The notes beneath the pieces were generated by a model that searched no databases, was not told the origin of the DNA, and saw nothing but the letters and a program-made list of their open reading frames with translations. The position numbers and the translations under genes were made by a program. Below, one piece after another: positions 1-64,000 of a stretch of 64,000 nucleotides of DNA. Positions within the stretch are counted from its first letter, which is position 1. Every line of letters begins with the position of its first letter. Location: assembly GCF_900112865.1 (NCBI RefSeq), contig NZ_FONH01000019.1:1-64000 (forward strand), in the 5' to 3' direction. Source of the stretch: Dyella marensis (lineage in GTDB: Bacteria > Pseudomonadota > Gammaproteobacteria > Xanthomonadales > Rhodanobacteraceae).

Positions 1-5
1 CCACG

Positions 6-99
6 CGTAGGTTGGGGTGAGCCGCAGGCGAGCCCCAACATCGTCACCTTCATACGCCTCGCAGCGTTGGGGTTCGCCTGCGGCTCACCCCAACCTACG
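6..99. repeat. Palindromic intergenic repeat, family A, copy 1
   Basis: Two 34-base arms (6-39 and 66-99) are inverted copies of each other with one mismatch, separated by a 26-base unrelated loop. The outer ends read CGTAGGTTGGGGTGAG and its complement. Four more copies occur in this window, always between genes. No transposase of the REP-associated (RAYT) type is present here. The whole unit could form a very stable hairpin at the end of a transcript entering from the left edge. There is no U-tract, so classical termination is not evident. Confidence 0.9.
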
Positions 100-121
100 G
101 GAATCGCGAGATTTCACATGA

Positions 122-168
122 CGCTCCGCCCGGCCCTCACCCTGCCCTCTCCCCGGAGGGGAGAGGGG
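122..168. repeat. Hairpin repeat, family B, copy 1
   Basis: A block beginning CGCTCCGCCCG, then CCCTCACC, then a perfect 10-base-pair hairpin (CCCTCTCCCC, loop GGA, GGGGAGAGGG). Almost the same arrangement recurs at 48314-48361. It is an intergenic structural repeat with no coding content. Confidence 0.75.
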
Positions 169-240
169 TGAAGTGGTGTGGCAAGAACAGCGCAGCACCA
201 AGGCTCGCCTCAGTCCCCGCTCTTAGGCCATTTCTTTTTG

Positions 241-276
241 GTTACTTTTGCTTTGGGCCAGCAAAGAAAAAGTAAC
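241..276. repeat. Inverted repeat GTTACTTTT / AAAAGTAAC
   Basis: Arms 241-255 and 262-276 are imperfect inverted copies (GTTACTTTTGCTTTG against CAAAGAAAAAGTAAC) around a 6-base loop. It is an AT-rich hairpin in a GC-rich region and resembles intergenic hairpins I have seen in other proteobacteria. Together with the neighbouring repeats it fills the gene-free stretch 1-415, in which I find no convincing gene. Confidence 0.6.
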
Positions 277-355
277 TCGGGCGCCGGCAGGCGTCCGAAA
301 TGCCCGCTGCATAAGCGGCCAAGTCGCGGTAGCGCGACCATCAGGCGATACGGAA

Positions 356-387
356 ACCGGACTCCGGCCTGCGCCGGAATGACGAGC
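356..387. repeat. Short repeat, family C (CCGGCCTGCGCCGGAATGAC type)
   Basis: An ACCGGACTCCGGCCTGCG-type block followed by CCGGAATGAC. A related form occurs as the two arms of the larger element at 4108-4306. It lies 28 bases beyond the stop codon of the arginase-fold gene that ends at 416. It is repetitive intergenic DNA with no visible coding role. Confidence 0.5.
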
Positions 388-415
388 AAAAAAAGGCACG
401 CGCCGCCCAGGCGCT

Positions 416-1291
416 TCACACACTGCTGTCGGCAATCGCCGACAACAACCGCCCATTCAGCGCACGCTGCTGCAACTGCCACGCGTCCAGCTCGCCCTGC
501 GGAATCGGCTCCTGCCCGTCCATCCCGCTCAGCAACCGCTTCCACCACGTGCGATAGCGATACGCCGACACCTCCCCGTTGATGTCGCTCGCGACAATCC
601 GCCCGCGCAGCGCCTCGATGATCGCCATCGCATGGTGCTCCTCCAGCCGCCCCTGATCCCAATTAGTGCGCGCCGTAGCCACGCTAAAGGCATCCTTGTC
701 GATCGACAGATAGGTCGGCTGCGGCGCGCGCCGCAACTGCTCCACAAACGCACAGGTCAACGCATCCGGATCCTCGAAACGGCGGAACGCATCCTGCAAG
801 CCGAGGCGCGCCGCCCAACCCACATCCACATCCATGCACCAGTAGCTGAGCTTGCCGGCGCGCAGCGGGCGCAGATAGTTCTCCCACGCATGCGCCGCGC
901 CGATGTCGGCGGAGGTGATGCCAACCACATGCACGTGATTCACATACGGCAGCATCGCCACCTTGCGCACCCACGATCCGCAATGGATACCCCACGGAAA
1001 ACGCATGTTGTCCGGATGGTTGTCGAATACCACCAGCTGGAACGGACCGCGCGCGCGCTGCCGCTCGACCAGCGGCCAGGTCAGGTGGTGGTAGTCGCCC
1101 GAGCCCATCAGCACCGTGCCGTGCTCGGCCGGCGCGGTCGCGGCGAGATGGCGGCGCAGGCGGTCGAAGGTGCGCAGCGTGCAGCCGAAGCGGATCGCTT
1201 CCTGCCAGTCGCCCAGCGGAATGGTGGTCGCACCCTCGATGGCGCCGATGGCGCCGTCGAAGTCCAGGATCAGCGGATCACGTTTGCGCAT
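416..1291 (-). CDS. Arginase-fold (UPF0489/ureohydrolase-like) protein
   Basis: A 291-residue cytosolic protein with no signal peptide. Three stretches look like a divergent ureohydrolase metal site: MGSGDYHHLT (in place of GGDHS), VVFDNHPDNM (DxHxD) and LSIDKDAFS (SxDxD). The family therefore probably binds two divalent metal ions, but the substrate cannot be read from the sequence. The overall style recalls the UPF0489 group of arginase relatives (from memory, not searched). Its ATG lies inside the end of the upstream acyltransferase gene (14-base overlap), so the two are co-translated. It is divergent from an ACP and ketosynthase pair, which suggests a role in building or trimming an amino- or guanidino-containing product. 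True arginase activity is possible but not shown. Confidence 0.75.
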   Translation of the reverse strand: MRKRDPLILDFDGAIGAIEGATTIPLGDWQEAIRFGCTLRTFDRLRRHLAATAPAEHGTVLMGSGDYHHLTWPLVERQRARGPFQLVVFDNHPDNMRFPWGIHCGSWVRKVAMLPYVNHVHVVGITSADIGAAHAWENYLRPLRAGKLSYWCMDVDVGWAARLGLQDAFRRFEDPDALTCAFVEQLRRAPQPTYLSIDKDAFSVATARTNWDQGRLEEHHAMAIIEALRGRIVASDINGEVSAYRYRTWWKRLLSGMDGQEPIPQGELDAWQLQQRALNGRLLSAIADSSV

Positions 1292-2345
1292 CGGATGGTG
1301 TCGGCGCCCATTGGCTGTCGCTTTCGAAGAGATGGCCCAGGCGCCGCGCCGCGGCGCGCAACAGCGGGTTGCGCAGCCAGACGGCGTGGCGGGTCAGGGT
1401 GAAGCTGGCGCCAAGATAGGACTTGACCTGAGGGTCGGTCCAGCCCGCCACGTAATGCGTCAGGCCGCGCTCGCGCGCCCAGGCCAGGTTGTGGAACCAG
1501 CTGGTGAAGTACAGGTTCTGCTCGCGCGCCTGCGGATAGGCGAAGCCGACGTACTTGTCGATCAGCTTGCCGTCGGCGACGAAGCACAGGTTCCAGCCGA
1601 TCATCTCGCCCTGGTGGCGGTAGACGAAGGCGAAGCCGCCGTTGCCGGCATCGCGCAGCACGGTGGCAAAGAAGGCGCGGCTGAGCTTGTCGAAGTGAAT
1701 CTCGCTTTGCGCGTACACGTTCTCGTACAGCGCATAGAACGCATCGAGCGTCGCCTCGTCGGCGAAACGCGCATCGCCGCAGGCCACCGTCTCCACGGCC
1801 ACCTCGTCGCGCTTGCGCAGCTTGCGGCGGATGTCCTTGCGGCGTGACGACGACAGGCGCGCGAGGTAGGCGTCTTCGTCGGCGAAATCGATCGCCACAT
1901 AGGCCAGCGCCTGGCCCTCCAGCAGCAGATAACCCTCCGCGCGACAGGCTTCGGCGAAACGCGCGCACCAGTCGCGGCTGGCGGCGCCGCACAGCGGGGA
2001 ATCCTGCGGAATGTCCTTCAGCACCAGCAGGCGCTGGCCGCTGCCCAGGTGTTGGCGCAGCGCGCCGGGCAGCACGGCGGGATCGGCTTCGCGCGGGAAC
2101 AGCGCGTACTCGGACACCGTGGTGCCGACGAAGGCGGTGCGCCAGCGCAGCAGCCGCCCCCACCAGCGATAGCCGGGCGCCTTCACCACGCGCTTGCGCA
2201 GCGCGTCGTCGGTGGTGGTGAGCAGATCGAACGGCGCCACGAAGGCCGGCGTGCCCTGCGCCTCGAGCAGCCGGAAGCCGAGCGGCGGATGCGCCGCGAA
2301 CGCCGCGACCAGGCCATCCGGTTCGAGTTGATTGAGATAACGCAC
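1278..2345 (-). CDS. GNAT/FemAB-like N-acyltransferase
   Basis: A 355-residue protein with the layout of the FemAB-like Acetyltransf_6 group. A basic stretch, SSSRRKDIRRKLRK, falls near the middle, followed by a GNAT-like core ending in LTHYVAGWTDPQVKSYLGA. Such enzymes transfer an acyl or aminoacyl group to an amine. An acyl-ACP donor is inferred only from the adjacent ACP gene. I chose the GTG at 2345, preceded by GGAAA, because the residues between it and the in-frame ATG at 2420 look non-coding and that ATG has no ribosome-binding site. The gene runs into the arginase-fold gene with a 14-base overlap. The reading frame stays open far upstream opposite the ketosynthase, but that part is antisense noise. 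Confidence 0.75.
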   Translation of the reverse strand: MRYLNQLEPDGLVAAFAAHPPLGFRLLEAQGTPAFVAPFDLLTTTDDALRKRVVKAPGYRWWGRLLRWRTAFVGTTVSEYALFPREADPAVLPGALRQHLGSGQRLLVLKDIPQDSPLCGAASRDWCARFAEACRAEGYLLLEGQALAYVAIDFADEDAYLARLSSSRRKDIRRKLRKRDEVAVETVACGDARFADEATLDAFYALYENVYAQSEIHFDKLSRAFFATVLRDAGNGGFAFVYRHQGEMIGWNLCFVADGKLIDKYVGFAYPQAREQNLYFTSWFHNLAWARERGLTHYVAGWTDPQVKSYLGASFTLTRHAVWLRNPLLRAAARRLGHLFESDSQWAPTPSDAQT

Positions 2346-2615
2346 GCCAGGTTTCCGCAGGTGGAGCGCCGCCGTCCGGGGCGCCGCGCGAATGATGCCC
2401 CAAGCCGGGCGCGGCAGCATGCCGGGACGGACTTTCGCGTCGCTTACCCGCCTCCGGGCCAGGCCCGCCAAAGCCTGGCGAAAGGCATCGCGCTCAAGAT
2501 TCGCCGGAAAGCCGGACCGTTGCGTCTGGACAAGCTTCCCGCGCTTGGTCAGGCTTGCCGGGTCGGCCGCACGGGGCGGCCCGGCGGCGCATGCCACGGA
2601 ACCGAGGGGCACCAA

Positions 2616-2867
2616 ATGAGCAATGTTCAGCAGGAAACCATCGAGATCATCGCCAAGCAGGCGAAGATCGAACTCGACACCATCAAGCCCGAGTCTACCC
2701 TCAAGGACCTGGGTGTCGCCTCGCTCGACGCCATCGAAGTGATCTTCGACATCGAGGAACATTTCGGCATCAACCTCCCCAACGAGGACACGGACTTCGA
2801 CAACGGCACCGTGGGCCAGCTGGTCGAAGCCGTCGAGCGCCAGCTCGCCGCCAAGAAGAACGACTGA
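2616..2867 (+). CDS. Acyl carrier protein, variant (ASL motif)
   Basis: An 83-residue acidic carrier protein with four predicted helices. The attachment serine for phosphopantetheine is Ser36 in LGVASLDAIEVIFDIEEHFG. The usual Asp before it (DSL) is Ala here. This makes it a dedicated, pathway-specific carrier rather than the main AcpP, whose gene normally sits in the fab cluster. The start is the ATG 5 bases after GAGGGGC. The ketosynthase gene follows after 3 bases, so the two form an operon. The 200-270 bp divergent region upstream (from 2346 or 2421 to 2615) must hold the promoters for both directions, but I see no strong consensus box. Confidence 0.9.
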   Translation: MSNVQQETIEIIAKQAKIELDTIKPESTLKDLGVASLDAIEVIFDIEEHFGINLPNEDTDFDNGTVGQLVEAVERQLAAKKND

Positions 2868-2870
2868 TCC

Positions 2871-4085
2871 ATGCAGCGTCTCGTCATCACCGGCATGGGC
2901 GCGATCTGCGCGCTCGGCAACGACGCGCCCTCGGTCTGGCAGGCCATGACCGAGGGCCGCACCGGCATCGCCCCGATCTCCCGCGTGGATCCCGAGCGCG
3001 TGCGCGCGGCCGGCGTGGTGGCCGAGGTCAAGGGCTTCGACCCCGGCCAGCACTTTGACGAAGCCAAGCTCAGCCAGCTCGACCTGGCCACGCAATACGC
3101 CCTGGTCGCCGCCAAGGAGGCAATCGCGCAGGCCGGGCTGTCGTTCGAAGGCGAACGCGCCTCGCGCACTGCGGTAGTGATCGGCAGCGGCGTGGCCGGC
3201 GAGGTGACGCGCGACACCCAGTACCACCGGATCTACGCGGAGAAAGCGCCGCGCGTGCACCCGCTGGGCATCATCCGCATGATGATGAATGCACCGGCCA
3301 GCCAGATCAGCATGGCGCACGGCATCACCGGCCCGGCCTTCGTGGTGGCGAGCGCCTGCGCCTCGTCCAACCACGCCTTCGCACAGGCCGCGATGATGAT
3401 CCGCTCCGGCCTGGTCGACGCCGCCGTGGTCGGCGGCACCGAGGCCTGTCTCAACCTGGGCACCCTGCTCGCATGGGAAGCCATGCGCGTGCTGGCGCCG
3501 GATACCTGCCGGCCTTTCAGCAAGGGCCGCCGCGGCATCGTGCTGGGCGAGGGCTCGGCCATGTTCGTGCTGGAAACACTGGAACAGGCGCAGGCACGCG
3601 GCGCGACCATCCTGGCGGAACTGGTCGGCGCCGGCATGAGTTCGGACGCGGGCGACATCGCCGCGCCATCGGAACTCGGCGCCGCGGCAGCTATCGAGAA
3701 CGCGCTGCGCGACGGCAACATGTCGCCGTCCGAAGTGGACTACGTCAGTGCGCACGGCACCGGCACGCTGGCCAACGACAGCACCGAGACCGCGGCGCTG
3801 CATCGGGTGTTCGGCGAGCATGCGCGCGCGCTGGCGATCTCCTCCACCAAGCCGATGCACGGCCACGCGCTGGGCGCCTCCGGCGCGCTGGAGCTGGTCG
3901 CGGTGATCGGCGCGCTGCGCAACGGCATCGTGCCGCCCACGCTGGCCTATCTCGAAGCCGATCCGGCCTGCGACCTGGACTACGTGCCGCACCATGCGCG
4001 CAACATGCCGGTGCATGCGGCGATCAGCAATTCCTTCGCCTTCGGCGGACTCAATGCGGTGGTGGCGCTGCGGCGCATGCCTTGA
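2871..4085 (+). CDS. Beta-ketoacyl-ACP synthase (FabF/KAS II-like)
   Basis: A 404-residue condensing enzyme of the KAS I/II family. The catalytic triad is visible: Cys163 in SACASSNHAF, His295 in SAHGTGTLAND and His332 in KPMHGHALGASG. It catalyses decarboxylative condensation of malonyl-ACP with an acyl primer. The neighbouring variant ACP is the likely partner. Because it sits outside a fab cluster and beside an acyltransferase and an arginase-fold protein, I infer a specialised product rather than bulk fatty acids. No ketoreductase, dehydratase or thioesterase is next to it, so those steps would be borrowed from housekeeping enzymes or not needed. Confidence 0.9.
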   Translation: MQRLVITGMGAICALGNDAPSVWQAMTEGRTGIAPISRVDPERVRAAGVVAEVKGFDPGQHFDEAKLSQLDLATQYALVAAKEAIAQAGLSFEGERASRTAVVIGSGVAGEVTRDTQYHRIYAEKAPRVHPLGIIRMMMNAPASQISMAHGITGPAFVVASACASSNHAFAQAAMMIRSGLVDAAVVGGTEACLNLGTLLAWEAMRVLAPDTCRPFSKGRRGIVLGEGSAMFVLETLEQAQARGATILAELVGAGMSSDAGDIAAPSELGAAAAIENALRDGNMSPSEVDYVSAHGTGTLANDSTETAALHRVFGEHARALAISSTKPMHGHALGASGALELVAVIGALRNGIVPPTLAYLEADPACDLDYVPHHARNMPVHAAISNSFAFGGLNAVVALRRMP

Positions 4086-4107
4086 ACCGATACCGCGGCC
4101 TCACCAG

Positions 4108-4306
4108 GCGTCATCCAGGCGCAGGCCGGGATCCAGTGGCGACAGCGCCACCTGCGTGCGAAAGAGTGGATGTACGCGCCCCTTAGAGCGCCAGGCGACC
4201 ATCGAATCTTGACGCTACTGGATGACTCGCTTCGCTCGCCCCTTTCGGGGCCGCCCTTTGGGCGTTCTTCGCGCTACGCGCTCGTCCGGCCTGCGCTGGG
4301 ATGACG
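4108..4306. repeat. Large imperfect inverted repeat (family C)
   Basis: The outer left part reads CGTCATCC, AGGCGCAGGCCGG, GATCCAGT. Matching complements lie near the right side: ACTGGAT at 4217-4223 and CCGGCCTGCGCTGGGATGAC at 4286-4305. Between them are GC-rich runs such as CCCTTTCGGGGCCGCCCTTTGGG. It fills the space between the convergent ketosynthase and Nudix genes. It is repeat DNA that could act as a bidirectional hairpin, and no gene is seen in it. Confidence 0.55.
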
Positions 4307-4330
4307 CATGTTGCGAGCGTGCTGAATGTT

Positions 4331-4738
4331 TTAGCTCACCAGCAAAGGCAGCAACTGTTCGCGGCTGAGCCGCGCGATCGGCAAGTCGCCCGGCTGCGCT
4401 GGATCCACCCAGCACAGCGCCTCGATCTCCGCCCTCGCCTCGAACGGCCCATCGGCCGCCACTTCGTAGACCACCGCCACGACTTCGCAGCCGGGCTCGT
4501 TCGCCGCCGGCGCGCTGAAGCTGCCGAGCAGGCGCGCGCCTTCGCGCCGCATGCGGCAGCCGAGTTCTTCTTCCAGTTCGCGCGCCAGCGTGTGCAGGTC
4601 GTCGGCATCGCCGGGATCGCGCTTGCCGCCGGGCTGCTGGAACACCGCCGCGCCGCGCTTGCGCACCAGCAGCACGCGGCCCTCGGCGTCGCGGATCATC
4701 GCCGCGACGATCTCGATGCGCGTCGTCGTCGCGCTCAC
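4331..4738 (-). CDS. Nudix hydrolase (MutT-like), second gene of pair
   Basis: A 135-residue single-domain Nudix protein. The Nudix box begins GGKRDPGD and ends RELEEELG. It keeps the REUxEExG core, but the usual ExGE is DPGD, so the metal site is conservative rather than canonical. Members cleave nucleoside diphosphates linked to another moiety, and the substrate is unknown. I place the start at the GTG (4738), which overlaps the stop codon of the preceding Nudix gene as GTGA. This is a typical translational-coupling junction. An upstream ATG would lie well inside that gene and is less likely. Confidence 0.85.
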   Translation of the reverse strand: MSATTTRIEIVAAMIRDAEGRVLLVRKRGAAVFQQPGGKRDPGDADDLHTLARELEEELGCRMRREGARLLGSFSAPAANEPGCEVVAVVYEVAADGPFEARAEIEALCWVDPAQPGDLPIARLSREQLLPLLVS

Positions 4739-5223
4739 AGCCGCGAGAACGCCCACGACTGCATGCGCCCGTCCTTATACGGCATCACCCCGTGGAACGG
4801 CCGCGGATCGCCGTCGAATACCAGCGGCAGGAAGTGCCGGTCGCCCTCCCACATCGGCAGTTCCATCAGCCGGTCGAGCTCCACCCATTCGAGCGTGCCC
4901 TCGGGATTGGACGCGAAAGGCTCGCCGCTGTAGCGGTCGATCACGAAGATGAAACCGAGCCAGTCCTCGCCGTGCTTGCCGAAGCCGGGCCAGTTCAGCG
5001 TGCCGCGCAACTGCATCGACGCGCATTCGATGCCCGCTTCTTCGTGGATCTCGCGCCGCATGCACGCGGCGATGTCCTCGCCCGGCTCCATCTTGCCGCC
5101 CAGGCCGTTGTACTTGCCCAGGTGCAGGTCGTCCTGACGCGCGTTGCGATGAATCATCAGCACCCGGCGGCGATCCGGCGAGAGCACATAACCGAGTGTG
5201 GCGACGATGGGTGTGTAGGGCAT
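4735..5223 (-). CDS. Nudix hydrolase, 8-oxo-dGTP diphosphatase-like
   Basis: A 162-residue Nudix protein with a complete Nudix box (GGKMEPGED ... RREIHEEAGI, about residues 37-62). The start of the domain (LGYVLSPDRRRVLMIHRN) and the LGKYNGLGGKMEPGE segment match the MTH1/MutT-like group that hydrolyses oxidised purine nucleoside triphosphates to monophosphates. That activity is inferred from family resemblance. The start is the ATG at 5223, just before PYTPIVATLGYV. It overlaps the next Nudix gene by four bases. Two different Nudix enzymes made from one message suggests paired sanitation of related substrates. Confidence 0.88.
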   Translation of the reverse strand: MPYTPIVATLGYVLSPDRRRVLMIHRNARQDDLHLGKYNGLGGKMEPGEDIAACMRREIHEEAGIECASMQLRGTLNWPGFGKHGEDWLGFIFVIDRYSGEPFASNPEGTLEWVELDRLMELPMWEGDRHFLPLVFDGDPRPFHGVMPYKDGRMQSWAFSRL

Positions 5224-5485
5224 GGCGTGGGGCGCGGGGAGAAAGCGGCAGTCTAATCGGGCTTGTACGCGACAGGCCATGCCGGCGCTCGCAAGAAGTC
5301 TTGAGATTGCGGTTGCGGCATATCTGTAGCAGACCATCGACGGCAATCGAAAACCGCTCTTCCGGACGATAAGACCAGGGTTTTCGGGCATGCGGAAATT
5401 GCTGGGCGCCATGTCCGGATACATATTCGAACTCGCTCAACACGCAAAAGTTTCCAGCTTAAGCCCACATCAGCGAGATCGAACT

Positions 5486-5824
5486 ATGAGTATCCGAGTC
5501 GCAACGATCATTGCATTGGCGGCCATTGCCATCGCGACCTGCAATACGGCTAGCGCCCGTTACTGGGGCAGCCACACCGAGAAGGGATACATCATGTCCG
5601 TCAAAACCGACTATTACGGCTGGTGTTTTCTGTCTTTAGGCAACAGCCCGACGACCGGCCTCATTCAAAAAGGGAAATGGGACTGCTCTAAATATTGGGG
5701 GCAGCTCATGTTCGGCACCGCAAAAATGGCCATGGGCCTTGGCATCAAGGTCGCCGTGACTTTCGAAGGCAATGGAGCCGAATACAAGCCCGTCGAAGGC
5801 ATAGAAACAATACCGAGGACCTGA
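5486..5824 (+). CDS. Small secreted protein, unknown function
   Basis: A 112-residue protein with a classical signal peptide (MSIRVATIIALAAIAIATCN, cleavage probably after TASA before RYWGS). The mature part has two cysteines (YYGWCF and KWDCSK) that could form a disulfide, many aromatic residues and no recognisable domain. Its base composition is visibly lower in G+C than its neighbours, consistent with recent acquisition or weak codon selection. The start is the ATG after ATCGAACT, without a strong ribosome-binding site. It stands alone, divergent from the Nudix pair. The 260-base upstream stretch holds no other gene. Confidence 0.6.
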   Translation: MSIRVATIIALAAIAIATCNTASARYWGSHTEKGYIMSVKTDYYGWCFLSLGNSPTTGLIQKGKWDCSKYWGQLMFGTAKMAMGLGIKVAVTFEGNGAEYKPVEGIETIPRT

Positions 5825-6017
5825 GCGGCCATATACGGCACGACGGCGGCCACGCTTCCTCATGGCGACAACCATCGGGCGACATCGAGACGGCATGGCT
5901 CGTTTCGCTCGCCCCTTCCGGAGAGCGGGCCGCGGCGGATCAGCACTGAAAGCGCAATGCATTGGGATCCGGTTCCGATGCTTGCATCGCCACAACCGCC
6001 CGGCCACCATCTCCTAC

Positions 6018-6833
6018 ATGAAGGCCGCCACTCCTCCCGTTCCCGCATCTCGCCCGTGGCTCTACTGGCTGGCAACGCTGGCCATGCTGGCCGGCGCCAC
6101 CGGCTGCTCGCGGCAGGCGCAGGCCGTGGACAGCGAAGAAGTCACTTTCGAAAGCCAGACCTTCCGCGTGGTCAGCGTGGATCTGCAGCGCGAACCGCTC
6201 AGCCTGCACTGGAAAGACCCGGAAAGCGGCCAGCCCTACGCCACCATCGAAACGCTGCGCCAATGGGGCATGGCGCACGACCGCCGCCTGCTGTTCGCCG
6301 CCAACGCCGGCATCTACGACCGCCAGTTCGCGCCGCTGGGACTCTATGTGGAAGACGGCCGCACCGTGGTGCCGCTCAATCTGTTCCGCGGCAATCCGGC
6401 CGCCGGCAATTTCTCCATCCAGCCCAACGGCGTGTTCGCCGTCTATCCCGACGGGCACGCCGCGGTGCGCACCAGCACCGCGTTCAAGGCGGACGCCAAG
6501 CCTGCGCGCTGGGCCACCCAGTCGGGGCCGATGCTGCTGGTGGACGGCCAGATCAACGATCGCTTCGTCGACGATTCCTCCAGCCTGAAATGGCGCAGCG
6601 GCGTCTGCGCCAAGACGCCGCACCGCGTGGTGTTCGCGGTGAGCGAATCGCCGGTGAACTTCCATACCTTCGCACGCCTGTTCCGCGACGAATTCGGCTG
6701 CCGCGACGCGCTGTACCTGGACGGCACCATCTCGCAGTTCTACGTCGACGGCGCCGGCTACGCCGGGGCGCCCACCTTCATGGTCAAGCCCTACGCGGGC
6801 ATCTTCGCGGTGTTCACCACGGCCCAGCCCTGA
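6018..6833 (+). CDS. Phosphodiester glycosidase family (DUF2233/NAGPA-like) lipoprotein
   Basis: A 271-residue exported protein. The N-terminus has a hydrophobic stretch followed by LAGATGC, so Cys30 is a plausible lipidation site. The body shows NAGPA-family signatures: ANAGIYDRQFAPLGLYV, IQPNGVFAV, TQSGPMLLVDGQIN and LYLDGTISQFYV. In other organisms the family hydrolyses phosphodiester-linked sugars. In bacteria the substrates are mostly unknown, possibly cell-wall or capsule phosphodiesters. It is followed after 64 bases by a penicillin-acylase family gene, so both may act on the envelope side. The 193 bases before it hold nothing recognisable. Confidence 0.8.
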   Translation: MKAATPPVPASRPWLYWLATLAMLAGATGCSRQAQAVDSEEVTFESQTFRVVSVDLQREPLSLHWKDPESGQPYATIETLRQWGMAHDRRLLFAANAGIYDRQFAPLGLYVEDGRTVVPLNLFRGNPAAGNFSIQPNGVFAVYPDGHAAVRTSTAFKADAKPARWATQSGPMLLVDGQINDRFVDDSSSLKWRSGVCAKTPHRVVFAVSESPVNFHTFARLFRDEFGCRDALYLDGTISQFYVDGAGYAGAPTFMVKPYAGIFAVFTTAQP

Positions 6834-6897
6834 GGACGCGAACGCGCGCCAGGGACTACACTCGGTCGCATCGCCGCCATCCAAGGTCTGTCGCCCG

Positions 6898-9318
6898 ATG
6901 CCCCGAGCCCGACGCTTCCGCTGGCTGCGCGCCCTGCTGCTGTCCCTGCTGTTCGTCGCCATCGCGGTGCTCGCCGCAGGCTGGTACCTGCTCGCCGGCA
7001 GCCGCGCGAAGCTCGACGGCGAAGTCGCCGTGCGAGGCCTAGGCGACACGGTAAGCATTTCGCGCGACAGCCTGGGCACCGCCACCATCGATGGGAAGAG
7101 TCGCGACGACGTCACCTACGCGCTCGGCTATGTGCACGCGCAGGAACGTTTCTTTCCGATGGATCTGATGCGCCGCGTCGCCGCGGGCGAGCTGGCGGAA
7201 CTGGTCGGCCCGGCGGCCGTGGATACCGATATCGAGCATCGCCGGCATCGCCTGCGCGCCACCGCGCAGGCGGCGCTGGCGCAGCTGCCGCCGGAACAGC
7301 GCCGTACGCTGGAGCTGTATGCCGACGGGGTGAATCGCGGCCTGGCCGACCTGCAGGTCAGGCCCTGGGAATACTTCCTGCTCGGCACCCGGCCGCAGCC
7401 ATGGCGTCCGGAAGACAGCTTCCTGGTGATCGGCGCGATGTACCTGGACCTCAACGGCGACGGCAGCAACCAGCGCGAGCTGGCCTTCGCGCAGATGCGC
7501 TCGGCGCTGCCCTCGCCCCTGGTGGATTTCCTGCTGGCGCCGGATCCGGAATGGGAAGCGCCCTTGCAGGGCGATCTCTCGCACCCGCCGGTGCCGCCGG
7601 GGCCGGACGTGATCAACCTGCGCGACCGCCCCACCGCCTCCAGCTCGGACGCCAGCGCGCTCGCCGCGCTGGCCGGCGCGCTCGACCAGCCGCATCCGGG
7701 CAGCAATAACTTCGCCGTGGCTGGCCGGCTGACCGAGAGCGGTGCGGCGATCCTCGCCAACGACATGCACCTGGGCCTGCGCGTGCCGGACATCTGGTTC
7801 CGCACGCGCCTGCGCTACGCCGACCCGTCTGCGCCGAACGGCCGCCGCGACGCCAGCGGCGTCAGCCTGCCCGGCACGCCGGCCCTGGTCGCCGGTTCCA
7901 ACGGGCAGGTCGCGTGGGGCTTCACCAACAGCTACGGCGACTGGCTGGACTGGGTGCGCGTGCTGCGCGATCCGCAGGACGCGACGCGCTACCGCGTGCC
8001 CGAAGGTTTCGCCGCGATCGAGACGCACGAGGAAACCATCCGTGTCAAAGGCGCGGCGCCGCGCACGATCAAGGTGGAGACCACGCGCTGGGGCCCGATC
8101 CTGGCCCAGGACACCGACGGCACGCCGCTGGCGCTGGCCTGGATCGGCGATCTGCCGCGCGGCTACAACCTCGGCGTGATGCAGCTGGAGCACGCGGTCA
8201 GCGTCAACGCAGCGCTCGACCTCGCGCCGAGCCTGGGCATGCCGCCGCAGAACCTGCTGGCGGCCGACAGCGCCGGCAATATCGGCTGGACCATCACCGG
8301 CAACAGCATTCCGCTGCGCAGCGGCTTCGACCCGCTGCTGCCGGCCGACTGGTCCAGGCCGGACACCGGCTGGCTGGGCTGGGCCGCGCCCGCGCAGTAC
8401 CCGCGCATCGAGAACCCGGCGGACGGGCGCCTGTGGACCGCCAACAACCGCACCGTCGACGGCGCGGCGCTGGCCCTGCTCGGCGAAGGCGGCCATGACC
8501 TGGGCGCGCGCGCGCAGCAGATCCGCGACGGCCTGCGCGCGCGCAGCAGCTTCGCGGCGGGCAACCTGCTGGACATCCAGCTCGACCACCGCGCCCTGCT
8601 GCTGGTGCGCTGGCAGCGCCTGCTGCAGGACGCGCTGGCCGGCACCACCGATCCGCAGCTGGCGCAGCTGCGCCAGCTCACCGCCAGCTGGCGCGGCCGC
8701 GCCGCGGCCGACAGCGTGGATTACCGGCTGGTACGCGCGTTCCGCGACAAGGTGCACGAAGCGGTATTGGCGCCGTTCGCCGCGGAAGTGAGCGAGCGCT
8801 ACAAGGATTTCAGCTGGCCGCGCCCCAGCCACACCGAAGCGGCCGTGTGGGCCATGGTGCGCGACCGTCCCATGCATCTGCTCGATCCGCGCTATGCGGA
8901 CTGGAACGCGCTGCTGCAGGACGCCGCGCGCCAGGTCGTCGACGAACTGGGCAAGCAGCCCGGCGGTCTCGCCGCGCGCAGCTGGGGCGAGATCAACCGC
9001 ACCGGCGTCCGCCATCCGCTGTCGCGCGCGCTGCCGTCATTCGCCGGCCGCTGGCTGGACATGCCGGACGAGCCCCTGCCCGGCGACGACAACATGCCGC
9101 GCGTGGCGCGCCCCGGCTTCGGCGCGTCCGAGCGGCTGGACGTGGCGCCCGGGCACGAAGCGCAAGGCATCCTGGAGCTGCCCGGCGGCCAGAGCGACAA
9201 TCCGCTGTCGCCCTACTACGGTGCGGGGCATGCGGACTGGGTCAACGGCCGGCCGACCCCGCTGCTGCCGGGGCCGGACCAGCATGTGCTGACGCTGCGC
9301 CCCATCGGGAAGCCGTAA
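6898..9318 (+). CDS. Penicillin acylase family (Ntn-hydrolase) protein
   Basis: An 806-residue membrane-anchored or exported Ntn-hydrolase. One hydrophobic segment (about residues 10-34) is followed by the alpha region (YALGYVHAQERFFPMDLMRR), a spacer, and the autocatalytic junction PHPGSNNFAVAG. Ser269 would become the new N-terminal nucleophile of the beta chain after self-processing. Later segments such as FTNSYGDWLDWVRV and LLAADSAGNIGWTITG are typical of the family. Known relatives cleave amide-linked acyl groups: beta-lactams, acyl-homoserine lactones or lipopeptides. The substrate here cannot be told apart from sequence alone. Quorum quenching is one possibility. Confidence 0.9.
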   Translation: MPRARRFRWLRALLLSLLFVAIAVLAAGWYLLAGSRAKLDGEVAVRGLGDTVSISRDSLGTATIDGKSRDDVTYALGYVHAQERFFPMDLMRRVAAGELAELVGPAAVDTDIEHRRHRLRATAQAALAQLPPEQRRTLELYADGVNRGLADLQVRPWEYFLLGTRPQPWRPEDSFLVIGAMYLDLNGDGSNQRELAFAQMRSALPSPLVDFLLAPDPEWEAPLQGDLSHPPVPPGPDVINLRDRPTASSSDASALAALAGALDQPHPGSNNFAVAGRLTESGAAILANDMHLGLRVPDIWFRTRLRYADPSAPNGRRDASGVSLPGTPALVAGSNGQVAWGFTNSYGDWLDWVRVLRDPQDATRYRVPEGFAAIETHEETIRVKGAAPRTIKVETTRWGPILAQDTDGTPLALAWIGDLPRGYNLGVMQLEHAVSVNAALDLAPSLGMPPQNLLAADSAGNIGWTITGNSIPLRSGFDPLLPADWSRPDTGWLGWAAPAQYPRIENPADGRLWTANNRTVDGAALALLGEGGHDLGARAQQIRDGLRARSSFAAGNLLDIQLDHRALLLVRWQRLLQDALAGTTDPQLAQLRQLTASWRGRAAADSVDYRLVRAFRDKVHEAVLAPFAAEVSERYKDFSWPRPSHTEAAVWAMVRDRPMHLLDPRYADWNALLQDAARQVVDELGKQPGGLAARSWGEINRTGVRHPLSRALPSFAGRWLDMPDEPLPGDDNMPRVARPGFGASERLDVAPGHEAQGILELPGGQSDNPLSPYYGAGHADWVNGRPTPLLPGPDQHVLTLRPIGKP

Positions 9319-9520
9319 GGCACGCCAGGATCACATCGGGTCTGGAAACGTCCAGCATTCAGCACGCGCCAGAACAGTTAGATTTGTCGATTCCGCATGA
9401 TTCAGAACCCTTCTCCCCGAGGCGCCCCGGAGATCGTCCCCGTGGGAGAGCGGCTTGTATCTGGACTCCCGCGAGCATGTCCGCGGTCACGCTGATCGGA
9501 ACCAACCCAAGGAGAGACCT

Positions 9521-10015
9521 ATGGCAAACCAGTACCGCCGTCTTGCAGCCATGCCGTTCGTTGCCGCACTGCTCGCCGCCGGCCATGCCCACGCCCAGCA
9601 GACGCCTTCCCTCGACAACGCCGTCGCCACCGCCACGCGCTGGGCCGCCCAGGCCGACGGCGGCCAGGCCGACGCGATGTGGAAGAGCAGCGGCCAGATC
9701 ATGCAGAAGAGCGTGAGCCAGGCCGACTGGGCCAAATACCTCGACGGCGTGAAGAAGCAGCTCGGCGCCACGCAGAGCCGCGAATGGGCGCAGATCGGCC
9801 GCGTGGAAAGTCCGCAGGGCCTGCCGCCCGGCCAGTACCTCAACGTGGTGTTCCTGGCCCGGCACGCCAATGCGCCGGCGTTGGAAACCGTCTCGATGGC
9901 GCAGTTGGGCGCGAACTGGGTGCCGGTCGGCTACATCGTGCGCCCGGTGCAGCAGCAGCCGGCGGCGCCGGCGCCCGCCGCGGCACCTGTCGCGCCCACC
10001 AAGCCCGCGAAGTGA
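9521..10015 (+). CDS. DUF4019 domain exported protein
   Basis: A 164-residue protein with a cleavable signal peptide ending AGHAHA-QQTP. The central part (TRWAAQADGGQADAMWKSS ... YLNVVFLARHANAPALETVSM) matches the DUF4019 layout. The C-terminus is a low-complexity Ala/Pro tail (PAAPAPAAAPVAP). A good ribosome-binding site (AAGGAGAG) precedes the ATG at 9521. An earlier in-frame start adds residues with no signal character. Function is unknown. The 200 bases between it and the acylase gene contain no terminator or gene that I can see. Confidence 0.8.
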   Translation: MANQYRRLAAMPFVAALLAAGHAHAQQTPSLDNAVATATRWAAQADGGQADAMWKSSGQIMQKSVSQADWAKYLDGVKKQLGATQSREWAQIGRVESPQGLPPGQYLNVVFLARHANAPALETVSMAQLGANWVPVGYIVRPVQQQPAAPAPAAAPVAPTKPAK

Positions 10016-10046
10016 TCGCCGCCCTGGCGCTGACGAAGCGTTTTCG

Positions 10047-11357
10047 TCAGCGCCGGAACGGACTGGTGCGCCTGCCGCGGGCCGGCGTGGACGGATAGCG
10101 CGCCGGATCGAATCCGCCGCGCTGGTCGCGCAGCGCAGCGCCGTCGATGCGCCGGGCCAGTTCGTCGATATCGCGCTGCGCCACCCCGGCCTGCGCGAAA
10201 TGCTCCCGCCAGCCATCCACCGCGCCGATGACGGCGACGATCTCCGCCGCCGCCTCGACGGGCAGCAGGCCGAACGCTTCGCACTGCGACATCGCGTTAT
10301 CCAGCGTCGACTCGCGCCCGGCGGCGCCGCAGATGAATTCCTGGTAGCCCTGCCCCGAATTGGTCGGCAGCACATCGTAGGCCGGCGCCAGTTTCAGGCG
10401 GCCGTTCTCGAATGGGCTGACCACCAGCAACGAATGGTTCTTCTCGTGATCGTCGGTGTTGTCGATCAGGATGTTGAAGACCATGCGGCGGAACAGTTCG
10501 CGGGCATCGCTGCGGTTGATGTCGCCCTCGGCGACGCCGACGCGCCGCAGAATCCGCGCCAGCTCCGGATAGCCCAGCTCCGGTTCGAGGCCGGACGCGG
10601 TCGCCGCGCGGATCGCGGTGCCTGCCGAAATACTATGGATGCGTTGGCCATCGGCGCGATCGAAGCGGAGCACGGCGATCGCGTGCTCGCCCTGCAGTGG
10701 AACGATCCGCGTCGTCGCCGCGGCGATGCCGGCCCGTGCGGCAAGCGTCATCGTCGCGTGCTCGACCAGCGGTGTATCGACCGGTTCGCCGTTGAAAAAC
10801 TTGATCACCCATTGCGCGCCGTCGATCTCGATCAAGGCCTTGGGCTTCGCGCCGCCGAGGCTGCCGCCGGCGCGGACGATCTTCGCTTCCAGCTCGCTGA
10901 TGGGCTCAGCGGCTTCGATCTTGGCCACGATCTCGCTAAGCCGCTGCGCCTGGCCGAGCTGCGGCAGCGGGCTGATCTTGCGCGGGCGGTACGCATCCGG
11001 CGACGTCGACACGCCGAGCGCGCCGAAGCGTTCGTCGCCGGCGTAGTACAGGTACTCCATGAGGGAGAGGCGCGCGGGCTTGTCGACGAAGCGGATGACT
11101 TTCTCGCCCCAGCGGTCCGGCCGTGCGTCGTCGACCGCACCCACCGCACGCTGCGCGTCGCCGCTCAGGCGACCCGGCGGCATGTGCTCGATGTCGATCA
11201 GAGGGAGGTCTTCGCTCAGCGCGAAGCCGTCGGCCAGCCAGGCCTGGCCATAGCGCAGCGAAACGCCTTTGCCGGCGACGACCAGTTTCAGCGCGCCGAC
11301 ATAGCGTGGCGCGGCCGGGTCGGCGAGATACCAGAGATGGAGATCGTCCAGGCGCAT
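10047..11357 (-). CDS. hipA: HipA-family serine/threonine kinase toxin
   Basis: A 436-residue HipA-type toxin. It has an N-terminal HipA_N/couple domain (about 1-110), a glycine-rich loop GGSLGGAKPKA, a catalytic loop with NTDDHEKN and a metal-binding LAPAYDVLP motif. In E. coli the kinase phosphorylates glutamyl-tRNA synthetase and produces growth arrest. The target here is inferred only by family. The ATG lies one base after the hipB stop, which is the normal order for this module. All kinase motifs are intact, so it should be active. It probably needs the HipB partner for neutralisation and autoregulation. Confidence 0.92.
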   Translation of the reverse strand: MRLDDLHLWYLADPAAPRYVGALKLVVAGKGVSLRYGQAWLADGFALSEDLPLIDIEHMPPGRLSGDAQRAVGAVDDARPDRWGEKVIRFVDKPARLSLMEYLYYAGDERFGALGVSTSPDAYRPRKISPLPQLGQAQRLSEIVAKIEAAEPISELEAKIVRAGGSLGGAKPKALIEIDGAQWVIKFFNGEPVDTPLVEHATMTLAARAGIAAATTRIVPLQGEHAIAVLRFDRADGQRIHSISAGTAIRAATASGLEPELGYPELARILRRVGVAEGDINRSDARELFRRMVFNILIDNTDDHEKNHSLLVVSPFENGRLKLAPAYDVLPTNSGQGYQEFICGAAGRESTLDNAMSQCEAFGLLPVEAAAEIVAVIGAVDGWREHFAQAGVAQRDIDELARRIDGAALRDQRGGFDPARYPSTPARGRRTSPFRR

Positions 11358-11358
11358 C

Positions 11359-11727
11359 TCAGCGCTTCGACTGACGCTTGACGGTGCGAGCCTCGGCCGA
11401 CGCCAGCGCGCGCGCCCGGCCCAATTCCTCGGCCTTGCGGACATCCATCTCGAGCGCGCCCCGGTCGTGCTCCGGCGCCGCCAGTTTCCCCAGCTCGCCA
11501 TCGCGCTGGATCAGCCACAGCGCCGTGGCGACGATGCCGATGCCGACCGAGGGATCGCCCGCCTCAAGCCGTTGCAAGGTGGGAACGGAGACGCCCATGC
11601 GCCCGGCCCAGGTCTTCAGCGACTCCTTGCGGCGCAGACGCGCCACGGCCAGGTCGGCGCCAAGCTTTTCGATGGCGGCCGCCGTTGCCGGAGGAAGCTG
11701 CTGGAGAGCGCGCGCGAGCTTTGGCAT
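11359..11727 (-). CDS. hipB: HipB-like antitoxin, XRE-type HTH repressor
   Basis: A 122-residue protein with an XRE helix-turn-helix (ESLKTWAGRMGVSVPTLQRL, about residues 35-54), followed by a long basic and alanine-rich C-terminal extension (EELGRARALASAEARTVKRQ). It is longer than E. coli HipB. It binds and neutralises HipA and is expected to repress its own operon. The control region directly upstream is strikingly AT-rich and contains inverted repeats. It is co-transcribed with hipA (one-base gap). Confidence 0.88.
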   Translation of the reverse strand: MPKLARALQQLPPATAAAIEKLGADLAVARLRRKESLKTWAGRMGVSVPTLQRLEAGDPSVGIGIVATALWLIQRDGELGKLAAPEHDRGALEMDVRKAEELGRARALASAEARTVKRQSKR

Positions 11728-11735
11728 AAAAATAG

Positions 11736-11763
11736 ATTATAACAAGAACCATATTTTTGCAAA
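11736..11763 (-). promoter_or_regulatory. hipBA sigma-70-type promoter
   Basis: On the minus strand, TTTGCA (11763-11758) and a perfect TATAAT (11741-11736) are separated by 16 bases. The -10 box ends 9 bases before the hipB ATG, so the message would be almost leaderless. The -35 box overlaps an operator-like palindrome, which fits autorepression. Confidence 0.6.
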
Positions 11764-11769
11764 TATCTA
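11751..11769. promoter_or_regulatory. Candidate HipB operator 1
   Basis: ATATTT, four bases, AAATAT form a palindrome that overlaps the hipBA -35 box. It is followed by CTA, which completes a half-site AAATATCTA identical to the one in the second site at 11832-11860. Confidence 0.45.
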
Positions 11770-11831
11770 TGTATACGATCATGACTTGAGACGCACGCCC
11801 GGATCGAGGCGATGAGGTCCAATGCATTGTG

Positions 11832-11860
11832 TAGATATTTGTTTTTACTGAAAATATCTA
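11832..11860. promoter_or_regulatory. Candidate HipB operator 2
   Basis: Perfect 9-base inverted arms, TAGATATTT and AAATATCTA, are separated by 11 bases. The right arm also appears at 11761-11769 near the hipB promoter. The spacing and sequence differ from the E. coli HipB site, so assignment to this HipB is an inference from location and from the shared half-site. Confidence 0.45.
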
Positions 11861-11888
11861 TTCATCAAGATATATGAACCGGGCAAAA

Positions 11889-11916
11889 AAGAGCCGCCCG
11901 CAGGCGGCTCTTTTTC
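11889..11916. terminator. Bidirectional rho-independent terminator
   Basis: Hairpin GAGCCGCC / GGCGGCTC with a short loop, flanked by a T-run on the right and an A-run on the left. It therefore works for the S9 peptidase transcript arriving on the minus strand and potentially for plus-strand reading. It insulates hipBA from the peptidase gene. Confidence 0.85.
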
Positions 11917-11938
11917 ATCCACGCAGCCGGCGGACCGC

Positions 11939-13975
11939 TCAGTCGCTCGCACCCAGCGCCTGCGGCAAGCCCGGCACGAACTCCTTGCCGTGCGGCACCT
12001 TGGCGCTCGACGCCTTCACCGCGCCGCCGATCGGCTCGACCCGGCCGCTGAGGCACTTGCCCAGGAACTGCTCGGCCACCGCGTTGAAGGCGATGCTGTT
12101 CTCCGGCCGCGCGAAGCCGTGGCCTTCGTCGGGGAACAGCACATAGGTGACGGGGATGTTCTTGGCGTCCATCGCCTTGACGATCTGGTCCGACTCGGCC
12201 TGGTTCACGCGCGGGTCGTTGGCGCCCTGCCCGATCAGCAGCGGACGCTTGATCGCATCGGCCTTGAACAGCGGCGAGCGCTCCTGCAGCAGCTGGCGCC
12301 CGGCCTCGGTGGTGGGATCGCCCATGCGCTTGTAGAACTGCGCCTTGCCCGCCTCCCAGTACGGCGGGATGGTCTTCAGCAGCGTCGCCAGGTTGGACGG
12401 GCCGACGATATCGACGCCGCAGGCGAAGGTGTCGGGCGTGAAGGCCAGGCCGGCCAGGGTGGCGTAGCCGCCGTAGGAGCCGCCCATGATCGCCACCTTG
12501 TCGGCCTCGGTGATGCGGTTCTTCACTGCCCACTGCACGGCATCGATCAGGTCGTCGTGCATCTTGCGGCCCCACTGCAGGTCGCCGGCGGAGATGTACT
12601 TCTTGCCGAAGCCGGTCGAGCCGCGATAGTTCACCGACAGCACCGCATAGCCGCGGTTGGCCAGCCACTGGTGGTAGCTGCTGTAGCCGTAGGTGTCGCG
12701 CGCCCACGGCCCGCCGTGCACGAACAGCACCATCGGCAGCGGCTTGTCCGGGCGCCCGGGATGCGCCTGGTCGCTGCCGGCCGGCAGGGTCAGGTAGGAC
12801 ACCGCGGTGAGGCCGTCGCGCGTGCGGATCTCCTGCGGATACATCGGCGCCAGCGTGGCGTCGGCCAGTTCGGGCCGGCTGACGAACAGCGCGGTGAGCT
12901 TCTTCGCCTTGCGGTCGTACAGGTAGGTGGTGCCCGGCTTGACCACGGGGTCGACGACCACGGTCCAGAAGTCGTCGGCATCGGTGCGCGAGGTGATGTC
13001 GAACGTGCCTTTCAGCTGCTGCTTGAGGAACTCCAGGTCGCCCTTGACCGCAGGATCCAGCGCCGTCCATTCCGGCTTGAGGTATTGCGACGAGTAAGCC
13101 TGCACCTTGCCGGTGGCCGGATCGATGAGCGTGTCGTCGATGTCGGCCTTGGCGTTCTGCGCCAGCACGGTGGTCTTGCCGCTGGCGACGTCCTGCGCGA
13201 ACAGCGCGGCGGTATCGCGACCGCGCGAGTCCAGCCAGTACAGCGTCTTGCCGTCGGCGGTGAAGCCGGCCGGCTGGGTGGTCAGCGAATCGTCGAGCCC
13301 GACGCTGCCGAACGGCTTGGCGTCGACCTTGCCGTCCTCCACGCGGTAATAGTCCGTGCCGCCATCCGGGCGCGATTTCTCGGCCACGCGCAGCACCAGC
13401 TGGTCGTCGGCGACGAAGCCGGCGTAGTCGCCCTTGTTCTCGAACACTTCGGTGAGCTTGCCGCTCTTCAGGTCCAGGCTGTAGATGTCGTGCCAGCGCG
13501 GATCGCGGTTGTTCACGCCGATCAGGATGCGGTCCTTGATGTGCACGCTGGTGCCGACCACGCGCACGCGGGTCTTCTGGAACGGCGTCAGCGACTGCGG
13601 CTCGCCGCCCTGCACGCCCACCTTGTAGAGCAGGAAGTTCTCGTCGCCGCCGTGGTCGTTGACGTAGAGCACCGAGGACGAATCCGGCGCCCAGAAATAC
13701 TGGCGGATCGGCCGCTGCTTTTCGGCGGTGAGCGGCTTGGCCTGGTCGGGCGCGCCCGCGGGCGCCACCCACACGTTGAGCACGCCGTCGCGCGGCGCGA
13801 TCCAGGCCAGCCACTTGCCATCGGGACTCAACTTGCCGGCGACGCGGCTGGGATTGCCGAACAGCTTGGCGCGCTCGATCAGCGGGGCGCTGGTGGCAGG
13901 AGCGGTGTCCGCCCAGGACATCGTGGCGGACAGGCCGGCGGCCGCGATGGCGGCGGCGAGCAACAGCTTGCGCAT
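11939..13975 (-). CDS. S9 family prolyl-oligopeptidase-like peptidase
   Basis: A 678-residue exported serine peptidase. A signal peptide (MRKLLLAAAIAAAGLSATMS, cleavage near SWA) leads into a beta-propeller region (about 30-390), then an alpha/beta-hydrolase domain. The nucleophile is Ser500 in GGSYGGY, the acid lies in GQGANDPRVNQ and the histidine in FPDEGHGFARP. The oxyanion-type HGGPWARD segment is present. Relatives are periplasmic acylaminoacyl- or dipeptidyl-peptidases that degrade oligopeptides. AAGGAGAAGG precedes the ATG. It is the last gene of the minus-strand run below dapE and ends in a strong terminator. Confidence 0.92.
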   Translation of the reverse strand: MRKLLLAAAIAAAGLSATMSWADTAPATSAPLIERAKLFGNPSRVAGKLSPDGKWLAWIAPRDGVLNVWVAPAGAPDQAKPLTAEKQRPIRQYFWAPDSSSVLYVNDHGGDENFLLYKVGVQGGEPQSLTPFQKTRVRVVGTSVHIKDRILIGVNNRDPRWHDIYSLDLKSGKLTEVFENKGDYAGFVADDQLVLRVAEKSRPDGGTDYYRVEDGKVDAKPFGSVGLDDSLTTQPAGFTADGKTLYWLDSRGRDTAALFAQDVASGKTTVLAQNAKADIDDTLIDPATGKVQAYSSQYLKPEWTALDPAVKGDLEFLKQQLKGTFDITSRTDADDFWTVVVDPVVKPGTTYLYDRKAKKLTALFVSRPELADATLAPMYPQEIRTRDGLTAVSYLTLPAGSDQAHPGRPDKPLPMVLFVHGGPWARDTYGYSSYHQWLANRGYAVLSVNYRGSTGFGKKYISAGDLQWGRKMHDDLIDAVQWAVKNRITEADKVAIMGGSYGGYATLAGLAFTPDTFACGVDIVGPSNLATLLKTIPPYWEAGKAQFYKRMGDPTTEAGRQLLQERSPLFKADAIKRPLLIGQGANDPRVNQAESDQIVKAMDAKNIPVTYVLFPDEGHGFARPENSIAFNAVAEQFLGKCLSGRVEPIGGAVKASSAKVPHGKEFVPGLPQALGASD

Positions 13976-14057
13976 AACCTTCTCCTTGGTGCGTGCTTGG
14001 TGTGGGGAACGGCGCTTCGGTACGGCATAAAGCGTGGCCACCGGCAGCGGCTGGAAC

Positions 14058-15191
14058 TCAGCCCAGCAGACGCTCGCAGATGGCCCGATACAGCGACGGC
14101 AACTTGTCCAGGTCGGCCACGGCCACGCATTCGTCCACCTTGTGGATGGTCGCGTTGACCGGTCCCAGCTCCACGACTTCGGCGCCCAGCGGCGCGATGA
14201 AGCGCCCGTCCGAGGTGCCGCCGCCGGTACTCTGCTCCGGCTCCACCCCGCACAGGTCGCGGCACACCGACACCACCGTGTCGCGCAGTGCGCCGCCGGC
14301 GGGACAGAGGAACGGCTCGCCGGAAAGATTCCAGTCGAGCGCGTAGTCGAGCTTGTGCCGATCGAGAATGCGCTCGACGCGCTCGCGCAGGGCTTCCGCG
14401 CGGCTGGCGGTGCTGTAGCGGAAATTGACCAGCGCGACGAGCGCGCCGGGAATCACGTTGGTGGCGCCGGTGCCGGCATTGAGATTGGACACCTGGAACG
14501 ACGTCGGCGGGAAATCCACATTGCCCTCGTCCCAGCGCTCCGCCGCCAGTTCGGCCAGCGCGGGTGCGAAGGCATGGATCGGATTCTTCGCTTTCTCCGG
14601 ATAGGCCACATGGCCCTGGATGCCGCGCACCGTCAGCGTGGCCGACAGCGAACCGCGGCGGCCCACGCGGATCAGATCGCCCAGGCGCTCCTTCGACGAA
14701 GGCTCGCCCACCACGCACCAGTCGATGCGCTCGCCGCTCGCGCGGAAATGCTCGGCCACCTTGCGCACGCCGTCGAGATTGGTCGGCCCTTCCTCGTCGC
14801 TGGTCATCAGGAAGCCGACACGGCCGCGATGATCCGGATGCGCGGTGACGAAGGCTTCCAGCGCCACCGCCATCGCCGCGACCGAGCCTTTCATGTCCGC
14901 CGCGCCGCGGCCGTAGAGATAACCGTCGCGCACCGCCGGCTCGAACGGATCGCTGCGCCAGCTTTCGGCCGGCCCGGTCGGCACCACGTCGGTATGGCCC
15001 AGGAACATCAGCAGCGGACCGCCTTCGCCGTGCGTGGCCCAGAGATTGTCCACTTCGCCGTAGCGCAGGTGTTCCACCTTGAAACCCACGCGCGCCAGGC
15101 GCCCGGCCAGCAGGGCCTGGCAACCGGCGTCGTCCGGCGTCACCGAGCGGCGGCGAATGAGTTCGGCGGTGAGATCGAAGACGGCGGACAT
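14058..15191 (-). CDS. dapE: Succinyl-diaminopimelate desuccinylase
   Basis: A 377-residue M20-family zinc enzyme that removes succinate from N-succinyl-LL-diaminopimelate, a step in lysine and meso-DAP synthesis for peptidoglycan. Metal and catalytic signatures are [22 protein letters not shown] and TSDEEGPT, with GGTSDGRF and a C-terminal HKVDECV. The length fits the family. It lies 61 bases below the VIT transporter gene, in the same direction as dapD four genes upstream. Confidence 0.96.
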
Positions 15192-15252
15192 GCGGATTCC
15201 CGGTGGATCAGGCGGCGGCCCATGACAGGACCCGCCGCGTCGTGAGGACAAG

Positions 15253-16320
15253 CTAGCCGATCAGCGCGCCGCCGATCACGTGTCCAACGGCATAGGTGAT
15301 CGAAGCTGCCGCGGCAGTAATGCCAAGCTGCCGCGCGATCGAGAACACCACGCTGCGGCCGGTGAACAGCGAAGTGCCGATGCCGATCAGGGCCAGCGCG
15401 AATGCCGTGGCGGCGGCGCTGGCGAACATCGCCGCATGCCCGCCGAAGAACAGGTACGGCGCGACCGGGAACGCGGCGCCCAGCGCGAACATGCAGAACG
15501 AGGAGATCGCCGCGCTGTAGGCCGAACCGCCCAGGTCTTCCGGATCGATGCCCAGATCCTCGCGCACCAGCGTGTCGAGCGCGGCGCGCGGCGTTTCGGA
15601 CAGGTGCTCGGCCACGGTATCGGCCACCTGCGGCTCCAGCCCCTTGTCGCGATAGATACCGGCGATGCTGCGCGCGCCGTCCTCCGGCGCCACCGCCAGG
15701 CGCTCGGCGCGCACCGCGATCTGCGCCTGGTAGAACTCGCGCGAGCTGTTCACCGACAGCCATTCGCCCAGCGCCATCGAACAGGCGCCGGCCACCAGGC
15801 CGGCGATGCCCGCGGTCAGCACCGCCTTGTCGTTGCCCGAGGCACCGGCCATGCCCATCACCAGGCTGACGTTGGAGACCAGCCCGTCGTTGGCGCCGAG
15901 CACCGCGGCGCGCAGCGTGTTGCCGCTCTGGCCACGGGTGTCGCGCCGCGCGTTGCGCACCGGTGCGCTTTCGGCGAAATGGTTGCGCAGCTCCTTGCGG
16001 TCCACCGACGGCTCGACATGATCGGCATGTTCCAGCCGCACCACGGTAGGCATCACGAACTCGGTGCCGAAACGGCGCGCGAACCAGGACAGCACGCGCA
16101 CGCGGATGCCTGCCTCGTGCCTGGGCACTTCGACATGCATGGCATGCAGCTGCGCTTCCCAGAACGCGGCGTTGGCGGTTTCCGCCAGCGCGATGCGCCG
16201 ATACGCGCGTTGCTTGCGTTCGTCGCCGGCCAGGTCGGCCAGGCGCTCGTACAGCGCGGCGTTGTCGCGCTCGATGCGCAGGTTGGCGAGGAAACGGCGG
16301 GGGCTGCGCAGGTCGCTCAT
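15253..16320 (-). CDS. VIT/CCC1-family Fe/Mn transporter with ferritin-like N-terminal domain
   Basis: A 355-residue protein. The N-terminal approximately 110 residues ([19 protein letters not shown] ... [17 protein letters not shown]) form a ferritin/rubrerythrin-like helical domain with spaced glutamates. The C-terminal part is a VIT/CCC1 membrane domain beginning [21 protein letters not shown] and containing about five membrane helices. The architecture resembles MbfA-type membrane ferritins that export iron or manganese. An iron-detoxification role is inferred. The ATG overlaps the stop of the upstream DUF2165 gene (ATGA), so it is translationally coupled. Confidence 0.88.
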
Positions 16321-16811
16321 TCGGGCTCCGCCTCTTGCTGTCCGAGATAGATCAGCGCACCGAGCAGCAGCGCCACCAGCCGGAACGAGGTCTCGATGCC
16401 GTTCCACTGCGAGGACATCCACATGCCGAACCACTCGCCGCCGATCGCCATGAAACCGACCAGCCATAGCAGCACGCCCAGGCTCAAGCCAGCCGTCGCC
16501 AGGCCTTTGGCGCGGCGGAACAACGCCATCGGCGCGCGGCGGCGCGACCACATGCGCCATGCCCCGGCCCACAGCAGCACGGCGGTGGCCAGCTGGGTGG
16601 CGATGATCAGCGCATAGGCCGCGTGCTGCAGCCACGGCGCGGTGATGGCGCGGTAGCGGATGGTCGCGTCGGGAAAGATCGTGTCCATCGCCAGCACGTG
16701 GTGCACGAAGGCGAAGTTGCTGCCGTAGTCGGTGAGATTGCCGAAGGCCACCAGGCTCACCAGCAGGGCGAGCCCGGCCACCAGCAGCAGCTTGGCGTAG
16801 CGCGCCGGCAT
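16317..16811 (-). CDS. DUF2165 family membrane protein
   Basis: A 164-residue integral membrane protein with four predicted helices (about 8-25, 63-85, 103-122 and 139-156). The DUF2165 signature NLTDYGSNFAFVHHVLAMDT follows the first helix, and GGEWFGMWMSSQWNG precedes the last. Function is unknown. It sits one base below the ArsC-like gene and overlaps the VIT gene by four bases. The tight coupling points to a shared stress or metal context, but this is inference. Confidence 0.85.
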   Translation of the reverse strand: MPARYAKLLLVAGLALLVSLVAFGNLTDYGSNFAFVHHVLAMDTIFPDATIRYRAITAPWLQHAAYALIIATQLATAVLLWAGAWRMWSRRRAPMALFRRAKGLATAGLSLGVLLWLVGFMAIGGEWFGMWMSSQWNGIETSFRLVALLLGALIYLGQQEAEPE

Positions 16812-16812
16812 G

Positions 16813-17172
16813 TCAGCGCGCGAACAGCTTCTTGAAACCGTTGTCGGTGAAGCCGACGCTGACCGAGCCGTCCGCCTGCACCACCACCGGACGGCGCACC
16901 AGTGCCGGGTATTCCTTCAGCAGCAGGGTCCATTCCGGGTCGCTGCCGGGGTTCTTGCGCTGCGGCAGCAGGTTGCGCCAGGTGGTGCCGGCCTTGTTGA
17001 CCAGCTTTTCCCAGCCGCCCAGTTGCTGCGCCCAGCCCTTCAGCGTGTCGGCCGGCACCGGGTTGGCGCGATAGTCGACGAAGCTGTGCTCGACGTCGAA
17101 ACGGTTGAGCCAGTTGCGCGCCTTCTTGCAGGTATCGCAGTTGGGCAGGCCGTAGAGAGTGGGGTTGCTCAT
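16813..17172 (-). CDS. ArsC/Spx-family (YffB-like) thioredoxin-fold protein
   Basis: A 119-residue thioredoxin-fold protein with CxxC (Cys12-Asp-Thr-Cys15) in GLPNCDTCKKARNWL. Later segments VDYRANPVP, LVNKAGTTWRNL and RRPVVVQADG follow the YffB/ArsC-like layout. It does not carry the full arsenate-reductase arginine set clearly enough to claim arsenate reduction. YffB-type proteins commonly lie next to dapE in gammaproteobacteria, as here. It overlaps the upstream membrane hydrolase gene by four bases. Confidence 0.88.
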   Translation of the reverse strand: MSNPTLYGLPNCDTCKKARNWLNRFDVEHSFVDYRANPVPADTLKGWAQQLGGWEKLVNKAGTTWRNLLPQRKNPGSDPEWTLLLKEYPALVRRPVVVQADGSVSVGFTDNGFKKLFAR

Positions 17173-17953
17173 GTGTCGCTGTCCGTGAGAAGTCGTTGTC
17201 GCCGCAGCATGCGCAGCAGCACATAGAAGGCGAGCGCCGCGACCAGGTGCTTGATCGTATGCCCGCTGACGTTGCCGCCCGTCGCCTGGAACACCAGCTT
17301 GTCGCCCTGCTCGCAGGCAAAGGCCACCAGGTAGGTGGCCAGCACCGCGAACAGCTGCGCGCGTCCGCTCCAAGGCGTCGGCAGCAAGGCCACCGCGAGC
17401 AGCAGCAACAGGATCGAGCCGCCCTCGGCCGCGAAATAAGGGAGCAGATTGCCGGTGAGCTTCCAGTAGACGACCGTGCCGACGCCCAGCAGCGACAACG
17501 CCAGCAGCGGCTGGTCGGAACGCCAGCGCAGGCGCTCGGCCAGCGTGGCGGCGAGCAGCGGCATGAACACCAGGGTCATCGGCAATCGATCCCATACCAG
17601 CCGGGCATCGGAAGGCGCCCAGTGGTAATAGGCGGAGCCGAAGGCGGTGAGCGCGAGTCCGGCGAAGGTCATGCCATAGGCATGCATGCTGGTCCTGCCC
17701 ATTGCCTGCACGGCGGGCAGGCGCATCGCGGCCAGGCCCATCAGCCCGACCGCCAGAAACGCGAGATTGGACATCACGTCGCCGAAGTTGGGGATGCCCA
17801 GCCACCCGCGCTGGTCGGCGAAGCCGTGATAGGACTGCGGCTGCGCCATCGGCGGCAGCGCTAACGCCACGATCGCCAGCACGATGCCGGCCAGGGCCAG
17901 CATCCGCGCACGCCTGCGCGCCGCCTCGATGCCCGCCCCGGCCGCGGCCGCCG

Positions 17954-17957
<4 letters not shown>
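17169..17957 (-). CDS. CREST-superfamily membrane hydrolase (ceramidase-like)
   Basis: A 262-residue, seven-helix membrane protein. Conserved polar residues match the CREST pattern: [10 protein letters not shown] in the second helix, a GSAYYHWAP motif (Ser and His), VWDRLPMT (Asp) and [10 protein letters not shown] (two His) near the C-terminus. Members are zinc-dependent membrane hydrolases such as alkaline ceramidases. The lipid or amide substrate here is unknown, and true ceramide need not be present. The start ATG overlaps the dapD stop by four bases, and its own stop overlaps the next gene. Confidence 0.75.
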
Positions 17958-18781
<824 letters not shown>

Positions 18782-18869
18782 GGCGTGCGGGGACCTTGGG
18801 AAAACTGAAGCATGCTAGCGGGATTGGCCGCAGGGGGCGAGCCGGTTTGGCCGTCTATCGGCGGATGCC

Positions 18870-21512
18870 CTAGCCCGCGCGCCTGGCCGCACCCAGGCGA
18901 TCCAGCAGGGCGTGCAGCAGGCGGTCCTGCTGCACCACGCCAAGCGGCGCGTTGCGGCGGTCGCTGATAAGGAAGAAATCTTCCACGCGCTCGCCGAAGG
19001 TGGCGATGCGCGCATCGTGCACGCGCACCTCGGCGTCGACCATGGCCTGCGACACCGCGGCGAGCAGGCCGGGCCGGTCGCTGCACACCAGGGCCAGCCG
19101 GGTGCGCTCGCCGATGGCGCTGAAGGCGATCTTCGGCGCCGCCTGGAAATGCTTCAGATGCCGCGACATGTTCCGCCGCGACGGCTGGTGCGTATGCGCC
19201 GGCTGCGACAGCGCGCGGTGCAGGCGCTGCTGCAGTTCCTCGGCGCGATCGGCGCTGGCCGGCTGCTGGCTGTCCGATTCGAGCAGCAGGAAGGTGTCCA
19301 GTGCCATGCCGTTGCGGCTGTTGAGGATGCGCGCCTCCATCACCGAGAAATGCAGGCGGTCGAGCATGGCGGTGACCGAGGCGAACAGGCCGTCGCGGTC
19401 CGGCGTGTAGACGAACAGCTCGGTGGTGCCGCGCACCGACAGCGGATGCACTTCGATCAGCGGCGTCGCCCCGCCGCTGCGGATGATCGCCGCCGTCTGC
19501 CAGGCGATCTGCTCCGGGCGGTGGCGCAGGAAGCTCTGCTCCGGGAAGTCGTGCCATACGCGCTGGCAGGCCTGCTCCGCAAAACCGTCCGCGAGCAGCA
19601 GGGCCAGCGCCGCCTCGCGGCATTCGCGCACGCGCGCGGCGGCGTCGCGCGGCAGTTCGTCGTCGCTGGCCAGGGCGTAGCGGGTAGCGGTGTAGAGGTC
19701 AGCCAGCAGGCGGTCCTTCCACGCGTTCCACAGCCGCGGGCTGGTGCCGATGATGTCGGCGATGGTCAACAGATACAGCAGGTCCAGGCGCTCACGCTCG
19801 CCCACGGCTTCGGCGAAGCGCTGCACCACGTCCGGATCGGTGATGTCCTGGCGCTGCGCGGTCACGCTCATCAGCAGGTGCCAGCGCACCAGCCAGGCGA
19901 TCAGGTCGATGTCTTCGCGCGGCAGGCCGAGGCGGGCGCCGAACGCGCGCGCGTCTTCCTCGCCCAGCACGGAATGGTCGCCGCCGCGGCCCTTGGCGAT
20001 ATCGTGGAACAGCGCGGCGAGCAGCAGCAGCTCGGGCTTCTCCAGCGTGGGCCAGATGCCGCAGGCGATCGGGAATTCGCTGCGCGCGGCCGCATCGGCG
20101 AAGCGCGCCACGTTGCGCAGCACGCGCAGCGTGTGCTCATCCACGGTGTAGACATGGAACAGGTCGTACTGCATGCGCCCGAACACCTTGCCGAAGGCCG
20201 GCAGCACCGCCGCCAGCAGGCCGTGCCGGTTCATCCGCCACAGTGCCTCCACCGCCGGCGCGCCCTTGCGCAGCAGCTGCAGGAAGGCATCGAGCACCTG
20301 CGGATCGTCGGCCAGCGCCGCGCCGAAGAACGCGGTGGCCTGGTGGATGCGGCGCATGGTGTCGGCGGTGAAGCCGACGATGCCCGGCTCGCCCAGGCGC
20401 AGGATGAATACCTCGACCAGGGCCGCCGGACGGCGCACGAACAGATCCGGATCGCGCACCGCCAGGCGCGAGCCGTAACGCAGGAAATCCGCGCCGACCG
20501 GCTGCGGCTCGGCCGGCGGCTCGAGCATTTCCTCGAAGCGCTCGGCAATCTGCACCCCTAAACGTTCCACCTGGCTGGCGGCGCGGTAGTAGCCCTGCAT
20601 GAACTGCTCGACGCCGAGGTTCTTCTCGTGCTCGTCGCGGAAGCCCAACTGCTCGGCGAGCGCGCGCTGGTAGTCGAACAGCAGGCGCTCCTCGGCGCGG
20701 CCGGCCTCCAGGTGCAGCGCGAAACGGTAGCGGCGCAGCGTGGCCTCGGCCTCTTCCAGGGTGGAGCGCTCGGCCGGATCGAGCAAGCCTTCCTCGACCA
20801 TGCCGTCGAAATCGTCCGCATGCGCCAGGCGACGCCCCAGCCAGCGCAGCGAATCGAGCGTGCGCAGGCCGCCGGGACCGTCCTTGAGATTGGGTTCGAG
20901 GTTGTAGGCGGTGTCGTTGTAGCGCGCATGGCGCGCATCGCGCTCGGACAGGCGCACCGCCAGGTAGGCAGCCGGCGGCCACAGCGCGGGGTCGTCGACG
21001 ATCGCCTGCAGCGAGGCTTCCAGCGCGGGATCGCCGGCCAGCCGGCGTGCATCGAGCAGGCTGGTGAACACGCTGGCGTCCTGCGCGGACAGCGCGCGGC
21101 ACTGGGCCGGGTCGCGTACCGCATGGCCCACTTTCAAGCCGATGTCCCACAGCGTGGCGAAGCATTGCTCCAGCGCGCGCAGCCGTGCCGGTTCGGCGCG
21201 CTCGGCCAGCACCAGCAGGTCCACATCCGAATGCGGAAACAGCAGGCCGCGGCCGAAACCGCCGACCGCGAACAAGGCCGCGCCCTCCACCTCGCCCAGG
21301 CAGGCGGTCCAGACGTGGGCGACGATGCGCGATACCGAATCGCCGCGCCGGCGCGCCAGCGCGGTGGCGTCGGCGCCGTCGCGGAAGGCGGTGGCGATGG
21401 CGCGGTCGACGTCGCCCAGCAGCTGCCGCAGCGCCCGCCGCGCCTCAGTCGATACGCCCGAGCGCGGGACCGCGGTGGGCAGGCGGGGCAAGGGCGGCAG
21501 CACGACGGTCAT
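18870..21512 (-). CDS. glnD: Bifunctional PII uridylyltransferase/uridylyl-removing enzyme
   Basis: An 880-residue nitrogen-status sensor. The nucleotidyltransferase motif GGFGRGLLFPHSDVDLLVL lies at about 80-100. A PII-UTase helical segment follows, then the HD domain (LLLAALFHDIAKGRGGDHS, about 450-470) that removes UMP, and two C-terminal ACT domains (about 690-870) that sense glutamine. It modifies PII proteins and thus controls glutamine synthetase. All expected domains are intact. It is 88 bases upstream of dapD, and that spacer shows nothing notable. Confidence 0.97.
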   Translation of the reverse strand: MTVVLPPLPRLPTAVPRSGVSTEARRALRQLLGDVDRAIATAFRDGADATALARRRGDSVSRIVAHVWTACLGEVEGAALFAVGGFGRGLLFPHSDVDLLVLAERAEPARLRALEQCFATLWDIGLKVGHAVRDPAQCRALSAQDASVFTSLLDARRLAGDPALEASLQAIVDDPALWPPAAYLAVRLSERDARHARYNDTAYNLEPNLKDGPGGLRTLDSLRWLGRRLAHADDFDGMVEEGLLDPAERSTLEEAEATLRRYRFALHLEAGRAEERLLFDYQRALAEQLGFRDEHEKNLGVEQFMQGYYRAASQVERLGVQIAERFEEMLEPPAEPQPVGADFLRYGSRLAVRDPDLFVRRPAALVEVFILRLGEPGIVGFTADTMRRIHQATAFFGAALADDPQVLDAFLQLLRKGAPAVEALWRMNRHGLLAAVLPAFGKVFGRMQYDLFHVYTVDEHTLRVLRNVARFADAAARSEFPIACGIWPTLEKPELLLLAALFHDIAKGRGGDHSVLGEEDARAFGARLGLPREDIDLIAWLVRWHLLMSVTAQRQDITDPDVVQRFAEAVGERERLDLLYLLTIADIIGTSPRLWNAWKDRLLADLYTATRYALASDDELPRDAAARVRECREAALALLLADGFAEQACQRVWHDFPEQSFLRHRPEQIAWQTAAIIRSGGATPLIEVHPLSVRGTTELFVYTPDRDGLFASVTAMLDRLHFSVMEARILNSRNGMALDTFLLLESDSQQPASADRAEELQQRLHRALSQPAHTHQPSRRNMSRHLKHFQAAPKIAFSAIGERTRLALVCSDRPGLLAAVSQAMVDAEVRVHDARIATFGERVEDFFLISDRRNAPLGVVQQDRLLHALLDRLGAARRAG

Positions 21513-21587
21513 GGGCGGCGGGGACCGGGAAACGGGGAACCGAAGCAGTCTGCCACGCCGAGGACGGCACGGAGCGCCCCGAAACGA

Positions 21588-21613
21588 AGAAGGGCGGCCA
21601 AGGCCGCCCTTCT
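21588..21613 (-). terminator. Hairpin terminator downstream of map
   Basis: Perfect inverted arms AGAAGGGCGGCC and GGCCGCCCTTCT around two bases, 21 bases past the map stop codon. The minus-strand sequence after it is only moderately T-rich (TCGTTT), so efficiency is uncertain. It separates map from glnD. Confidence 0.65.
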
Positions 21614-21633
21614 ATCAAACTATTTCCCGCCCC

Positions 21634-22398
21634 TCAGGCATCCGGCCAGGGCGTCAGGATCTCGAAGCCGTCGTCGGTCACCGCGATGGTGTGCTCCCAC
21701 TGGGCCGACAGCGAATGGTCCTTGGTCACCACGGTCCAGCCGTCCGGCAGCTGGCGGGTCTGCGGCTTGCCGGCGTTGACCATCGGCTCGACCGTGAAGG
21801 TCATGCCCTTCTTCAGCTCCAGCCCGCTGGCGGGCTTGCCGTAGTGCAGCACCTGGGGCTCGTCGTGATAGACCTTGCCGATGCCGTGGCCGCAGTACTC
21901 GCGCACCACCGAGAAACCGGCCGCCTCGGCATGCTTCTGGATGGCGTGGCCGACGTCGCCCAGGGTGGCGCCGGGGCGCACCGCCTGGATGCCCAGCATC
22001 ATCGCCTCGTGGGTGGTCTCCACCAGCCGCCGGGCCAGCACCGAGGGGGTGCCGACGTAATACATGCGGCTGGTGTCGCCGTGCCAGCCGTCGCGGATGA
22101 CGGTGACGTCCAGGTTGATGATGTCGCCGTCCTTCAGCAGCTTGCCCGGGCTGGGAATGCCGTGGCAGATCACGTGGTTGACCGAGGTGCACAGGGTCTT
22201 GGGAAAGCCGTTGTAGCCCACGTTGGCCGGGATGGCCTTCTGCACGTTGACGATGTGCTCGTAGGCGAGGCGGTCCAGGTCCTCGGTGGTCACGCCCGGC
22301 TTGACGTGCTCCTTGAGCATGGCCAGCACTTCGGCGGCGAGCTTGCCGGCCTCGCGCATGGCTTGGATGTCGGCGGGGGATTTCAGGGTAACGGCCAT
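21634..22398 (-). CDS. map: Type I methionine aminopeptidase
   Basis: A 254-residue dinuclear-metal enzyme that removes the initiator methionine. Metal ligands are visible in NLDVTVIRDGWHGDTSRM (two Asp), CGHGIGKVYHDEP (His), FTVEPMVNAG (Glu) and WEHTIAVTDDG (Glu). The N-terminus lacks the zinc-finger and SH3-binding extension of longer forms. It is divergent from rpsB, the usual arrangement in gammaproteobacteria. The start is the ATG at 22398 (MAVTLKSPADIQAMR). Confidence 0.97.
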   Translation of the reverse strand: MAVTLKSPADIQAMREAGKLAAEVLAMLKEHVKPGVTTEDLDRLAYEHIVNVQKAIPANVGYNGFPKTLCTSVNHVICHGIPSPGKLLKDGDIINLDVTVIRDGWHGDTSRMYYVGTPSVLARRLVETTHEAMMLGIQAVRPGATLGDVGHAIQKHAEAAGFSVVREYCGHGIGKVYHDEPQVLHYGKPASGLELKKGMTFTVEPMVNAGKPQTRQLPDGWTVVTKDHSLSAQWEHTIAVTDDGFEILTPWPDA

Positions 22399-22450
22399 AG
22401 GTCCACTCAGATGGCGCCGCAAGTCCCCGGCTTCAACCGGGCGGGCCGAC

Positions 22451-22480
22451 TTGCCGCTGCGCCGGCGCGCCGGCTATAAT
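22451..22480 (+). promoter_or_regulatory. rpsB sigma-70 promoter
   Basis: TTGCCG (22451-22456) and a perfect TATAAT (22475-22480) are spaced 18 bases apart. Transcription would start near 22487, leaving a leader of about 245 bases before rpsB. The stretch 22399-22730 holds this promoter and that leader and no gene. Confidence 0.75.
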
Positions 22481-22609
22481 TTCGGAGTTTTGCTGCCCGG
22501 AGAACGCGCCTTAGAAGGCGTTTCCCGATTGGCCGCAAAGCGAAAAGCGATTGTAACCGCGCTGCGGCATGATCACTTAAGTCCTTGATCGGACAAACCT
22601 AACGCCACA

Positions 22610-22677
22610 CACGCATCGGCACCGCCTTCGGGGTGCCGCGGGCCTTCGGGTACCGCGGTCGAAGCCGGGGATGCGTG
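22610..22677 (+). ncRNA. Candidate S2-responsive leader RNA of rpsB
   Basis: An 8-base closing stem (CACGCATC 22610-22617 with GATGCGTG 22670-22677) encloses a hairpin GGCACC/GGTGCC (22618-22637) and another, CCGCGG/CCGCGG (22636-22658), giving a multi-branched fold. Leaders of rpsB in other bacteria bind ribosomal protein S2 for feedback control. I assign this by position and fold only, since I cannot compare it with a covariance model here. Confidence 0.5.
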
Positions 22678-22730
22678 GAGGTCCCAACCCCCGGGCCACA
22701 CAAAAAAGGCCCAATGAAGGAGTTTTTCCC

Positions 22731-23621
22731 ATGGCACAAGTCACCATGCGCCAGATGCTCGAGGCTGGCGTGCACTTCGGTCACCAGACCCGCTACTGGA
22801 ACCCCAAGATGGCGCCGTACATCTTCGGCGCCCGCGGCAAGATCCACATCATCAATCTGGAAAAGACCCTCCCGCTGTTCACCGACGCGATGCATTTCCT
22901 GTCGGCCGTGGCGCAGAAGCGCGGCACCGTGCTGTTCGTCGGCACCAAGCGCTCGGCCCGCGAGGCCCTGGCCGAGGAAGCCGGCCGCGCCGGCATGCCG
23001 TTCGTGACCGCCCGCTGGCTCGGCGGCATGCTGACCAACTTCCGCACCGTCAAGCAGTCCGTGGCGCGCCTGAAGGAGCTGGAAGCGGCCGAGACCGACG
23101 GCAGCTTCGACCGCCTGGTCAAGCACGAAGTGCTGGCCCGCCGTCGCGAGCGCGAGAAGCTGGAGAACTCGCTGGGCGGCATCAAGGACATGAACCGCCT
23201 GCCCGACGCGCTGTTCGTGGTCGATATCGGCCATGAAGACATCGCCGTGCAGGAAGCCAAGAAGCTCGGCATCCCGGTGGTCGCGGTGGTCGACACCAAC
23301 TACAACCCGGAACTGGTGGACTACGCCATCCCGGGCAACGACGACGCGATCCGCGCGATCCAGCTGTACGCCCGCGCCGCCGCCGACTCGATCCTCGAGG
23401 GCCGCGCCGCCGCCCCGGCTGCCGCCCACGGCGACGCCAACGAGTTCGTCGAGCTCGACGAGGAAGGCAACCCGGTCGCCAAGGAAGAGCGCAAGGCCGC
23501 TCCCCGCCGCGACAACAACCGCGGTCCGGCCAAGAAGGGCGCCGGCGCCCCGCGCCGCGACGGCGGTCGTGGCGGCCGCGGCGGTCGTCAGAACGACGGC
23601 GAAGCGGACGGCGGCGAGTAA
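22731..23621 (+). CDS. rpsB: 30S ribosomal protein S2 with Arg/Gly-rich tail
   Basis: A 296-residue S2. The N-terminal core starts [20 protein letters not shown] and is canonical, with CIC-free standard segments ([34 protein letters not shown]). E. coli S2 is 241 residues. Here about 50-60 extra residues follow the core: an acidic hinge ([15 protein letters not shown]), then an RG-rich tail ([25 protein letters not shown]). The ribosome-binding site is AAGGAG, 9 bases before the ATG. It is followed by tsf in the standard order. Confidence 0.96.
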
Positions 23622-23630
23622 GCCATCCCC

Positions 23631-23660
23631 CGCCCCGGCCGCATGCGGCCGGGGCGTTTC
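23631..23660 (+). promoter_or_regulatory. Perfect palindrome between rpsB and tsf
   Basis: A fully self-complementary 26-base segment (23631-23656; half-site CGCCCCGGCCGCA) begins 9 bases after the rpsB stop and is followed by TTTC. It can form a long hairpin with a weak U-tract. It could act as an attenuator or an RNA-stabilising element that sets the rpsB:tsf ratio. Confidence 0.55.
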
Positions 23661-23681
23661 AAAGATTTTCGAGGAACCCAG

Positions 23682-24560
23682 ATGACTGCCATTACCGCAA
23701 AACTGGTCGGCGAACTGCGCGAGCGCTCGGGCGCCGGCATGATGGACTGCAAGAAGGCGCTGACCGAGACCAACGGCGATATCGAAGCCGCCATCGAGCA
23801 CCTGCGCAAGACCGGCCTGGCCAAGGCCGACAAGAAGGCCGACCGCGTCGCCGCCGAAGGCCGCGTGGCCACCGCCAGCGACAACGGCAAGGCCGTGCTG
23901 GTCGAGGTCAACAGCGAGACCGACTTCGCCGCCAAGAACGCCGAGTTCATCGACTTCACCCATGCCGTGGCGCAGGCCGTGCTGCAGGCCGGCGTGACCG
24001 AGATCGAGGCCGTCAAGGCCTCCGCGATCACGGGCTTCGCCAACATCGAAGAGGCCGCCAAGGCCAAGACCGCGACCATCGGCGAGAAGATCGACGTGCG
24101 CCGCGCCGCCCGCGTGGAGAACGACGGCCCGCTCGGCGTGTACTCGCACGGCGGCAAGATCGGCGTGATCGTGGCGCTCAAGGGCGGCTCGGAAGAGCTG
24201 GCCAAGGGCATCGCCATGCACGTGGCCGCCATGAACCCGCCCTACGTGAAGGCCGAGGACGTTCCCGCCGACTTCATCGCGCGCGAGAAGGACATCGCCC
24301 TCGCCGCCATGTCGGACAAGGAAAAGAACAAGCCCGCCGACATCCTGGACAAGATCATCACCGGCAAGATCAACAAGATCGTGTCGGACGTGACCCTGGT
24401 CGGCCAGCCCTACGTGCTGGACACCAACCTCACCGTCGGCGACGTCCTGAAGAAGGAAGGCGCGGACGTGGTGAAGGTGGTGCGCCTGGTCGTGGGCGAA
24501 GGCATCGAGAAGGTCCAGGAGGACTACCTCGCCGAAGTGCAGAAGGCGATGCAGGTCTGA
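23682..24560 (+). CDS. tsf: Translation elongation factor Ts
   Basis: A 292-residue nucleotide-exchange factor for EF-Tu. The N-terminal UBA-like domain contains [18 protein letters not shown], followed by the EF-Tu-contacting core ([10 protein letters not shown]) and a dimerisation region. The start is the ATG at 23682, 9 bases after GAGG. Earlier in-frame codons fall in the palindrome and are unlikely. It pairs with rpsB and ends in a strong terminator. Confidence 0.97.
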
Positions 24561-24580
24561 CCTGTCGCGCATTCGCTTGA

Positions 24581-24608
24581 AAAGCCGCGGGAAACCGCGG
24601 CTTTTTTA
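24581..24608 (+). terminator. Rho-independent terminator after tsf
   Basis: Stem AAAGCCGCGG/CCGCGGCTTT with a GAAA loop, followed directly by a T-run (TTTTTT). It ends the rpsB-tsf transcript. A separate promoter precedes pyrH. Confidence 0.9.
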
Positions 24609-24718
24609 TTGCCCGCGGATGGACTTGGGCACGGACGGCCGGACGTCCACGCATGCAGCGCAGGCACGCGTGCATGAACGGGACATCGTCGCGCACCGCA
24701 TCGCGGCGCGCTTCGTGC

Positions 24719-24747
24719 TTACCTGCGCGCGGCGCAGCCGCTACAAT
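24719..24747 (+). promoter_or_regulatory. pyrH promoter
   Basis: TTACCT and TACAAT, 17 bases apart, about 35 bases before the pyrH ATG and downstream of the tsf terminator. The position, spacing and -10 box all fit a sigma-70 promoter. Confidence 0.65.
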
Positions 24748-24781
24748 GCGCGCGTTTTGCCACACACAATCCGGAGACCCT

Positions 24782-25504
24782 ATGAGCGAACCGCTTAAAT
24801 ATCGCCGCATCCTGCTCAAACTCTCCGGTGAAGCGCTGATGGGCGAAGCCGACTACGGCATCGACCCGAAAGTGATCGGCCGCCTGGCCGACGAGATCAT
24901 CGACATCCAGAAGGCCGGCGTGCAGATCGGCGTGGTCATCGGCGGCGGCAACATCTTCCGCGGCGCCGGCCTCGCCGCCGCGGGCATGGACCGCGTCACC
25001 GGCGACCACATGGGCATGCTCGCCACCGTGATGAACGCGCTGGCGATGCAGGACGCGATCGAGCGCCGCGGCGGCTTCGCCCGCGTGATGAGCGCGATCC
25101 AGATCCACGACGTGGCCGAGGACTTCATCCGCCGCCGCGCGATCCGCCACATCGAGAAGGGCCGCATCGCGCTGTTCGCCGCCGGCACCGGCAATCCGTT
25201 CTTCACCACCGACTCGGCCGCCGCGCTGCGCGCGGTGGAGATCGGCGCGGACCTGCTGCTGAAGGCGACCAAGGTCGACGGCGTGTACACCGCCGACCCA
25301 GCGCGCCACGCCGACGCCACCCGCTACGACCGGCTCACCTACGACCAGGTGATCGAGCGCAAGCTGGCGGTGATGGACACCGCCGCCATCGCGCTGTGCC
25401 GCGACCACGGCATGCCGCTGCGCATCTACGACATGACCGTGCCGGGCAACCTGCTGCGGATCATGCGCGGCGAGTCGATCGGCACCATCGTCACCGACCG
25501 CTGA
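24782..25504 (+). CDS. pyrH: Uridylate kinase (UMP kinase)
   Basis: A 240-residue bacterial-type UMP kinase of the amino-acid-kinase fold. It phosphorylates UMP to UDP. Signatures are [45 protein letters not shown] and [20 protein letters not shown] precedes the ATG. It lies between tsf and frr as in most proteobacteria but carries its own promoter. Confidence 0.97.
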
Positions 25505-25541
25505 CGCCCGGGCGGGGTGCCGCAAGGCGCCCCACCCTGCC

Positions 25542-25570
25542 GGAAGCCCGCCCGCTTGCGGGCTTCCCCC
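25542..25570 (+). terminator. Hairpin between pyrH and frr
   Basis: Ten-base arms GGAAGCCCGC and GCGGGCTTCC with a 6-base loop, followed by CCC rather than a T-run. It is therefore a partial terminator or processing hairpin rather than an efficient stop. It precedes an extended -10 box for frr. Confidence 0.5.
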
Positions 25571-25572
25571 GC

Positions 25573-25581
25573 TGTTATACT
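25573..25581 (+). promoter_or_regulatory. Extended -10 promoter of frr
   Basis: TGTTATACT gives an extended TGn motif with TATACT, about 30 bases upstream of the frr start. The only -35-like box (TTGCGG, 25556) is too close, so the extended -10 would carry recognition. Confidence 0.45.
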
Positions 25582-25611
25582 TCCAGGCTTGCACGATCAA
25601 GGGGTATGCCC

Positions 25612-26169
25612 ATGCTCAACGACATCAAGACCGATGCCCAGACCCGCATGGGCAAAAGCATCGATTCGCTCAAGCACAGCTTGACCCGCCTGCGCACCGG
25701 CCGCGCCAGCACCGCGCTGGTGGAAAACATCAGGGTGCCGGCCTACGGCTCGGAGATGCCGCTCAACCAGGTGGCCTCGATCTCGCTGGGCGATGCCCGC
25801 TCGATCATCATCACGCCGTTCGACAAGAGCCACATCGCCGCGGTCGAGAAGGCGCTGCTGTCCTCCGACGTCGGCATCACGCCGACCACCGCCGGCACGG
25901 TGATCCGCCTCAACATGCCGCCGCTCACCGAAGAACGCCGCCGCGAGCTGGCCAAGCACGTGGCGCACGAGGGCGAGGAAGCCAAGATCGCCATCCGCAA
26001 CGTGCGCCGTGATGCGATGCAGCAGGTGAAGGACCTGCTCAAGGACAAGAAGATCACCGAGGACGACGAGCGCCGCGCCGAGGACGACATCCAGAAGCTC
26101 ACGGATCGCTTCGTCAAGGAAGTGGACACGGTCGCCAAGGCCAAGGAAGAGGAGCTGATGGCGCTCTGA
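25612..26169 (+). CDS. frr: Ribosome recycling factor
   Basis: A 185-residue factor that splits post-termination ribosomes together with EF-G. The conserved core is present: LRTGRASTALVENIRVPAYG, TPFDKSHIAAVEKAL and RRDAMQQVKDL. Two in-frame ATGs are possible (25606 and 25612). The second has GGGG at 7-base spacing, while the first would sit directly on that site, so 25612 is chosen. It is followed by uppS after 20 bases. Confidence 0.97.
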   Translation: MLNDIKTDAQTRMGKSIDSLKHSLTRLRTGRASTALVENIRVPAYGSEMPLNQVASISLGDARSIIITPFDKSHIAAVEKALLSSDVGITPTTAGTVIRLNMPPLTEERRRELAKHVAHEGEEAKIAIRNVRRDAMQQVKDLLKDKKITEDDERRAEDDIQKLTDRFVKEVDTVAKAKEEELMAL

Positions 26170-26189
26170 CGCGCCATCGCTCCGACCGC

Positions 26190-26936
26190 ATGGCCGACGC
26201 CGACGCCGCGCGGATCCCGCGCCACATCGCCATCGTGATGGACGGCAACGGCCGCTGGGCCAAGGCGCGCCACCGCCCGCGCAGCTTCGGTCACAACGCC
26301 GGCCGCAAGGCCCTGCGCGAAGTGGTCGAAGGCTGCCTGCGCGAAGGCGTGCAGGCACTCACCGTGTTCGCCTTCTCCAGCGAGAACTGGCAGCGCCCGC
26401 AGGACGAGGTCGGCGCGCTGATGGAGCTGTTCGTGCGCGCCCTGGACAAGGAAGTGGACGAACTGCACCAGCACGGCGTACGCATGCGCTTCGTCGGCGA
26501 CCTGGGCGCGTTCGATCCGACCCTGCGCCAGCGCATGAACCAGGCGATCGCACACACCGCCGGCAACGACAAGCTGCATCTCAACGTGGCGGTGAACTAC
26601 GGCGGTCGCTGGGACGTGGTGCAGGCCGCGCGCAAGGCCGCCGAGGCGGTGGCCCGCGGCGAGTTCCGCGCCGACGAGATCGACGAGCAGTTGCTCGGCC
26701 ATTGGATGAGCCTGGCCGAACTGCCCCCGCTGGACCTGTTCATCCGCACCGGCGGCGAGCTGCGCATCAGCAACTTCCTGCTGTGGCAGGCCGCCTATGC
26801 GGAGCTGTATTTCACCGATACCTTGTGGCCGGACTTCGACCAGGCTTGCCTGCGCGGGGCCATCGAGGAATATGCACGCCGTGAGCGCCGCTTCGGGCGC
26901 ACCGGCGAGCAGGTCGCCGTCAAGGCGTCAACCTAA
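26190..26936 (+). CDS. uppS: Undecaprenyl diphosphate synthase
   Basis: A 248-residue cis-prenyltransferase that extends farnesyl diphosphate with isopentenyl diphosphate to make the carrier lipid for peptidoglycan and O-antigen. The catalytic Asp is in [15 protein letters not shown]. Other signatures are [25 protein letters not shown] and [20 protein letters not shown]. It is followed after 8 bases by cdsA, in the canonical order. Confidence 0.97.
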
Positions 26937-26944
26937 GGATCCGC

Positions 26945-27766
26945 ATGCTGCTTCAGCGCACTCTTACCGCACTGCTGCTCGCGCCGCTGGCGATCCTGCT
27001 GATCCTGTGGCCGCCGACGACGGTGTTCGCGCCGCTGGTGGCGCTGGCCTTCCTGGCCGCGCTGTGGGAATGGACCCGCCTGTCCGGCCTGAAGCACGAC
27101 ACCGGCGTGCGCGGCGGCCTGCTGGCCGCCGCCGCCGTGTTGTTCGCCCTGCTGTGGTGGGCGCGCGACTCCGCCCTGTGGCCGGTGCTGATCGGCGTCG
27201 GTGTGCTGTGGTGGGGCGTGGTCTGCGTCTGGCTCAACCACTTCGCCTTCGGCGCCGCGCCGACGCGCGAGAACCGGCTGCTCAAGCTCGGCGCCGGTGC
27301 GCTGGTGATCGTGCCGGCCTGGGTGGCCGCGATGAGCATCCACCGCGACCAGCCGCACGGCCACTGGTGGACCGTGCTGGCCCTGGCCATCGTGTGGGCC
27401 GCCGATATCGGCGCCTATTTCAGCGGCCGCCTGTTCGGCAAGCGCAAGCTCGCCCCGACCATCAGCCCCGGCAAGACCTGGGCCGGCGTGTACGGCGCCT
27501 TCATCGCCGGCGCCCTGGTGGCCGGCGTGGGCGGCTGGCTGCTGCACGTGCGCGACGGCAGCCTGGTCGGCCTGATCCTGCTGTCGATGGTCACGGTGGT
27601 CGCCTCGATCGTCGGCGACCTGCTGGAAAGCCTGATGAAGCGGCATGCCGCGGTGAAGGACTCCGGCAACCTGTTCCCCGGCCACGGCGGCCTGCTGGAC
27701 CGCCTGGACAGCGTGTTCGCCGCCCTGCCCGTGTTCGCCGCCGGCAAATTGCTGCTGGGTCTATGA
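26945..27766 (+). CDS. cdsA: Phosphatidate cytidylyltransferase
   Basis: A 273-residue inner-membrane enzyme making CDP-diacylglycerol from phosphatidate and CTP, the branch point of phospholipid synthesis. About seven membrane helices are predicted. The family signature falls at the end: [20 protein letters not shown] then GLLDRLDS. Its TGA overlaps the dxr ATG (ATGA), so the two are coupled. Confidence 0.96.
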
Positions 27767-28947
27767 GCAAGCCTCGCCAGATCGCGGTACTGGGGGCCAC
27801 CGGCTCCATCGGTGGCAGCACCCTGGACGTCGTCGCGCGCCATCCGGAACGTTTCCGCGCCAGCGTGCTGACCGCCCATCGCCAGGTGGAAGCGCTCGCC
27901 GCGCTGTGCGAGCAGCACCGGCCGGACCTGGCCGTGATCGGCGACCCGGCCCTGGAGGGCGAACTGTCCCGCCGCCTGGCCGCCGCCGGCGTGCGCTGCG
28001 AAGTGGCCGCCGGCCACGACGCCATTACCGCCGCCGTCTCCGGCGGGCAGTGCGACACCGTGGTGGCCGCCATCGTCGGCGCCGCCGGCCTCGATTCCAC
28101 CTTGGCCGCGGCCCGCAGCGGCAAGCGCCTGCTGCTGGCCAACAAGGAATCGATCGTGATGGCCGGCCCGCTGCTGCTGGCGGCGCTGCGCGAAGGCGGC
28201 GGCGAACTGATTCCGGTCGATTCCGAGCACAACGCCATCTTCCAGTGCCTGCCGGGCGGCCGGCCCGAGCTGGCGCGCAGCGGCGTGCGCCGGCTGGTGC
28301 TGACCGCGTCCGGCGGCCCGTTCCGCGGCCGCCGCCGCGCCGAGCTGGCCGGCATCACCCCGGACGAGGCCTGCCGCCATCCCAAGTGGTCGATGGGCCG
28401 CAAGATCTCGGTGGACTCGGCCACGCTGATGAACAAGGGCCTGGAGGTGATCGAGGCGCACCACCTGTTCCAGGCCGCGCCCGACGCCATCGAGGTGCTG
28501 GTGCATCCGCAGAGCCTGGTCCACTCGCTGGTCGAATACGTCGACGGCTCGGTGCTGGCCCAGCTCGGCAACCCCGACATGCGCACTGCCATCGCCCATG
28601 CACTGGCCTGGCCGGAGCGGGTCGAATCCGGCGTGCCGCCGCTGGACCTGGCCGCCCACGGCACGCTGCAGTTCGAGACGCCGGACCTGGCCACCTTCCG
28701 CTGCCTGGCCCTGGCCTTCCAGGCGCTGCGCGCGGGCGGCGACGCGCCCGCCATCCTGAATGCGGCCAACGAAGTGGCCGTGGCAGCCTTCCTTGCCGGC
28801 GGCCTGCCCTTCCTGTCGATCGCCGACGTAGTCGAAAGCGTGCTCATGGAACTGCCGCCGCAAGCCGTGGTCGATGTCCGGTCCCTTACTGAACGTGACC
28901 GGGCAGCCCGCGAAGCCGCCCGCCGCATCCTCCGCAACGCATGCTGA
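27763..28947 (+). CDS. dxr: 1-deoxy-D-xylulose 5-phosphate reductoisomerase
   Basis: A 394-residue NADPH enzyme of the MEP isoprenoid pathway. The nucleotide-binding loop is [17 protein letters not shown]. The active-site motifs are [19 protein letters not shown] and [11 protein letters not shown], with [20 protein letters not shown] for metal and substrate. It supplies isoprenoid precursors that the adjacent uppS uses. Its start overlaps the cdsA stop. Confidence 0.97.
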
Positions 28948-28960
28948 TAAGCTCTTGCAG

Positions 28961-30307
28961 ATGAATTCCTTTTTAGGCTCGGTGTTCTGGTTGCTGGTCA
29001 CGCTCGGCGTGCTGGTGACCTTCCATGAGTTCGGCCACTACTGGGTCGCGCGCCGCTGCGGCGTCAAGGTGCTGCGCTTCTCGGTGGGCTTCGGCAAGGC
29101 CATCTGGAGCCGCATCGGCAAGGACGGTACCGAGTACCAGATCGCCGCCATCCCGCTGGGCGGCTACGTGAAGATGCTGGACGCCCGCGAGGGCGAGGTC
29201 GACCCGGCCGACCGCGGCAGCGAATTCACCAGCAAGCCGGTCTGGCAGCGCATCGCCATCGTCGCCGCCGGCCCTGCCTTCAACCTGATCTTCGCCATCG
29301 CCGCGTTCTGGGCGATGTACGTGGTCGGCATGCCCGACTTCGCCCCGCTGGTCACCGCCACCCCGCACAGCATGGCCGCCGACGCCGGCGTCCGCGACGG
29401 CGACCGCGTGCTCGCCGTCGACGGCAAGCCGGTCGACACCATGGGCGACACCTACGAGGCGCTCGGCAACGCCCTGCTCGGCCGCGAGCCGCTGCCGCTG
29501 CGCGTACGCGGCAGCGACGGCACGGAGCGCGTGGTCACCCTGCCGTTGAACCGGCTGCCGGCTGGCCAGGACATCGGCCAATACATGGACAAGCTCGGCA
29601 TCAAGCTCGCCTCGCCCGCCCCGATCGCCGCCGTGGTGAGGGCCGGCTTCCCGGCCGCCAGCGCCGGCATGCAGGGCGGCGACCGCATCGTCAGCATCAA
29701 CGGCCAGCCGGTGACCGACTTCGAGGCCTTCTCGCGCCTGGTGGTGGCCGAAGCCACCAAGTCGCCGGCCCTGGACATCGCCGTCGAGCGCCAGGGCAAG
29801 CCGCTGTCGTTCAAGGTCACCGCGCGCATGGAATCGATGGAAGGCCAGCCGCCGCGCTGGCTGATCGGCGTGTCGCCGCCGCAGCCGGAGCCGATGCTGC
29901 GCCGCTACGGGCCGGCCGCCGCCGTATCCGCCGCGCTGACCACCACCTGGGACAACACCGCCTCGATCTTCAACATGATCGGCAAGATGGTCAGCGGCCA
30001 GGCCTCGACCAAGAATCTGTCCGGCGTGATCGGCATCGCCCAGGTGGCCAATGCCTCGGCCAGTGCGGGCCTGGGGGCGTTCCTGCGTTTCCTGGCCGCG
30101 ATCTCGCTGAGCCTGGCGGTATTGAACCTGCTGCCCATCCCCGTCTTGGACGGCGGTCACCTGCTGTATTACCTTATCGAGTTGGTCAAGGGCAGTCCGC
30201 TGAGTGAGCGCACGATGATGGCCGGCCAGTACGTCGGCCTGTTCCTGCTGCTCACCTTGATGGGTCTGGCGTTCTACAACGACATCCATCGCAGCCTGTT
30301 CTTGTGA
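28961..30307 (+). CDS. rseP: RIP metalloprotease RseP
   Basis: A 448-residue intramembrane zinc protease. HEFGH in the first helix and LNLLPIPVLDGGHLLYYL near the C-terminus provide the zinc site. Two PDZ domains lie between them (about 120-220 and 225-310). It performs site-2 cleavage of the anti-sigma factor RseA in the envelope stress response. It is 13 bases after dxr and precedes bamA, whose folding failures trigger the same response. Confidence 0.96.
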   Translation: MNSFLGSVFWLLVTLGVLVTFHEFGHYWVARRCGVKVLRFSVGFGKAIWSRIGKDGTEYQIAAIPLGGYVKMLDAREGEVDPADRGSEFTSKPVWQRIAIVAAGPAFNLIFAIAAFWAMYVVGMPDFAPLVTATPHSMAADAGVRDGDRVLAVDGKPVDTMGDTYEALGNALLGREPLPLRVRGSDGTERVVTLPLNRLPAGQDIGQYMDKLGIKLASPAPIAAVVRAGFPAASAGMQGGDRIVSINGQPVTDFEAFSRLVVAEATKSPALDIAVERQGKPLSFKVTARMESMEGQPPRWLIGVSPPQPEPMLRRYGPAAAVSAALTTTWDNTASIFNMIGKMVSGQASTKNLSGVIGIAQVANASASAGLGAFLRFLAAISLSLAVLNLLPIPVLDGGHLLYYLIELVKGSPLSERTMMAGQYVGLFLLLTLMGLAFYNDIHRSLFL

Positions 30308-30440
30308 CGCAAGTGGCCAACGCCAGCGTCGGGGGACGATCAGCGAGCCGTGGCAAGGCGACATCCGTTGTCGCCCGCGTCGCGGCGCCATGCGTTGAAA
30401 CGTCCTCCGCCTCGCCGGCGAACGGTGCGCGCTTTTTTTC

Positions 30441-30463
30441 GAAGCGGGGAACCTCCCCGCTTC
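30441..30463 (+). promoter_or_regulatory. Hairpin in the rseP-bamA spacer
   Basis: GAAGCGGGG and CCCCGCTTC form a 9-base stem with a 5-base loop, preceded by a run of seven T and followed by a weak pyrimidine stretch. It may attenuate read-through from the upstream operon into bamA. Nothing else is visible in 30308-30519. Confidence 0.4.
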
Positions 30464-30519
30464 AACTCTTACTCGCAGCGGCCCCGGCCGTTGTGTCGGA
30501 ATAAACTACGGAATCGACG

Positions 30520-32961
30520 ATGAAGCGTATCGCCGCCCTGATCCTGCTTGCCTCACTCTCCGCCAACGTGCTCGCGTTCGAGCCGTTCGTCGTTTCCGAC
30601 ATCCGCATCGATGGCCTCAGCCGCATCTCCGCGGGCACGGTGCTCAACTACCTGCCGGTCAACAAGGGCGACCGCCTGACCTCGGATGCCGCCCAGCGCG
30701 CGATCCGCGCCCTGTACCAGACCAAGTTCTTCAGCGAGGTCGAGATCGACCGCGAAGGCGACATCATGGTGATCAAGGTCACCGAGCGTCCGTCCATCGC
30801 CAAGCTCACCCTGCGCGGCAACAAGGACATCAAGGAAGACGACCTGCGCAAGGGCCTGAAGGAGATCGGCCTGTCCGAAGGCGAGACTTTCGACCGCCTC
30901 TCGCTCGACCGCGTGCAGCAGGAACTGATCCGCCAGTACTACAACCGCGGCAAGTACAACGTGTCGGTCGAGCCGCACGTGACCAACCTTGACCGCAACC
31001 GCGTGGCGATCGACATCGAGATCCGCGAAGGCAAGGTCGCCAAGATCAAAGAGATCAACATCGTCGGCAACAAGGCGTTCACCGACAAGGAAATCCGCAA
31101 GGACTTCGAGTCCGACACCAGCAACTGGATGTCCTGGTATTCGAAGGACGACCAGTACTCGCGCGAAAAGCTCTCCGGCGACCTGGAGAAGCTGCAGTCC
31201 TACTACATGGACCGCGGCTACGCCGACTTCGGCGTGGATTCCACCCAGGTGAGCATCGCCCCCGACAAGCGCGAGATGTACATCGCCGCCGCGGTGAAGG
31301 AAGGCGAGATCTACACCGTCTCCGACATCCACCTGCTCGGCGACCTGGTGCTGCCGGAAGAGACCCTGCGCCAGCTGGTGTTCCAGAAGAAGGACCAGAC
31401 CTTCAACCGCAAGGCGATCGAAGCCAGCTCCGATGCGATCAAGAGCATCCTGGCCAGCATCGGCTACGCCTTCGCCAAGGTCACCCCGGTGCCGAAGCTG
31501 GACAAGGACAAGCGCACCGTCGACCTCACCTTCTACATCGAGCCGGGCAAGCGCGTGTACGTGCGCCGCGTGGTGTTCAACGGCAACACCCGTACCGAAG
31601 ACGACGTGATGCGCCGCGAGATGCGCCAGCTGGAAGGCAGCTGGTACTCGCAGCCGGCGATCGACCGCTCGAAGATCCGCCTGCAGCACCTGGGCTACTT
31701 CAAGAAGGTCGACATCGACAAGAAGCTGGTGCCGGGCACCGAGGACCAGGTCGACCTGACCGTGAAGGTGGAAGAACAGTCCGCCGGCAGCCTGATGTTC
31801 GGCGTGGGCTACTCGCAGTACTCGGGCATCATCCTGTCCGCCTCGGTCTCGCAGAACAACTTCCTGGGCACGGGCGACAGCTTCTCGGTGTCCGCGCAGC
31901 GCAGCGACTACGTCACCAGCGTCAGCGCCACCTACTTCAACCCGTACCTGACCGACAACGGCATCGGCATCGGCTACAACGCCGCCTACAGCAAGAGCGA
32001 CTACGGCGACGCCAACAGCGACTTCGTCAACTTCACCAGCAGCCAGAAGTCGTTCTCGGCCTTCCTCAACATCCCGATCACCGACTTCGACAACCTGCGC
32101 GCGGGTCTGGGCCTGAGCAGCAACAAGATCAACCTGGATTACCAGTACTACGACTCCACCGGCCAGATCGTCTCGCAGAGCCTGTCGCCGCAGGCGCTGA
32201 TCGACTACCAGAACGCGATCGGCCACAAGACCATCCATTCCTGGACCGGCCAGCTGGGCTGGACCCACGACACCCGCAACGGCTACTGGGCGCCGACCCG
32301 CGGCGGCCTGATGTCGCTGTCGACCGACATCGCCCTGCCCGGCTCGACCGTGCAGTACTACAAGATCTTCGGCGAGGCCAACCACTACTGGCCGATCGGT
32401 CGCGGCTTCGTGCTGTACCTGGACGGCCAGGTCGGCTACGGCAAGACCTACGGCCAGGAGTACGACAACAGCTTCGGCGACTACATCAAGGGCCAGAAGA
32501 TCGACTTCCCGTTCTGGGAGAACTACTACTCCGGCGGCGTGCGCGACGTGCGCGGTTTCCAGGACAACACCCTGGGCCCGAAGCTGTGCGTGGGCCTGGA
32601 CGCCAACAATAAGCCGCTCAAGCCCGATGCCGACGGCCGATGCAACGGCGGCTACTACGCCTACGCCCAGCCGGTCGGCGGCGCGTTCAAGGTGCTGGGC
32701 ACGGCACAGGTGTTCCTGCCGCTGCCGTTCCTGAAGGACGTCAACACCGCCCGCGTGTCGTGGTTCCTCGACGTCGGCAACGCATACAAGGACTACTCGA
32801 GCTTCAAGGCCAGCGACCTGCGCGCCTCGACCGGCCTGTCGCTGCAGTGGCAGGCGCCGATCGGCCCGCTGATCATCAACTTCGCCATGCCGATCCGCTC
32901 CAAGAAGGAAGATCGCCATTACGAGGAGCGCATCCAGTTCACCTTCGGCAGCCAGTTCTGA
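30520..32961 (+). CDS. bamA: Outer membrane assembly factor BamA
   Basis: An 813-residue Omp85-family protein. A signal peptide (MKRIAALILLASLSANVLA) is followed by five POTRA domains (about 22-420) and a 16-strand barrel. The conserved loop motif VRGF appears in GVRDVRGFQDNTLGPK. The C-terminus ends in Phe (IQFTFGSQF), as expected for barrel proteins. It inserts beta-barrel proteins into the outer membrane. lpxD follows directly; the skp gene often found between the two is missing. Confidence 0.97.
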   Translation: MKRIAALILLASLSANVLAFEPFVVSDIRIDGLSRISAGTVLNYLPVNKGDRLTSDAAQRAIRALYQTKFFSEVEIDREGDIMVIKVTERPSIAKLTLRGNKDIKEDDLRKGLKEIGLSEGETFDRLSLDRVQQELIRQYYNRGKYNVSVEPHVTNLDRNRVAIDIEIREGKVAKIKEINIVGNKAFTDKEIRKDFESDTSNWMSWYSKDDQYSREKLSGDLEKLQSYYMDRGYADFGVDSTQVSIAPDKREMYIAAAVKEGEIYTVSDIHLLGDLVLPEETLRQLVFQKKDQTFNRKAIEASSDAIKSILASIGYAFAKVTPVPKLDKDKRTVDLTFYIEPGKRVYVRRVVFNGNTRTEDDVMRREMRQLEGSWYSQPAIDRSKIRLQHLGYFKKVDIDKKLVPGTEDQVDLTVKVEEQSAGSLMFGVGYSQYSGIILSASVSQNNFLGTGDSFSVSAQRSDYVTSVSATYFNPYLTDNGIGIGYNAAYSKSDYGDANSDFVNFTSSQKSFSAFLNIPITDFDNLRAGLGLSSNKINLDYQYYDSTGQIVSQSLSPQALIDYQNAIGHKTIHSWTGQLGWTHDTRNGYWAPTRGGLMSLSTDIALPGSTVQYYKIFGEANHYWPIGRGFVLYLDGQVGYGKTYGQEYDNSFGDYIKGQKIDFPFWENYYSGGVRDVRGFQDNTLGPKLCVGLDANNKPLKPDADGRCNGGYYAYAQPVGGAFKVLGTAQVFLPLPFLKDVNTARVSWFLDVGNAYKDYSSFKASDLRASTGLSLQWQAPIGPLIINFAMPIRSKKEDRHYEERIQFTFGSQF

Positions 32962-33022
32962 TCCAGGAGCTGGTCCTGACCGGGCCCGGCCCGGACAGTC
33001 GCCGATCCACCGCAATACCCCC

Positions 33023-33053
33023 GAAAGCGCGGCCACGGCCGCGCTTTCTTTTG
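33023..33053 (+). terminator. Hairpin terminator after bamA
   Basis: Stem GAAAGCGCGGCC/GGCCGCGCTTTC followed by TTTTG, 61 bases past the bamA stop. It probably ends most bamA transcripts ahead of lpxD. No clear promoter for lpxD is visible between it and 33116. Confidence 0.75.
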
Positions 33054-33115
33054 CCCGTGCGGAAAGACGTCGCGGCCCCCACGCCCTACAATGCCCGCAC
33101 CGCCAGGGAGCCCGC

Positions 33116-34159
33116 ATGAGCACCATCCAACACACCGTGGCCGAGCTGGCCGAGCGATTCGGCCTCGCCTTCCAGGGCGACGGCCAGCGCGTCATCGACG
33201 GCGTCGGCACGCTGGCCGGCGCCGGCCCCAGCCAGCTGAGCTTCCTCTCCAACAGCAAGTACAGCGCCCAGCTGAGCGGCACCCGCGCCGGCGTGGTGGT
33301 GCTGCGCGAAGAGAACGCGGGCGATTGCCCCACCGCCGCGCTGGTGGCCAAGGATCCCTACGTCGCCTACGCCAGGATCGCCGCGCTGTTCGAGCGCCTG
33401 CCCGCCTATCCGGCGGGCATCCACGCCAGCGCCGTGGTCTCGCCCGCCGCGCGCATCGCGCCGACCGCGAGCATCGGCCCCTGCTGCGTGGTGGAAGAGG
33501 ACGCCGTGATCGAGGACGGCGCCGTACTTGGGCCGCATTGCATCGTCGGCGCCGGCTGCACCGTCGGCGCGCAGTCGCGCCTGGTCGCGCGCGTCACCCT
33601 GGTCACCCGCGTGACGCTGGGCAAGCGCGTGCTGGTGCATCCGGGCGCGGTGATCGGCTCGGACGGCTTCGGCCTCGCCTTCGACCGCAGCGCATCGGAT
33701 CACGGCAGTTGGATCAAGCTGCCGCAGCTCGGCGGCGTGCGCATCGGCGACGACTGCGAGATCGGCGCCAACACCACCATCGACCGCGGCGCGCTGGAAG
33801 ACACCGTGCTGGAAGAAGACGTGCGCCTGGACAACCAGATCCAGATCGCCCACAACGTCCACGTCGGCGCGCACACCGCCATGGCCGGCTGCGCCGCGGT
33901 GGCCGGCAGCGCGAAGATCGGACGCTATTGCATGATCGGCGGCAACGCCGGCGTGCTGGGCCATCTCGAACTGGCCGACCGGGTTACCATTACCGCCAAG
34001 AGCCTGGTGACCCATTCGATCCGCGAGCCCGGCGAGTATTCCGCGGGGGTACCGTTGCAGGAGAACCGCCTGTGGCGGCGCAACGCGGCCCGTTTCAAGC
34101 ACCTGGATGAGTACGTGCGCCGCCTTTCGGCGCTGGAGAAGGACAGCAACAATGAGTGA
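33116..34159 (+). CDS. lpxD: UDP-3-O-acylglucosamine N-acyltransferase
   Basis: A 347-residue lipid A enzyme that adds the second hydroxyacyl chain. An N-terminal uridine-binding domain is followed by hexapeptide repeats of a left-handed beta helix (HPGAVIGSDGFGLAF, DCEIGANTTIDRGALEDTV, HNVHVGAHTAMAG), which includes the conserved His near 245. The 3' end overlaps fabZ by 8 bases. It uses hydroxyacyl-ACP. Confidence 0.97.
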   Translation: MSTIQHTVAELAERFGLAFQGDGQRVIDGVGTLAGAGPSQLSFLSNSKYSAQLSGTRAGVVVLREENAGDCPTAALVAKDPYVAYARIAALFERLPAYPAGIHASAVVSPAARIAPTASIGPCCVVEEDAVIEDGAVLGPHCIVGAGCTVGAQSRLVARVTLVTRVTLGKRVLVHPGAVIGSDGFGLAFDRSASDHGSWIKLPQLGGVRIGDDCEIGANTTIDRGALEDTVLEEDVRLDNQIQIAHNVHVGAHTAMAGCAAVAGSAKIGRYCMIGGNAGVLGHLELADRVTITAKSLVTHSIREPGEYSAGVPLQENRLWRRNAARFKHLDEYVRRLSALEKDSNNE

Positions 34160-34625
34160 CAAGACCGTGCCCTTCCACCTGCCGGTGACCGTCGAGCAGA
34201 TCCAGAACCTGCTGCCGCATCGTTATCCGTTCCTGCTGGTGGACCGGGTGATCGAGCTGGACCCGGACCACCGCGTGGTGGGCCTGAAGAACGTGACCAT
34301 GAACGAGCCGTTCTTCCAGGGCCATTTCCCCGGCCATCCGGTGATGCCCGGCGTGCTGATCGTGGAGGCCATGGCGCAGACCGCCGGCCTGCTCACCCAG
34401 ATCAGCAGCCGCCTCAAGGGCGACACCGGCAGCCCGCTGTTCTACCTGGCCAAGGTCGACGACGCGCGCTTCTACAGCCCCGTCGTGCCGGGCGACCAGC
34501 TGCATATGGAAGTGAAGCTGCTGCGCCTGCTGCGCGGCATGGGCATGTTCGAGGCCGAAAGCCGCGTCAACGGCAAGAAGGTCGCCTCCTGCCAGCTGGT
34601 CTGCGCGGCGAGGTCCGACAAATGA
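34152..34625 (+). CDS. fabZ: 3-hydroxyacyl-ACP dehydratase FabZ
   Basis: A 157-residue hot-dog-fold dehydratase. The catalytic His and Glu lie in [20 protein letters not shown]. It competes with LpxA and LpxD for hydroxyacyl-ACP, so its placement between them links fatty acid and lipid A synthesis. The ATG lies inside the end of lpxD, and the stop overlaps lpxA by four bases. Confidence 0.97.
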
Positions 34626-35395
34626 TCCATGCCACCGCTCAGATCGATCCGTCGGCCAGGCTCGGCGCCAACGTCAGCGTCGGCGCCTACAGCGTGATCG
34701 GCGCCGAGGTGGAGATCGGCGAAGGCACGGTGATCGGTCCGCACGTCGTGATCGAAGGTCCCACCCGGATCGGCCGCGACAATCGCATCAGCCAGTTCGC
34801 CTCGCTGGGCGGTGCGCCGCAGGACAAGAAATTCCAGGGCGAGCGCACCGAGCTGGTGATCGGCGACCGCAACCTGATCCGCGAATTCGTCACCGTCAAC
34901 CGCGGCACCGGCGACGGCGGCGGCATCACCCGCATCGGCAACGACAACTGGCTGCTGGCCTATGTGCACGTGGCGCACGACTGCCAGATCGGCAACAACA
35001 CCGTGTTCTCCAACTACTCGGCGCTGGCCGGGCACGTGGAGATCGGCGACTTCGTGATCATGTCCGGCTTCTCCGGCGTGCATCAGTTCTGCAAGGTCGG
35101 CGCGCACGCCTTCATCGGCATGGGCTGCCTGGTCGGCTCCGACGTGCCGCCGTTCGTGATGATGGCCAACGAGCAGCGCGGCCGCCCGCGCGGCATCAAC
35201 AGCGAAGGCCTCAAGCGCCGTGGCTTCGACCCGACCCGCATCGCCGCGATCAAGCGCGCCTACCGCACGCTGTACATGGCCGGCCTGACCCAGGCCGACG
35301 CGCGCGAACAGCTGGTGACGCTGGCGCAGGAAAGCGACGACGTGCGCGCGATGCTGGACTTCCTCGATCGCAGCGAGCGCGCCCTGGCGCGCTGA
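34622..35395 (+). CDS. lpxA: UDP-N-acetylglucosamine O-acyltransferase
   Basis: A 257-residue left-handed beta-helix enzyme, the first step of lipid A synthesis. The catalytic His lies in [20 protein letters not shown], with later segments [20 protein letters not shown] in the C-terminal helical part. Its start overlaps fabZ (ATGA). A palindrome and a 60-base gap separate it from lpxB. Confidence 0.97.
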
Positions 35396-35396
35396 C

Positions 35397-35421
35397 GACT
35401 ATATGCGCCCCGCATATAGTC
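35397..35421. promoter_or_regulatory. Perfect palindrome between lpxA and lpxB
   Basis: Arms GACTATATGCG and CGCATATAGTC (11 bases) with a 3-base CCC loop start two bases after the lpxA stop. It is AT-rich, unlike its surroundings, and lacks a following T-run. It could be a protein-binding operator or a short RNA hairpin between two otherwise tightly linked lipid A genes. Confidence 0.7.
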
Positions 35422-35455
35422 AAATCAGGCACGGGCTTTTGCCCTAAGCGCCACC

Positions 35456-36661
35456 ATGACACCCACGGCCAACGCCCCTTTGCAAATCGCTCTTATCGCC
35501 GGAGAAGACTCCGGCGATCAGCTTGGTGCGGACCTGATCGCTGCTCTGCGTCGTCGCTATCCGGAAGCCCGCTTCGTCGGCATCGGCGGCGCGCGCATGC
35601 AGGCGCAGGGCTTCGAGTCCTGGTACGACATCCGCGAGCTGTCGCTGTTCGGCCTGGCCGAAGTGATCGGCCACCTGCCGCGCCTGCTGCGCCTGCGCAA
35701 GGAACTGGTCGCGCGCCTGATCGCGGCGAAGCCCGCAGTGGTGGTCGGCATCGACGCGCCGGATTTCAACCTGGGCGTCGAGCAGCGCGTGCGCGCCGCC
35801 GGCCTGCGCACCGTGCACTACGTCAGCCCTTCCGTATGGGCCTGGCGCGAAGAGCGCGCGGCGAAGATCGGCCGCAGCGCCGACCGCGTGCTGTGCCTGT
35901 TCCCGATGGAACCGGCGATCTACGCACGCCATGGCGTCGATGCCCGCTTCGTCGGCCATCCGCTGGCGGACCGCTTCGCCCTGGTCTCCGACCGCGTCGG
36001 CGCACGCGATTTCCTCGAGCTGCCGCAGAACGCGCCGGTGCTGGCGGTGCTGCCGGGCAGTCGCTCGTCAGAAGTGACGAAACTGGGCAGCGTGTTCCTC
36101 GACGCCGCCCGCCGCGTGGCGGCGCAACTGCCTGGCCTGCGCATCGTGATCCCCGCCGCCAACGCACGCGTGCATGCCACGCTGAAGGCGATGCTCGGCG
36201 ATGGCCCCACCAACGACGACACTCCGATTCTTCTCGACGGCCGCGCCCACGAAGCCATGCTCGCCGCCGACGTGGTGCTGCTCGCTTCCGGCACCGCCAC
36301 ATTGGAAGCCATGCTGGCCAAGCGGCCGATGGTGGTGGGCTATCGCGTCTCGCCGATCAGCTACCGCATCGCGCGCGCGCTGAACATGCTGAAGACCGAC
36401 GTCTACGCGCTGCCCAACATCCTCGCCCGTGCCTGCGGCCTGGGCGACCAGGCCATGCTCGCGCCGGAACTCATGCAGGACGACTGCACGCCGGAGAAGC
36501 TCGCCGAAGCCGTGCTCGCGCTGTTCCACGACAGCCAGCGCCGCGGCGAGATCGTGGCCGCGTTCGAGCAACTGCACCGCGCCCTGCGCGGCGAGCTGGA
36601 AGGCGAAGCGGGCGACCATGCGGCCGACGCCGTCATCGAACTGATCGAGCGCCCGCGATGA
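35456..36661 (+). CDS. lpxB: Lipid-A-disaccharide synthase
   Basis: A 401-residue GT19-family glycosyltransferase that joins UDP-diacylglucosamine and lipid X. Signatures are [65 protein letters not shown] and [10 protein letters not shown]. The stop overlaps the rnhB start by four bases. The start is the ATG at 35456, after the palindrome-containing spacer. Confidence 0.97.
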
Positions 36662-37254
36662 ACAGGAAAGCGCTGCGCCATATCGCCGGCGTCGACGAAG
36701 CCGGCCGCGGGCCGCTCGCCGGACCGGTGGTGGTGGCGGCGGTGATCCTGGATCCCAAGCGCCCGATCGACGGCCTCGACGATTCGAAGAAACTCACCGA
36801 GGCGAAGCGCGAGGCGCTGTATCCGCTGATCGTCGCCAACGCGCTGGCGCATTGCATCGTCGCGATGAGCGTGACGGAGATCGACCAGCTCAATATCTTC
36901 CAGGCCACCATGGCCGGCATGAGCCGCGCCGTCGCCGGCCTTTCGCTGATCGCGCACGAAGCCTGGATCGACGGCAACGCGCTGCCGAAGAACCTGCCCT
37001 GCCCCGGCCGCGCCATCGTCGGCGGCGATGCGCTGGAACCGGCGATCAGCGCCGCCTCCATCCTGGCCAAGGTCACCCGCGACCGCCTGATGGTGGCGAT
37101 GGAAACGCAGTACCCCGGCTACGGCTTCGCCGCGCACAAGGGCTACCCCACGCCGGCGCATTTCGAGGCGCTGCAGCGGCTGGGCCCGTGCGCCGAACAC
37201 CGCCGCAGCTTCGCGCCGGTGAAGATCATGCTCGATCAAGGGCAGCTCTTTTAG
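36658..37254 (+). CDS. rnhB: Ribonuclease HII
   Basis: A 198-residue type 2 RNase H that removes ribonucleotides and RNA primers from DNA. The catalytic Asp-Glu pair is in [17 protein letters not shown]. Further conserved residues are [11 protein letters not shown], and the third and fourth acidic positions lie near [11 protein letters not shown] and KVTRDRLM. It is coupled to lpxB by ATGA, as in other proteobacteria. dnaE does not follow directly. Confidence 0.96.
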
Positions 37255-37590
37255 AGCATGCTGTTTTAGCCGTCCGTCCGTCGCCGGCGGCAAAGCATCA
37301 ACGAGGCCAAGATCGTGCCCCGCAGCGCGATTTTCGTCATGTCCTTCGACACGGTTTTTTCTTGCGACGCGGGCCTACACTACAGCCACGATCGGAAGCC
37401 GCCCCGGCTGCCCATGGGGCCTCATCCGACCGGCGCTTCGCCTTCGCCCGCGCCGTGCAACCCTTCTCCAGCGACGCGCATCGAAGCTCCGAAGCAGGAC
37501 GAAGCGGGGCCGACCGCCCCATCGACCGCCGAGCCAGCCCGGTTCCACGGCGCGGTCGCCGCTTCAGGCAGGGACGCAAAGTGAAACCTT

Positions 37591-37653
37591 CCGCGGGCGC
37601 CGCCCCGGCGCGCCGCGGCATACGCCAGCGGCGCTGCGATCGCGTCGCAGGAG
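37591..37653 (+). promoter_or_regulatory. Structured leader of the 71-residue gene
   Basis: Two hairpins lie just before the gene. The first (37591-37618) pairs CCGCGGGCGCCG with CGGCGCGCCGCGG around CCC. The second (37634-37650) pairs CTGCGA with TCGCAG, and its 3' arm overlaps the AGGAG ribosome-binding site (37649-37653). The gene-free stretch 37255-37660 otherwise contains TACACT (about 37376), a possible -10 box, and GGGACGCAAAG at 37571. Confidence 0.5.
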
Positions 37654-37660
37654 TCCAGTC

Positions 37661-37876
37661 ATGACACTTCCCAACACGCCACTCACCGTCGTCGCCAGTG
37701 GTGGCGACGCGCCGACGTCCGCAGAACAGAGCGTGCTGTCTCCGACATCCACGCCGGATGCGCCGCCGCTCCTGGGCACCGCCCACGTCGACTACAACCT
37801 GCACCCGCTCAAGGTGGCGGGCCTGGATCATTTCATCGAACAGCCGGACGGCAACGAGCGCTTCCGTATTTCCTGA
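37661..37876 (+). CDS. Small protein of unknown function (71 aa)
   Basis: A short, soluble, acidic protein with no membrane segment or signal peptide. The first half is Pro/Ser/Thr-rich and probably disordered (SVLSPTSTPDAPPLL). The second half looks folded (TAHVDYNLHPLKVAGLDHFI then EQPDGNERFRIS). A good AGGAG site lies 7 bases before the ATG, which is the main reason for calling it real. It sits between rnhB and a convergent permease gene. I do not recognise a family. Confidence 0.55.
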   Translation: MTLPNTPLTVVASGGDAPTSAEQSVLSPTSTPDAPPLLGTAHVDYNLHPLKVAGLDHFIEQPDGNERFRIS

Positions 37877-37900
37877 ATGCCGGATCGCGGGCGCGGCGCT

Positions 37901-39340
37901 TCAGCCGCGCCTGCGCATCAGGCTGTGGCGATAGCCGTAGGCGATGTAGATCAGCATGCCCAGCGTGGTCCATGCAGCGAGCAGGATCCAGTTGCCCAGG
38001 TTCATCTGCGCCAGCAGGAAAGCGCACACCAGCACGCCCAGCGTGCAAACGGCCGGCGCCGCCGGCACGCGGAAGCCGCGCGGCAGGTTCGGATGCGTCC
38101 TGCGCAGCACCAGCACGCCGATGCACACCGTGGCGAAGGCCAGCAGCGTACCCATCGACAGCAGATCGCCCAGCAGGCTCAGCGGGAATACCGCCGCGAG
38201 GACGCCGCCCACCGCGCCCACCAGCAGCGTGGTGCGATGAGGCGTGCGATGGCGCTCGTGCACGGCGCCGAAGAAAGTCGGCAGCAGCCCGTCGCCCGCC
38301 ATGCTGTAGAGGATGCGCGACAGGCCCAGGTGCATCACCAGGATCACCGAGGTGAGGCCAGCCACCGCACCGACCTGGGTCAGCAGCTTCAGCCAGGCCA
38401 GCGGCGGATGCGCCGCCAGCGCGGTCGCCACCGGCTCGGCCGTGGCCAGCTGCGGATACGGCACCAGGCCGGTCAGCACCGCGGCGACGATGATGTACAG
38501 CACGGTGCAGATCGCCAGCGAAATGAGAATGCCCGCCGGCACATTGCGCTGCGGATTGCGCGTCTCCTGCGCCGCCGTCGCCACCGCATCGAAGCCGATA
38601 TAGGCGTAGAACACGCTGGTCGCCGCGCGGAACACGCCGGCCCAGCCGTAGTGATCGCCGCCCTGGTTCGCCGGCACGTAGGGATGCCACAGCGACGGGT
38701 CCACATATTGCAGTCCGCACACCACGAACAGCACCACCACGATCACCTTCAGCGCCACCACCACGCTGGCGAACATGGTCGACTGCCTGGTGCCGCGATA
38801 CAGCAGCGCGGTCAGCGCGGCGACGACCAGCAGCGCCGGCAGGTTGAGCAGCGCTCCGGTCAATTCCAGATGCCCGTCCTTGAAGCTCAGCGGCGCATTG
38901 GCCAGCGCCGCCGGCACCTCGATCCCCAGGCTCTTGAGCAGCCCCACGCCATAACCCGACCAGCCGACCGCCACCGACGACACCGCCAGCAGGTATTCCG
39001 CCACCACGTTCCACCCGATGAACCAGGCCAGCAGCTCGCCGAAGGTGGCGTAGGCATACACATAGGCGCTGCCCGACACCGGCAGCATCGCCGCGAACTC
39101 CGCATAGCTCAGCGCCGCCAGCGCCGCCGCCAGGCCGGCCAGCACGAAGGACAAGGTCAGCGCCGGCCCTGCATGCTCCGCCGCCGCCTGCCCCGTGATC
39201 ACGAAAATACCCGCCCCGATCACCGCCCCCACGCCCAACACGACCAGTTCTTTCAGCCCCAGGGTCCGCCGCAGCGAATCATCGGCGGTGAGCGAAGCCT
39301 CGACAGGCTTCACGGCAAACAGCGAGCGGATCAACGACAT
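37901..39340 (-). CDS. APC-family amino acid permease
   Basis: A 479-residue secondary transporter with about 12-13 membrane helices. The first-helix motif GVGAVIGAGIFVITG and the YAEFAAMLPVSGSAYVYAY segment are typical of the cationic-amino-acid/APC branch. A later IGFDAVATAAQETRNPQRN segment supports it. Substrate is probably an amino acid or polyamine and cannot be told from sequence. The start is the ATG at 39340. It is convergent with the small gene at 37661 and divergent from dnaE. Confidence 0.9.
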   Translation of the reverse strand: MSLIRSLFAVKPVEASLTADDSLRRTLGLKELVVLGVGAVIGAGIFVITGQAAAEHAGPALTLSFVLAGLAAALAALSYAEFAAMLPVSGSAYVYAYATFGELLAWFIGWNVVAEYLLAVSSVAVGWSGYGVGLLKSLGIEVPAALANAPLSFKDGHLELTGALLNLPALLVVAALTALLYRGTRQSTMFASVVVALKVIVVVLFVVCGLQYVDPSLWHPYVPANQGGDHYGWAGVFRAATSVFYAYIGFDAVATAAQETRNPQRNVPAGILISLAICTVLYIIVAAVLTGLVPYPQLATAEPVATALAAHPPLAWLKLLTQVGAVAGLTSVILVMHLGLSRILYSMAGDGLLPTFFGAVHERHRTPHRTTLLVGAVGGVLAAVFPLSLLGDLLSMGTLLAFATVCIGVLVLRRTHPNLPRGFRVPAAPAVCTLGVLVCAFLLAQMNLGNWILLAAWTTLGMLIYIAYGYRHSLMRRRG

Positions 39341-39408
39341 CGGAGCGCTCCGGAGCGCGGCGGAAAGCCCGGAACCATGCCAGCCACGCCCCGCCCTGGC
39401 AACTGGAC

Positions 39409-39491
39409 GCAGGTTGGGGTGAGCGCGGCGCACCCCGACGTCGCGGTATCGGCAGGCCTGTTGGGGTTCGCTGTGCTCACCCCAACCTACG
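39409..39491. repeat. Palindromic intergenic repeat, family A, copy 2
   Basis: Outer blocks GCAGGTTGGGGTGAGC and GCTCACCCCAACCTACGC frame a degenerate copy. The inner arms have several mismatches (GCGGCGCACCCCGAC against GTTGGGGTTCGCTGT). It lies upstream of both the permease and dnaE, the only copy between divergent genes. Confidence 0.85.
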
Positions 39492-39575
39492 CGGCTGCGC
39501 ATAAAACCGCGGAAGTCAATCTTGCCCGCCTGGGGGGTGCCGGTTAGCCTTCCCGCACTCACCGCGTGAGTCCGC

Positions 39576-42500
39576 ATGACCGTCCGCTTCGCCCACCTCC
39601 ACCTGCACAGCGAATACTCGCTGGTCGACTCGACCATCCGCATCAAAGCGCTGGTCGACGCCTGCGTGCGCGAAGGCATTCCCGCCGTCGCGCTCACCGA
39701 CGAGACGAACATGTTCGCGCTGGTGAAGTTCTACAAGGCCTGCAGCGCCGCCGGCATCAAGCCGATCGGCGGCTGCGACCTGTGGCTGTCGATGCCCGAC
39801 GACCCGCGCCCCTCCCGCGTCACCCTGATCTGCCAGAACCGCGACGGCTATCTGAACCTGTCGCGCCTGGTCTCGCGCGTGTGGCGCGAAGGCCAGGGCA
39901 GCGGCAAGCCGATGGCCGACGCGGCCTGGCTCACGCCATCGGCGACTGAGGGCCTGATCGCCCTGGTCGGCCGCGAGAACGAAGTGGCGCGCCTGGCCGT
40001 CAACCAGGGCGTCGCCGCGGCCGCCGCGCGCCTGCGCCCGTTCGCGCGGCTGTTCCAGGACCGCCTGTATCTGGAGCTGACCCGCTGCGGCCGCGAAGGC
40101 GAGGAAACCTGGAATGCCGCCGCGCTGGCGCTGGCCGCCGAGCTCGACCTGCCGGTGATCGCCAGCAACGACGTGCGCTTCCTGCGCCAGGACGATTTCG
40201 AATCGCACGAAGCGCGCGTGTGCATCCACCAGGGCCGCGTGCTGGCCGACCCCAAGCGTCCGCGCGACTACAGCGACCAGCAGTACCTGAAGACGCCCAC
40301 GCAGATGGCCGAGCTGTTCGCGGACATCCCCGAAGCGCTGGAAAACACCGTCGAACTGGCCAAGCGCTGCACCCTGGAACTGAACTTCGGCACCTACTAC
40401 CTGCCGAACTTCCCGGTGCCGGAAGGCCACGACCTGGCCAGCTACATCCGCGAGCTCTCGCACGAAGGCCTGAAGGAACGCCTCGCCAGCAATCCGCTGG
40501 CCCCCGGCTATACGCTGGAGGATTACGTCGCCCGCCTCGACCGCGAGCTGGACGTGATCATCGAGATGGGCTTCCCCGGCTACTTCCTGATCGTGGCGGA
40601 CTTCATCAACTGGGGTAAGCAGAACGGCATCCCGGTAGGCCCGGGACGCGGCTCCGGCGCGGGCTCGCTGGTGGCCTGGGTGCTGAAGATCACCGACCTG
40701 GACCCGCTGCCGTTCAACCTGCTGTTCGAGCGCTTCCTCAATCCGGAACGCGTGTCGATGCCCGACTTCGACATCGACTTCTGCATGGACCGCCGCGACG
40801 AGGTGATCGACTACGTCGCGCGCAAGTACGGCCGCGACCACGTCAGCCAGATCATCACCTACGGCTCGATGGCCGCGAAGGCGGTGCTGCGCGATTCCGG
40901 CCGCGTGCTGGGCATGGGCTACAACGCGGTCGACAAGATCGCCAAGCTGATTCCCGCGCGCCCGCTCGACCTCACGCTGTCGTGCGCGCTGGGCCGCTCG
41001 GAGAAGGCCAAGAAAGAACCCGACCGGGTGGTCAAGGAATTCTGCGACCTCTACGACCAGGACGAGGAAGCGAAGACGCTGATCGACCTGGCGCTGAGCC
41101 TGGAAAACCTCACCCGCAACGCCGGCAAGCACGCCGGCGGCGTGGTGATCGGCCCCAAGCCCCTGACCGAGTTCGCCCCGCTGTACTGCGAAGCCGGTGG
41201 CGGCGGCGTGGTGACGCAGTACGACAAGGACGACGTCGAAGCCGTCGGCCTGGTGAAGTTCGACTTCCTCGGCCTGCGCACGCTGACCATCATCGACTGG
41301 GCGGTGAAGGCGATCAACGCGCGCCGCGCAGCCAGTGGCGAGGAGCCGCTGGACATCGCCGCGCTGCCGCTGGACGACGCCGCCACCTACAAGCTGCTGC
41401 AGCAGGCCAGGACGGTAGCGGTGTTCCAGCTCGAATCCTCGGGCATGCAGCGCATGCTCAAGGATGCGCGCGCCGACCGCTTCGAGGACATCGTGGCGCT
41501 GGTGGCGCTGTACCGCCCCGGCCCGATGGATCTGATCCCCAGCTTCGTCGCGCGCAAGCATGGGCGCGAGGAAGTGCAGTACCCCGACCCGCGCGTCGAG
41601 CCGATCCTGAAAGAGACCTACGGCATCATGGTCTACCAGGAGCAGGTGATGCAGATGGCGCAGATCGTGGGCGGTTATTCGCTCGGCGGCGCCGACCTGC
41701 TGCGCCGTGCGATGGGCAAGAAGAAACTCGAGGAGATGGCGAAGGAACGCGCCAAGTTCCGCGAGGGCGCCGCCAAGGACGGACTCTCCGGCGAGAAGGC
41801 CGACGAGATCTTCGACCTGATGGAGAAGTTCGCCGGCTACGGCTTCAACAAGTCGCACGCGGCCGCCTACGCGCTGGTCTCGTACCAGACCGCATGGCTG
41901 AAGGCGCACTACCCCGCCGAGTTCATGGCCGCGACGATCTCGTCGGACATGGACAACACCGACAAGGCGGTGACCTTCATCGACGAGTCCAAGGCGATCG
42001 GCCTCACCGTGCTGCCGCCGGACGTCAACGCGTCGGAGTTCATGTTCGTCGCGGTCGAGCCGAAGGTGATCCGCTATGGCCTGGGCGCGATCAAGGGCGT
42101 CGGCCAGGGCGCCTGCGAATCGATCGCCGAGGAACGCGAACGCGGTGGTCCATACAAGGACTTGGCCGACTTCTGCCGCCGCGTCGACTCCACCAAGCTC
42201 AATCGCCGCGTGCTGGAAGCGCTGATCCTGTCCGGCGCGCTCGATGCGCTCGCGCCGACCCGCGCCAGCCTGATGCTGCAGCTGCCGGATGCGATCAAGG
42301 CGGCGGAGCAGCACCTGCGCGACAAGCAGTCGGGCCAGAACGACATGTTCGGCGCCGCCATGTCGGATAAGAGCGGGGGTACCGTGGCGCCCGTGGTGCA
42401 GATCGACCTGCCGACGGCCCCGGAATGGCCGCTCGAGCAGAAGCTGCAGGGCGAGCGCGACACGCTCGGCCATTACCTCTCCGGCCATCCCACCGATCCC

Positions 42501-43145
42501 TGGCGCGAGGAGCTGCAGCAGCTCTCCACCTGCCCGCTGGGCGAGATCGCCGACCGCTACCAGCCGCCGCGCCCGCGCAAGGGCGACGACGACAACCGCT
42601 TCCGCCGCGGACCCGACACGCCGTGGACGGTGGCCGGCATGGTCACCGCCATCCGCAAGCGCGGCGAGAGCGATGCCTTCGTGCGCCTGGAAGACGGCAC
42701 CGGCATCATCGAGGTGAGTTTCTTCGGCGAGCTGTACCAGCAGGTCGCCCCGCTGCTCACCCGCGACGAAATCCTGGTGGTCGAGGGTGGCCTGCGCATC
42801 GACGACTTCTCCGGCGGCGGCTTCGCCGTGCGCGCCCGCAGCGCGCACACCCTGGCCGACGCCTGCCGCCGCTTCGCGCGTGTGCTGCATGTGAAGCTGA
42901 ACGGGGTCGGCCCCGGCTTCGTCGACCAGTTGCGCCAGATCCTGGCCGGCTACCGCAACGGCCGCACCAGCGTGGTGCTGCACGGCTACCACAACGCCAT
43001 CGCCCAGGCCGACCTGGAGCTGGGCGACGCGTGGCGGGTCGAGGCCATCCCGGAGCTGCTGCGCGCCGTGCGCGCGGTGCCCGGGGTGCAGGCGGCCAGG
43101 CTGCGCATCGTTAAGACCGACGACCGCCCCTCGCGCGGCGACTGA
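39576..43145 (+). CDS. dnaE: DNA polymerase III alpha subunit
   Basis: A 1189-residue replicative polymerase. The PHP domain begins at once (FAHLHLHSEYSLVDS). The catalytic palm contains PDFDIDFCMDRRDEVIDYV, with a further palm segment GIPVGPGRGSGAGSLVAWVL. The fingers (RPGPMDLIPSFV), a helix-hairpin-helix region (TRASLMLQ...), and an OB-fold (WTVAGMVTAIRKRGE ... LEDGTGIIEVSFFG) follow. All parts are intact. accA follows after about 100 bases. Confidence 0.97.
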   Translation: MTVRFAHLHLHSEYSLVDSTIRIKALVDACVREGIPAVALTDETNMFALVKFYKACSAAGIKPIGGCDLWLSMPDDPRPSRVTLICQNRDGYLNLSRLVSRVWREGQGSGKPMADAAWLTPSATEGLIALVGRENEVARLAVNQGVAAAAARLRPFARLFQDRLYLELTRCGREGEETWNAAALALAAELDLPVIASNDVRFLRQDDFESHEARVCIHQGRVLADPKRPRDYSDQQYLKTPTQMAELFADIPEALENTVELAKRCTLELNFGTYYLPNFPVPEGHDLASYIRELSHEGLKERLASNPLAPGYTLEDYVARLDRELDVIIEMGFPGYFLIVADFINWGKQNGIPVGPGRGSGAGSLVAWVLKITDLDPLPFNLLFERFLNPERVSMPDFDIDFCMDRRDEVIDYVARKYGRDHVSQIITYGSMAAKAVLRDSGRVLGMGYNAVDKIAKLIPARPLDLTLSCALGRSEKAKKEPDRVVKEFCDLYDQDEEAKTLIDLALSLENLTRNAGKHAGGVVIGPKPLTEFAPLYCEAGGGGVVTQYDKDDVEAVGLVKFDFLGLRTLTIIDWAVKAINARRAASGEEPLDIAALPLDDAATYKLLQQARTVAVFQLESSGMQRMLKDARADRFEDIVALVALYRPGPMDLIPSFVARKHGREEVQYPDPRVEPILKETYGIMVYQEQVMQMAQIVGGYSLGGADLLRRAMGKKKLEEMAKERAKFREGAAKDGLSGEKADEIFDLMEKFAGYGFNKSHAAAYALVSYQTAWLKAHYPAEFMAATISSDMDNTDKAVTFIDESKAIGLTVLPPDVNASEFMFVAVEPKVIRYGLGAIKGVGQGACESIAEERERGGPYKDLADFCRRVDSTKLNRRVLEALILSGALDALAPTRASLMLQLPDAIKAAEQHLRDKQSGQNDMFGAAMSDKSGGTVAPVVQIDLPTAPEWPLEQKLQGERDTLGHYLSGHPTDPWREELQQLSTCPLGEIADRYQPPRPRKGDDDNRFRRGPDTPWTVAGMVTAIRKRGESDAFVRLEDGTGIIEVSFFGELYQQVAPLLTRDEILVVEGGLRIDDFSGGGFAVRARSAHTLADACRRFARVLHVKLNGVGPGFVDQLRQILAGYRNGRTSVVLHGYHNAIAQADLELGDAWRVEAIPELLRAVRAVPGVQAARLRIVKTDDRPSRGD

Positions 43146-43183
43146 AGCCATCCCGCCGGCGCCCGGCAAGCCATACGGCCCCG

Positions 43184-43213
43184 TTCTCGCCTTTTCCGCC
43201 GCCCCGGTATACT
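43184..43213 (+). promoter_or_regulatory. Candidate accA promoter
   Basis: TTCTCG and TATACT, 18 bases apart, about 30 bases before the accA ATG. The -10 box is good and the -35 box poor. Confidence 0.4.
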
Positions 43214-43243
43214 GCGCGGCTTCCGTGTCCCGACTAGCACCGA

Positions 43244-44200
43244 ATGAACCCGAACTTCCTCGATTTCGAACAACCCATCGCCGAACTGGAAGCGAAGATC
43301 GAAGAGCTTCGCCACGCCAGCCACGGGCAGGCGTTCAATATCGAGGACGAGGTCGTCCGGCTGCGCGAGAAGCTGAAGATCAAGACCGCGGAAATCTTCC
43401 GCAATCTCAGCTCCTGGCAGATCACCCAGCTGTCGCGCCACCCGGCCCGCCCCTACACGCTGGACTACATCAGCGTGATCTGCGAGGAGTTCCACGAGCT
43501 GGCCGGCGACCGCGCCTACGCGGACGACGCCGCCATCGTGGGCGGCATCGGCCGCATCAACGGCCGCTCGGTGGTGATCATCGGCCACCAGAAGGCACGC
43601 GATACCAAGGGCAAGGTGCGCCGCAACTTCGGCATGCCGCGCCCGGAGGGCTACCGCAAGGCGCTGCGCCTGATGAAGCTGGCCGAGCGCTTCAAGCTGC
43701 CCCTGCTGACCCTGATCGACACCCCCGGCGCCTACCCCGGCGTCGGCGCCGAGGAGCGCGGCCAGAGCGAGGCGATCGCGCGCAACCTGCTGGAAATGGC
43801 CGACCTGCGCGTGCCGATCGTGTGCACGGTGATCGGCGAAGGCGGCTCCGGCGGCGCGCTGGCCATCGGCGTGGGCGACCGCACGGTGATGCTGCAGTAC
43901 TCCACCTATTCGGTGATCTCGCCCGAAGGCTGCGCCTCGATCCTGTGGAAGAGCGCCGACAAGGCCAAGGACGCTGCCGAGGCGCTGGGCCTCACCGCGC
44001 CGCGCCTGCTGGAGCTGGGCCTGATCGACAAGCTGGTGCGCGAGCCGCTGGGCGGCGCCCACCGCAATCCGCATTCGATGGCGGTGCGCCTGAAGGCCGT
44101 GCTGCTCAACCAGCTCGACGAGCTGGAAGCATTGCCGATCGATGAGCTGCTGCAGCAGCGGTATCAGCGGCTGCGCGGGTACGGCGCCTATACCGAATAA
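43244..44200 (+). CDS. accA: Acetyl-CoA carboxylase carboxyltransferase alpha subunit
   Basis: A 318-residue subunit that, with AccD, transfers carboxyl from biotin to acetyl-CoA to form malonyl-CoA. Signatures are [53 protein letters not shown] and [14 protein letters not shown] family A palindrome begins at the base after its stop codon, so the hairpin would form the 3' end of the message. Confidence 0.97.
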
Positions 44201-44289
44201 CGTAGGTTGGGGTGAGCCGCAGGCGAACCCCAACGGGCCTCTCACATCGATGTGCCTGTTGGGGTTCGCTGCGCTCACCCCAACCTACG
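44201..44289. repeat. Palindromic intergenic repeat, family A, copy 3
   Basis: Starts one base after the accA stop. The left arm has GAGCCGCAGGCGAAC and the right arm, read in complement, GAGCGCAGCGAAC. The inner stem therefore differs by a two-base indel while the outer arms match exactly. Confidence 0.9.
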
Positions 44290-44340
44290 CCGCGCAATCA
44301 TGGCGCTATGATCCCCCGGCCCATTCCGCCGGAGGCCGCC

Positions 44341-45093
44341 ATGGCCAGCGACAGCACCAAGCTCGCCGTCCTGATCGATGCCGACAACGCGCAGCCGAAT
44401 CTCGCCGAAGCCCTGCTCGCCGAAGTGGCCAAGTACGGCACCGCGCACGTCAAGCGCGCCTACGGCGACTGGACCAGCCATCACCTGAAGACCTGGAAAG
44501 AGCAGCTGCTCACCCAGTCGATCCAGCCGATCCAGCAGTTCGGCTACACCAGCGGCAAGAACGCCACCGACTCGGCGATGATCATCGATGCGATGGACCT
44601 GCTGTACTCGGGCCGCTTCGACGGCTTCTGCATCGTCTCCAGCGACAGCGACTTCACCCGCCTGGCCGCGCGCATCCGCGAGTCGGGGCTGATTGTGTAC
44701 GGCTTCGGCGAGCGCAAGACGCCCGATCCCTTCGTCGCGGCCTGCGACAAGTTCATCTACACCGACATCCTGGTCGCCAAGCCCGACGAGGAAGCGCCGC
44801 TGAAGCCGCGCGGCGCCACCCAGCTCAAGCAGGACAGCGGCCTGGTGAACCTGCTGCGCAACGCGGTGGAAGCCGCTTCGGACGACGATGGATGGGCCGG
44901 ACTCGGAGGCGTGGGTTCCATCATTACCAAACAGCGGCCGAATTTCGATGCGCGCAGCTATGGCTACAGCAAGCTCAGCGAGTTGATCGCTGCCACCGCG
45001 CTGTTCGACATAGAACGCCGCAGCCCCGGCGAAGGCCGGCCGAAAGTGATCTACGTGCGCGACAAGTCGAAGAAATCCGTAGCTCGTGAGTAG
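44341..45093 (+). CDS. NYN-domain putative RNase with LOTUS/OST-HTH domain
   Basis: A 250-residue protein. Residues 1-150 form a PIN-like NYN domain with acidic residues in LAVLIDADNAQ, NATDSAMIIDAMDLL and CIVSSDSDFTRLAA. The C-terminal part (about 170-240; GWAGLGGVGS ... PNFDARSYGYSKLSELI) matches the LOTUS/OST-HTH RNA-binding fold. An RNA-cleaving role is likely by family; targets are unknown. The ATG at 44341 has CCGGAGG; an upstream ATG at 44308 lacks one. The tilS start lies inside its end. Confidence 0.88.
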   Translation: MASDSTKLAVLIDADNAQPNLAEALLAEVAKYGTAHVKRAYGDWTSHHLKTWKEQLLTQSIQPIQQFGYTSGKNATDSAMIIDAMDLLYSGRFDGFCIVSSDSDFTRLAARIRESGLIVYGFGERKTPDPFVAACDKFIYTDILVAKPDEEAPLKPRGATQLKQDSGLVNLLRNAVEAASDDDGWAGLGGVGSIITKQRPNFDARSYGYSKLSELIAATALFDIERRSPGEGRPKVIYVRDKSKKSVARE

Positions 45094-46405
45094 CGGTCTC
45101 GTGAGTAGCGCCGATCCGCTTGTCGTCCTGCTGCGGCGCGCCCTGCGCAAGCATCCCGCCGGCGCGCTCTGCGTCGCCTTCAGCGGCGGCCCCGATTCCA
45201 CGGCGCTGCTGCATGTCCTTGCCGGCATCGAGGAAGCGCGCGCGCGCGGACTGCGCGCGGTGCACGTCGACCATGGCCTGCATGCGCACAGCGGCGCATG
45301 GGCGGAGCAGGCGCGGCAGTTCTGCTCCGTGCTGGAAATCGAATGCACTGTCGTGCGTGTGCAGGTGGAGCGGCACGGCGGCGAAGGCATCGAAGCCGCC
45401 GCGCGCCATGCACGCTATGCGGCCTTCGCCGAGGTGCTGCGCGCGGGCGAATGGCTGCTGCCCGGCCACCATCGCGACGACCAGGCCGAGACCGTGCTGC
45501 TCAAGCTGCTGCGCGGCAGCGGGCCGGAAGGCCTGGGCGGCATGCGCGAACTGCGCCCGCTCGGCGCCGGCATGCTTTGGCGCCCGTTGCTGCAGACGCC
45601 GCGCGAGGTGTTGCGCCAATACGTGCAGCGCCATCATCTGCCGGTGATCGACGATCCGTCGAACGCCGACACGCAGCTCTCGCGCAACTATCTGCGCAAC
45701 GAAATCCTGCCGCATGTGGTCGGGCATTGGCCGCACGCGATCGACTCCATCCTGCACGCCGCTGCGCATCAGCGCGCCGCCGCCGACGCGCTGCGCACGC
45801 AATGGCTGGCCTCGTTCGCGCAGTTGCACGACAACGCCACCGGCAGCCTCGATGCGGCCGCCTGGCTGGCCCTGCCGCCGGCGCTGCGCGATCCGCTGCT
45901 CGATCACTGGCTGCGCGCGCGCGGCCGGCGTATCCCCACCCTGGCGCAACGCGCACAGATCGAGCGCCAGCTGCGCGAGCTGCGCGAAGGCCGCGTGCCC
46001 TGCATCCACTGGCCGGACACCGACCTGCGCATCTGGAAGGGGCGGCTGTGGGCGCTGGCGCCCGCACGGACGCTGCCGCCGGACTGGCAGGCGGCCTGGA
46101 CGGGACAGCCGCTGACGCTGCCCGACGGCAGCCTGCTGGCATGGCAGGGCCCGCCGCTGCGTGAGGCGCTGACCGTGCGGCTGCGCCGGGGCGGCGAACG
46201 CATCCGTCCCAGCGGCGACCGCCATACGCGGGAACTGCGCGACCTGTTCCAGCAGGCTGGACTGCCGCCGTGGCGGCGCGCGGCCTGTCCGCTGATCTAT
46301 GCCGGCGACGAGCTGCTCGCGGTGGCCGACCGGTGGCGCAGCGAAGCGGGCGAAATCTGGTTCCGCGGCGCCGGCGGAACGCCGCACTGGCGTTGCGCGG
46401 ATTGA
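45086..46405 (+). CDS. tilS: tRNA(Ile)-lysidine synthase
   Basis: A 439-residue ATP-pyrophosphatase that modifies the CAU anticodon of tRNA-Ile with lysine. The PP-loop is CVAFSGGPDSTALLHVL, with HHRDDQAETVLLKLLRGSG and DDPSNADTQLSRNYLRNEIL as further signatures. A TilS-specific C-terminal domain follows. There is no ATG. GTG codons at 45086 and 45101 begin a short in-frame near-duplication (GTGAGTAGCG), and either could be used. It overlaps the NYN gene stop by 8 bases. Confidence 0.95.
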   Translation: MSSGLVSSADPLVVLLRRALRKHPAGALCVAFSGGPDSTALLHVLAGIEEARARGLRAVHVDHGLHAHSGAWAEQARQFCSVLEIECTVVRVQVERHGGEGIEAAARHARYAAFAEVLRAGEWLLPGHHRDDQAETVLLKLLRGSGPEGLGGMRELRPLGAGMLWRPLLQTPREVLRQYVQRHHLPVIDDPSNADTQLSRNYLRNEILPHVVGHWPHAIDSILHAAAHQRAAADALRTQWLASFAQLHDNATGSLDAAAWLALPPALRDPLLDHWLRARGRRIPTLAQRAQIERQLRELREGRVPCIHWPDTDLRIWKGRLWALAPARTLPPDWQAAWTGQPLTLPDGSLLAWQGPPLREALTVRLRRGGERIRPSGDRHTRELRDLFQQAGLPPWRRAACPLIYAGDELLAVADRWRSEAGEIWFRGAGGTPHWRCAD

Positions 46406-46438
46406 TTCCGGACGGTCGCTGCGTTAATTTTTCCGGCC

Positions 46439-46696
46439 ATGGCCAAGCCTGCTCCCTCCCCCGCCGAACCCGCTTCTCCCGCCGATTTCGAACATTCGCT
46501 GGACGAGCTCGAGCAGCTGGTGGCGCGCATGGAAGGCGGCGACCTGAGCCTGGACGATTCCCTGGCTTCGTTCGAACGCGGCATCGGCCTCTACCGGCAT
46601 TGCCAGCAGGCGCTGGAACAGGCCGAACTGCGCGTGAGGCTGCTGCTCGATCCTGAAGCCCCCGACAGCGCAGAACCGTTTGAACCCGAACTTTGA
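46439..46696 (+). CDS. xseB: Exodeoxyribonuclease VII small subunit
   Basis: An 85-residue helical coiled protein. The core [20 protein letters not shown] then [20 protein letters not shown] is the XseB signature. It forms the small subunit of the nuclease that degrades single-stranded DNA. Its end overlaps the ispA start by 17 bases, so the two are translated together. Confidence 0.95.
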
Positions 46697-47573
46697 TCTA
46701 GGTCCGGCGCTCAGGGCGTTGATCGCCCGCGCCGACCAGGCCCTGGCCCGGGCCCTCCCCGCCGAAGACCGCTCCCCCGCCGAACTGCACCGCGCCATGC
46801 GCTATGCCGTGCTGGGCGGCGGCAAGCGGCTGCGCCCGCTGCTGGTGTATGCGGCCGGCCACGCTTTGGGCGAGGACGGCGACGCGCTCGATGCGCCGGC
46901 CTGTGCGGTGGAACTGATCCACGCCTACTCGCTGGTGCACGACGACCTGCCGGCGATGGACGACGACGACCTGCGCCGCGGCCGCCCCACCTGCCACGTG
47001 GTGTTCGGCGAGGCGATGGCGATCCTGGCCGGCGACGCCCTGCAGGCGCTGGCCTTCGAACTGCTGGCCAACGACGCCGGCGCCGACGCCTCGCGCTGCG
47101 TGGCGATGCTGCGCACGCTGGGCCGCGCCTGCGGCGCCGAAGGCATGGCCGGCGGACAGGCGCTGGACCTGGCCGCGGTCGGCCACCCGCTCAGCCTGGC
47201 CGAGCTGGAACACATGCACGCCTGCAAGACCGGCGCGCTGATCCGCGCCTCGGTCCGGCTCGGCGCGCTCGCCGCGACGGCGGACCCATCCGCGCTGGAT
47301 GCGCTGGACCGCTACGCCCACGCCGTGGGCCTGGCCTTCCAGGTGCGCGACGACATCCTCGATGTCGAGGGCGAGTCCGCGGTGATCGGCAAGACCGCCG
47401 GCAAGGACGCGGCCGCCGACAAGCCGACCTTTCCCTCGATCATCGGCCTGGACGCCTCGCGCGCGCGGCTGGACGAGCTCACCGCCACGGCGCTGGAGGC
47501 GATCGCCGCGCTGGGCGAACGCGGCGCCCTGCTGGAGCGGCTGGCGCTGTACGCGGCCAGGCGCCACCACTGA
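46680..47573 (+). CDS. ispA: Farnesyl diphosphate synthase (polyprenyl synthetase)
   Basis: A 297-residue trans-prenyltransferase making farnesyl diphosphate, which feeds UppS. The two aspartate motifs are [18 protein letters not shown] and [24 protein letters not shown] loop and [11 protein letters not shown] are also present. No ATG precedes them. I take the TTG at 46680, inside xseB, which begins [11 protein letters not shown]. In many bacteria dxs follows xseB-ispA; here an unrelated gene and a terminator follow. Confidence 0.94.
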
Positions 47574-47599
47574 GGCGCGCTCCGCTCCGGCACCAACGA

Positions 47600-47632
47600 A
47601 AAGAGGCAGCCCGGAGGCTGCCTCTTTTTTTG
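47600..47632 (+). terminator. Rho-independent terminator after ispA
   Basis: Stem AAAGAGGCAGCC/GGCTGCCTCTTT with a CGGA loop and a run of T. The complementary A-run is short, so it mainly serves the plus strand, 26 bases past the ispA stop. Confidence 0.9.
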
Positions 47633-47648
47633 TCGCCGCGACGCCCGC

Positions 47649-48080
47649 TTACTTGATCAGGCGCAGGCAGAACGGGTAGCGGTAACGCTCGCCTTCGTTC
47701 GACTTGATGGTCGCCATGATCACCAGGACCAGCCAGGCGATGCCGATGATGATGCCTGCCGGCACGGCCAGGATGATGCCTATTCCTAAGGTCAGCACGG
47801 TGATCAGCAGCAGCACCACCGCGATGATCGCCATGGTGATGTTGAAGTTCAGCGCTTCCTTGGCCTGGTCGTCGACGAAGGGCATGGTCTCGCGCTTGAC
47901 CAGCCAGATGATCAGCGGCCCCAGGAAGCAGCCGATGCCGAACCAGGCGCCGGTGACCAGGGTGCCCAGCAGGGCCGACAGGTGGGCCAGCATGGCCCAC
48001 TGGCGTTCCTCGGGGGTGGGCATGTCCGAGGGCGGAGTGGGATCGCTTGAAGGCTCGACGGATTCGGGTGGGACGCTCAT
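47649..48080 (-). CDS. DUF4870 membrane protein
   Basis: A 143-residue protein. A short Pro/Ser-rich N-terminus is followed by three or four hydrophobic helices (about 34-52, 77-101 and 104-126) with EERQWAMLAHLSALLGTLVT and FVDDQAKEALNFNITMAI, typical of DUF4870. Function is unknown. It may share the ispA hairpin as a terminator on the opposite strand. Upstream, 48081-48374 (294 bases) holds repeats and no gene. Confidence 0.85.
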   Translation of the reverse strand: MSVPPESVEPSSDPTPPSDMPTPEERQWAMLAHLSALLGTLVTGAWFGIGCFLGPLIIWLVKRETMPFVDDQAKEALNFNITMAIIAVVLLLITVLTLGIGIILAVPAGIIIGIAWLVLVIMATIKSNEGERYRYPFCLRLIK

Positions 48081-48313
48081 GCGTGCTCTCCTGGCCATGC
48101 GGTGATCCGGCCTCGGTGCCGGTGGCGCCGATGCTAGCAAGGGCTGCGACGGTTTGCCGAGCCAACCGTAGACCTAGCGTCAGCCCTCACGTTGGAATCC
48201 TTCTCCCGCCGGGAGCACGCGGGGAGCGCACATGGATGTGCGCGGCTCTGAGGAGCGAGGAAGGTGCCGGCAGGCGGATGAGGGTTCGGCCGGAGTCGTG
48301 AACATCACTTCCG

Positions 48314-48361
48314 CGCTCCGCCCGTACCCTCACCCCAACCCCTCTCCCGGCGGGAGAGGGG
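48314..48361. repeat. Hairpin repeat, family B, copy 2
   Basis: CGCTCCGCCCG, CCCTCACC, then a perfect 10-base stem CCCCTCTCCC/GGGAGAGGGG with loop GGC. Same order as copy 1 at 122-168. It is 13 bases beyond the stop of pmbA (minus strand) and could end that transcript. A degraded related block lies at about 48183-48225. Confidence 0.7.
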
Positions 48362-48374
48362 CTCAAGCGAAAGC

Positions 48375-49754
48375 TCACTCGCCCGCGATGGTCATCTTGT
48401 CCAGCAGGATCGACCCGGTCAGCAGATGCGAGCGCGGGTCCACGTCCGCCCCCACTGCCTGGATACCCAGGTACATCTCGCGCAGGTTGGCGGCGATGGT
48501 GATCTCTTCCACCGGGTAGGCGATGCGGCCGTTCTCCACCCAGAAGCCGGCCGCGCCGCGCGAATAGTCGCCGGTGATGGTGTTCACGCCCTGCCCCATC
48601 ACCTCGGTCACCAGCAGGCCGGTGCCCAGGCGCCGGAGCATGCCGTCGAAGTCCTCGCGGCCCTGGTCGGCGGCGCCGGCCTCCACGATCAGGTTGTGGA
48701 TGCCACCGGCGTTGCCGGTCGATTCCAGGCCCAGCTTGCGGGCCGAATAGCTGCCCAGCACGTAGCGCGCCAGCACGCCGTCCTCGACCAGCGAGCTGTC
48801 GCGGGTGGCCACGCCCTCGGCATCGAACGCGCCCGAGCCCTGGCCGCGCGACAGCAAGGGCCGCTCCACGATGCGCAGCCACGACGGCATCACTGGCTTG
48901 CCGACGTGGTCGAGCAGGAAGCTGGCGCGCCGGTACAACGCGCCGCCGCTGACCGCGCCCACCAGGTGGCCGATCAGGCCGCGCGCGATCTCCGGCGCGA
49001 ACAGCACCGGACTCTGCCGCGTCGACAGGCGACGCGCGCCCAGCCGCGCCAGGGTGCGCCCGGCCGCCTTGTCGCCCAGCGCCTGCGCGTCCATGAAATC
49101 GCCGGCGCTGCGCACGCTGTCGTACCAGTAGTCGCGCTGCATGCCGTCGTCGTCCCCGGCGATCAGCGACAGCGACAGCGAATGCCGCGTGCCGCGCTCG
49201 CGCCCGATGAAGCCATGCGAATTGGCGTAGACCGACAGGCTCTCGCCCACCTGCACGCTGGCGCCCTCGGAATTGGTGATGCCCGCGTGCGCTCGGCCGG
49301 CTGCCTCGATGCGCTGGCCCAGTTCGATCGCCGCCGGCGTATCCAGCGCCCACGGGTGCCACAGGTCCAGGTCGGGGAAGGCATCGGCCATGCGCGCCGG
49401 ATCGGCGAGGCCGGCGGCGGGGTCTTCCTCGGTATAGCGGGCGATCGCGCAGGCCTGGTCTAGCGTGGCCTGGACCGAGTCCGGATTGAGGTCCGCGGTG
49501 CTGGCCGAGCCCTTGCGCTGCCCGAAGTACACGGTGAGGCCGAAACCGCGGTCGCGGTTGTGCTCCACCGTCTCCACTTCGCCCAGGCGCACGTTCACGT
49601 TGAGCCCGGTGTCGATGCTGGCGGCTACCTCGGCCTGGCTGGCGCCGGCGGCGCGGGCGCGGCGGATGACGTCCTGCGCGAGCTCGGCGAGGCGATCCAG
49701 GTCCTGCTGGCTGCGGTCGGAGGGGCGGTCGGAGGGAACGAGGGTCGCGCTCAC
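48375..49754 (-). CDS. pmbA: Metalloprotease partner PmbA (TldE)
   Basis: A 459-residue TldD/PmbA-family protein. With TldD it forms a heterodimeric protease that trims peptides such as microcin precursors and unfolded small proteins. It lacks the HExxxH of TldD, as expected. Signatures are VETVEHNRDRGFGLTVYFG, LFAPEIARGLIGHLVGA and GVNTITGDYSRGAAGFWVENG. The start is the GTG at 49754, preceded by AGGAAG at good spacing. Upstream in-frame codons overlap non-coding sequence. Confidence 0.95.
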   Translation of the reverse strand: MSATLVPSDRPSDRSQQDLDRLAELAQDVIRRARAAGASQAEVAASIDTGLNVNVRLGEVETVEHNRDRGFGLTVYFGQRKGSASTADLNPDSVQATLDQACAIARYTEEDPAAGLADPARMADAFPDLDLWHPWALDTPAAIELGQRIEAAGRAHAGITNSEGASVQVGESLSVYANSHGFIGRERGTRHSLSLSLIAGDDDGMQRDYWYDSVRSAGDFMDAQALGDKAAGRTLARLGARRLSTRQSPVLFAPEIARGLIGHLVGAVSGGALYRRASFLLDHVGKPVMPSWLRIVERPLLSRGQGSGAFDAEGVATRDSSLVEDGVLARYVLGSYSARKLGLESTGNAGGIHNLIVEAGAADQGREDFDGMLRRLGTGLLVTEVMGQGVNTITGDYSRGAAGFWVENGRIAYPVEEITIAANLREMYLGIQAVGADVDPRSHLLTGSILLDKMTIAGE

Positions 49755-49872
49755 GTGGGCTTCCTGAATGCTGGCGGGTAGAATACGCGGCCCATTCCTG
49801 CTCGAACCGCGCGGCCTCCCGAATTGGGGGCACCGCGGCCGATGCAAAGCCTTCGCCGCGGAGAAAAGCGCC

Positions 49873-50124
49873 ATGGTGCCGGAGACCGGCCTTTACCGTC
49901 ACTACAAAGGGCAGCCTTACCGCGTGCTCGGCACCGCCCGCCACAGCGAGACGATGGAAGCGCTGGTGGTCTACCAGGCGCTGTACGGCGAACATGGCCT
50001 GTGGGTCCGTCCCGCCGCGATGTTCTGCGAGACCGTGCAGGTGGACGGCAAGACCGTGCCGCGCTTTGCGCTCGAACGCGCCGAACCCGGTATCGCCATC
50101 GGCGCTTCCGTCGCCGCGCCCTGA
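49873..50124 (+). CDS. DUF1653 protein
   Basis: An 83-residue single-domain protein. The signature is GLYRHYKGQPYRVLGTARHS, with ALVVYQALYGEHGLWVRPA and FCETVQVDGK (DUF1653). The function is unknown. It is the first of two plus-strand genes lying between pmbA and tldD. The ATG at 49873 follows GGAG; longer in-frame starts (49768) begin in the leader of pmbA. Confidence 0.85.
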   Translation: MVPETGLYRHYKGQPYRVLGTARHSETMEALVVYQALYGEHGLWVRPAAMFCETVQVDGKTVPRFALERAEPGIAIGASVAAP

Positions 50125-50144
50125 AGCATGAAGAGACAGAACCC

Positions 50145-50675
50145 GTGAATCGCACCTATACCGACGACCCCGATCACGACTACGGCCCGACGCGCACGCA
50201 GCAGCGCCGCGATGCGCTGGCCGTGCTCGAGCTGGCCCAGCAGCTGGTGGACCTGCCGCCGAGCCGCCTGGCCAAGCTCGACCTGCCGGAGGACGTGCTG
50301 CGCGAGATCGCCAACACGCGCAAGATCACTTCGCACATCGCGCGCAAGCGCCAGCTCGGCTTCCTCGCCAAGACCATGCGCAAGCACGACAGCGAGGTCT
50401 TCGACGGCGTGCGCGCCGCGCTGGGCGAGAACCGCGAGCGCCAGCGCCAGGAAACGGCGGCGATGCATCGCCTGGAAGCGACCCGCGACAGGCTGCTCGA
50501 CGACGAGGACAACGCACTGCCGCAGCTGATCGCCACCTATCCGCAGCTCGATCGCCAGCACCTGCGCTCGCTGCTGCGCCAGGCGCGGCTGGAGCGCGAG
50601 AAGAACAAGCCCCCGCGCGCGTACCGCGAGATTTTCCAGCTGCTGAAAGACCTGGCCGCAGCGGGCGACGAGTGA
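50145..50675 (+). CDS. darP: Ribosome biogenesis factor DarP (YjgA, DUF615)
   Basis: A 176-residue basic helical protein of the UPF0307/DUF615 family (RTQQRRDALAVLELAQQL, SRLAKLDLPEDVLREIANTR, ARKRQLGFLAKTMRK). Family members help the late maturation of the 50S subunit. The start is a GTG; the nearby ATG at 50128 is in a different frame. pmbA is a common neighbour in gammaproteobacteria. A family A palindrome begins at the base after the stop. Confidence 0.93.
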   Translation: MNRTYTDDPDHDYGPTRTQQRRDALAVLELAQQLVDLPPSRLAKLDLPEDVLREIANTRKITSHIARKRQLGFLAKTMRKHDSEVFDGVRAALGENRERQRQETAAMHRLEATRDRLLDDEDNALPQLIATYPQLDRQHLRSLLRQARLEREKNKPPRAYREIFQLLKDLAAAGDE

Positions 50676-50765
50676 CGCAGGTTGGGGGGAGCCAAAGGCG
50701 AACCCCAACGTTGCGACCCACCTGCACGCCAGTTGGGGTTCGCCTTTGGCTCACCCCAACCTACG
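50676..50765. repeat. Palindromic intergenic repeat, family A, copy 4
   Basis: Starts at the base after the darP stop and ends 7 bases before the tldD stop (convergent). The inner arms read GAGCCAAAGGCGAAC on both sides, where other copies have GAGCCGCAGGCGAAC. The change is compensated on both arms. Confidence 0.9.
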
Positions 50766-50771
50766 GCGGCG

Positions 50772-52211
50772 CTACGATGCGGTGCCGCCCACCGTCATGC
50801 CATCCACGCGCAAGGTCGGCTGGCCCACGCCCACCGGCACGCTCTGCCCGTCCTTGCCGCACACGCCGACGCCTTCATCGAGCGCCAGATCGTTGCCGAT
50901 CATCGACACGCGCGTGAGCACGTCCGGGCCGCTGCCGATCAGGGTGGCGCCCTTCACCGGCACGGTGACCTTGCCGTCTTCGATCAGATAGGCCTCGCTG
51001 GCGGAGAAGGTGAACTTGCCGCTGGTGATGTCGACCTGGCCGCCGCCGAAGTTCACCGCGTACAGGCCGCGCTTGACCGAGCGGATGATCTCCTGCGGAT
51101 CGTGCTGGCCGGCCAGCATGTAGGTGTTGGTCATGCGCGGCATCGGCAGCTGCGCGAAGGATTCGCGGCGGCCGTTGCCGGTCGGCTGCATGCCCATCAG
51201 GCGCGCGTTGAGCTTGTCCTGCATGTAGCCCTTGAGGATGCCGTCCTCGATCAGGGTGGTGCACTCGGTCGGCGTGCCCTCGTCGTCGATGCTGAGCGAG
51301 CCGCGGCGGCCCGGCAGGGTGCCGTCGTCGACCACGGTGACGCCGGGCGCCGCCACGCGCTGGCCGATGCGGCCGGCGAAGGCGGAGCTGCCCTTGCGGT
51401 TGAAGTCGCCTTCCAGGCCGTGGCCGATCGCCTCGTGCAGCAGCACGCCGGGCCAGCCGGGGCCAAGCACCACGGTCATGCTGCCGGCCGGCGCATCGAC
51501 CGCGTCGAGATTGACCAGGGCCTGGCGCACCGCCTCGTCGGCGAAGGCCAGGGCGCGGCCGTTTTCCATCAGCTCGCGATAGCCGTAGCGGCCGCCACCG
51601 CCGGCATGGCCCTGCTCGCGGCGGCCGTTCTGCTCGGCGATCACCTGCACGCTCAGGCGCACCAGCGGGCGCACGTCCGCGGCCAGGGTGCCGTCGGAGG
51701 ACGCCACCAGGATGGTGTCCATGATCGCCGCGATGCTGACCATCACCTGCTTCACGCGCGGATCGCGCGCGCGCGCATAGGCATCCACCTCGCGCAGCAG
51801 GGCGATCTTGTCGGGGTTGGGCAGGCTTTCCACCGGATCGATCGCCGGATACAGCGCTCGCGCGCCATGCAGCGCCAGCGGCTTGCCGGCGCCGTTGCCG
51901 TCCTGGGCGATCGCCCGCGCGGCGCGCGAGGCGTCCAGCAGCTGCGGCAGCACGATCTCGTCGGAATAGGCGAAGCCGGTCTTCTCGCCGGCGATGGCGC
52001 GCACGCCCACGCCCTGCTCGATCGAGTGGTTGCCGTCCTTGACGATGCCCTCTTCCAGGATCCACGACTCGCTGCGCGAATGCTGGAAATACAGGTCCGC
52101 GGCGTCGATGGACGGGCCCATCAGCTGGGCGAACACGCGGTCGAGGTCGGTGGCGGCCAGGCCGCCCGGCGCCAGGAGGCGGCGCTCGGCCTGGGCGATC
52201 AATGAATCCAT
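50772..52211 (-). CDS. tldD: Metalloprotease TldD
   Basis: A 479-residue catalytic partner of PmbA. The zinc-binding motif is [11 protein letters not shown], in [14 protein letters not shown]. Other signatures are [25 protein letters not shown] and [13 protein letters not shown]. It acts in the cytosol on small unfolded peptides. The two subunits lie within about 1 kb here, divided by darP and DUF1653 on the other strand. The start is the ATG at 52211. Confidence 0.96.
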
Positions 52212-52363
52212 AGGTTCTTAGGCCATGTCGATGGGAACGCAGACTGTAGCAAGTGGGGGCCGGCGCCAGCCGTTTAAAGCCGCAGTGGAGCAGCGCGGCC
52301 CCGGCCGGCTACCATGCTCCAGGCTGGCCGGGACGGACCGGCGCCCCACGTGAAGGACCACCG

Positions 52364-53572
52364 ATGAGCGACACCTCCAAACGCGAGCTGGCCCACAAGG
52401 TCATCGACCGCACTGTCAAAGCCCCGCTCGAGGACACCCGCGAACTGCTGCATCGCGACGGCGAGCTCAAGCCGGGCCTGGGCAAGATCAGCAGCGTGCT
52501 CGCATTGTCTCTAGGCATCCTCAGCCTGCTCGGCGTGCTGGCCTTTCACTTCCCGCAGTACCTGACCACGCCGGACCTGCGCCACAAGTATTCCGTCGAC
52601 GTGCTGCGCCAGCTGCTGTTGGCGGCGCTGCTGATCGCCGGCGGCATCTCGCTCGGCAACGTGATCCTCGGCCGCCTGCGCAACATCAATATCGTCGCCT
52701 TCGCCCTGGTGGTCGCCGCCACCGCGATGGGCGGCTCGCGCGTGCCGGTGGGCAGCTTTCCCGACCACACGCCGTACATCGGGCTGGACTGGTTCATCCT
52801 CGACCTGCTCGGCTCGACGCTGATCTTCGTGGTGATCGAGAAGCTGTTCCCGCTGTACAAGGGCCAGTCGCTGTTCCGCAAGGAATGGCAGACGGACCTC
52901 AAGCATTTCGCGGTGAACCATTTCATCGTCGGCCTGGCCCTGCTGGTGGTGAACTTCCTGCTGCACCACCTGTTCGGCTGGCTGGTCTCCAGCGGCTTCC
53001 AGCAGACCGTGCGCGATATCGCCTTCGTGCCGCAGCTGCTGCTGTGCATCCTGGTGGCGGACCTGGCGCAGTACTGGACGCACCGCGCGTACCACGAGGT
53101 GCCGTTCCTGTGGCGGTTCCACGCGGTGCACCACAGCGTGAAGACCATGGACTGGCTGGCCGGCTCGCGCCAGCACATGCTGGAGCTGATCTTCACCCGC
53201 GTGTGCGTGCTGGCGCCGCTGTACATCCTGGGTTTCAGCGAAGGCGTGATGAATGCCTACATCATCGTGGTCGGCTTCCAGGCGGTGTTCAACCACGCCA
53301 ACGTGCACCTGCCGTGGGGCCCGCTGAAATACCTGGTGGTAACGCCGGACTTCCACCACTGGCACCACGCCTCCGACGACGAGGCGATCGACAAGAACTA
53401 CGCGGCGCACTACGCCTTCCTCGATTACCTCTTCGGCACCGCGGTGAAGTCGACGAAGAAATTCCCGGAGAAGTACGGCGTGGTCGGCGACTACATGCCG
53501 GACGGCTTCGTGCGCCAGCAGCTGTTCCCGTTCCGCGGCAGCACCAAGCCCGTCGAACCCACGGAATCCTGA
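52364..53572 (+). CDS. Fatty acid hydroxylase/sterol desaturase family protein
   Basis: A 402-residue integral membrane di-iron protein. Three histidine clusters are seen: HRAYH, FHAVHHS and FHHWHHASDD, in the C-terminal third, after about five membrane helices. Such proteins hydroxylate or desaturate lipids using oxygen. The substrate here is open (fatty acyl, sterol-like or carotenoid). GAAGGACC precedes the ATG. It stands on the opposite strand between yhdP and tldD, genes that are neighbours in many proteobacteria, so it looks like an insertion into that block. Confidence 0.9.
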   Translation: MSDTSKRELAHKVIDRTVKAPLEDTRELLHRDGELKPGLGKISSVLALSLGILSLLGVLAFHFPQYLTTPDLRHKYSVDVLRQLLLAALLIAGGISLGNVILGRLRNINIVAFALVVAATAMGGSRVPVGSFPDHTPYIGLDWFILDLLGSTLIFVVIEKLFPLYKGQSLFRKEWQTDLKHFAVNHFIVGLALLVVNFLLHHLFGWLVSSGFQQTVRDIAFVPQLLLCILVADLAQYWTHRAYHEVPFLWRFHAVHHSVKTMDWLAGSRQHMLELIFTRVCVLAPLYILGFSEGVMNAYIIVVGFQAVFNHANVHLPWGPLKYLVVTPDFHHWHHASDDEAIDKNYAAHYAFLDYLFGTAVKSTKKFPEKYGVVGDYMPDGFVRQQLFPFRGSTKPVEPTES

Positions 53573-53593
53573 GCGCGCCGATCCTGAGCGCGC

Positions 53594-56500
53594 TCAGCGC
53601 GCCGAGCTGCTCGCCGGCGCCGGTGCGGTGAGGGGTGCGGGAGCCGTGGACGACGCGGCTTCCGCGGCGGAGAGGTTCTTCTTCTCCACCAGCGAAATAT
53701 CCGGCTTATCCCAGCTGCCGCCGATGTGATAGCGCGCGCTGGCCACGCGGTTGAGACCGCGTCCGAGCAGTCCCTGCGCGACGAAACCCGCGGCCGCGCC
53801 GAGCGGCCCGGCCACCACCGCGCCGACGATCGGCAGGCTGCTGCCCAGATGCGGGATCACCAGCGCCTGCTGGTCGTAGTCCTTCGCGCGCAGGCCGGTG
53901 CGCCCCTTGATATTGATCTCCGCCGCCGGTCCGCGCATGGACAGGTTGTTGGTGGTGGCGTTGCCGTCGGCCAGCACGAAGTCGCCGGTGATCGAGTCGA
54001 ACGCCAGCCCCTTGCCGAACACGTCGCCGAAATCCAGGGTCAGGCGGCGCGGCAGCTCCACCAGCGACACCAGGCCGAACAGACGGCCTACGCCGGGGGC
54101 GACCTCGGGAATGCTGCCGTCGGTAACCTGGATGCCGAGCTTGCCGTCCATGTTGGCCAGCTCCATCGCCGACGGCGCGCCGGGCCAGGTGGCGTCCAGG
54201 TGCGCGCGCGTCTTGCCGCCGTTGAACAGGCCGGCGAAGCCGAACGCGCCGAGCATGTCGCCGAGGTTTTCCGCGGCGAAATCGATGCGCAGATGGCTGC
54301 GGCTGCTGGTCGCCGTGCCGTCCCAGTCGCCGCTGCCGTTGATCTGCACGCTGCGCGACTGCGCGCGCAGCTGGTCGATATGCAGGCCGCGGTCGGTCGG
54401 CCAGGTTTCCAGGCGCGCCTCGCCGAGCCTGGATTCGCCGAAGCGCAGGTCGCCGACCCAGAGGTGGAACGGCGGCAGGGACGATGGCGTGATGCCGGTG
54501 TTGGCCGGATCGGTCTTCGGCGGGTCGCCGGGATTGGTCTTGGCGTCGCTGGAGCGGCCGCTGGTCTTGGGCCAATACAGCCGCTGCAGGCGTGCGGTGA
54601 CGCCGCGCTTGTCGAGATCGTCGGTGGGCACGATGAAACGCCCGACGATATCCGCGCTGTCCACGTCCACGTTCAACTGCCCGCTCTCCGGCGCGGCCTG
54701 GATGCGCATCGACGGAAACGGATGGCCGAACAGCTCGGCCTGGTCCGCGCTCACGTCGATGCTCTCCAGCCCCGGCCCGCCGGTGCTGCTGCCGGCCACG
54801 GCGCGCTGCACCCAGCCGGTGACGTCCATGCGCGCGGCGCGCCCGCGCACGCGGATGCCCTTGTCCGGCACGGTGTCGGGCATGCGCGTGCCGAAGGCGA
54901 AACTCGCGGCCAGCGGGCGCTTGTCGTCAGGCAGGCGGAAGCGCTGGCGCATCACCTGGCCCAGCGCGATCTGCAGGTCGCCGCCCGACACCGGCAAGGT
55001 CAGCGCCAGGTGCGTCGGCAGGCTGGCGTCGGCGGATTTCTTCAGCGGCGCCGGCAGGTCCAGCGCCATGCCGGCGAAGTTGGTGTCCAGGGTCAGCAGC
55101 TGCGCGGCATTGGCCACGGTGTCCGGGCGCACGATGTCGAAGCCCACGGTGGTGTCGCTGCGGCCGCTGGCGACGTCTTTCAGCCAGTCCAGCTGGGACA
55201 GTCCCTGCACCAGCTCGGCCATGCCGTAGCGGCCGCTGAGGCGCGCGGAGAACTCGGTGTCCGGCCGGCCGGTGGCGCCGGCGATGGCGATGTCCAGCTT
55301 GGACGGCTGGCCGCGGAATACGGTGTCCAGCGCCCCGGCGCGGAAGCCGTGCCCGTCGAAGCTCGCCTGGCCGCTGATCTTGTCGAGCTTGAGGTTCCAG
55401 TCCGGCGCGTTGAGGTCGACGTCCTTCAGGTCGGTAGTGCCGTTGAGGAAGAATTCCCTGGCGTTGTTCATCGGCAGCGAGAGATGGAAATCGAAGGTGC
55501 CGGCGCCGCCCAGGCTGAGCTTGTTGAGGGTGTCGGCCTGGCGGCTGCCGATCGGGCTGTGCTTGACGAAATCCATCAGGCTGGCGCCGCTGCCGGAGCC
55601 GTGCACGTTGAGGTCCAGCACGGTATGGGCCAGATCCGGAATCACCGCCACCGCCCGCTCGGTCTTCACGCCCAGCGATTCGCCGCCGCTGGCTTCGACC
55701 AGCATGCTGTTGTTGACGAAGTTGGCGACCGCGTCGATACCCTCGGCGCGCGGCCAGTTCCTGCCGTAGTCCAGGCTCAGCCCGCTGAGCTCGGCGCGGG
55801 CTTCGAAGCGGCCTTCGTTGGCGTGGAACGGCCAGTCCTTCAGGTCGCCGCGCACCAGCATGTCGCTGCGCTCGATCTTGCCGGCGACCAGCGCGCGGTC
55901 CAGCCATTCGATCGCCTGCGGCGACATGGAATCGATCGGCCAGAACAGCTTGGCCGCATCCATGTCGGCGTGGTCGAGCATGGCGTACAGATCGAGGAAA
56001 GGACGTCCGCCCGCATCGGGCAGACGGATCTCGCCGCGCGCCTGCCCGCCGAAGCCCGCGCCGACGAAGTCCAGCGGCTCGATGCCGAGATGCCAGTCGC
56101 CGTCCTCATGCCATGCCGCGATATCGCCTGCCAGGCGCGACAGCGCGAAGGGCTTGCGGAAGGTACGCGGGAACCGCAGCACGGTGGCCTGCGGCGGCAG
56201 CTCGACCGACAGCGCGCCAGCGTCGCCGCGCAGCACGCCGTCGAGACGGTCGATGCCGGGCAGCTTGCCCACCGCGTCGATGCCCAGGCCGCTGAAGCCG
56301 ACATTGGCGCTGGCCAGGCCGTCGGCACGCGTCCAGCGCAGCGCCACCTGGCCGAGCTTGCCGCGCGGCTTGCCGGTGCCCAGCCACTGCGCCATGCCCG
56401 GCGACAGCTCGGGCTTGAGCGCTGCCCACGGCGCCAGCGCGCCGAGCTGCAGGTCGCGCGCCGCGATCAGCGCCTCGTCGGCATGGCCGTCGGCGCCGTT

Positions 56501-57460
56501 GTGCACGTCCAGTACCAGCGCGCCGCCGTCGTCCGCACCCCAGCGCACGCGCAAACCCTGCGCGGTCTTGTTCATGTCGCCCAGCGCATGCAGCGAGGCC
56601 ACCCGCGCCTGGTGTCCCGCGGGATTGGTCAGTGCCAGTCCGTCGAGGTCGAGGCGGGTGAGGTTGCGCACCACTTTCGCGTCGCGCCAGTCCAGCCAGC
56701 TGGCGAACGTACCGTTGCCGCTGTCCACCGTATAGCCGCCCAGGTCGATGCCCGCGGCGAAGGCGCGCAGGTCCACCTTGCTGCCGGCGATCCACAGCCG
56801 GCCGTCGGCGCCGTCCTCGCGGAAGTTGCCGGCGCCGCGCAGCTCGCCGGCCACGCCTTCGCGCTGCAGGATCGCGCCGACGCGCACGCGGCCGCCCTGC
56901 CGGCTCACACGCAATTGCCTGGCCAGCAGCGCGTAATGCTTGCCGGTGGTTTCGTCGGCGATGTCCAGGCGCAGGTCGCGCAGCCACAGCTCGACCGACA
57001 GGCGGCCGAACGAAGGATTCTGGCGCTCGCCGCCGCCGGCCACGCCGATGCCGTTGACGTGCCAGCTGCCGTCCTTGCCGCGCGCCAGGTCCAGTTGCAT
57101 GCCGCGCACGCGCAGGTTGACCAGGTGGCGCGCCGGCATCAGCCAGCCGCCAAGATCCAACTTCAGTTCCGTCTCCGGAATGCTCAGCGCGCTTTCGCCC
57201 GGGCCCGCGGCCACCACCGTATTGCGCATCACGAACAGCGGGCCGGACGGTTCCCAGCGCCCTTCCAGCGAGGCGAACGAGACCGGCCGCTCCAGCAGCC
57301 GGCTCAGCTGCGCCGCCACCCATTGCGGATGGCTGGCCAGGGTCGGCAGCAGCAGCTGGATCAGCCCGGCGAGCACGGCCAGGCTGATCACGGACACGCC
57401 CAGCACCCAGCCCAATGCGCGGGCGATCCGGTGCAGGCGCTGGCGCACGGAAACGTTCAC
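53594..57460 (-). CDS. yhdP: YhdP family AsmA-like envelope protein
   Basis: A 1288-residue protein with one N-terminal membrane segment (about 16-38) and a very long periplasmic body. The beta-rich repeats and the region HLRIDFAAENLGDMLGAFGF belong to the YhdP/TIGR02099 and AsmA2 group. In E. coli YhdP helps move phospholipid to the outer membrane. The N-terminus (RLLERPVSFASLEGRWEPSG) is conserved. It ends with a Pro/Ala/Ser tail. rng lies 24 bases upstream and is co-transcribed. Confidence 0.93.
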   Translation of the reverse strand: MNVSVRQRLHRIARALGWVLGVSVISLAVLAGLIQLLLPTLASHPQWVAAQLSRLLERPVSFASLEGRWEPSGPLFVMRNTVVAAGPGESALSIPETELKLDLGGWLMPARHLVNLRVRGMQLDLARGKDGSWHVNGIGVAGGGERQNPSFGRLSVELWLRDLRLDIADETTGKHYALLARQLRVSRQGGRVRVGAILQREGVAGELRGAGNFREDGADGRLWIAGSKVDLRAFAAGIDLGGYTVDSGNGTFASWLDWRDAKVVRNLTRLDLDGLALTNPAGHQARVASLHALGDMNKTAQGLRVRWGADDGGALVLDVHNGADGHADEALIAARDLQLGALAPWAALKPELSPGMAQWLGTGKPRGKLGQVALRWTRADGLASANVGFSGLGIDAVGKLPGIDRLDGVLRGDAGALSVELPPQATVLRFPRTFRKPFALSRLAGDIAAWHEDGDWHLGIEPLDFVGAGFGGQARGEIRLPDAGGRPFLDLYAMLDHADMDAAKLFWPIDSMSPQAIEWLDRALVAGKIERSDMLVRGDLKDWPFHANEGRFEARAELSGLSLDYGRNWPRAEGIDAVANFVNNSMLVEASGGESLGVKTERAVAVIPDLAHTVLDLNVHGSGSGASLMDFVKHSPIGSRQADTLNKLSLGGAGTFDFHLSLPMNNAREFFLNGTTDLKDVDLNAPDWNLKLDKISGQASFDGHGFRAGALDTVFRGQPSKLDIAIAGATGRPDTEFSARLSGRYGMAELVQGLSQLDWLKDVASGRSDTTVGFDIVRPDTVANAAQLLTLDTNFAGMALDLPAPLKKSADASLPTHLALTLPVSGGDLQIALGQVMRQRFRLPDDKRPLAASFAFGTRMPDTVPDKGIRVRGRAARMDVTGWVQRAVAGSSTGGPGLESIDVSADQAELFGHPFPSMRIQAAPESGQLNVDVDSADIVGRFIVPTDDLDKRGVTARLQRLYWPKTSGRSSDAKTNPGDPPKTDPANTGITPSSLPPFHLWVGDLRFGESRLGEARLETWPTDRGLHIDQLRAQSRSVQINGSGDWDGTATSSRSHLRIDFAAENLGDMLGAFGFAGLFNGGKTRAHLDATWPGAPSAMELANMDGKLGIQVTDGSIPEVAPGVGRLFGLVSLVELPRRLTLDFGDVFGKGLAFDSITGDFVLADGNATTNNLSMRGPAAEINIKGRTGLRAKDYDQQALVIPHLGSSLPIVGAVVAGPLGAAAGFVAQGLLGRGLNRVASARYHIGGSWDKPDISLVEKKNLSAAEAASSTAPAPLTAPAPASSSAR

Positions 57461-57484
57461 CGGCGGCTCTCGCCGCGCGGTGAA

Positions 57485-58978
57485 CTAGAGGAGAACCACA
57501 TCGAACTGTTCCTGCGAATAATGCTCTTCGGCCTGGAAGCGTATGCTCTTGGAGATGAACTCTTCCAATTCGGCCACGGCCACCGATTCCTCTTCGAGGA
57601 TGCGGCCGACCACCTTCGGGCTGGCCATTACCAGCAGTTTTTCCGCGTTGAACTGACGCACCGCGCGGGTGATCTCGCGGAAGATCTCGTAGGTCACCGT
57701 CTCGGCGGTCTTCACCGCGCCACGGCCGCCGCAGGCAGGGCACGGCTCGCACAGCTGGCGTTCCAGGCTTTCGGTGGTGCGCTTGCGCGTCATCTCCACC
57801 AGGCCCAGCGCGGACATCGGATACACCGTGGTCTTGGCGTGGTCGCGCTGCAGGCCTTTTTCCAGCATGCGCAGCACCTGGCGCTTGTGCTCCTCGTCGG
57901 TCATATCGATGAAGTCGATGATGATGATGCCGCCGAGGTTGCGCAGCCGCAGCTGGCGCGCCGCAGCCTGCGCGGCTTCGAGATTGGTGCGATAGACGGT
58001 CTCTTCCAGGTTGCGCGTGCCGAGGTAGCCGCCGGTGTTGACGTCGATCGTGGTCATCGCCTCGGTCTGGTCGACGATCAGGTAGCCGCCGGATTTCAGC
58101 GGCACTTCTTTCTTCAGCGCGCGCTGGATCTCGTCTTCCACGCCGTACAGGTCGAAGATCGGGCGTTCGCCCGAATAGTGCTCGACGCGGTCGTCCAGGC
58201 TGGGCATGAACTTGTGCACGAACTTGACGACCTTCTCGTAGGTCTCGCGCGAATCCACCCGCACCTTCTCGATGTCGTCGTTGAGCATGTCGCGCAGGCT
58301 GCGCAGCGGCAGCGAGAGTTCCTCGTAGACGCGCTCGCCGACCTTGGACTTGGCGATGTTCTCCTGCACCACGCGCCACACCTTGCCCAGGTAGGTGACG
58401 TCGAAGGCGAGCGACTCGGCGGTCTGCTCCTCGGCGTTGGTGCGCACGATGTAGCCCAGCGGGTTCTCGCCGATCAGCGAGGTCATCACCTCTTTCAGGC
58501 GCTGGCGCTCGGCCTCGTCCTCGATGCGCGCGGAAATGCCCAGCGTGCGCGCATGCGGCAGCAGCACCAGGTAGCGCGACGGGATGGACAGATGGGTGGA
58601 CAGCCGCGCGCCCTTGGTGCCGATCGGGTCCTTCACCACCTGGACCACGATCTCCTGCCCTTCATGCACCAGCTCGGTGATCGACGGCGTGGGGCCGTTG
58701 CCGGCTGGTACCACGACCGCCTCGGCGCCTTCGGCGACCACCGGCAAGGGCGGACGCACGATGTCGGAGGCGTGCAGGAACGCCGCGCGCTCCAGGCCGA
58801 TATCGACGAACACCGCCTGCATGCCCGGCATCACGCGCTGCACGCGACCCTTGTAGACATTGCCCACATAGCCGCGGCGGGAGGCTCGCTCGACATGCAC
58901 TTCCTGCAGCATGCCGTTTTCCACCACGCCGACGCGGGTTTCGCGCGGCGTCACATTGATCAGAATCTCTTCACTCAC
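57485..58978 (-). CDS. rng: Ribonuclease G
   Basis: A 497-residue endoribonuclease for 16S rRNA 5' maturation and mRNA decay. It has an S1 domain (GYVGNVYKGRVQRVMPGMQA), the RNase E/G catalytic core (TIDVNTGGYLGTRN and GGIIIIDFIDM, with the metal-binding Asp residues) and a Zn-link cysteine pair in CEPCPACGGRG. It lacks the long tail of RNase E, so it is the G type. The start is the ATG at 58978. A weak promoter sits about 25 bases upstream. Confidence 0.96.
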   Translation of the reverse strand: MSEEILINVTPRETRVGVVENGMLQEVHVERASRRGYVGNVYKGRVQRVMPGMQAVFVDIGLERAAFLHASDIVRPPLPVVAEGAEAVVVPAGNGPTPSITELVHEGQEIVVQVVKDPIGTKGARLSTHLSIPSRYLVLLPHARTLGISARIEDEAERQRLKEVMTSLIGENPLGYIVRTNAEEQTAESLAFDVTYLGKVWRVVQENIAKSKVGERVYEELSLPLRSLRDMLNDDIEKVRVDSRETYEKVVKFVHKFMPSLDDRVEHYSGERPIFDLYGVEDEIQRALKKEVPLKSGGYLIVDQTEAMTTIDVNTGGYLGTRNLEETVYRTNLEAAQAAARQLRLRNLGGIIIIDFIDMTDEEHKRQVLRMLEKGLQRDHAKTTVYPMSALGLVEMTRKRTTESLERQLCEPCPACGGRGAVKTAETVTYEIFREITRAVRQFNAEKLLVMASPKVVGRILEEESVAVAELEEFISKSIRFQAEEHYSQEQFDVVLL

Positions 58979-59002
58979 CGAACACTCCCCTCTCGGAGGG
59001 TC

Positions 59003-59031
59003 TTTATAGCGGCTGGGCGGACGGGCGTCGA
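59003..59031 (-). promoter_or_regulatory. Candidate rng-yhdP promoter
   Basis: On the minus strand, TCGACG (59031-59026) and TATAAA (59008-59003), 17 bases apart, about 25 bases before the rng ATG. The gap 58979-59154 contains no gene. Confidence 0.4.
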
Positions 59032-59154
59032 TGCGCCAGTGCGCAGCCCGCCAACCCCGTCGTGCCAGCGCCCGCCACCGGACCGGCCGGCGCGGAAGCT
59101 GCGTTCCCTCAGACAGGACCGGCGGGTGCGGGGTTCACGCCGGAACGCCGCCGG

Positions 59155-60261
59155 CTAGGGCCCGGCCGCCGGTGCCGGGCCGCCGGCCGGCGCGTCGTCG
59201 GGTTCGCGCTCCCACTGGATCCGGGTGCGCGGGAGGTACTGGGGATATTCGCGCTGGACGAAGGCGATCAGCCCTTCGCGGATGCGGCAGCGCAGGTCCC
59301 AGCCCTGGCCGGAGTCGGCCGAGCTGACCAGGGCGCGCAGTTGCATGGCGCGGTCGCCGGCGTCGACCACCTGCAGCACGCAGACGCGGCGGTCCCATTC
59401 CCTGGCCTCCTCGCACAGGCGCTCCAGCTCGGCGCGCAGGGGCGGCACGGGCAGGCGGTAATCGACCCACAGGAATACCGTGCCGATCAGCTGGGAGCTG
59501 CGGCGCGTCCAGTTCTCGAACGGGTTCTCGATGAACCAGTTCAGCGGCACCACCAGCCGGCGCTCGTCCCAGATGCGCACCACCACGTAGGTGCCGGTGA
59601 TCTCCTCGATGCGGCCCCATTCGCCCTTCACGATCACCACGTCGTCCAGCCGGATCGGCTGGGCCAGGGCGATCTGCAGGCCGGCGATCAGGTTGCTCAG
59701 CACCGGCTTGGCGGCGATGCCCAGCGCCAGGCCGGCAAGGCCGGCCGAGGCCAGCAGGCTGGCGCCGAACTGGCGCACCCCGGGGATGGTCATCAGCACC
59801 GCAGCCAGGCCGGCCAGGATGAACAGCACCATGGTCGAGCGGCTGAGCACCCGGACCTGGGTGACTACGCTGCGGGCGCGCAGGTTGTCGGCCTGGTCGA
59901 CCGGGTGCAGGCGGATCACCAGGTCTTCCAGGGCGCCGATGCAGCGCACTACCAGCCAGGTGAGGGTGGCGATCAGCGCCACCAGCAGCGCATGGTGGAG
60001 ATCGCCCATCAAGCGCAGCGACTCCACATCCGGCGTGACGCGCAGCGCCACCGACACGGTCAGCAGCGGCACCAGCCATTCCATCGGCGCATTGGCGCGG
60101 CTGACCATGCCGTAGGCAGCCGGATGCCGGCGCGACAGCCGCCGCAGCACGGCGCGCGCCACGCGGCGCAGCACGAAGGCCAGCGCCAGCGCGACCGCCA
60201 CCGTGATGCCGAGGCGGCCAAGCAGATGGTCGTTCCAGAAAGCGGCGAAGTCGGTAGCCAT
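59155..60261 (-). CDS. MscS-family mechanosensitive channel
   Basis: A 368-residue membrane protein with four or five N-terminal helices. The pore helix and beta domain show the family signature ASLLASAGLAGLALGIAAKP, LSNLIAGLQIALAQPIRLDD, VVIVKGEWGRIEEITGTYVV. It would open under membrane tension to release solutes. The last residues form a short Pro/Ala-rich tail. It is convergent with nothing on the left and divergent from the Dph6-like gene on the right. Confidence 0.92.
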   Translation of the reverse strand: MATDFAAFWNDHLLGRLGITVAVALALAFVLRRVARAVLRRLSRRHPAAYGMVSRANAPMEWLVPLLTVSVALRVTPDVESLRLMGDLHHALLVALIATLTWLVVRCIGALEDLVIRLHPVDQADNLRARSVVTQVRVLSRSTMVLFILAGLAAVLMTIPGVRQFGASLLASAGLAGLALGIAAKPVLSNLIAGLQIALAQPIRLDDVVIVKGEWGRIEEITGTYVVVRIWDERRLVVPLNWFIENPFENWTRRSSQLIGTVFLWVDYRLPVPPLRAELERLCEEAREWDRRVCVLQVVDAGDRAMQLRALVSSADSGQGWDLRCRIREGLIAFVQREYPQYLPRTRIQWEREPDDAPAGGPAPAAGP

Positions 60262-60374
60262 GCGCGATCGGGGGGAGCAGGTCCGCGGCGAGGTCGCGCC
60301 CCACCCTGCCGCAGGCCATGTTCACGTCGCGTGGTCTGGATATGAACGGACGCGGCTGCCGTTAAAGTACGGCG

Positions 60375-61064
60375 ATGCAAACCACGCCCATCCTGCTGGC
60401 CTGGAGCGGCGGCAAGGACTGCCTGCTGGCCCTGCAAGCCCTGCTGCGCGAGCCGCGCTGGCAGGTGGTGGGCCTGCTGTGCACGGTCAACCGCACCTAC
60501 CAGCGCGTGGCCATGCACGGCACGCGCCGCGAGGTGCTGCAGGCCCAGGCGCGGGCGCTGGGCCTGCCGCTGCTGGAGGCTGAGCTGGACTGGCCCAGCG
60601 GCAACGAGGACTACGAGGCCGCGCAGGCGCGCGCCCTGGCCGAGGCGCGCATGCACTGGCCCGGCGTGCGGCATTGCGCATTCGGCGACCTGTTCCTGGC
60701 CGACGTGCGCGACTACCGCGTGCGCCAGCTCGGCGCCTTGAGCTGGCGCGCGGTGTTTCCGCTGTGGGGCGAGGACACCGCCGCGCTGGCGCGGCGCTTC
60801 GTCGGCGAAGGCCATCGCGCGGTGCTGTGCTGCGTGGATACGCAGCAGCTCGATGCCGCGTGGTGCGGCCGTCCGTTCGACAACGCGCTGCTGGATACGC
60901 TGCCCACCGGCGTCGATCCCTGCGGCGAGCGCGGCGAGTTCCACACGCTCAGCTATGGCGGGCCGCTGTTCCGCCATCCGCTGGCGCTGCGGCGCGGCGA
61001 ATCCACGCTGCGCGACGGGCGCTTCCAGTACACCGATTTCCTGCTTGCCGATGCCGCGCACTGA
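60375..61064 (+). CDS. Dph6-like ATP-pyrophosphatase (diphthine-ammonia ligase family)
   Basis: A 229-residue adenine-nucleotide alpha hydrolase. The PP-loop is LLAWSGGKDCLLALQ. Near the end GEFHTLSYGGPLF is conserved in the family. In eukaryotes and archaea members amidate diphthamide on EF2, which bacteria lack, so the bacterial role is unknown. The 3' end overlaps the Mug gene by 14 bases. No related tRNA-modification gene is adjacent. Confidence 0.88.
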   Translation: MQTTPILLAWSGGKDCLLALQALLREPRWQVVGLLCTVNRTYQRVAMHGTRREVLQAQARALGLPLLEAELDWPSGNEDYEAAQARALAEARMHWPGVRHCAFGDLFLADVRDYRVRQLGALSWRAVFPLWGEDTAALARRFVGEGHRAVLCCVDTQQLDAAWCGRPFDNALLDTLPTGVDPCGERGEFHTLSYGGPLFRHPLALRRGESTLRDGRFQYTDFLLADAAH

Positions 61065-61584
61065 GCCGGCGCACATCCTGCCCGACCTGCTGCAGCCGGG
61101 GCTTGCGCTGGTGTTCTGCGGCACCGCCGCGGGCAGGCGCTCGGCGGCCGAACAGGCCTACTACGCGCATCCGGGCAACATGTTCTGGCGCGCGCTGCAC
61201 GCGTCCGGCCTCACCCCGCGCCTGCTGGCGCCGGCCGAATATCCGCTGCTGCCCGGCTACGGCCTGGGCCTCACCGACGTGGCCAAGCTGCACGCCGGCA
61301 ACGACGACGAACTGCCGCGCGACGCCTTCGACGTGCCGGCGCTGCGCGCCAAGATCGAACGCTACGCGCCCGCCCTGCTCGCCTTCACCAGCAAGGCCGC
61401 GGCGCGCGCCGCGCTGGGCCGCGCGGCCGGCTACGGCCTGCAGCCGGAGACCTTCGGCGCAAGCCGGCTGTTCGTGCTGCCGTCGCCGTCCGGGCAGGCG
61501 CGCGGGCACTGGGACCTGGCGCCATGGCTGGAGCTGGCGGCGCAGGTGCGCGCCAGCGTTGCCCATGGCCGTCCGGGTGCGTAG
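61051..61584 (+). CDS. Mug-type DNA glycosylase variant
   Basis: A 177-residue uracil-DNA-glycosylase-fold protein aligned over its full length with E. coli Mug (from memory). Motif A reads FCGTAAGRRSA in place of FCGINPG, so the usual asparagine is absent. The second motif is LPSPSGQARGHW in place of NPSGLSR. The AHPGNMFWRALHASGLTPR region matches well. It likely removes uracil or a related base from mismatches, but its substrate range may differ. It overlaps the Dph6-like gene. Confidence 0.85.
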   Translation: MPRTEPAHILPDLLQPGLALVFCGTAAGRRSAAEQAYYAHPGNMFWRALHASGLTPRLLAPAEYPLLPGYGLGLTDVAKLHAGNDDELPRDAFDVPALRAKIERYAPALLAFTSKAAARAALGRAAGYGLQPETFGASRLFVLPSPSGQARGHWDLAPWLELAAQVRASVAHGRPGA

Positions 61585-61614
61585 GGTGCGGTTCTTCCCA
61601 AGGAGGACCTGACC

Positions 61615-61962
61615 ATGCTCAAAGGCAGCTGCCACTGCGGCGCGATCACCCTGGAAGTCGACGCCGCGCCGCCCGAACAGGCGATGGAATGCAATTGCTC
61701 GCACTGCAGTCGCAAGGGTTATCTGCTGTGGTTCGTGCCGCGCGAATCGGCCCACGTGCATGCTGCGGACGGCCAGGTCGGCGTCTATCACTTCAACAAG
61801 CATGCGATCGCGCACCACTTCTGCAAGCAGTGCGGCTGCGCGCCGTTCGCCCTGGGCACCGCGCCGGACGGCACGGCGATGACGGCAGTGAATGTGCGTT
61901 GCCTGGAAGGGATCGACCTGGCGGCCATCAAGCGCATTCCGGTGGACGGGCGCAGCTTCTGA
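61615..61962 (+). CDS. GFA-family (CENP-V-like) zinc protein
   Basis: A 115-residue protein with the Gfa zinc pattern: CHCGAITLEV, then CNCSHCSRKG and FCKQCGC. The family includes the glutathione-dependent formaldehyde-activating enzymes, though most bacterial members have no proven activity. AAGGAGG precedes the ATG. It is convergent with the cytochrome genes, with a family A palindrome between. Confidence 0.9.
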   Translation: MLKGSCHCGAITLEVDAAPPEQAMECNCSHCSRKGYLLWFVPRESAHVHAADGQVGVYHFNKHAIAHHFCKQCGCAPFALGTAPDGTAMTAVNVRCLEGIDLAAIKRIPVDGRSF

Positions 61963-61976
61963 TCGGCGACACATGA

Positions 61977-62066
61977 CGTAGGTTGGGGTGAGCCGCAGGC
62001 GAACCCCAACAGCCGTCGCGGGATGCAGGCATGTTGGGGTTCGCCTGCGGCTCACCCCAACCTACG
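61977..62066. repeat. Palindromic intergenic repeat, family A, copy 5
   Basis: The cleanest copy, with 34-base arms perfectly complementary around a 22-base loop. It lies between the convergent GFA and cytochrome genes, 6 bases before the latter's stop. Confidence 0.9.
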
Positions 62067-62072
62067 AATCGA

Positions 62073-63362
62073 TCAATCGATCGGCGTATGCCGATACTTG
62101 ATCACGTCGCGCTCCTGCACCAGCGGCGCCTGGTTGCCCCAGGACTGGCGGATGTAGGTGACCACCGCGGCGACGTCGGCGTCGTTGAGCTGCTGCGCGA
62201 ACGGCGGCATCGAATAGGGCCGCGGATTGCCCTGCGTGGACGGCGCGAAGCCGCCCAGCAGCACCACGCGGATCGCATTGATGCCGGTGGGTTCGTTTAC
62301 CGAGGAATTGCCGCTGAGCGGCGGATAGACGCCGGCCACGCCCTGGCCGTCCCGGCCGTGGCAGTCGGCGCAGCGCTCGGCGTAGACCTTGGCGCCCTGG
62401 TCGAGCATCGGCTTGGTATCCAGCAGCGACGGCTCGTACGACACGCGCGGACGCGCCGGCAGCGACTGCAGGTAAGTGGCGATCGCATGCAGGTCCGCAT
62501 CGTTCAGATGCTGGGTGCTGCGCGCCACCACCTCGGCCATCGGGCCGAACGCGGCCCCCTTGGCGGACTGGCCGGTCTTCAGCAGGTCGGCGATGTCGCG
62601 TTCACTCCAGCCGGCGAGGCCGCCATTGGCCTGCGTGCTGAGATCCGGCGCGTACCAGTTCTGCACCGGGATCTGGCCGCCGGACAGCGACTGGTCGCTG
62701 CGCATGCCGCCGAACGAGTCGCGCTCGACGTGGCATTCGTTGCAGTGGCCCAGGCCCTGCACCAGGTAGGCGCCACGGTTCCACTCCGGCGACTTGGTGC
62801 TGTCGGCGACGTATTCGCCTTCGCGGAAATACAGCGCGCGCCAGGCCTTCAAGGTGTTGCGCACGTTGTAGGGAAAGCCGAGCCCGGGCTGCTTCGCCGC
62901 CTGCTTGAGCGGCGGCAGCGACTGCAGGTAGGCGAAGATGGCCAGCGCGTCGTCGCGCGACACCTTGGTGTACGAGGTGTAGGGGAAGGCCGGATAGAGG
63001 AACTGGCCATGGCGGTCGACACCGCTGTGCAGCGCCTGGCGGAACGCTTCGAAGCTCCACTCGCCCAGACCCGTCTCGCGGTCCGGCGTGAGGTTGGGCG
63101 CGGGGATGTCGCCGAACGGCGTGCCGACCACGCGGCCGCCGGCGAAACGCGCGCCGCCCTGCCCGGTGTGGCAGGAGGCGCAGTCGCCGACCAGGGTGAG
63201 GTATTCGCCCTTGGCGATCAGCGCGGGATCCTTGAGCGCGGCAGCGTCCACCCGGCTGGCCGAACGCGGCACGGACGGCTGGCCGCCGCGCAGGAACAGC
63301 CAGCCGGCAAGCCCCAGGCCGAGCAGCACGACGACGGCGATGCCGATGCGGAAGATCTTCAT
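62073..63362 (-). CDS. Triheme membrane-anchored cytochrome c
   Basis: A 429-residue periplasmic cytochrome with a single N-terminal anchor (about 5-24). Three heme sites CASCH, CNECH and CADCH are evenly spread. The layout matches the cytochrome subunit of membrane-bound alcohol, gluconate or aldehyde dehydrogenases, which pass electrons to the quinone or oxidase. A dehydrogenase would be expected beyond the window. Its start overlaps the upstream cytochrome stop by four bases. Confidence 0.9.
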   Translation of the reverse strand: MKIFRIGIAVVVLLGLGLAGWLFLRGGQPSVPRSASRVDAAALKDPALIAKGEYLTLVGDCASCHTGQGGARFAGGRVVGTPFGDIPAPNLTPDRETGLGEWSFEAFRQALHSGVDRHGQFLYPAFPYTSYTKVSRDDALAIFAYLQSLPPLKQAAKQPGLGFPYNVRNTLKAWRALYFREGEYVADSTKSPEWNRGAYLVQGLGHCNECHVERDSFGGMRSDQSLSGGQIPVQNWYAPDLSTQANGGLAGWSERDIADLLKTGQSAKGAAFGPMAEVVARSTQHLNDADLHAIATYLQSLPARPRVSYEPSLLDTKPMLDQGAKVYAERCADCHGRDGQGVAGVYPPLSGNSSVNEPTGINAIRVVLLGGFAPSTQGNPRPYSMPPFAQQLNDADVAAVVTYIRQSWGNQAPLVQERDVIKYRHTPID

Positions 63363-64000
63363 GGCTGCGCTCCCGCGTCGAGCACGCCGCAATGCAGCGG
63401 CGGCGCGATCGAACCGGCCGGCTGCGCATGCATGTCCGCCGGCAGCTCGCGGCCGGCCAGCCAGGCCGAGACCGCGCTGATGTCCTCGACGCTCAGGCGG
63501 CTGGCGATCTCCGCCATGCAGTCCGGCGCCACAGTGGCGCGCGTCTTGGTCCGCCAGGAGCCGAGCTGCGAGCTGATGTAGTCGTACGGCAGGCCGACCA
63601 GGCCGGGCACGTCCGGCTGCACGCCGGTGAACTGCGTGCCGTGGCAGGCCGCGCAGGGCGGGATCTTGCGCGACGGATCGCCCTTGGTGGCCAGCTCCTC
63701 GCCGCGCTTGAACGCGTCCGGCGCAATGCGCGGCATCGGCGAGCGCGCGTACGGCACGTCCTGCGCGGCGAAGTATTCGGCGATCTCGCGCATGTAGTCG
63801 GGAGTGAGATAGCGCGTGGTGTATTCCATCGGGCCGTACTTGCGCAGGCCGTCCTGGAAGTCCTTCAGCTGGCGCGCGAGATAACCGGCGGGCTTGCCGG
63901 CCAGGCGCGGGAAGAAGCCGCTGGACGGCGTGCCTTCACCGCGCTCGCCATGGCAGGCGGTACAGCTGGCGATGCGCTGCTTGAGCGTATCGGGCACGTG
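63359..64000 (-). CDS. Diheme cytochrome c, N-terminus beyond window
   Basis: The last 213 codons of a cytochrome of the c4/c553 type, reading right to the window edge. Two heme sites are seen: CTACH and CAACH, spaced about 100 residues apart. The frame continues past 64000, where a His and earlier residues should lie, including a signal peptide. It is translationally coupled to the triheme cytochrome, so both should belong to one electron-transfer chain. Confidence 0.85.
   Translation of the reverse strand, partial: HVPDTLKQRIASCTACHGERGEGTPSSGFFPRLAGKPAGYLARQLKDFQDGLRKYGPMEYTTRYLTPDYMREIAEYFAAQDVPYARSPMPRIAPDAFKRGEELATKGDPSRKIPPCAACHGTQFTGVQPDVPGLVGLPYDYISSQLGSWRTKTRATVAPDCMAEIASRLSVEDISAVSAWLAGRELPADMHAQPAGSIAPPLHCGVLDAGAQP

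What the first reader, a model, noticed from the sequence alone, without database searches (positions are those of the whole stretch)
416..4085. Divergent four-gene cluster: arginase-fold protein, GNAT/FemAB acyltransferase, variant ACP and ketosynthase
Seen: two overlapping minus-strand genes (metal-binding arginase-like fold and acyltransferase) share a control region with a 3-base-spaced ACP and KAS pair. Known: GNAT enzymes can use acyl-ACP to N-acylate amino acids, for instance ornithine in ornithine-lipid synthesis, and arginases produce ornithine. Inference: the cluster may make an N-acyl amino-acid or guanidino lipid. This is the strongest candidate here for an undescribed pathway.
Basis: partly seen in the sequence, partly recalled or inferred. 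Interest (0 to 1): 0.62.

Follow-up and report, generated by a model that had tools for sequence, protein, structure and literature searches.

The report
Conserved undescribed aminolipid-like gene cluster
Four neighbouring genes in a bacterium related to Dyella turn out to be one piece of a larger set of enzyme, transporter and exporter genes that many proteobacteria keep together, probably to make and export an unknown fatty, amino-bearing molecule.

Summary
In detail: ureohydrolase-fold gene (416-1291, -), FemAB-like double-GNAT gene (1278-2345, -), ACP (2616-2867, +), ketosynthase (2871-4085, +). But it is not a four-gene unit; the window starts at a contig end. In relatives these genes sit with an alpha/beta hydrolase, two small EamA transporters, a DegT and a class III aminotransferase, a HAD phosphatase, a two-component system and an FtsX-type ABC/HlyD/TolC exporter; in the window's genome those lie on contigs C25 and C33. 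The core recurs in Lysobacterales, Burkholderiales, Pseudomonas, Orbaceae, Rhizobiaceae, Bartonella and Roseomonas. The ACP/KAS pair was seen beside it only in Lysobacterales and unplaced MAGs; two of five alphaproteobacterial clusters read carry a fatty-acid desaturase, one of them also a cyclopropane synthase. I favour an exported, acyl-containing amino compound. The arginase-fold protein is far below the agmatinase cut-off. Substrates and product are unknown. No description turned up in the open-access papers searched.

The parts
416..1291 (-). ARG: ureohydrolase (arginase)-fold metal hydrolase, 291 aa; the putative metal-ligand motifs (GSGDxHH, DNHPD, IDKD) are invariant in 17 rows
   Evidence: PF00491 E 1.2e-7; alignment A1; AlphaFold2 model pLDDT 92.4, VIA Z 18.6-20.2 for the 50 ureohydrolase-type entries shown
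1278..2345 (-). FEM: FemAB-like double-GNAT transferase, 355 aa, GTG start; overlaps ARG by 14 bases
   Evidence: PF04339 3.2e-13, PF13480 4e-13; model pLDDT 90.8; best matches Sba18/Sbb17, MprF, FemX
2346..2615 (.). divergent intergenic gap between FEM and ACP, presumed control region (inference)
   Evidence: gene layout; no sigma-70-like site or terminator found
2616..2867 (+). ACP: variant acyl carrier protein, 83 aa, ASL at the phosphopantetheine site
   Evidence: PF00550 1.5e-12; none of the 22 NCBIfam models listed reaches its cut-off; motif count
2871..4085 (+). KAS: ketosynthase of the FabF (KAS II) kind, 404 aa
   Evidence: PF00109/PF02801; passes NF005589 KAS II subfamily (401.2 vs 387) but not the fabF equivalog (426 vs 493.75); 48-51% identity to KAS genes on rhizobial plasmids, 39% to the nearest paralogue in its own genome

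Best explanation
The four genes are the window-visible part of a multi-gene biosynthesis-and-export system that is kept together across proteobacteria. SHOWN by sequence: the gene set, its conservation, and its spread over contigs C42/C25/C33 in this genome. INFERRED mechanism: a class III aminotransferase (with a DegT aminotransferase in many lineages) and a HAD phosphatase make an amino-bearing core. The metal-dependent ureohydrolase-fold enzyme (ARG) hydrolyses a C-N bond of that core or of a precursor. The ACP-KAS pair builds a special acyl chain in Lysobacterales, as NodF/NodE do for Nod factors; some rhizobia tailor acyl chains with a desaturase and a cyclopropane-synthase-type enzyme instead. 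The FemAB-like double-GNAT enzyme (FEM) forms an amide (or ester) bond, most likely with an aminoacyl-tRNA as donor. The two small EamA proteins flip the product, the alpha/beta hydrolase trims or turns it over, and an FtsX-type ABC/HlyD/TolC pump under a two-component system sends it outward. The product would be an envelope-located or secreted aminolipid or lipo-amino compound.
For: Linkage: FEM in 40/40 and 80/80 ARG-bearing loci; in the 80: DegT 65, EamA-2 63, hydrolase 63, EamA-1 61, class III aminotransferase 61, HAD 54, ACP 39, KAS 39; in the 40: EamA-2 31, hydrolase 31, DegT 28, EamA-1 28, KAS 28, class III aminotransferase 20, HAD 19. Cluster in annotated records of Xanthomonas sacchari, Agrobacterium fabrum pAt with exporter and regulator genes, Rhizobium, Roseomonas. 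Own genome: DegT-EamA-EamA-hydrolase on C25; class III aminotransferase, HAD, exporter and two-component genes on C33. Co-occurrence over 99 relatives: strong FEM match in 46/46 ARG+ and 2/53 ARG- genomes, hydrolase 46/46 and 6/53, class III aminotransferase 40/46 and 5/53. Acyl part: KAS/ACP; KAS about 50% identical to KAS genes in nod clusters; FA_desaturase in two rhizobial operons and CMAS in one. FEM fold. ARG fold and ligands.
Against: No product, substrate or expression data. FEM matches no tRNA-dependent enzyme by sequence (nothing relevant up to E 10), Foldseek TM-scores are moderate (about 0.5), and lower-ranked structural matches include CoA/acyl-CoA users (VipF Z 14.3, mycothiol synthase 13.5, N-myristoyltransferase 12.6). 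Acyl-chain genes are not universal: the Burkholderiales, Pseudomonas, Stenotrophomonas and Orbaceae loci held have no ACP/KAS within up to 9 kb, nor do 12 of 40 relatives' stretches, and A. fabrum has no desaturase annotated in its operon. The KAS is as close to Paracoccus/Pseudorhodobacter KAS (50.5-52.5%; in P. ferrooxidans beside an lpxD-like gene) as to rhizobial ones, so its function may not be Nod-like. The EamA pair is below the ArnE/ArnF cut-offs (best 27.7 vs 92 and 28.2 vs 99). The residue at H103 of the HCGSW motif is N in Roseomonas. Some genomes carry FEM, hydrolase and class III aminotransferase without ARG (G029, G058) or the last two without FEM/ARG (G022, G042, G054); six ARG+ genomes lack a strong class III aminotransferase match.
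Confidence: 0.45

Rival explanations
1. One reading: FEM is an acyl-ACP-dependent N-acyltransferase that puts the chain made by ACP/KAS on an amino acid or guanidino compound related to ARG's product (N-acyl amino acid or guanidino lipid), by analogy with NodF/NodE + NodA or FeeM/OlsB.
For: ACP/KAS relatives in two rhizobial records lie beside nodA-family N-acyltransferase genes; ACP/KAS stay near ARG/FEM in 28 of 40 stretches from relatives; N-myristoyltransferase, an acyl-CoA user, is among the lower structural matches of FEM.
Against: FEM lacks PF13444; best folds are aminoacyl-tRNA enzymes; FEM occurs without ACP/KAS in the DNA held for 41 of 80 loci.
Confidence: 0.22
2. The system makes a non-lipid secreted natural product (amino-sugar or peptide-like antibiotic or metallophore), with FEM adding an amino acid from tRNA as in streptothricin/BD-12, and the ACP/KAS and desaturase genes are occasional decorations.
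For: Closest folds are Sbb17/Sba18, solved with streptothrisamine; DegT's best NCBIfam hits are sugar aminotransferases such as PseC, below cut-off; tripartite exporter.
Against: Acyl-chain enzymes occur in separate lineages; no NRPS, NDP-sugar dehydratase or nucleotidyltransferase is annotated in the stretches (the plasmid gene tables are incomplete).
Confidence: 0.2
3. Envelope modification rather than a secreted product: the genes aminoacylate or amino-modify an existing membrane lipid or lipid-linked sugar (MprF/Arn-like logic) in response to envelope stress.
For: MprF/aaPGS are among the best folds of FEM (Z 15.3-16.9); the EamA pair resembles ArnE/ArnF and DegT the ArnB-type enzymes, all below equivalog cut-offs; two-component genes adjoin; an undecaprenyl-diphosphate phosphatase gene is beside the Roseomonas cluster.
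Against: A TolC-type outer-membrane component in the exporter points to release; ACP/KAS would not be needed.
Confidence: 0.2
4. The neighbours are unrelated housekeeping genes (arginine breakdown by arginase plus ornithine aminotransferase, and a spare fatty-acid gene pair).
For: Arginase and class III aminotransferase families also sit together in arginine catabolism (recalled).
Against: Conserved linkage and co-occurrence over 28-95% identity and across two classes; ARG far below the agmatinase cut-off and no arginase model listed.
Confidence: 0.03

Closest known systems
Rhizobial NodF/NodE + NodA (Nod-factor acyl chain and its N-transfer)
   Same: ACP-KAS pair of the same general type: window KAS 48.0-50.8% identical to KAS genes on the rhizobial plasmids listed, within nodA-B-C-I clusters in two of three rhizobial records opened. 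NodF-position ACPs also lack DSL in two of three read (QSL, HSL).
   Different: In the third record (R. etli NXC12) no nod gene is listed within 4 kb. Paracoccus/Pseudorhodobacter KAS are as close. The 26 cluster KAS form their own group in the tree, with weak support (81/97), apart from the three rhizobial ones. No nod genes in the cluster; FEM is a double-GNAT FemAB-like protein.
Aminoacyl-tRNA-dependent double-GNAT transferases (FemX, MprF/aaPGS, streptothricin Sba18/Sbb17, BD-12 Orf11)
   Same: Fold over most of FEM (Sba18: Z 17.7, 253 aligned, rmsd 3.2). A strongly basic helix at 166-181 next to the second GNAT domain resembles in character the tRNA helix described for FemX (PMC12945691, section 7 read).
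   Different: 10-18% identity; no sequence-level match; tRNA use untested.
Ornithine/glutamine lipid synthesis (OlsB/OlsA, GlsB) and FeeM-type N-acyl amino acid synthases
   Same: The idea of an amino acid + acyl chain product; the first step is often by an N-acyltransferase of Pfam 13444 such as OlsB, with 3-hydroxyacyl-ACP (PMC11631085, passages seen).
   Different: FEM is not PF13444; no OlsA-type acyltransferase is annotated (an MBOAT O-acyltransferase gene is near the Bartonella genes); the cluster has its own aminotransferases, transporters and exporter.
Ureohydrolases (arginase, agmatinase, proclavaminate amidinohydrolase, formimidoylglutamase)
   Same: Fold (Z 18.6-20.2) and metal-ligand motifs.
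   Different: Far below the agmatinase cut-off; own motifs HCGSW and NWDQG, invariant in 17 rows, NCGAW and NWEQG in Roseomonas.
FtsX-type ABC/HlyD/TolC exporters (MacAB-TolC; cyanobacterial DevBCA-TolC glycolipid exporter, both recalled)
   Same: FtsX-domain permease and HlyD-type adaptor (Herminiimonas members), ABC ATPase and TolC family protein beside the biosynthetic genes.
   Different: Cargo unknown.

Membership tests
Ureohydrolase (arginase/agmatinase) superfamily | alpha/beta/alpha ureohydrolase fold | tested here: met
   PF00491 31.9 bits vs cut-off 22; Foldseek and VIA matches, Z up to 20.2
Ureohydrolase (arginase/agmatinase) superfamily | metal-ligand motifs (GGDH, DxHxD, DxD) | tested here: met
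   GSGDxHH, DNHPD, IDKD invariant in 17 rows; aligned to the arginase motifs by hmmsearch; metal content untested
Agmatinase or arginase proper | curated equivalog score | tested here: not met
   TIGR01230 agmatinase 14.7 bits vs 174.3; no arginase equivalog listed at E<=5
FemABX/MprF-type double-GNAT transferases | two fused GNAT domains in this arrangement | tested here: met
   Z 15.3-17.7 over 241-279 residues for the first 23 rows (one row, 2hqy, is of unknown function); PF04339 50 bits vs 27
FemABX/MprF-type double-GNAT transferases | aminoacyl-tRNA as donor | not testable with these tools
   needs an assay
FemABX/MprF-type double-GNAT transferases | catalytic Lys equivalent to FemX Lys305 | tested here: inconclusive
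   K308 is invariant in 16 rows but no residue-level structural alignment was available
OlsB-type acyl-ACP N-acyltransferases | PF13444 domain | tested here: not met
   only PF04339, PF13480, PF04377 listed at E<=1
CoA/pantetheine-using GNAT | [QR]xxGx[GA] loop (recalled motif) before the NLY helix | tested here: inconclusive
   absent at that place in 16 of 16 FEM rows (chance matches elsewhere in 5), but also absent in one of two ordinary GNAT controls
NodF/NodE | KAS nearer to nod-cluster KAS than to the genome's own FabF-type paralogue | tested here: met
   48-51% vs 39%; not specific, since Paracoccus/Pseudorhodobacter KAS are 50.5-52.5%
NodF/NodE | inside the NodE group and a nod cluster | tested here: not met
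   separate group in the tree (support weak, long outgroup branches); no nod genes in the annotated cluster
Housekeeping FabF | fabF equivalog cut-off | tested here: not met
   TIGR03150 426 vs 493.75; the wider KAS II subfamily NF005589 is met, 401.2 vs 387
ArnE/ArnF flippase | NCBIfam equivalog cut-off | tested here: not met
   X. sacchari EamA proteins: best 27.7 vs 92 and 28.2 vs 99 bits
FtsX-type tripartite ABC exporter | FtsX permease + HlyD adaptor + ABC ATPase + TolC family | tested here: met
   FtsX and HlyD domains on Herminiimonas members; relatives of all four on own contig C33 by tblastn; all annotated in A. fabrum

The most novel reading that the evidence does not exclude
A widespread, undescribed class of bacterial aminolipids made by a tRNA-dependent route: FEM charges an amino-lipid core with an amino acid from aminoacyl-tRNA, the ureohydrolase-fold enzyme performs a new kind of C-N hydrolysis on it, lineage-specific acyl modules (ACP/KAS, or desaturase/cyclopropane synthase) set the chain, and a dedicated flippase pair and TolC-coupled pump put it outside.
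Probability: 0.25. Interest if true: 0.85.

Novelty: new variant of a known kind. Interest (0 to 1): 0.6.

Why it matters
A gene system of up to about 14 genes, kept together from Dyella and Xanthomonas to Delftia, Acidovorax, Frischella, Orbus, Stenotrophomonas, Rhizobium, Agrobacterium and Bartonella, with no description found in the papers searched, points to an unknown lipid-like molecule of many plant-, animal- and soil-associated bacteria. Because the gene set is compact and split into separable acyl, core, transporter and export modules, its product can be looked for directly with gene deletions and mass spectrometry. It would also show a NodFE-like chain-building pair at work outside nodulation.

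Tried and rejected
In some searches the FEM reference was in a wrong frame; their 'no family' lines for protein 2 are void and were replaced.

phmmer of ARG and of FEM against solved structures gave nothing relevant; the ARG profile gave weak arginase/agmatinase hits and the FEM profile only chance hits.

A CoA-loop motif test for FEM was inconclusive because one of two controls lacks the motif too. Promoter/terminator scan of the divergent gap: nothing. Class-wide draw with the ARG profile: 3 of 369 genomes, all of the window's order and one of them its own. Phylum-wide: 17 of 398, again with its own genome, one only at 4e-4. Those profile searches scored at most 6 candidates per genome, so misses are possible; still the system looks patchy, not universal.

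Considered and rejected: plain arginine catabolism; the KAS being the housekeeping FabF; ACP/KAS as part of the universal core (absent from the DNA held for 41 of 80 loci, also with HMMs; some of those contigs are short). The KAS tree has very long outgroup branches, so its rooting is not used.

Literature searches on the open-access library: searches returned no paper; in 85 (2 papers), 94 (7) and 95 (21, of which 15 were listed) no listed title or abstract start describes this cluster; 67 (aminoacyl-tRNA enzymes) and 42 (a MacAB pump) were on side topics. Subscription papers and preprints are not covered. Papers looked into: PMC12945691 (outline, section 7), PMC11631085 and PMC9938194 (passages only).

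The co-occurrence sets were copied by hand (sizes match the tallies 46, 45, 52). Thresholds: class III aminotransferase E<=1e-150, hydrolase E<=1e-60, FEM E<1e-50 (48 genomes; one search lists 81 of 99 at E<=1e-3, the other 33 no better than 3e-17). G029's FEM is in pieces. Fisher values ignore kinship. The 40 stretches and the 80 loci share several genomes (equal contig lengths), so they are not independent.

Full report
WHAT IS IN THE WINDOW. Searches confirm the four genes. ARG 416-1291 (-) matches the arginase family. FEM 1278-2345 (-) matches FemAB_like and Acetyltransf_6 and overlaps ARG by 14 bases. ACP 2616-2867 (+) and KAS 2871-4085 (+) are 3 bases apart. The 270-base divergent gap gave no sigma-70-like site. 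The window is G000:C42:1-64000, so base 1 is a contig end, 415 bases beyond the stop of ARG.

CONSERVATION. ARG was found in 46 of 99 related genomes, its own among them (47 matches). I took stretches around 40 of the 47 matches, one per genome. FEM is present in 40 of 40 and next to ARG in 36; in L049-L052 an EamA and a hydrolase gene lie between them. ACP+KAS are near in 28 of 40, in changing orientation and on either side, which argues for selection on linkage rather than simple inheritance of a gene order. Clustering of ORFs from 37 of these 40 stretches brought out further constant neighbours, identified as an alpha/beta hydrolase, small EamA proteins and a DegT aminotransferase.

THE WHOLE CLUSTER. 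An annotated plasmid of Xanthomonas sacchari shows it in one piece: kinase, TolC family protein, ABC ATPase, HlyD adaptor, hydrolase, EamA, EamA, DegT, <arginase family, <GNAT, ACP, KAS, <class III aminotransferase, <MtnX-like HAD phosphatase (the permease is not in that gene table but is found by tblastn). In those 80 loci: ARG 80, FEM 80, DegT 65, EamA-2 63, hydrolase 63, EamA-1 61, class III aminotransferase 61, HAD 54, ACP 39, KAS 39. By tblastn with Herminiimonas/Lampropedia queries: adaptor 38, permease 37, outer-membrane factor 37, ABC ATPase 46, kinase 30, regulator 23 (the last three are partly generic matches). Some loci are cut by contig ends, so these are lower bounds. The named hosts cover Lysobacterales (Dyella, Rhodanobacter, Luteibacter, Stenotrophomonas, Xanthomonas), Burkholderiales (Delftia, Acidovorax, Variovorax, Pigmentiphaga, Herminiimonas), Pseudomonas luteola and asuensis, Wohlfahrtiimonas, Frischella and Orbus.

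OTHER CLASSES. Plasmid searches found the system in Rhizobium, Agrobacterium, Bartonella and Roseomonas. Agrobacterium fabrum pAt: regulator and ATP-binding (kinase-like) genes, HAD, class III aminotransferase, arginase family, EamA, hydrolase, GNAT, EamA, TolC, permease, ATPase, adaptor. Two Rhizobium operons have the same core with a fatty-acid desaturase inside, and one also a cyclopropane-synthase-family gene; Pfam confirms FA_desaturase 1.7e-28 and CMAS 2.9e-90 in the first. Bartonella has aminotransferase-GNAT-ARG in a row. Roseomonas has DegT, a DMT gene and a hypothetical next to it, the aminotransferase in two ORFs, HAD, ARG (annotated hypothetical), hydrolase, and a 961-aa GNAT ORF whose second half looks by eye like a sensor kinase.

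OWN GENOME. The missing part is present. DegT, EamA, EamA and hydrolase are at C25:9089-11954. Class III aminotransferase, HAD, outer-membrane factor, permease, ATPase, adaptor, regulator and kinase relatives are on C33. In the sister genome G003 the sequences matching the C25 and C42 ends lie next to each other, and its hydrolase and ARG are about 11.6 kb apart on one contig. So in G000 a stretch of roughly 9 kb (C25:1-9088) probably separates the two halves. G001 and G005 also have them about 13 kb apart, while in G002 and G004 DegT follows ARG directly.

CO-OCCURRENCE. Over 99 relatives, strong FEM matches occur in 46 of 46 ARG-positive and 2 of 53 ARG-negative genomes, hydrolase in 46/46 and 6/53, class III aminotransferase in 40/46 and 5/53. 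Within the window's own family (59 genomes) the association holds (Fisher 3e-11, 4e-7, 2e-4; kinship not corrected). Exceptions are listed in the evidence against.

ENZYMES. ARG: the metal-ligand motifs are invariant over 17 rows at 30-83% identity to the window, two of them partial; the model (pLDDT 92.4) is a ureohydrolase fold (Z 18.6-20.2); but it is far below the agmatinase cut-off, and it has its own HCGSW and NWDQG motifs. H103 of HCGSW is N in Roseomonas, and the acidic residue E240 is D in rhizobia, Roseomonas and L058. I claim a likely metal hydrolase of unknown substrate, not arginase. FEM: the model (pLDDT 90.8) matches double-GNAT enzymes; the top rows are streptothricin-type aminoacyl-tRNA-dependent synthases (Z 17.3-17.7), MprF/aaPGS and FemX/FemA (15.3-16.9), with CoA users below (VipF 14.3, mycothiol synthase 13.5, N-myristoyltransferase 12.6). 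A review, section 7 read, describes FemX and relatives as double-GNAT with a basic tRNA helix and a key lysine (PMC12945691). FEM has a very basic helix (166-181) and an invariant K308, but the residue correspondence was not tested. KAS: 48-51% identical to the rhizobial plasmid KAS listed, which lie in nod clusters in two of three records opened, and 50.5-52.5% to Paracoccus/Pseudorhodobacter KAS, one of which sits by an lpxD-like gene; 39% to the nearest paralogue in its own genome. It forms its own group in a tree, with weak support and long outgroup branches. ACP: ASL in 50 and DSL in 4 of 68; ACPs beside the three rhizobial KAS read QSL, HSL and DSL.

READING. An exporter with FtsX permease and TolC partner, a small-transporter pair and acyl-chain enzymes in more than one lineage suggest a lipid-like exported amino compound. 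This is inference. The acyl module is not universal: ACP/KAS are absent from the DNA held for 41 of 80 loci, also when searched with profiles, and all named hosts with ACP/KAS in that set are Lysobacterales. The donor for FEM is open; fold evidence favours aminoacyl-tRNA.

NOVELTY. Seven literature searches aimed at the gene set or its product and one on N-acyl amino acids listed no description of this cluster; only open-access papers are held, and one search listed 15 of 21. A 2024 aminolipid review speaks, in the passages seen, of OlsB/OlsA, OlsF, GluB, GlsB and SalA routes (PMC11631085), none of this make-up.

Noticed in passing
window 6898-9318 (+): A penicillin amidase-family gene (PF01804, E 2.4e-142) near the cluster, found near it in 7 of 8 close-relative stretches L021-L028; such enzymes can cut N-acyl amides (recalled), so a link is conceivable.
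   Followed up: partly
window 5862-6833 (+): Phosphodiester glycosidase (NAGPA, PF09992) gene between the Nudix pair and the amidase.
   Followed up: no
window 4331-5424 (-): Two overlapping minus-strand ORFs: 4331-4756 is a Nudix protein (PF00293), the other (within 4735-5424) looks like one by eye. Relatives of the second are near the KAS gene in 7 of 8, of the first in 5 of 8 close-relative stretches.
   Followed up: no
window 6-39 / 66-99: A 34-base inverted repeat, 97% complementary, right at the contig end; repeats there may have broken the assembly.
   Followed up: partly
L182:9896-12781: In Roseomonas mucosa the FEM homologue is one 961-aa ORF whose second half looks by eye like a sensor histidine kinase: transferase and sensor apparently fused.
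   Followed up: no
L049, L050, L051: A compact same-strand version ARG-EamA-hydrolase-FEM-EamA-ACP-KAS in three genomes, with ARG and FEM only about 30% identical to the window.
   Followed up: partly
G029, G058, G022, G042, G054: Genomes with the class III aminotransferase and hydrolase but lacking ARG (and FEM in the last three): partial or decaying systems, or a smaller core.
   Followed up: no
L161, L162 (G639, G642, another class of the phylum): ARG, EamA, hydrolase, class III aminotransferase and HAD side by side (FEM too in L162) in two genomes from the phylum-wide draw.
   Followed up: partly
window 53726-59158 (+): A 1810-aa open frame with no Pfam match at E<=1e-5, perhaps a shadow frame in GC-rich DNA; not examined.
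   Followed up: no
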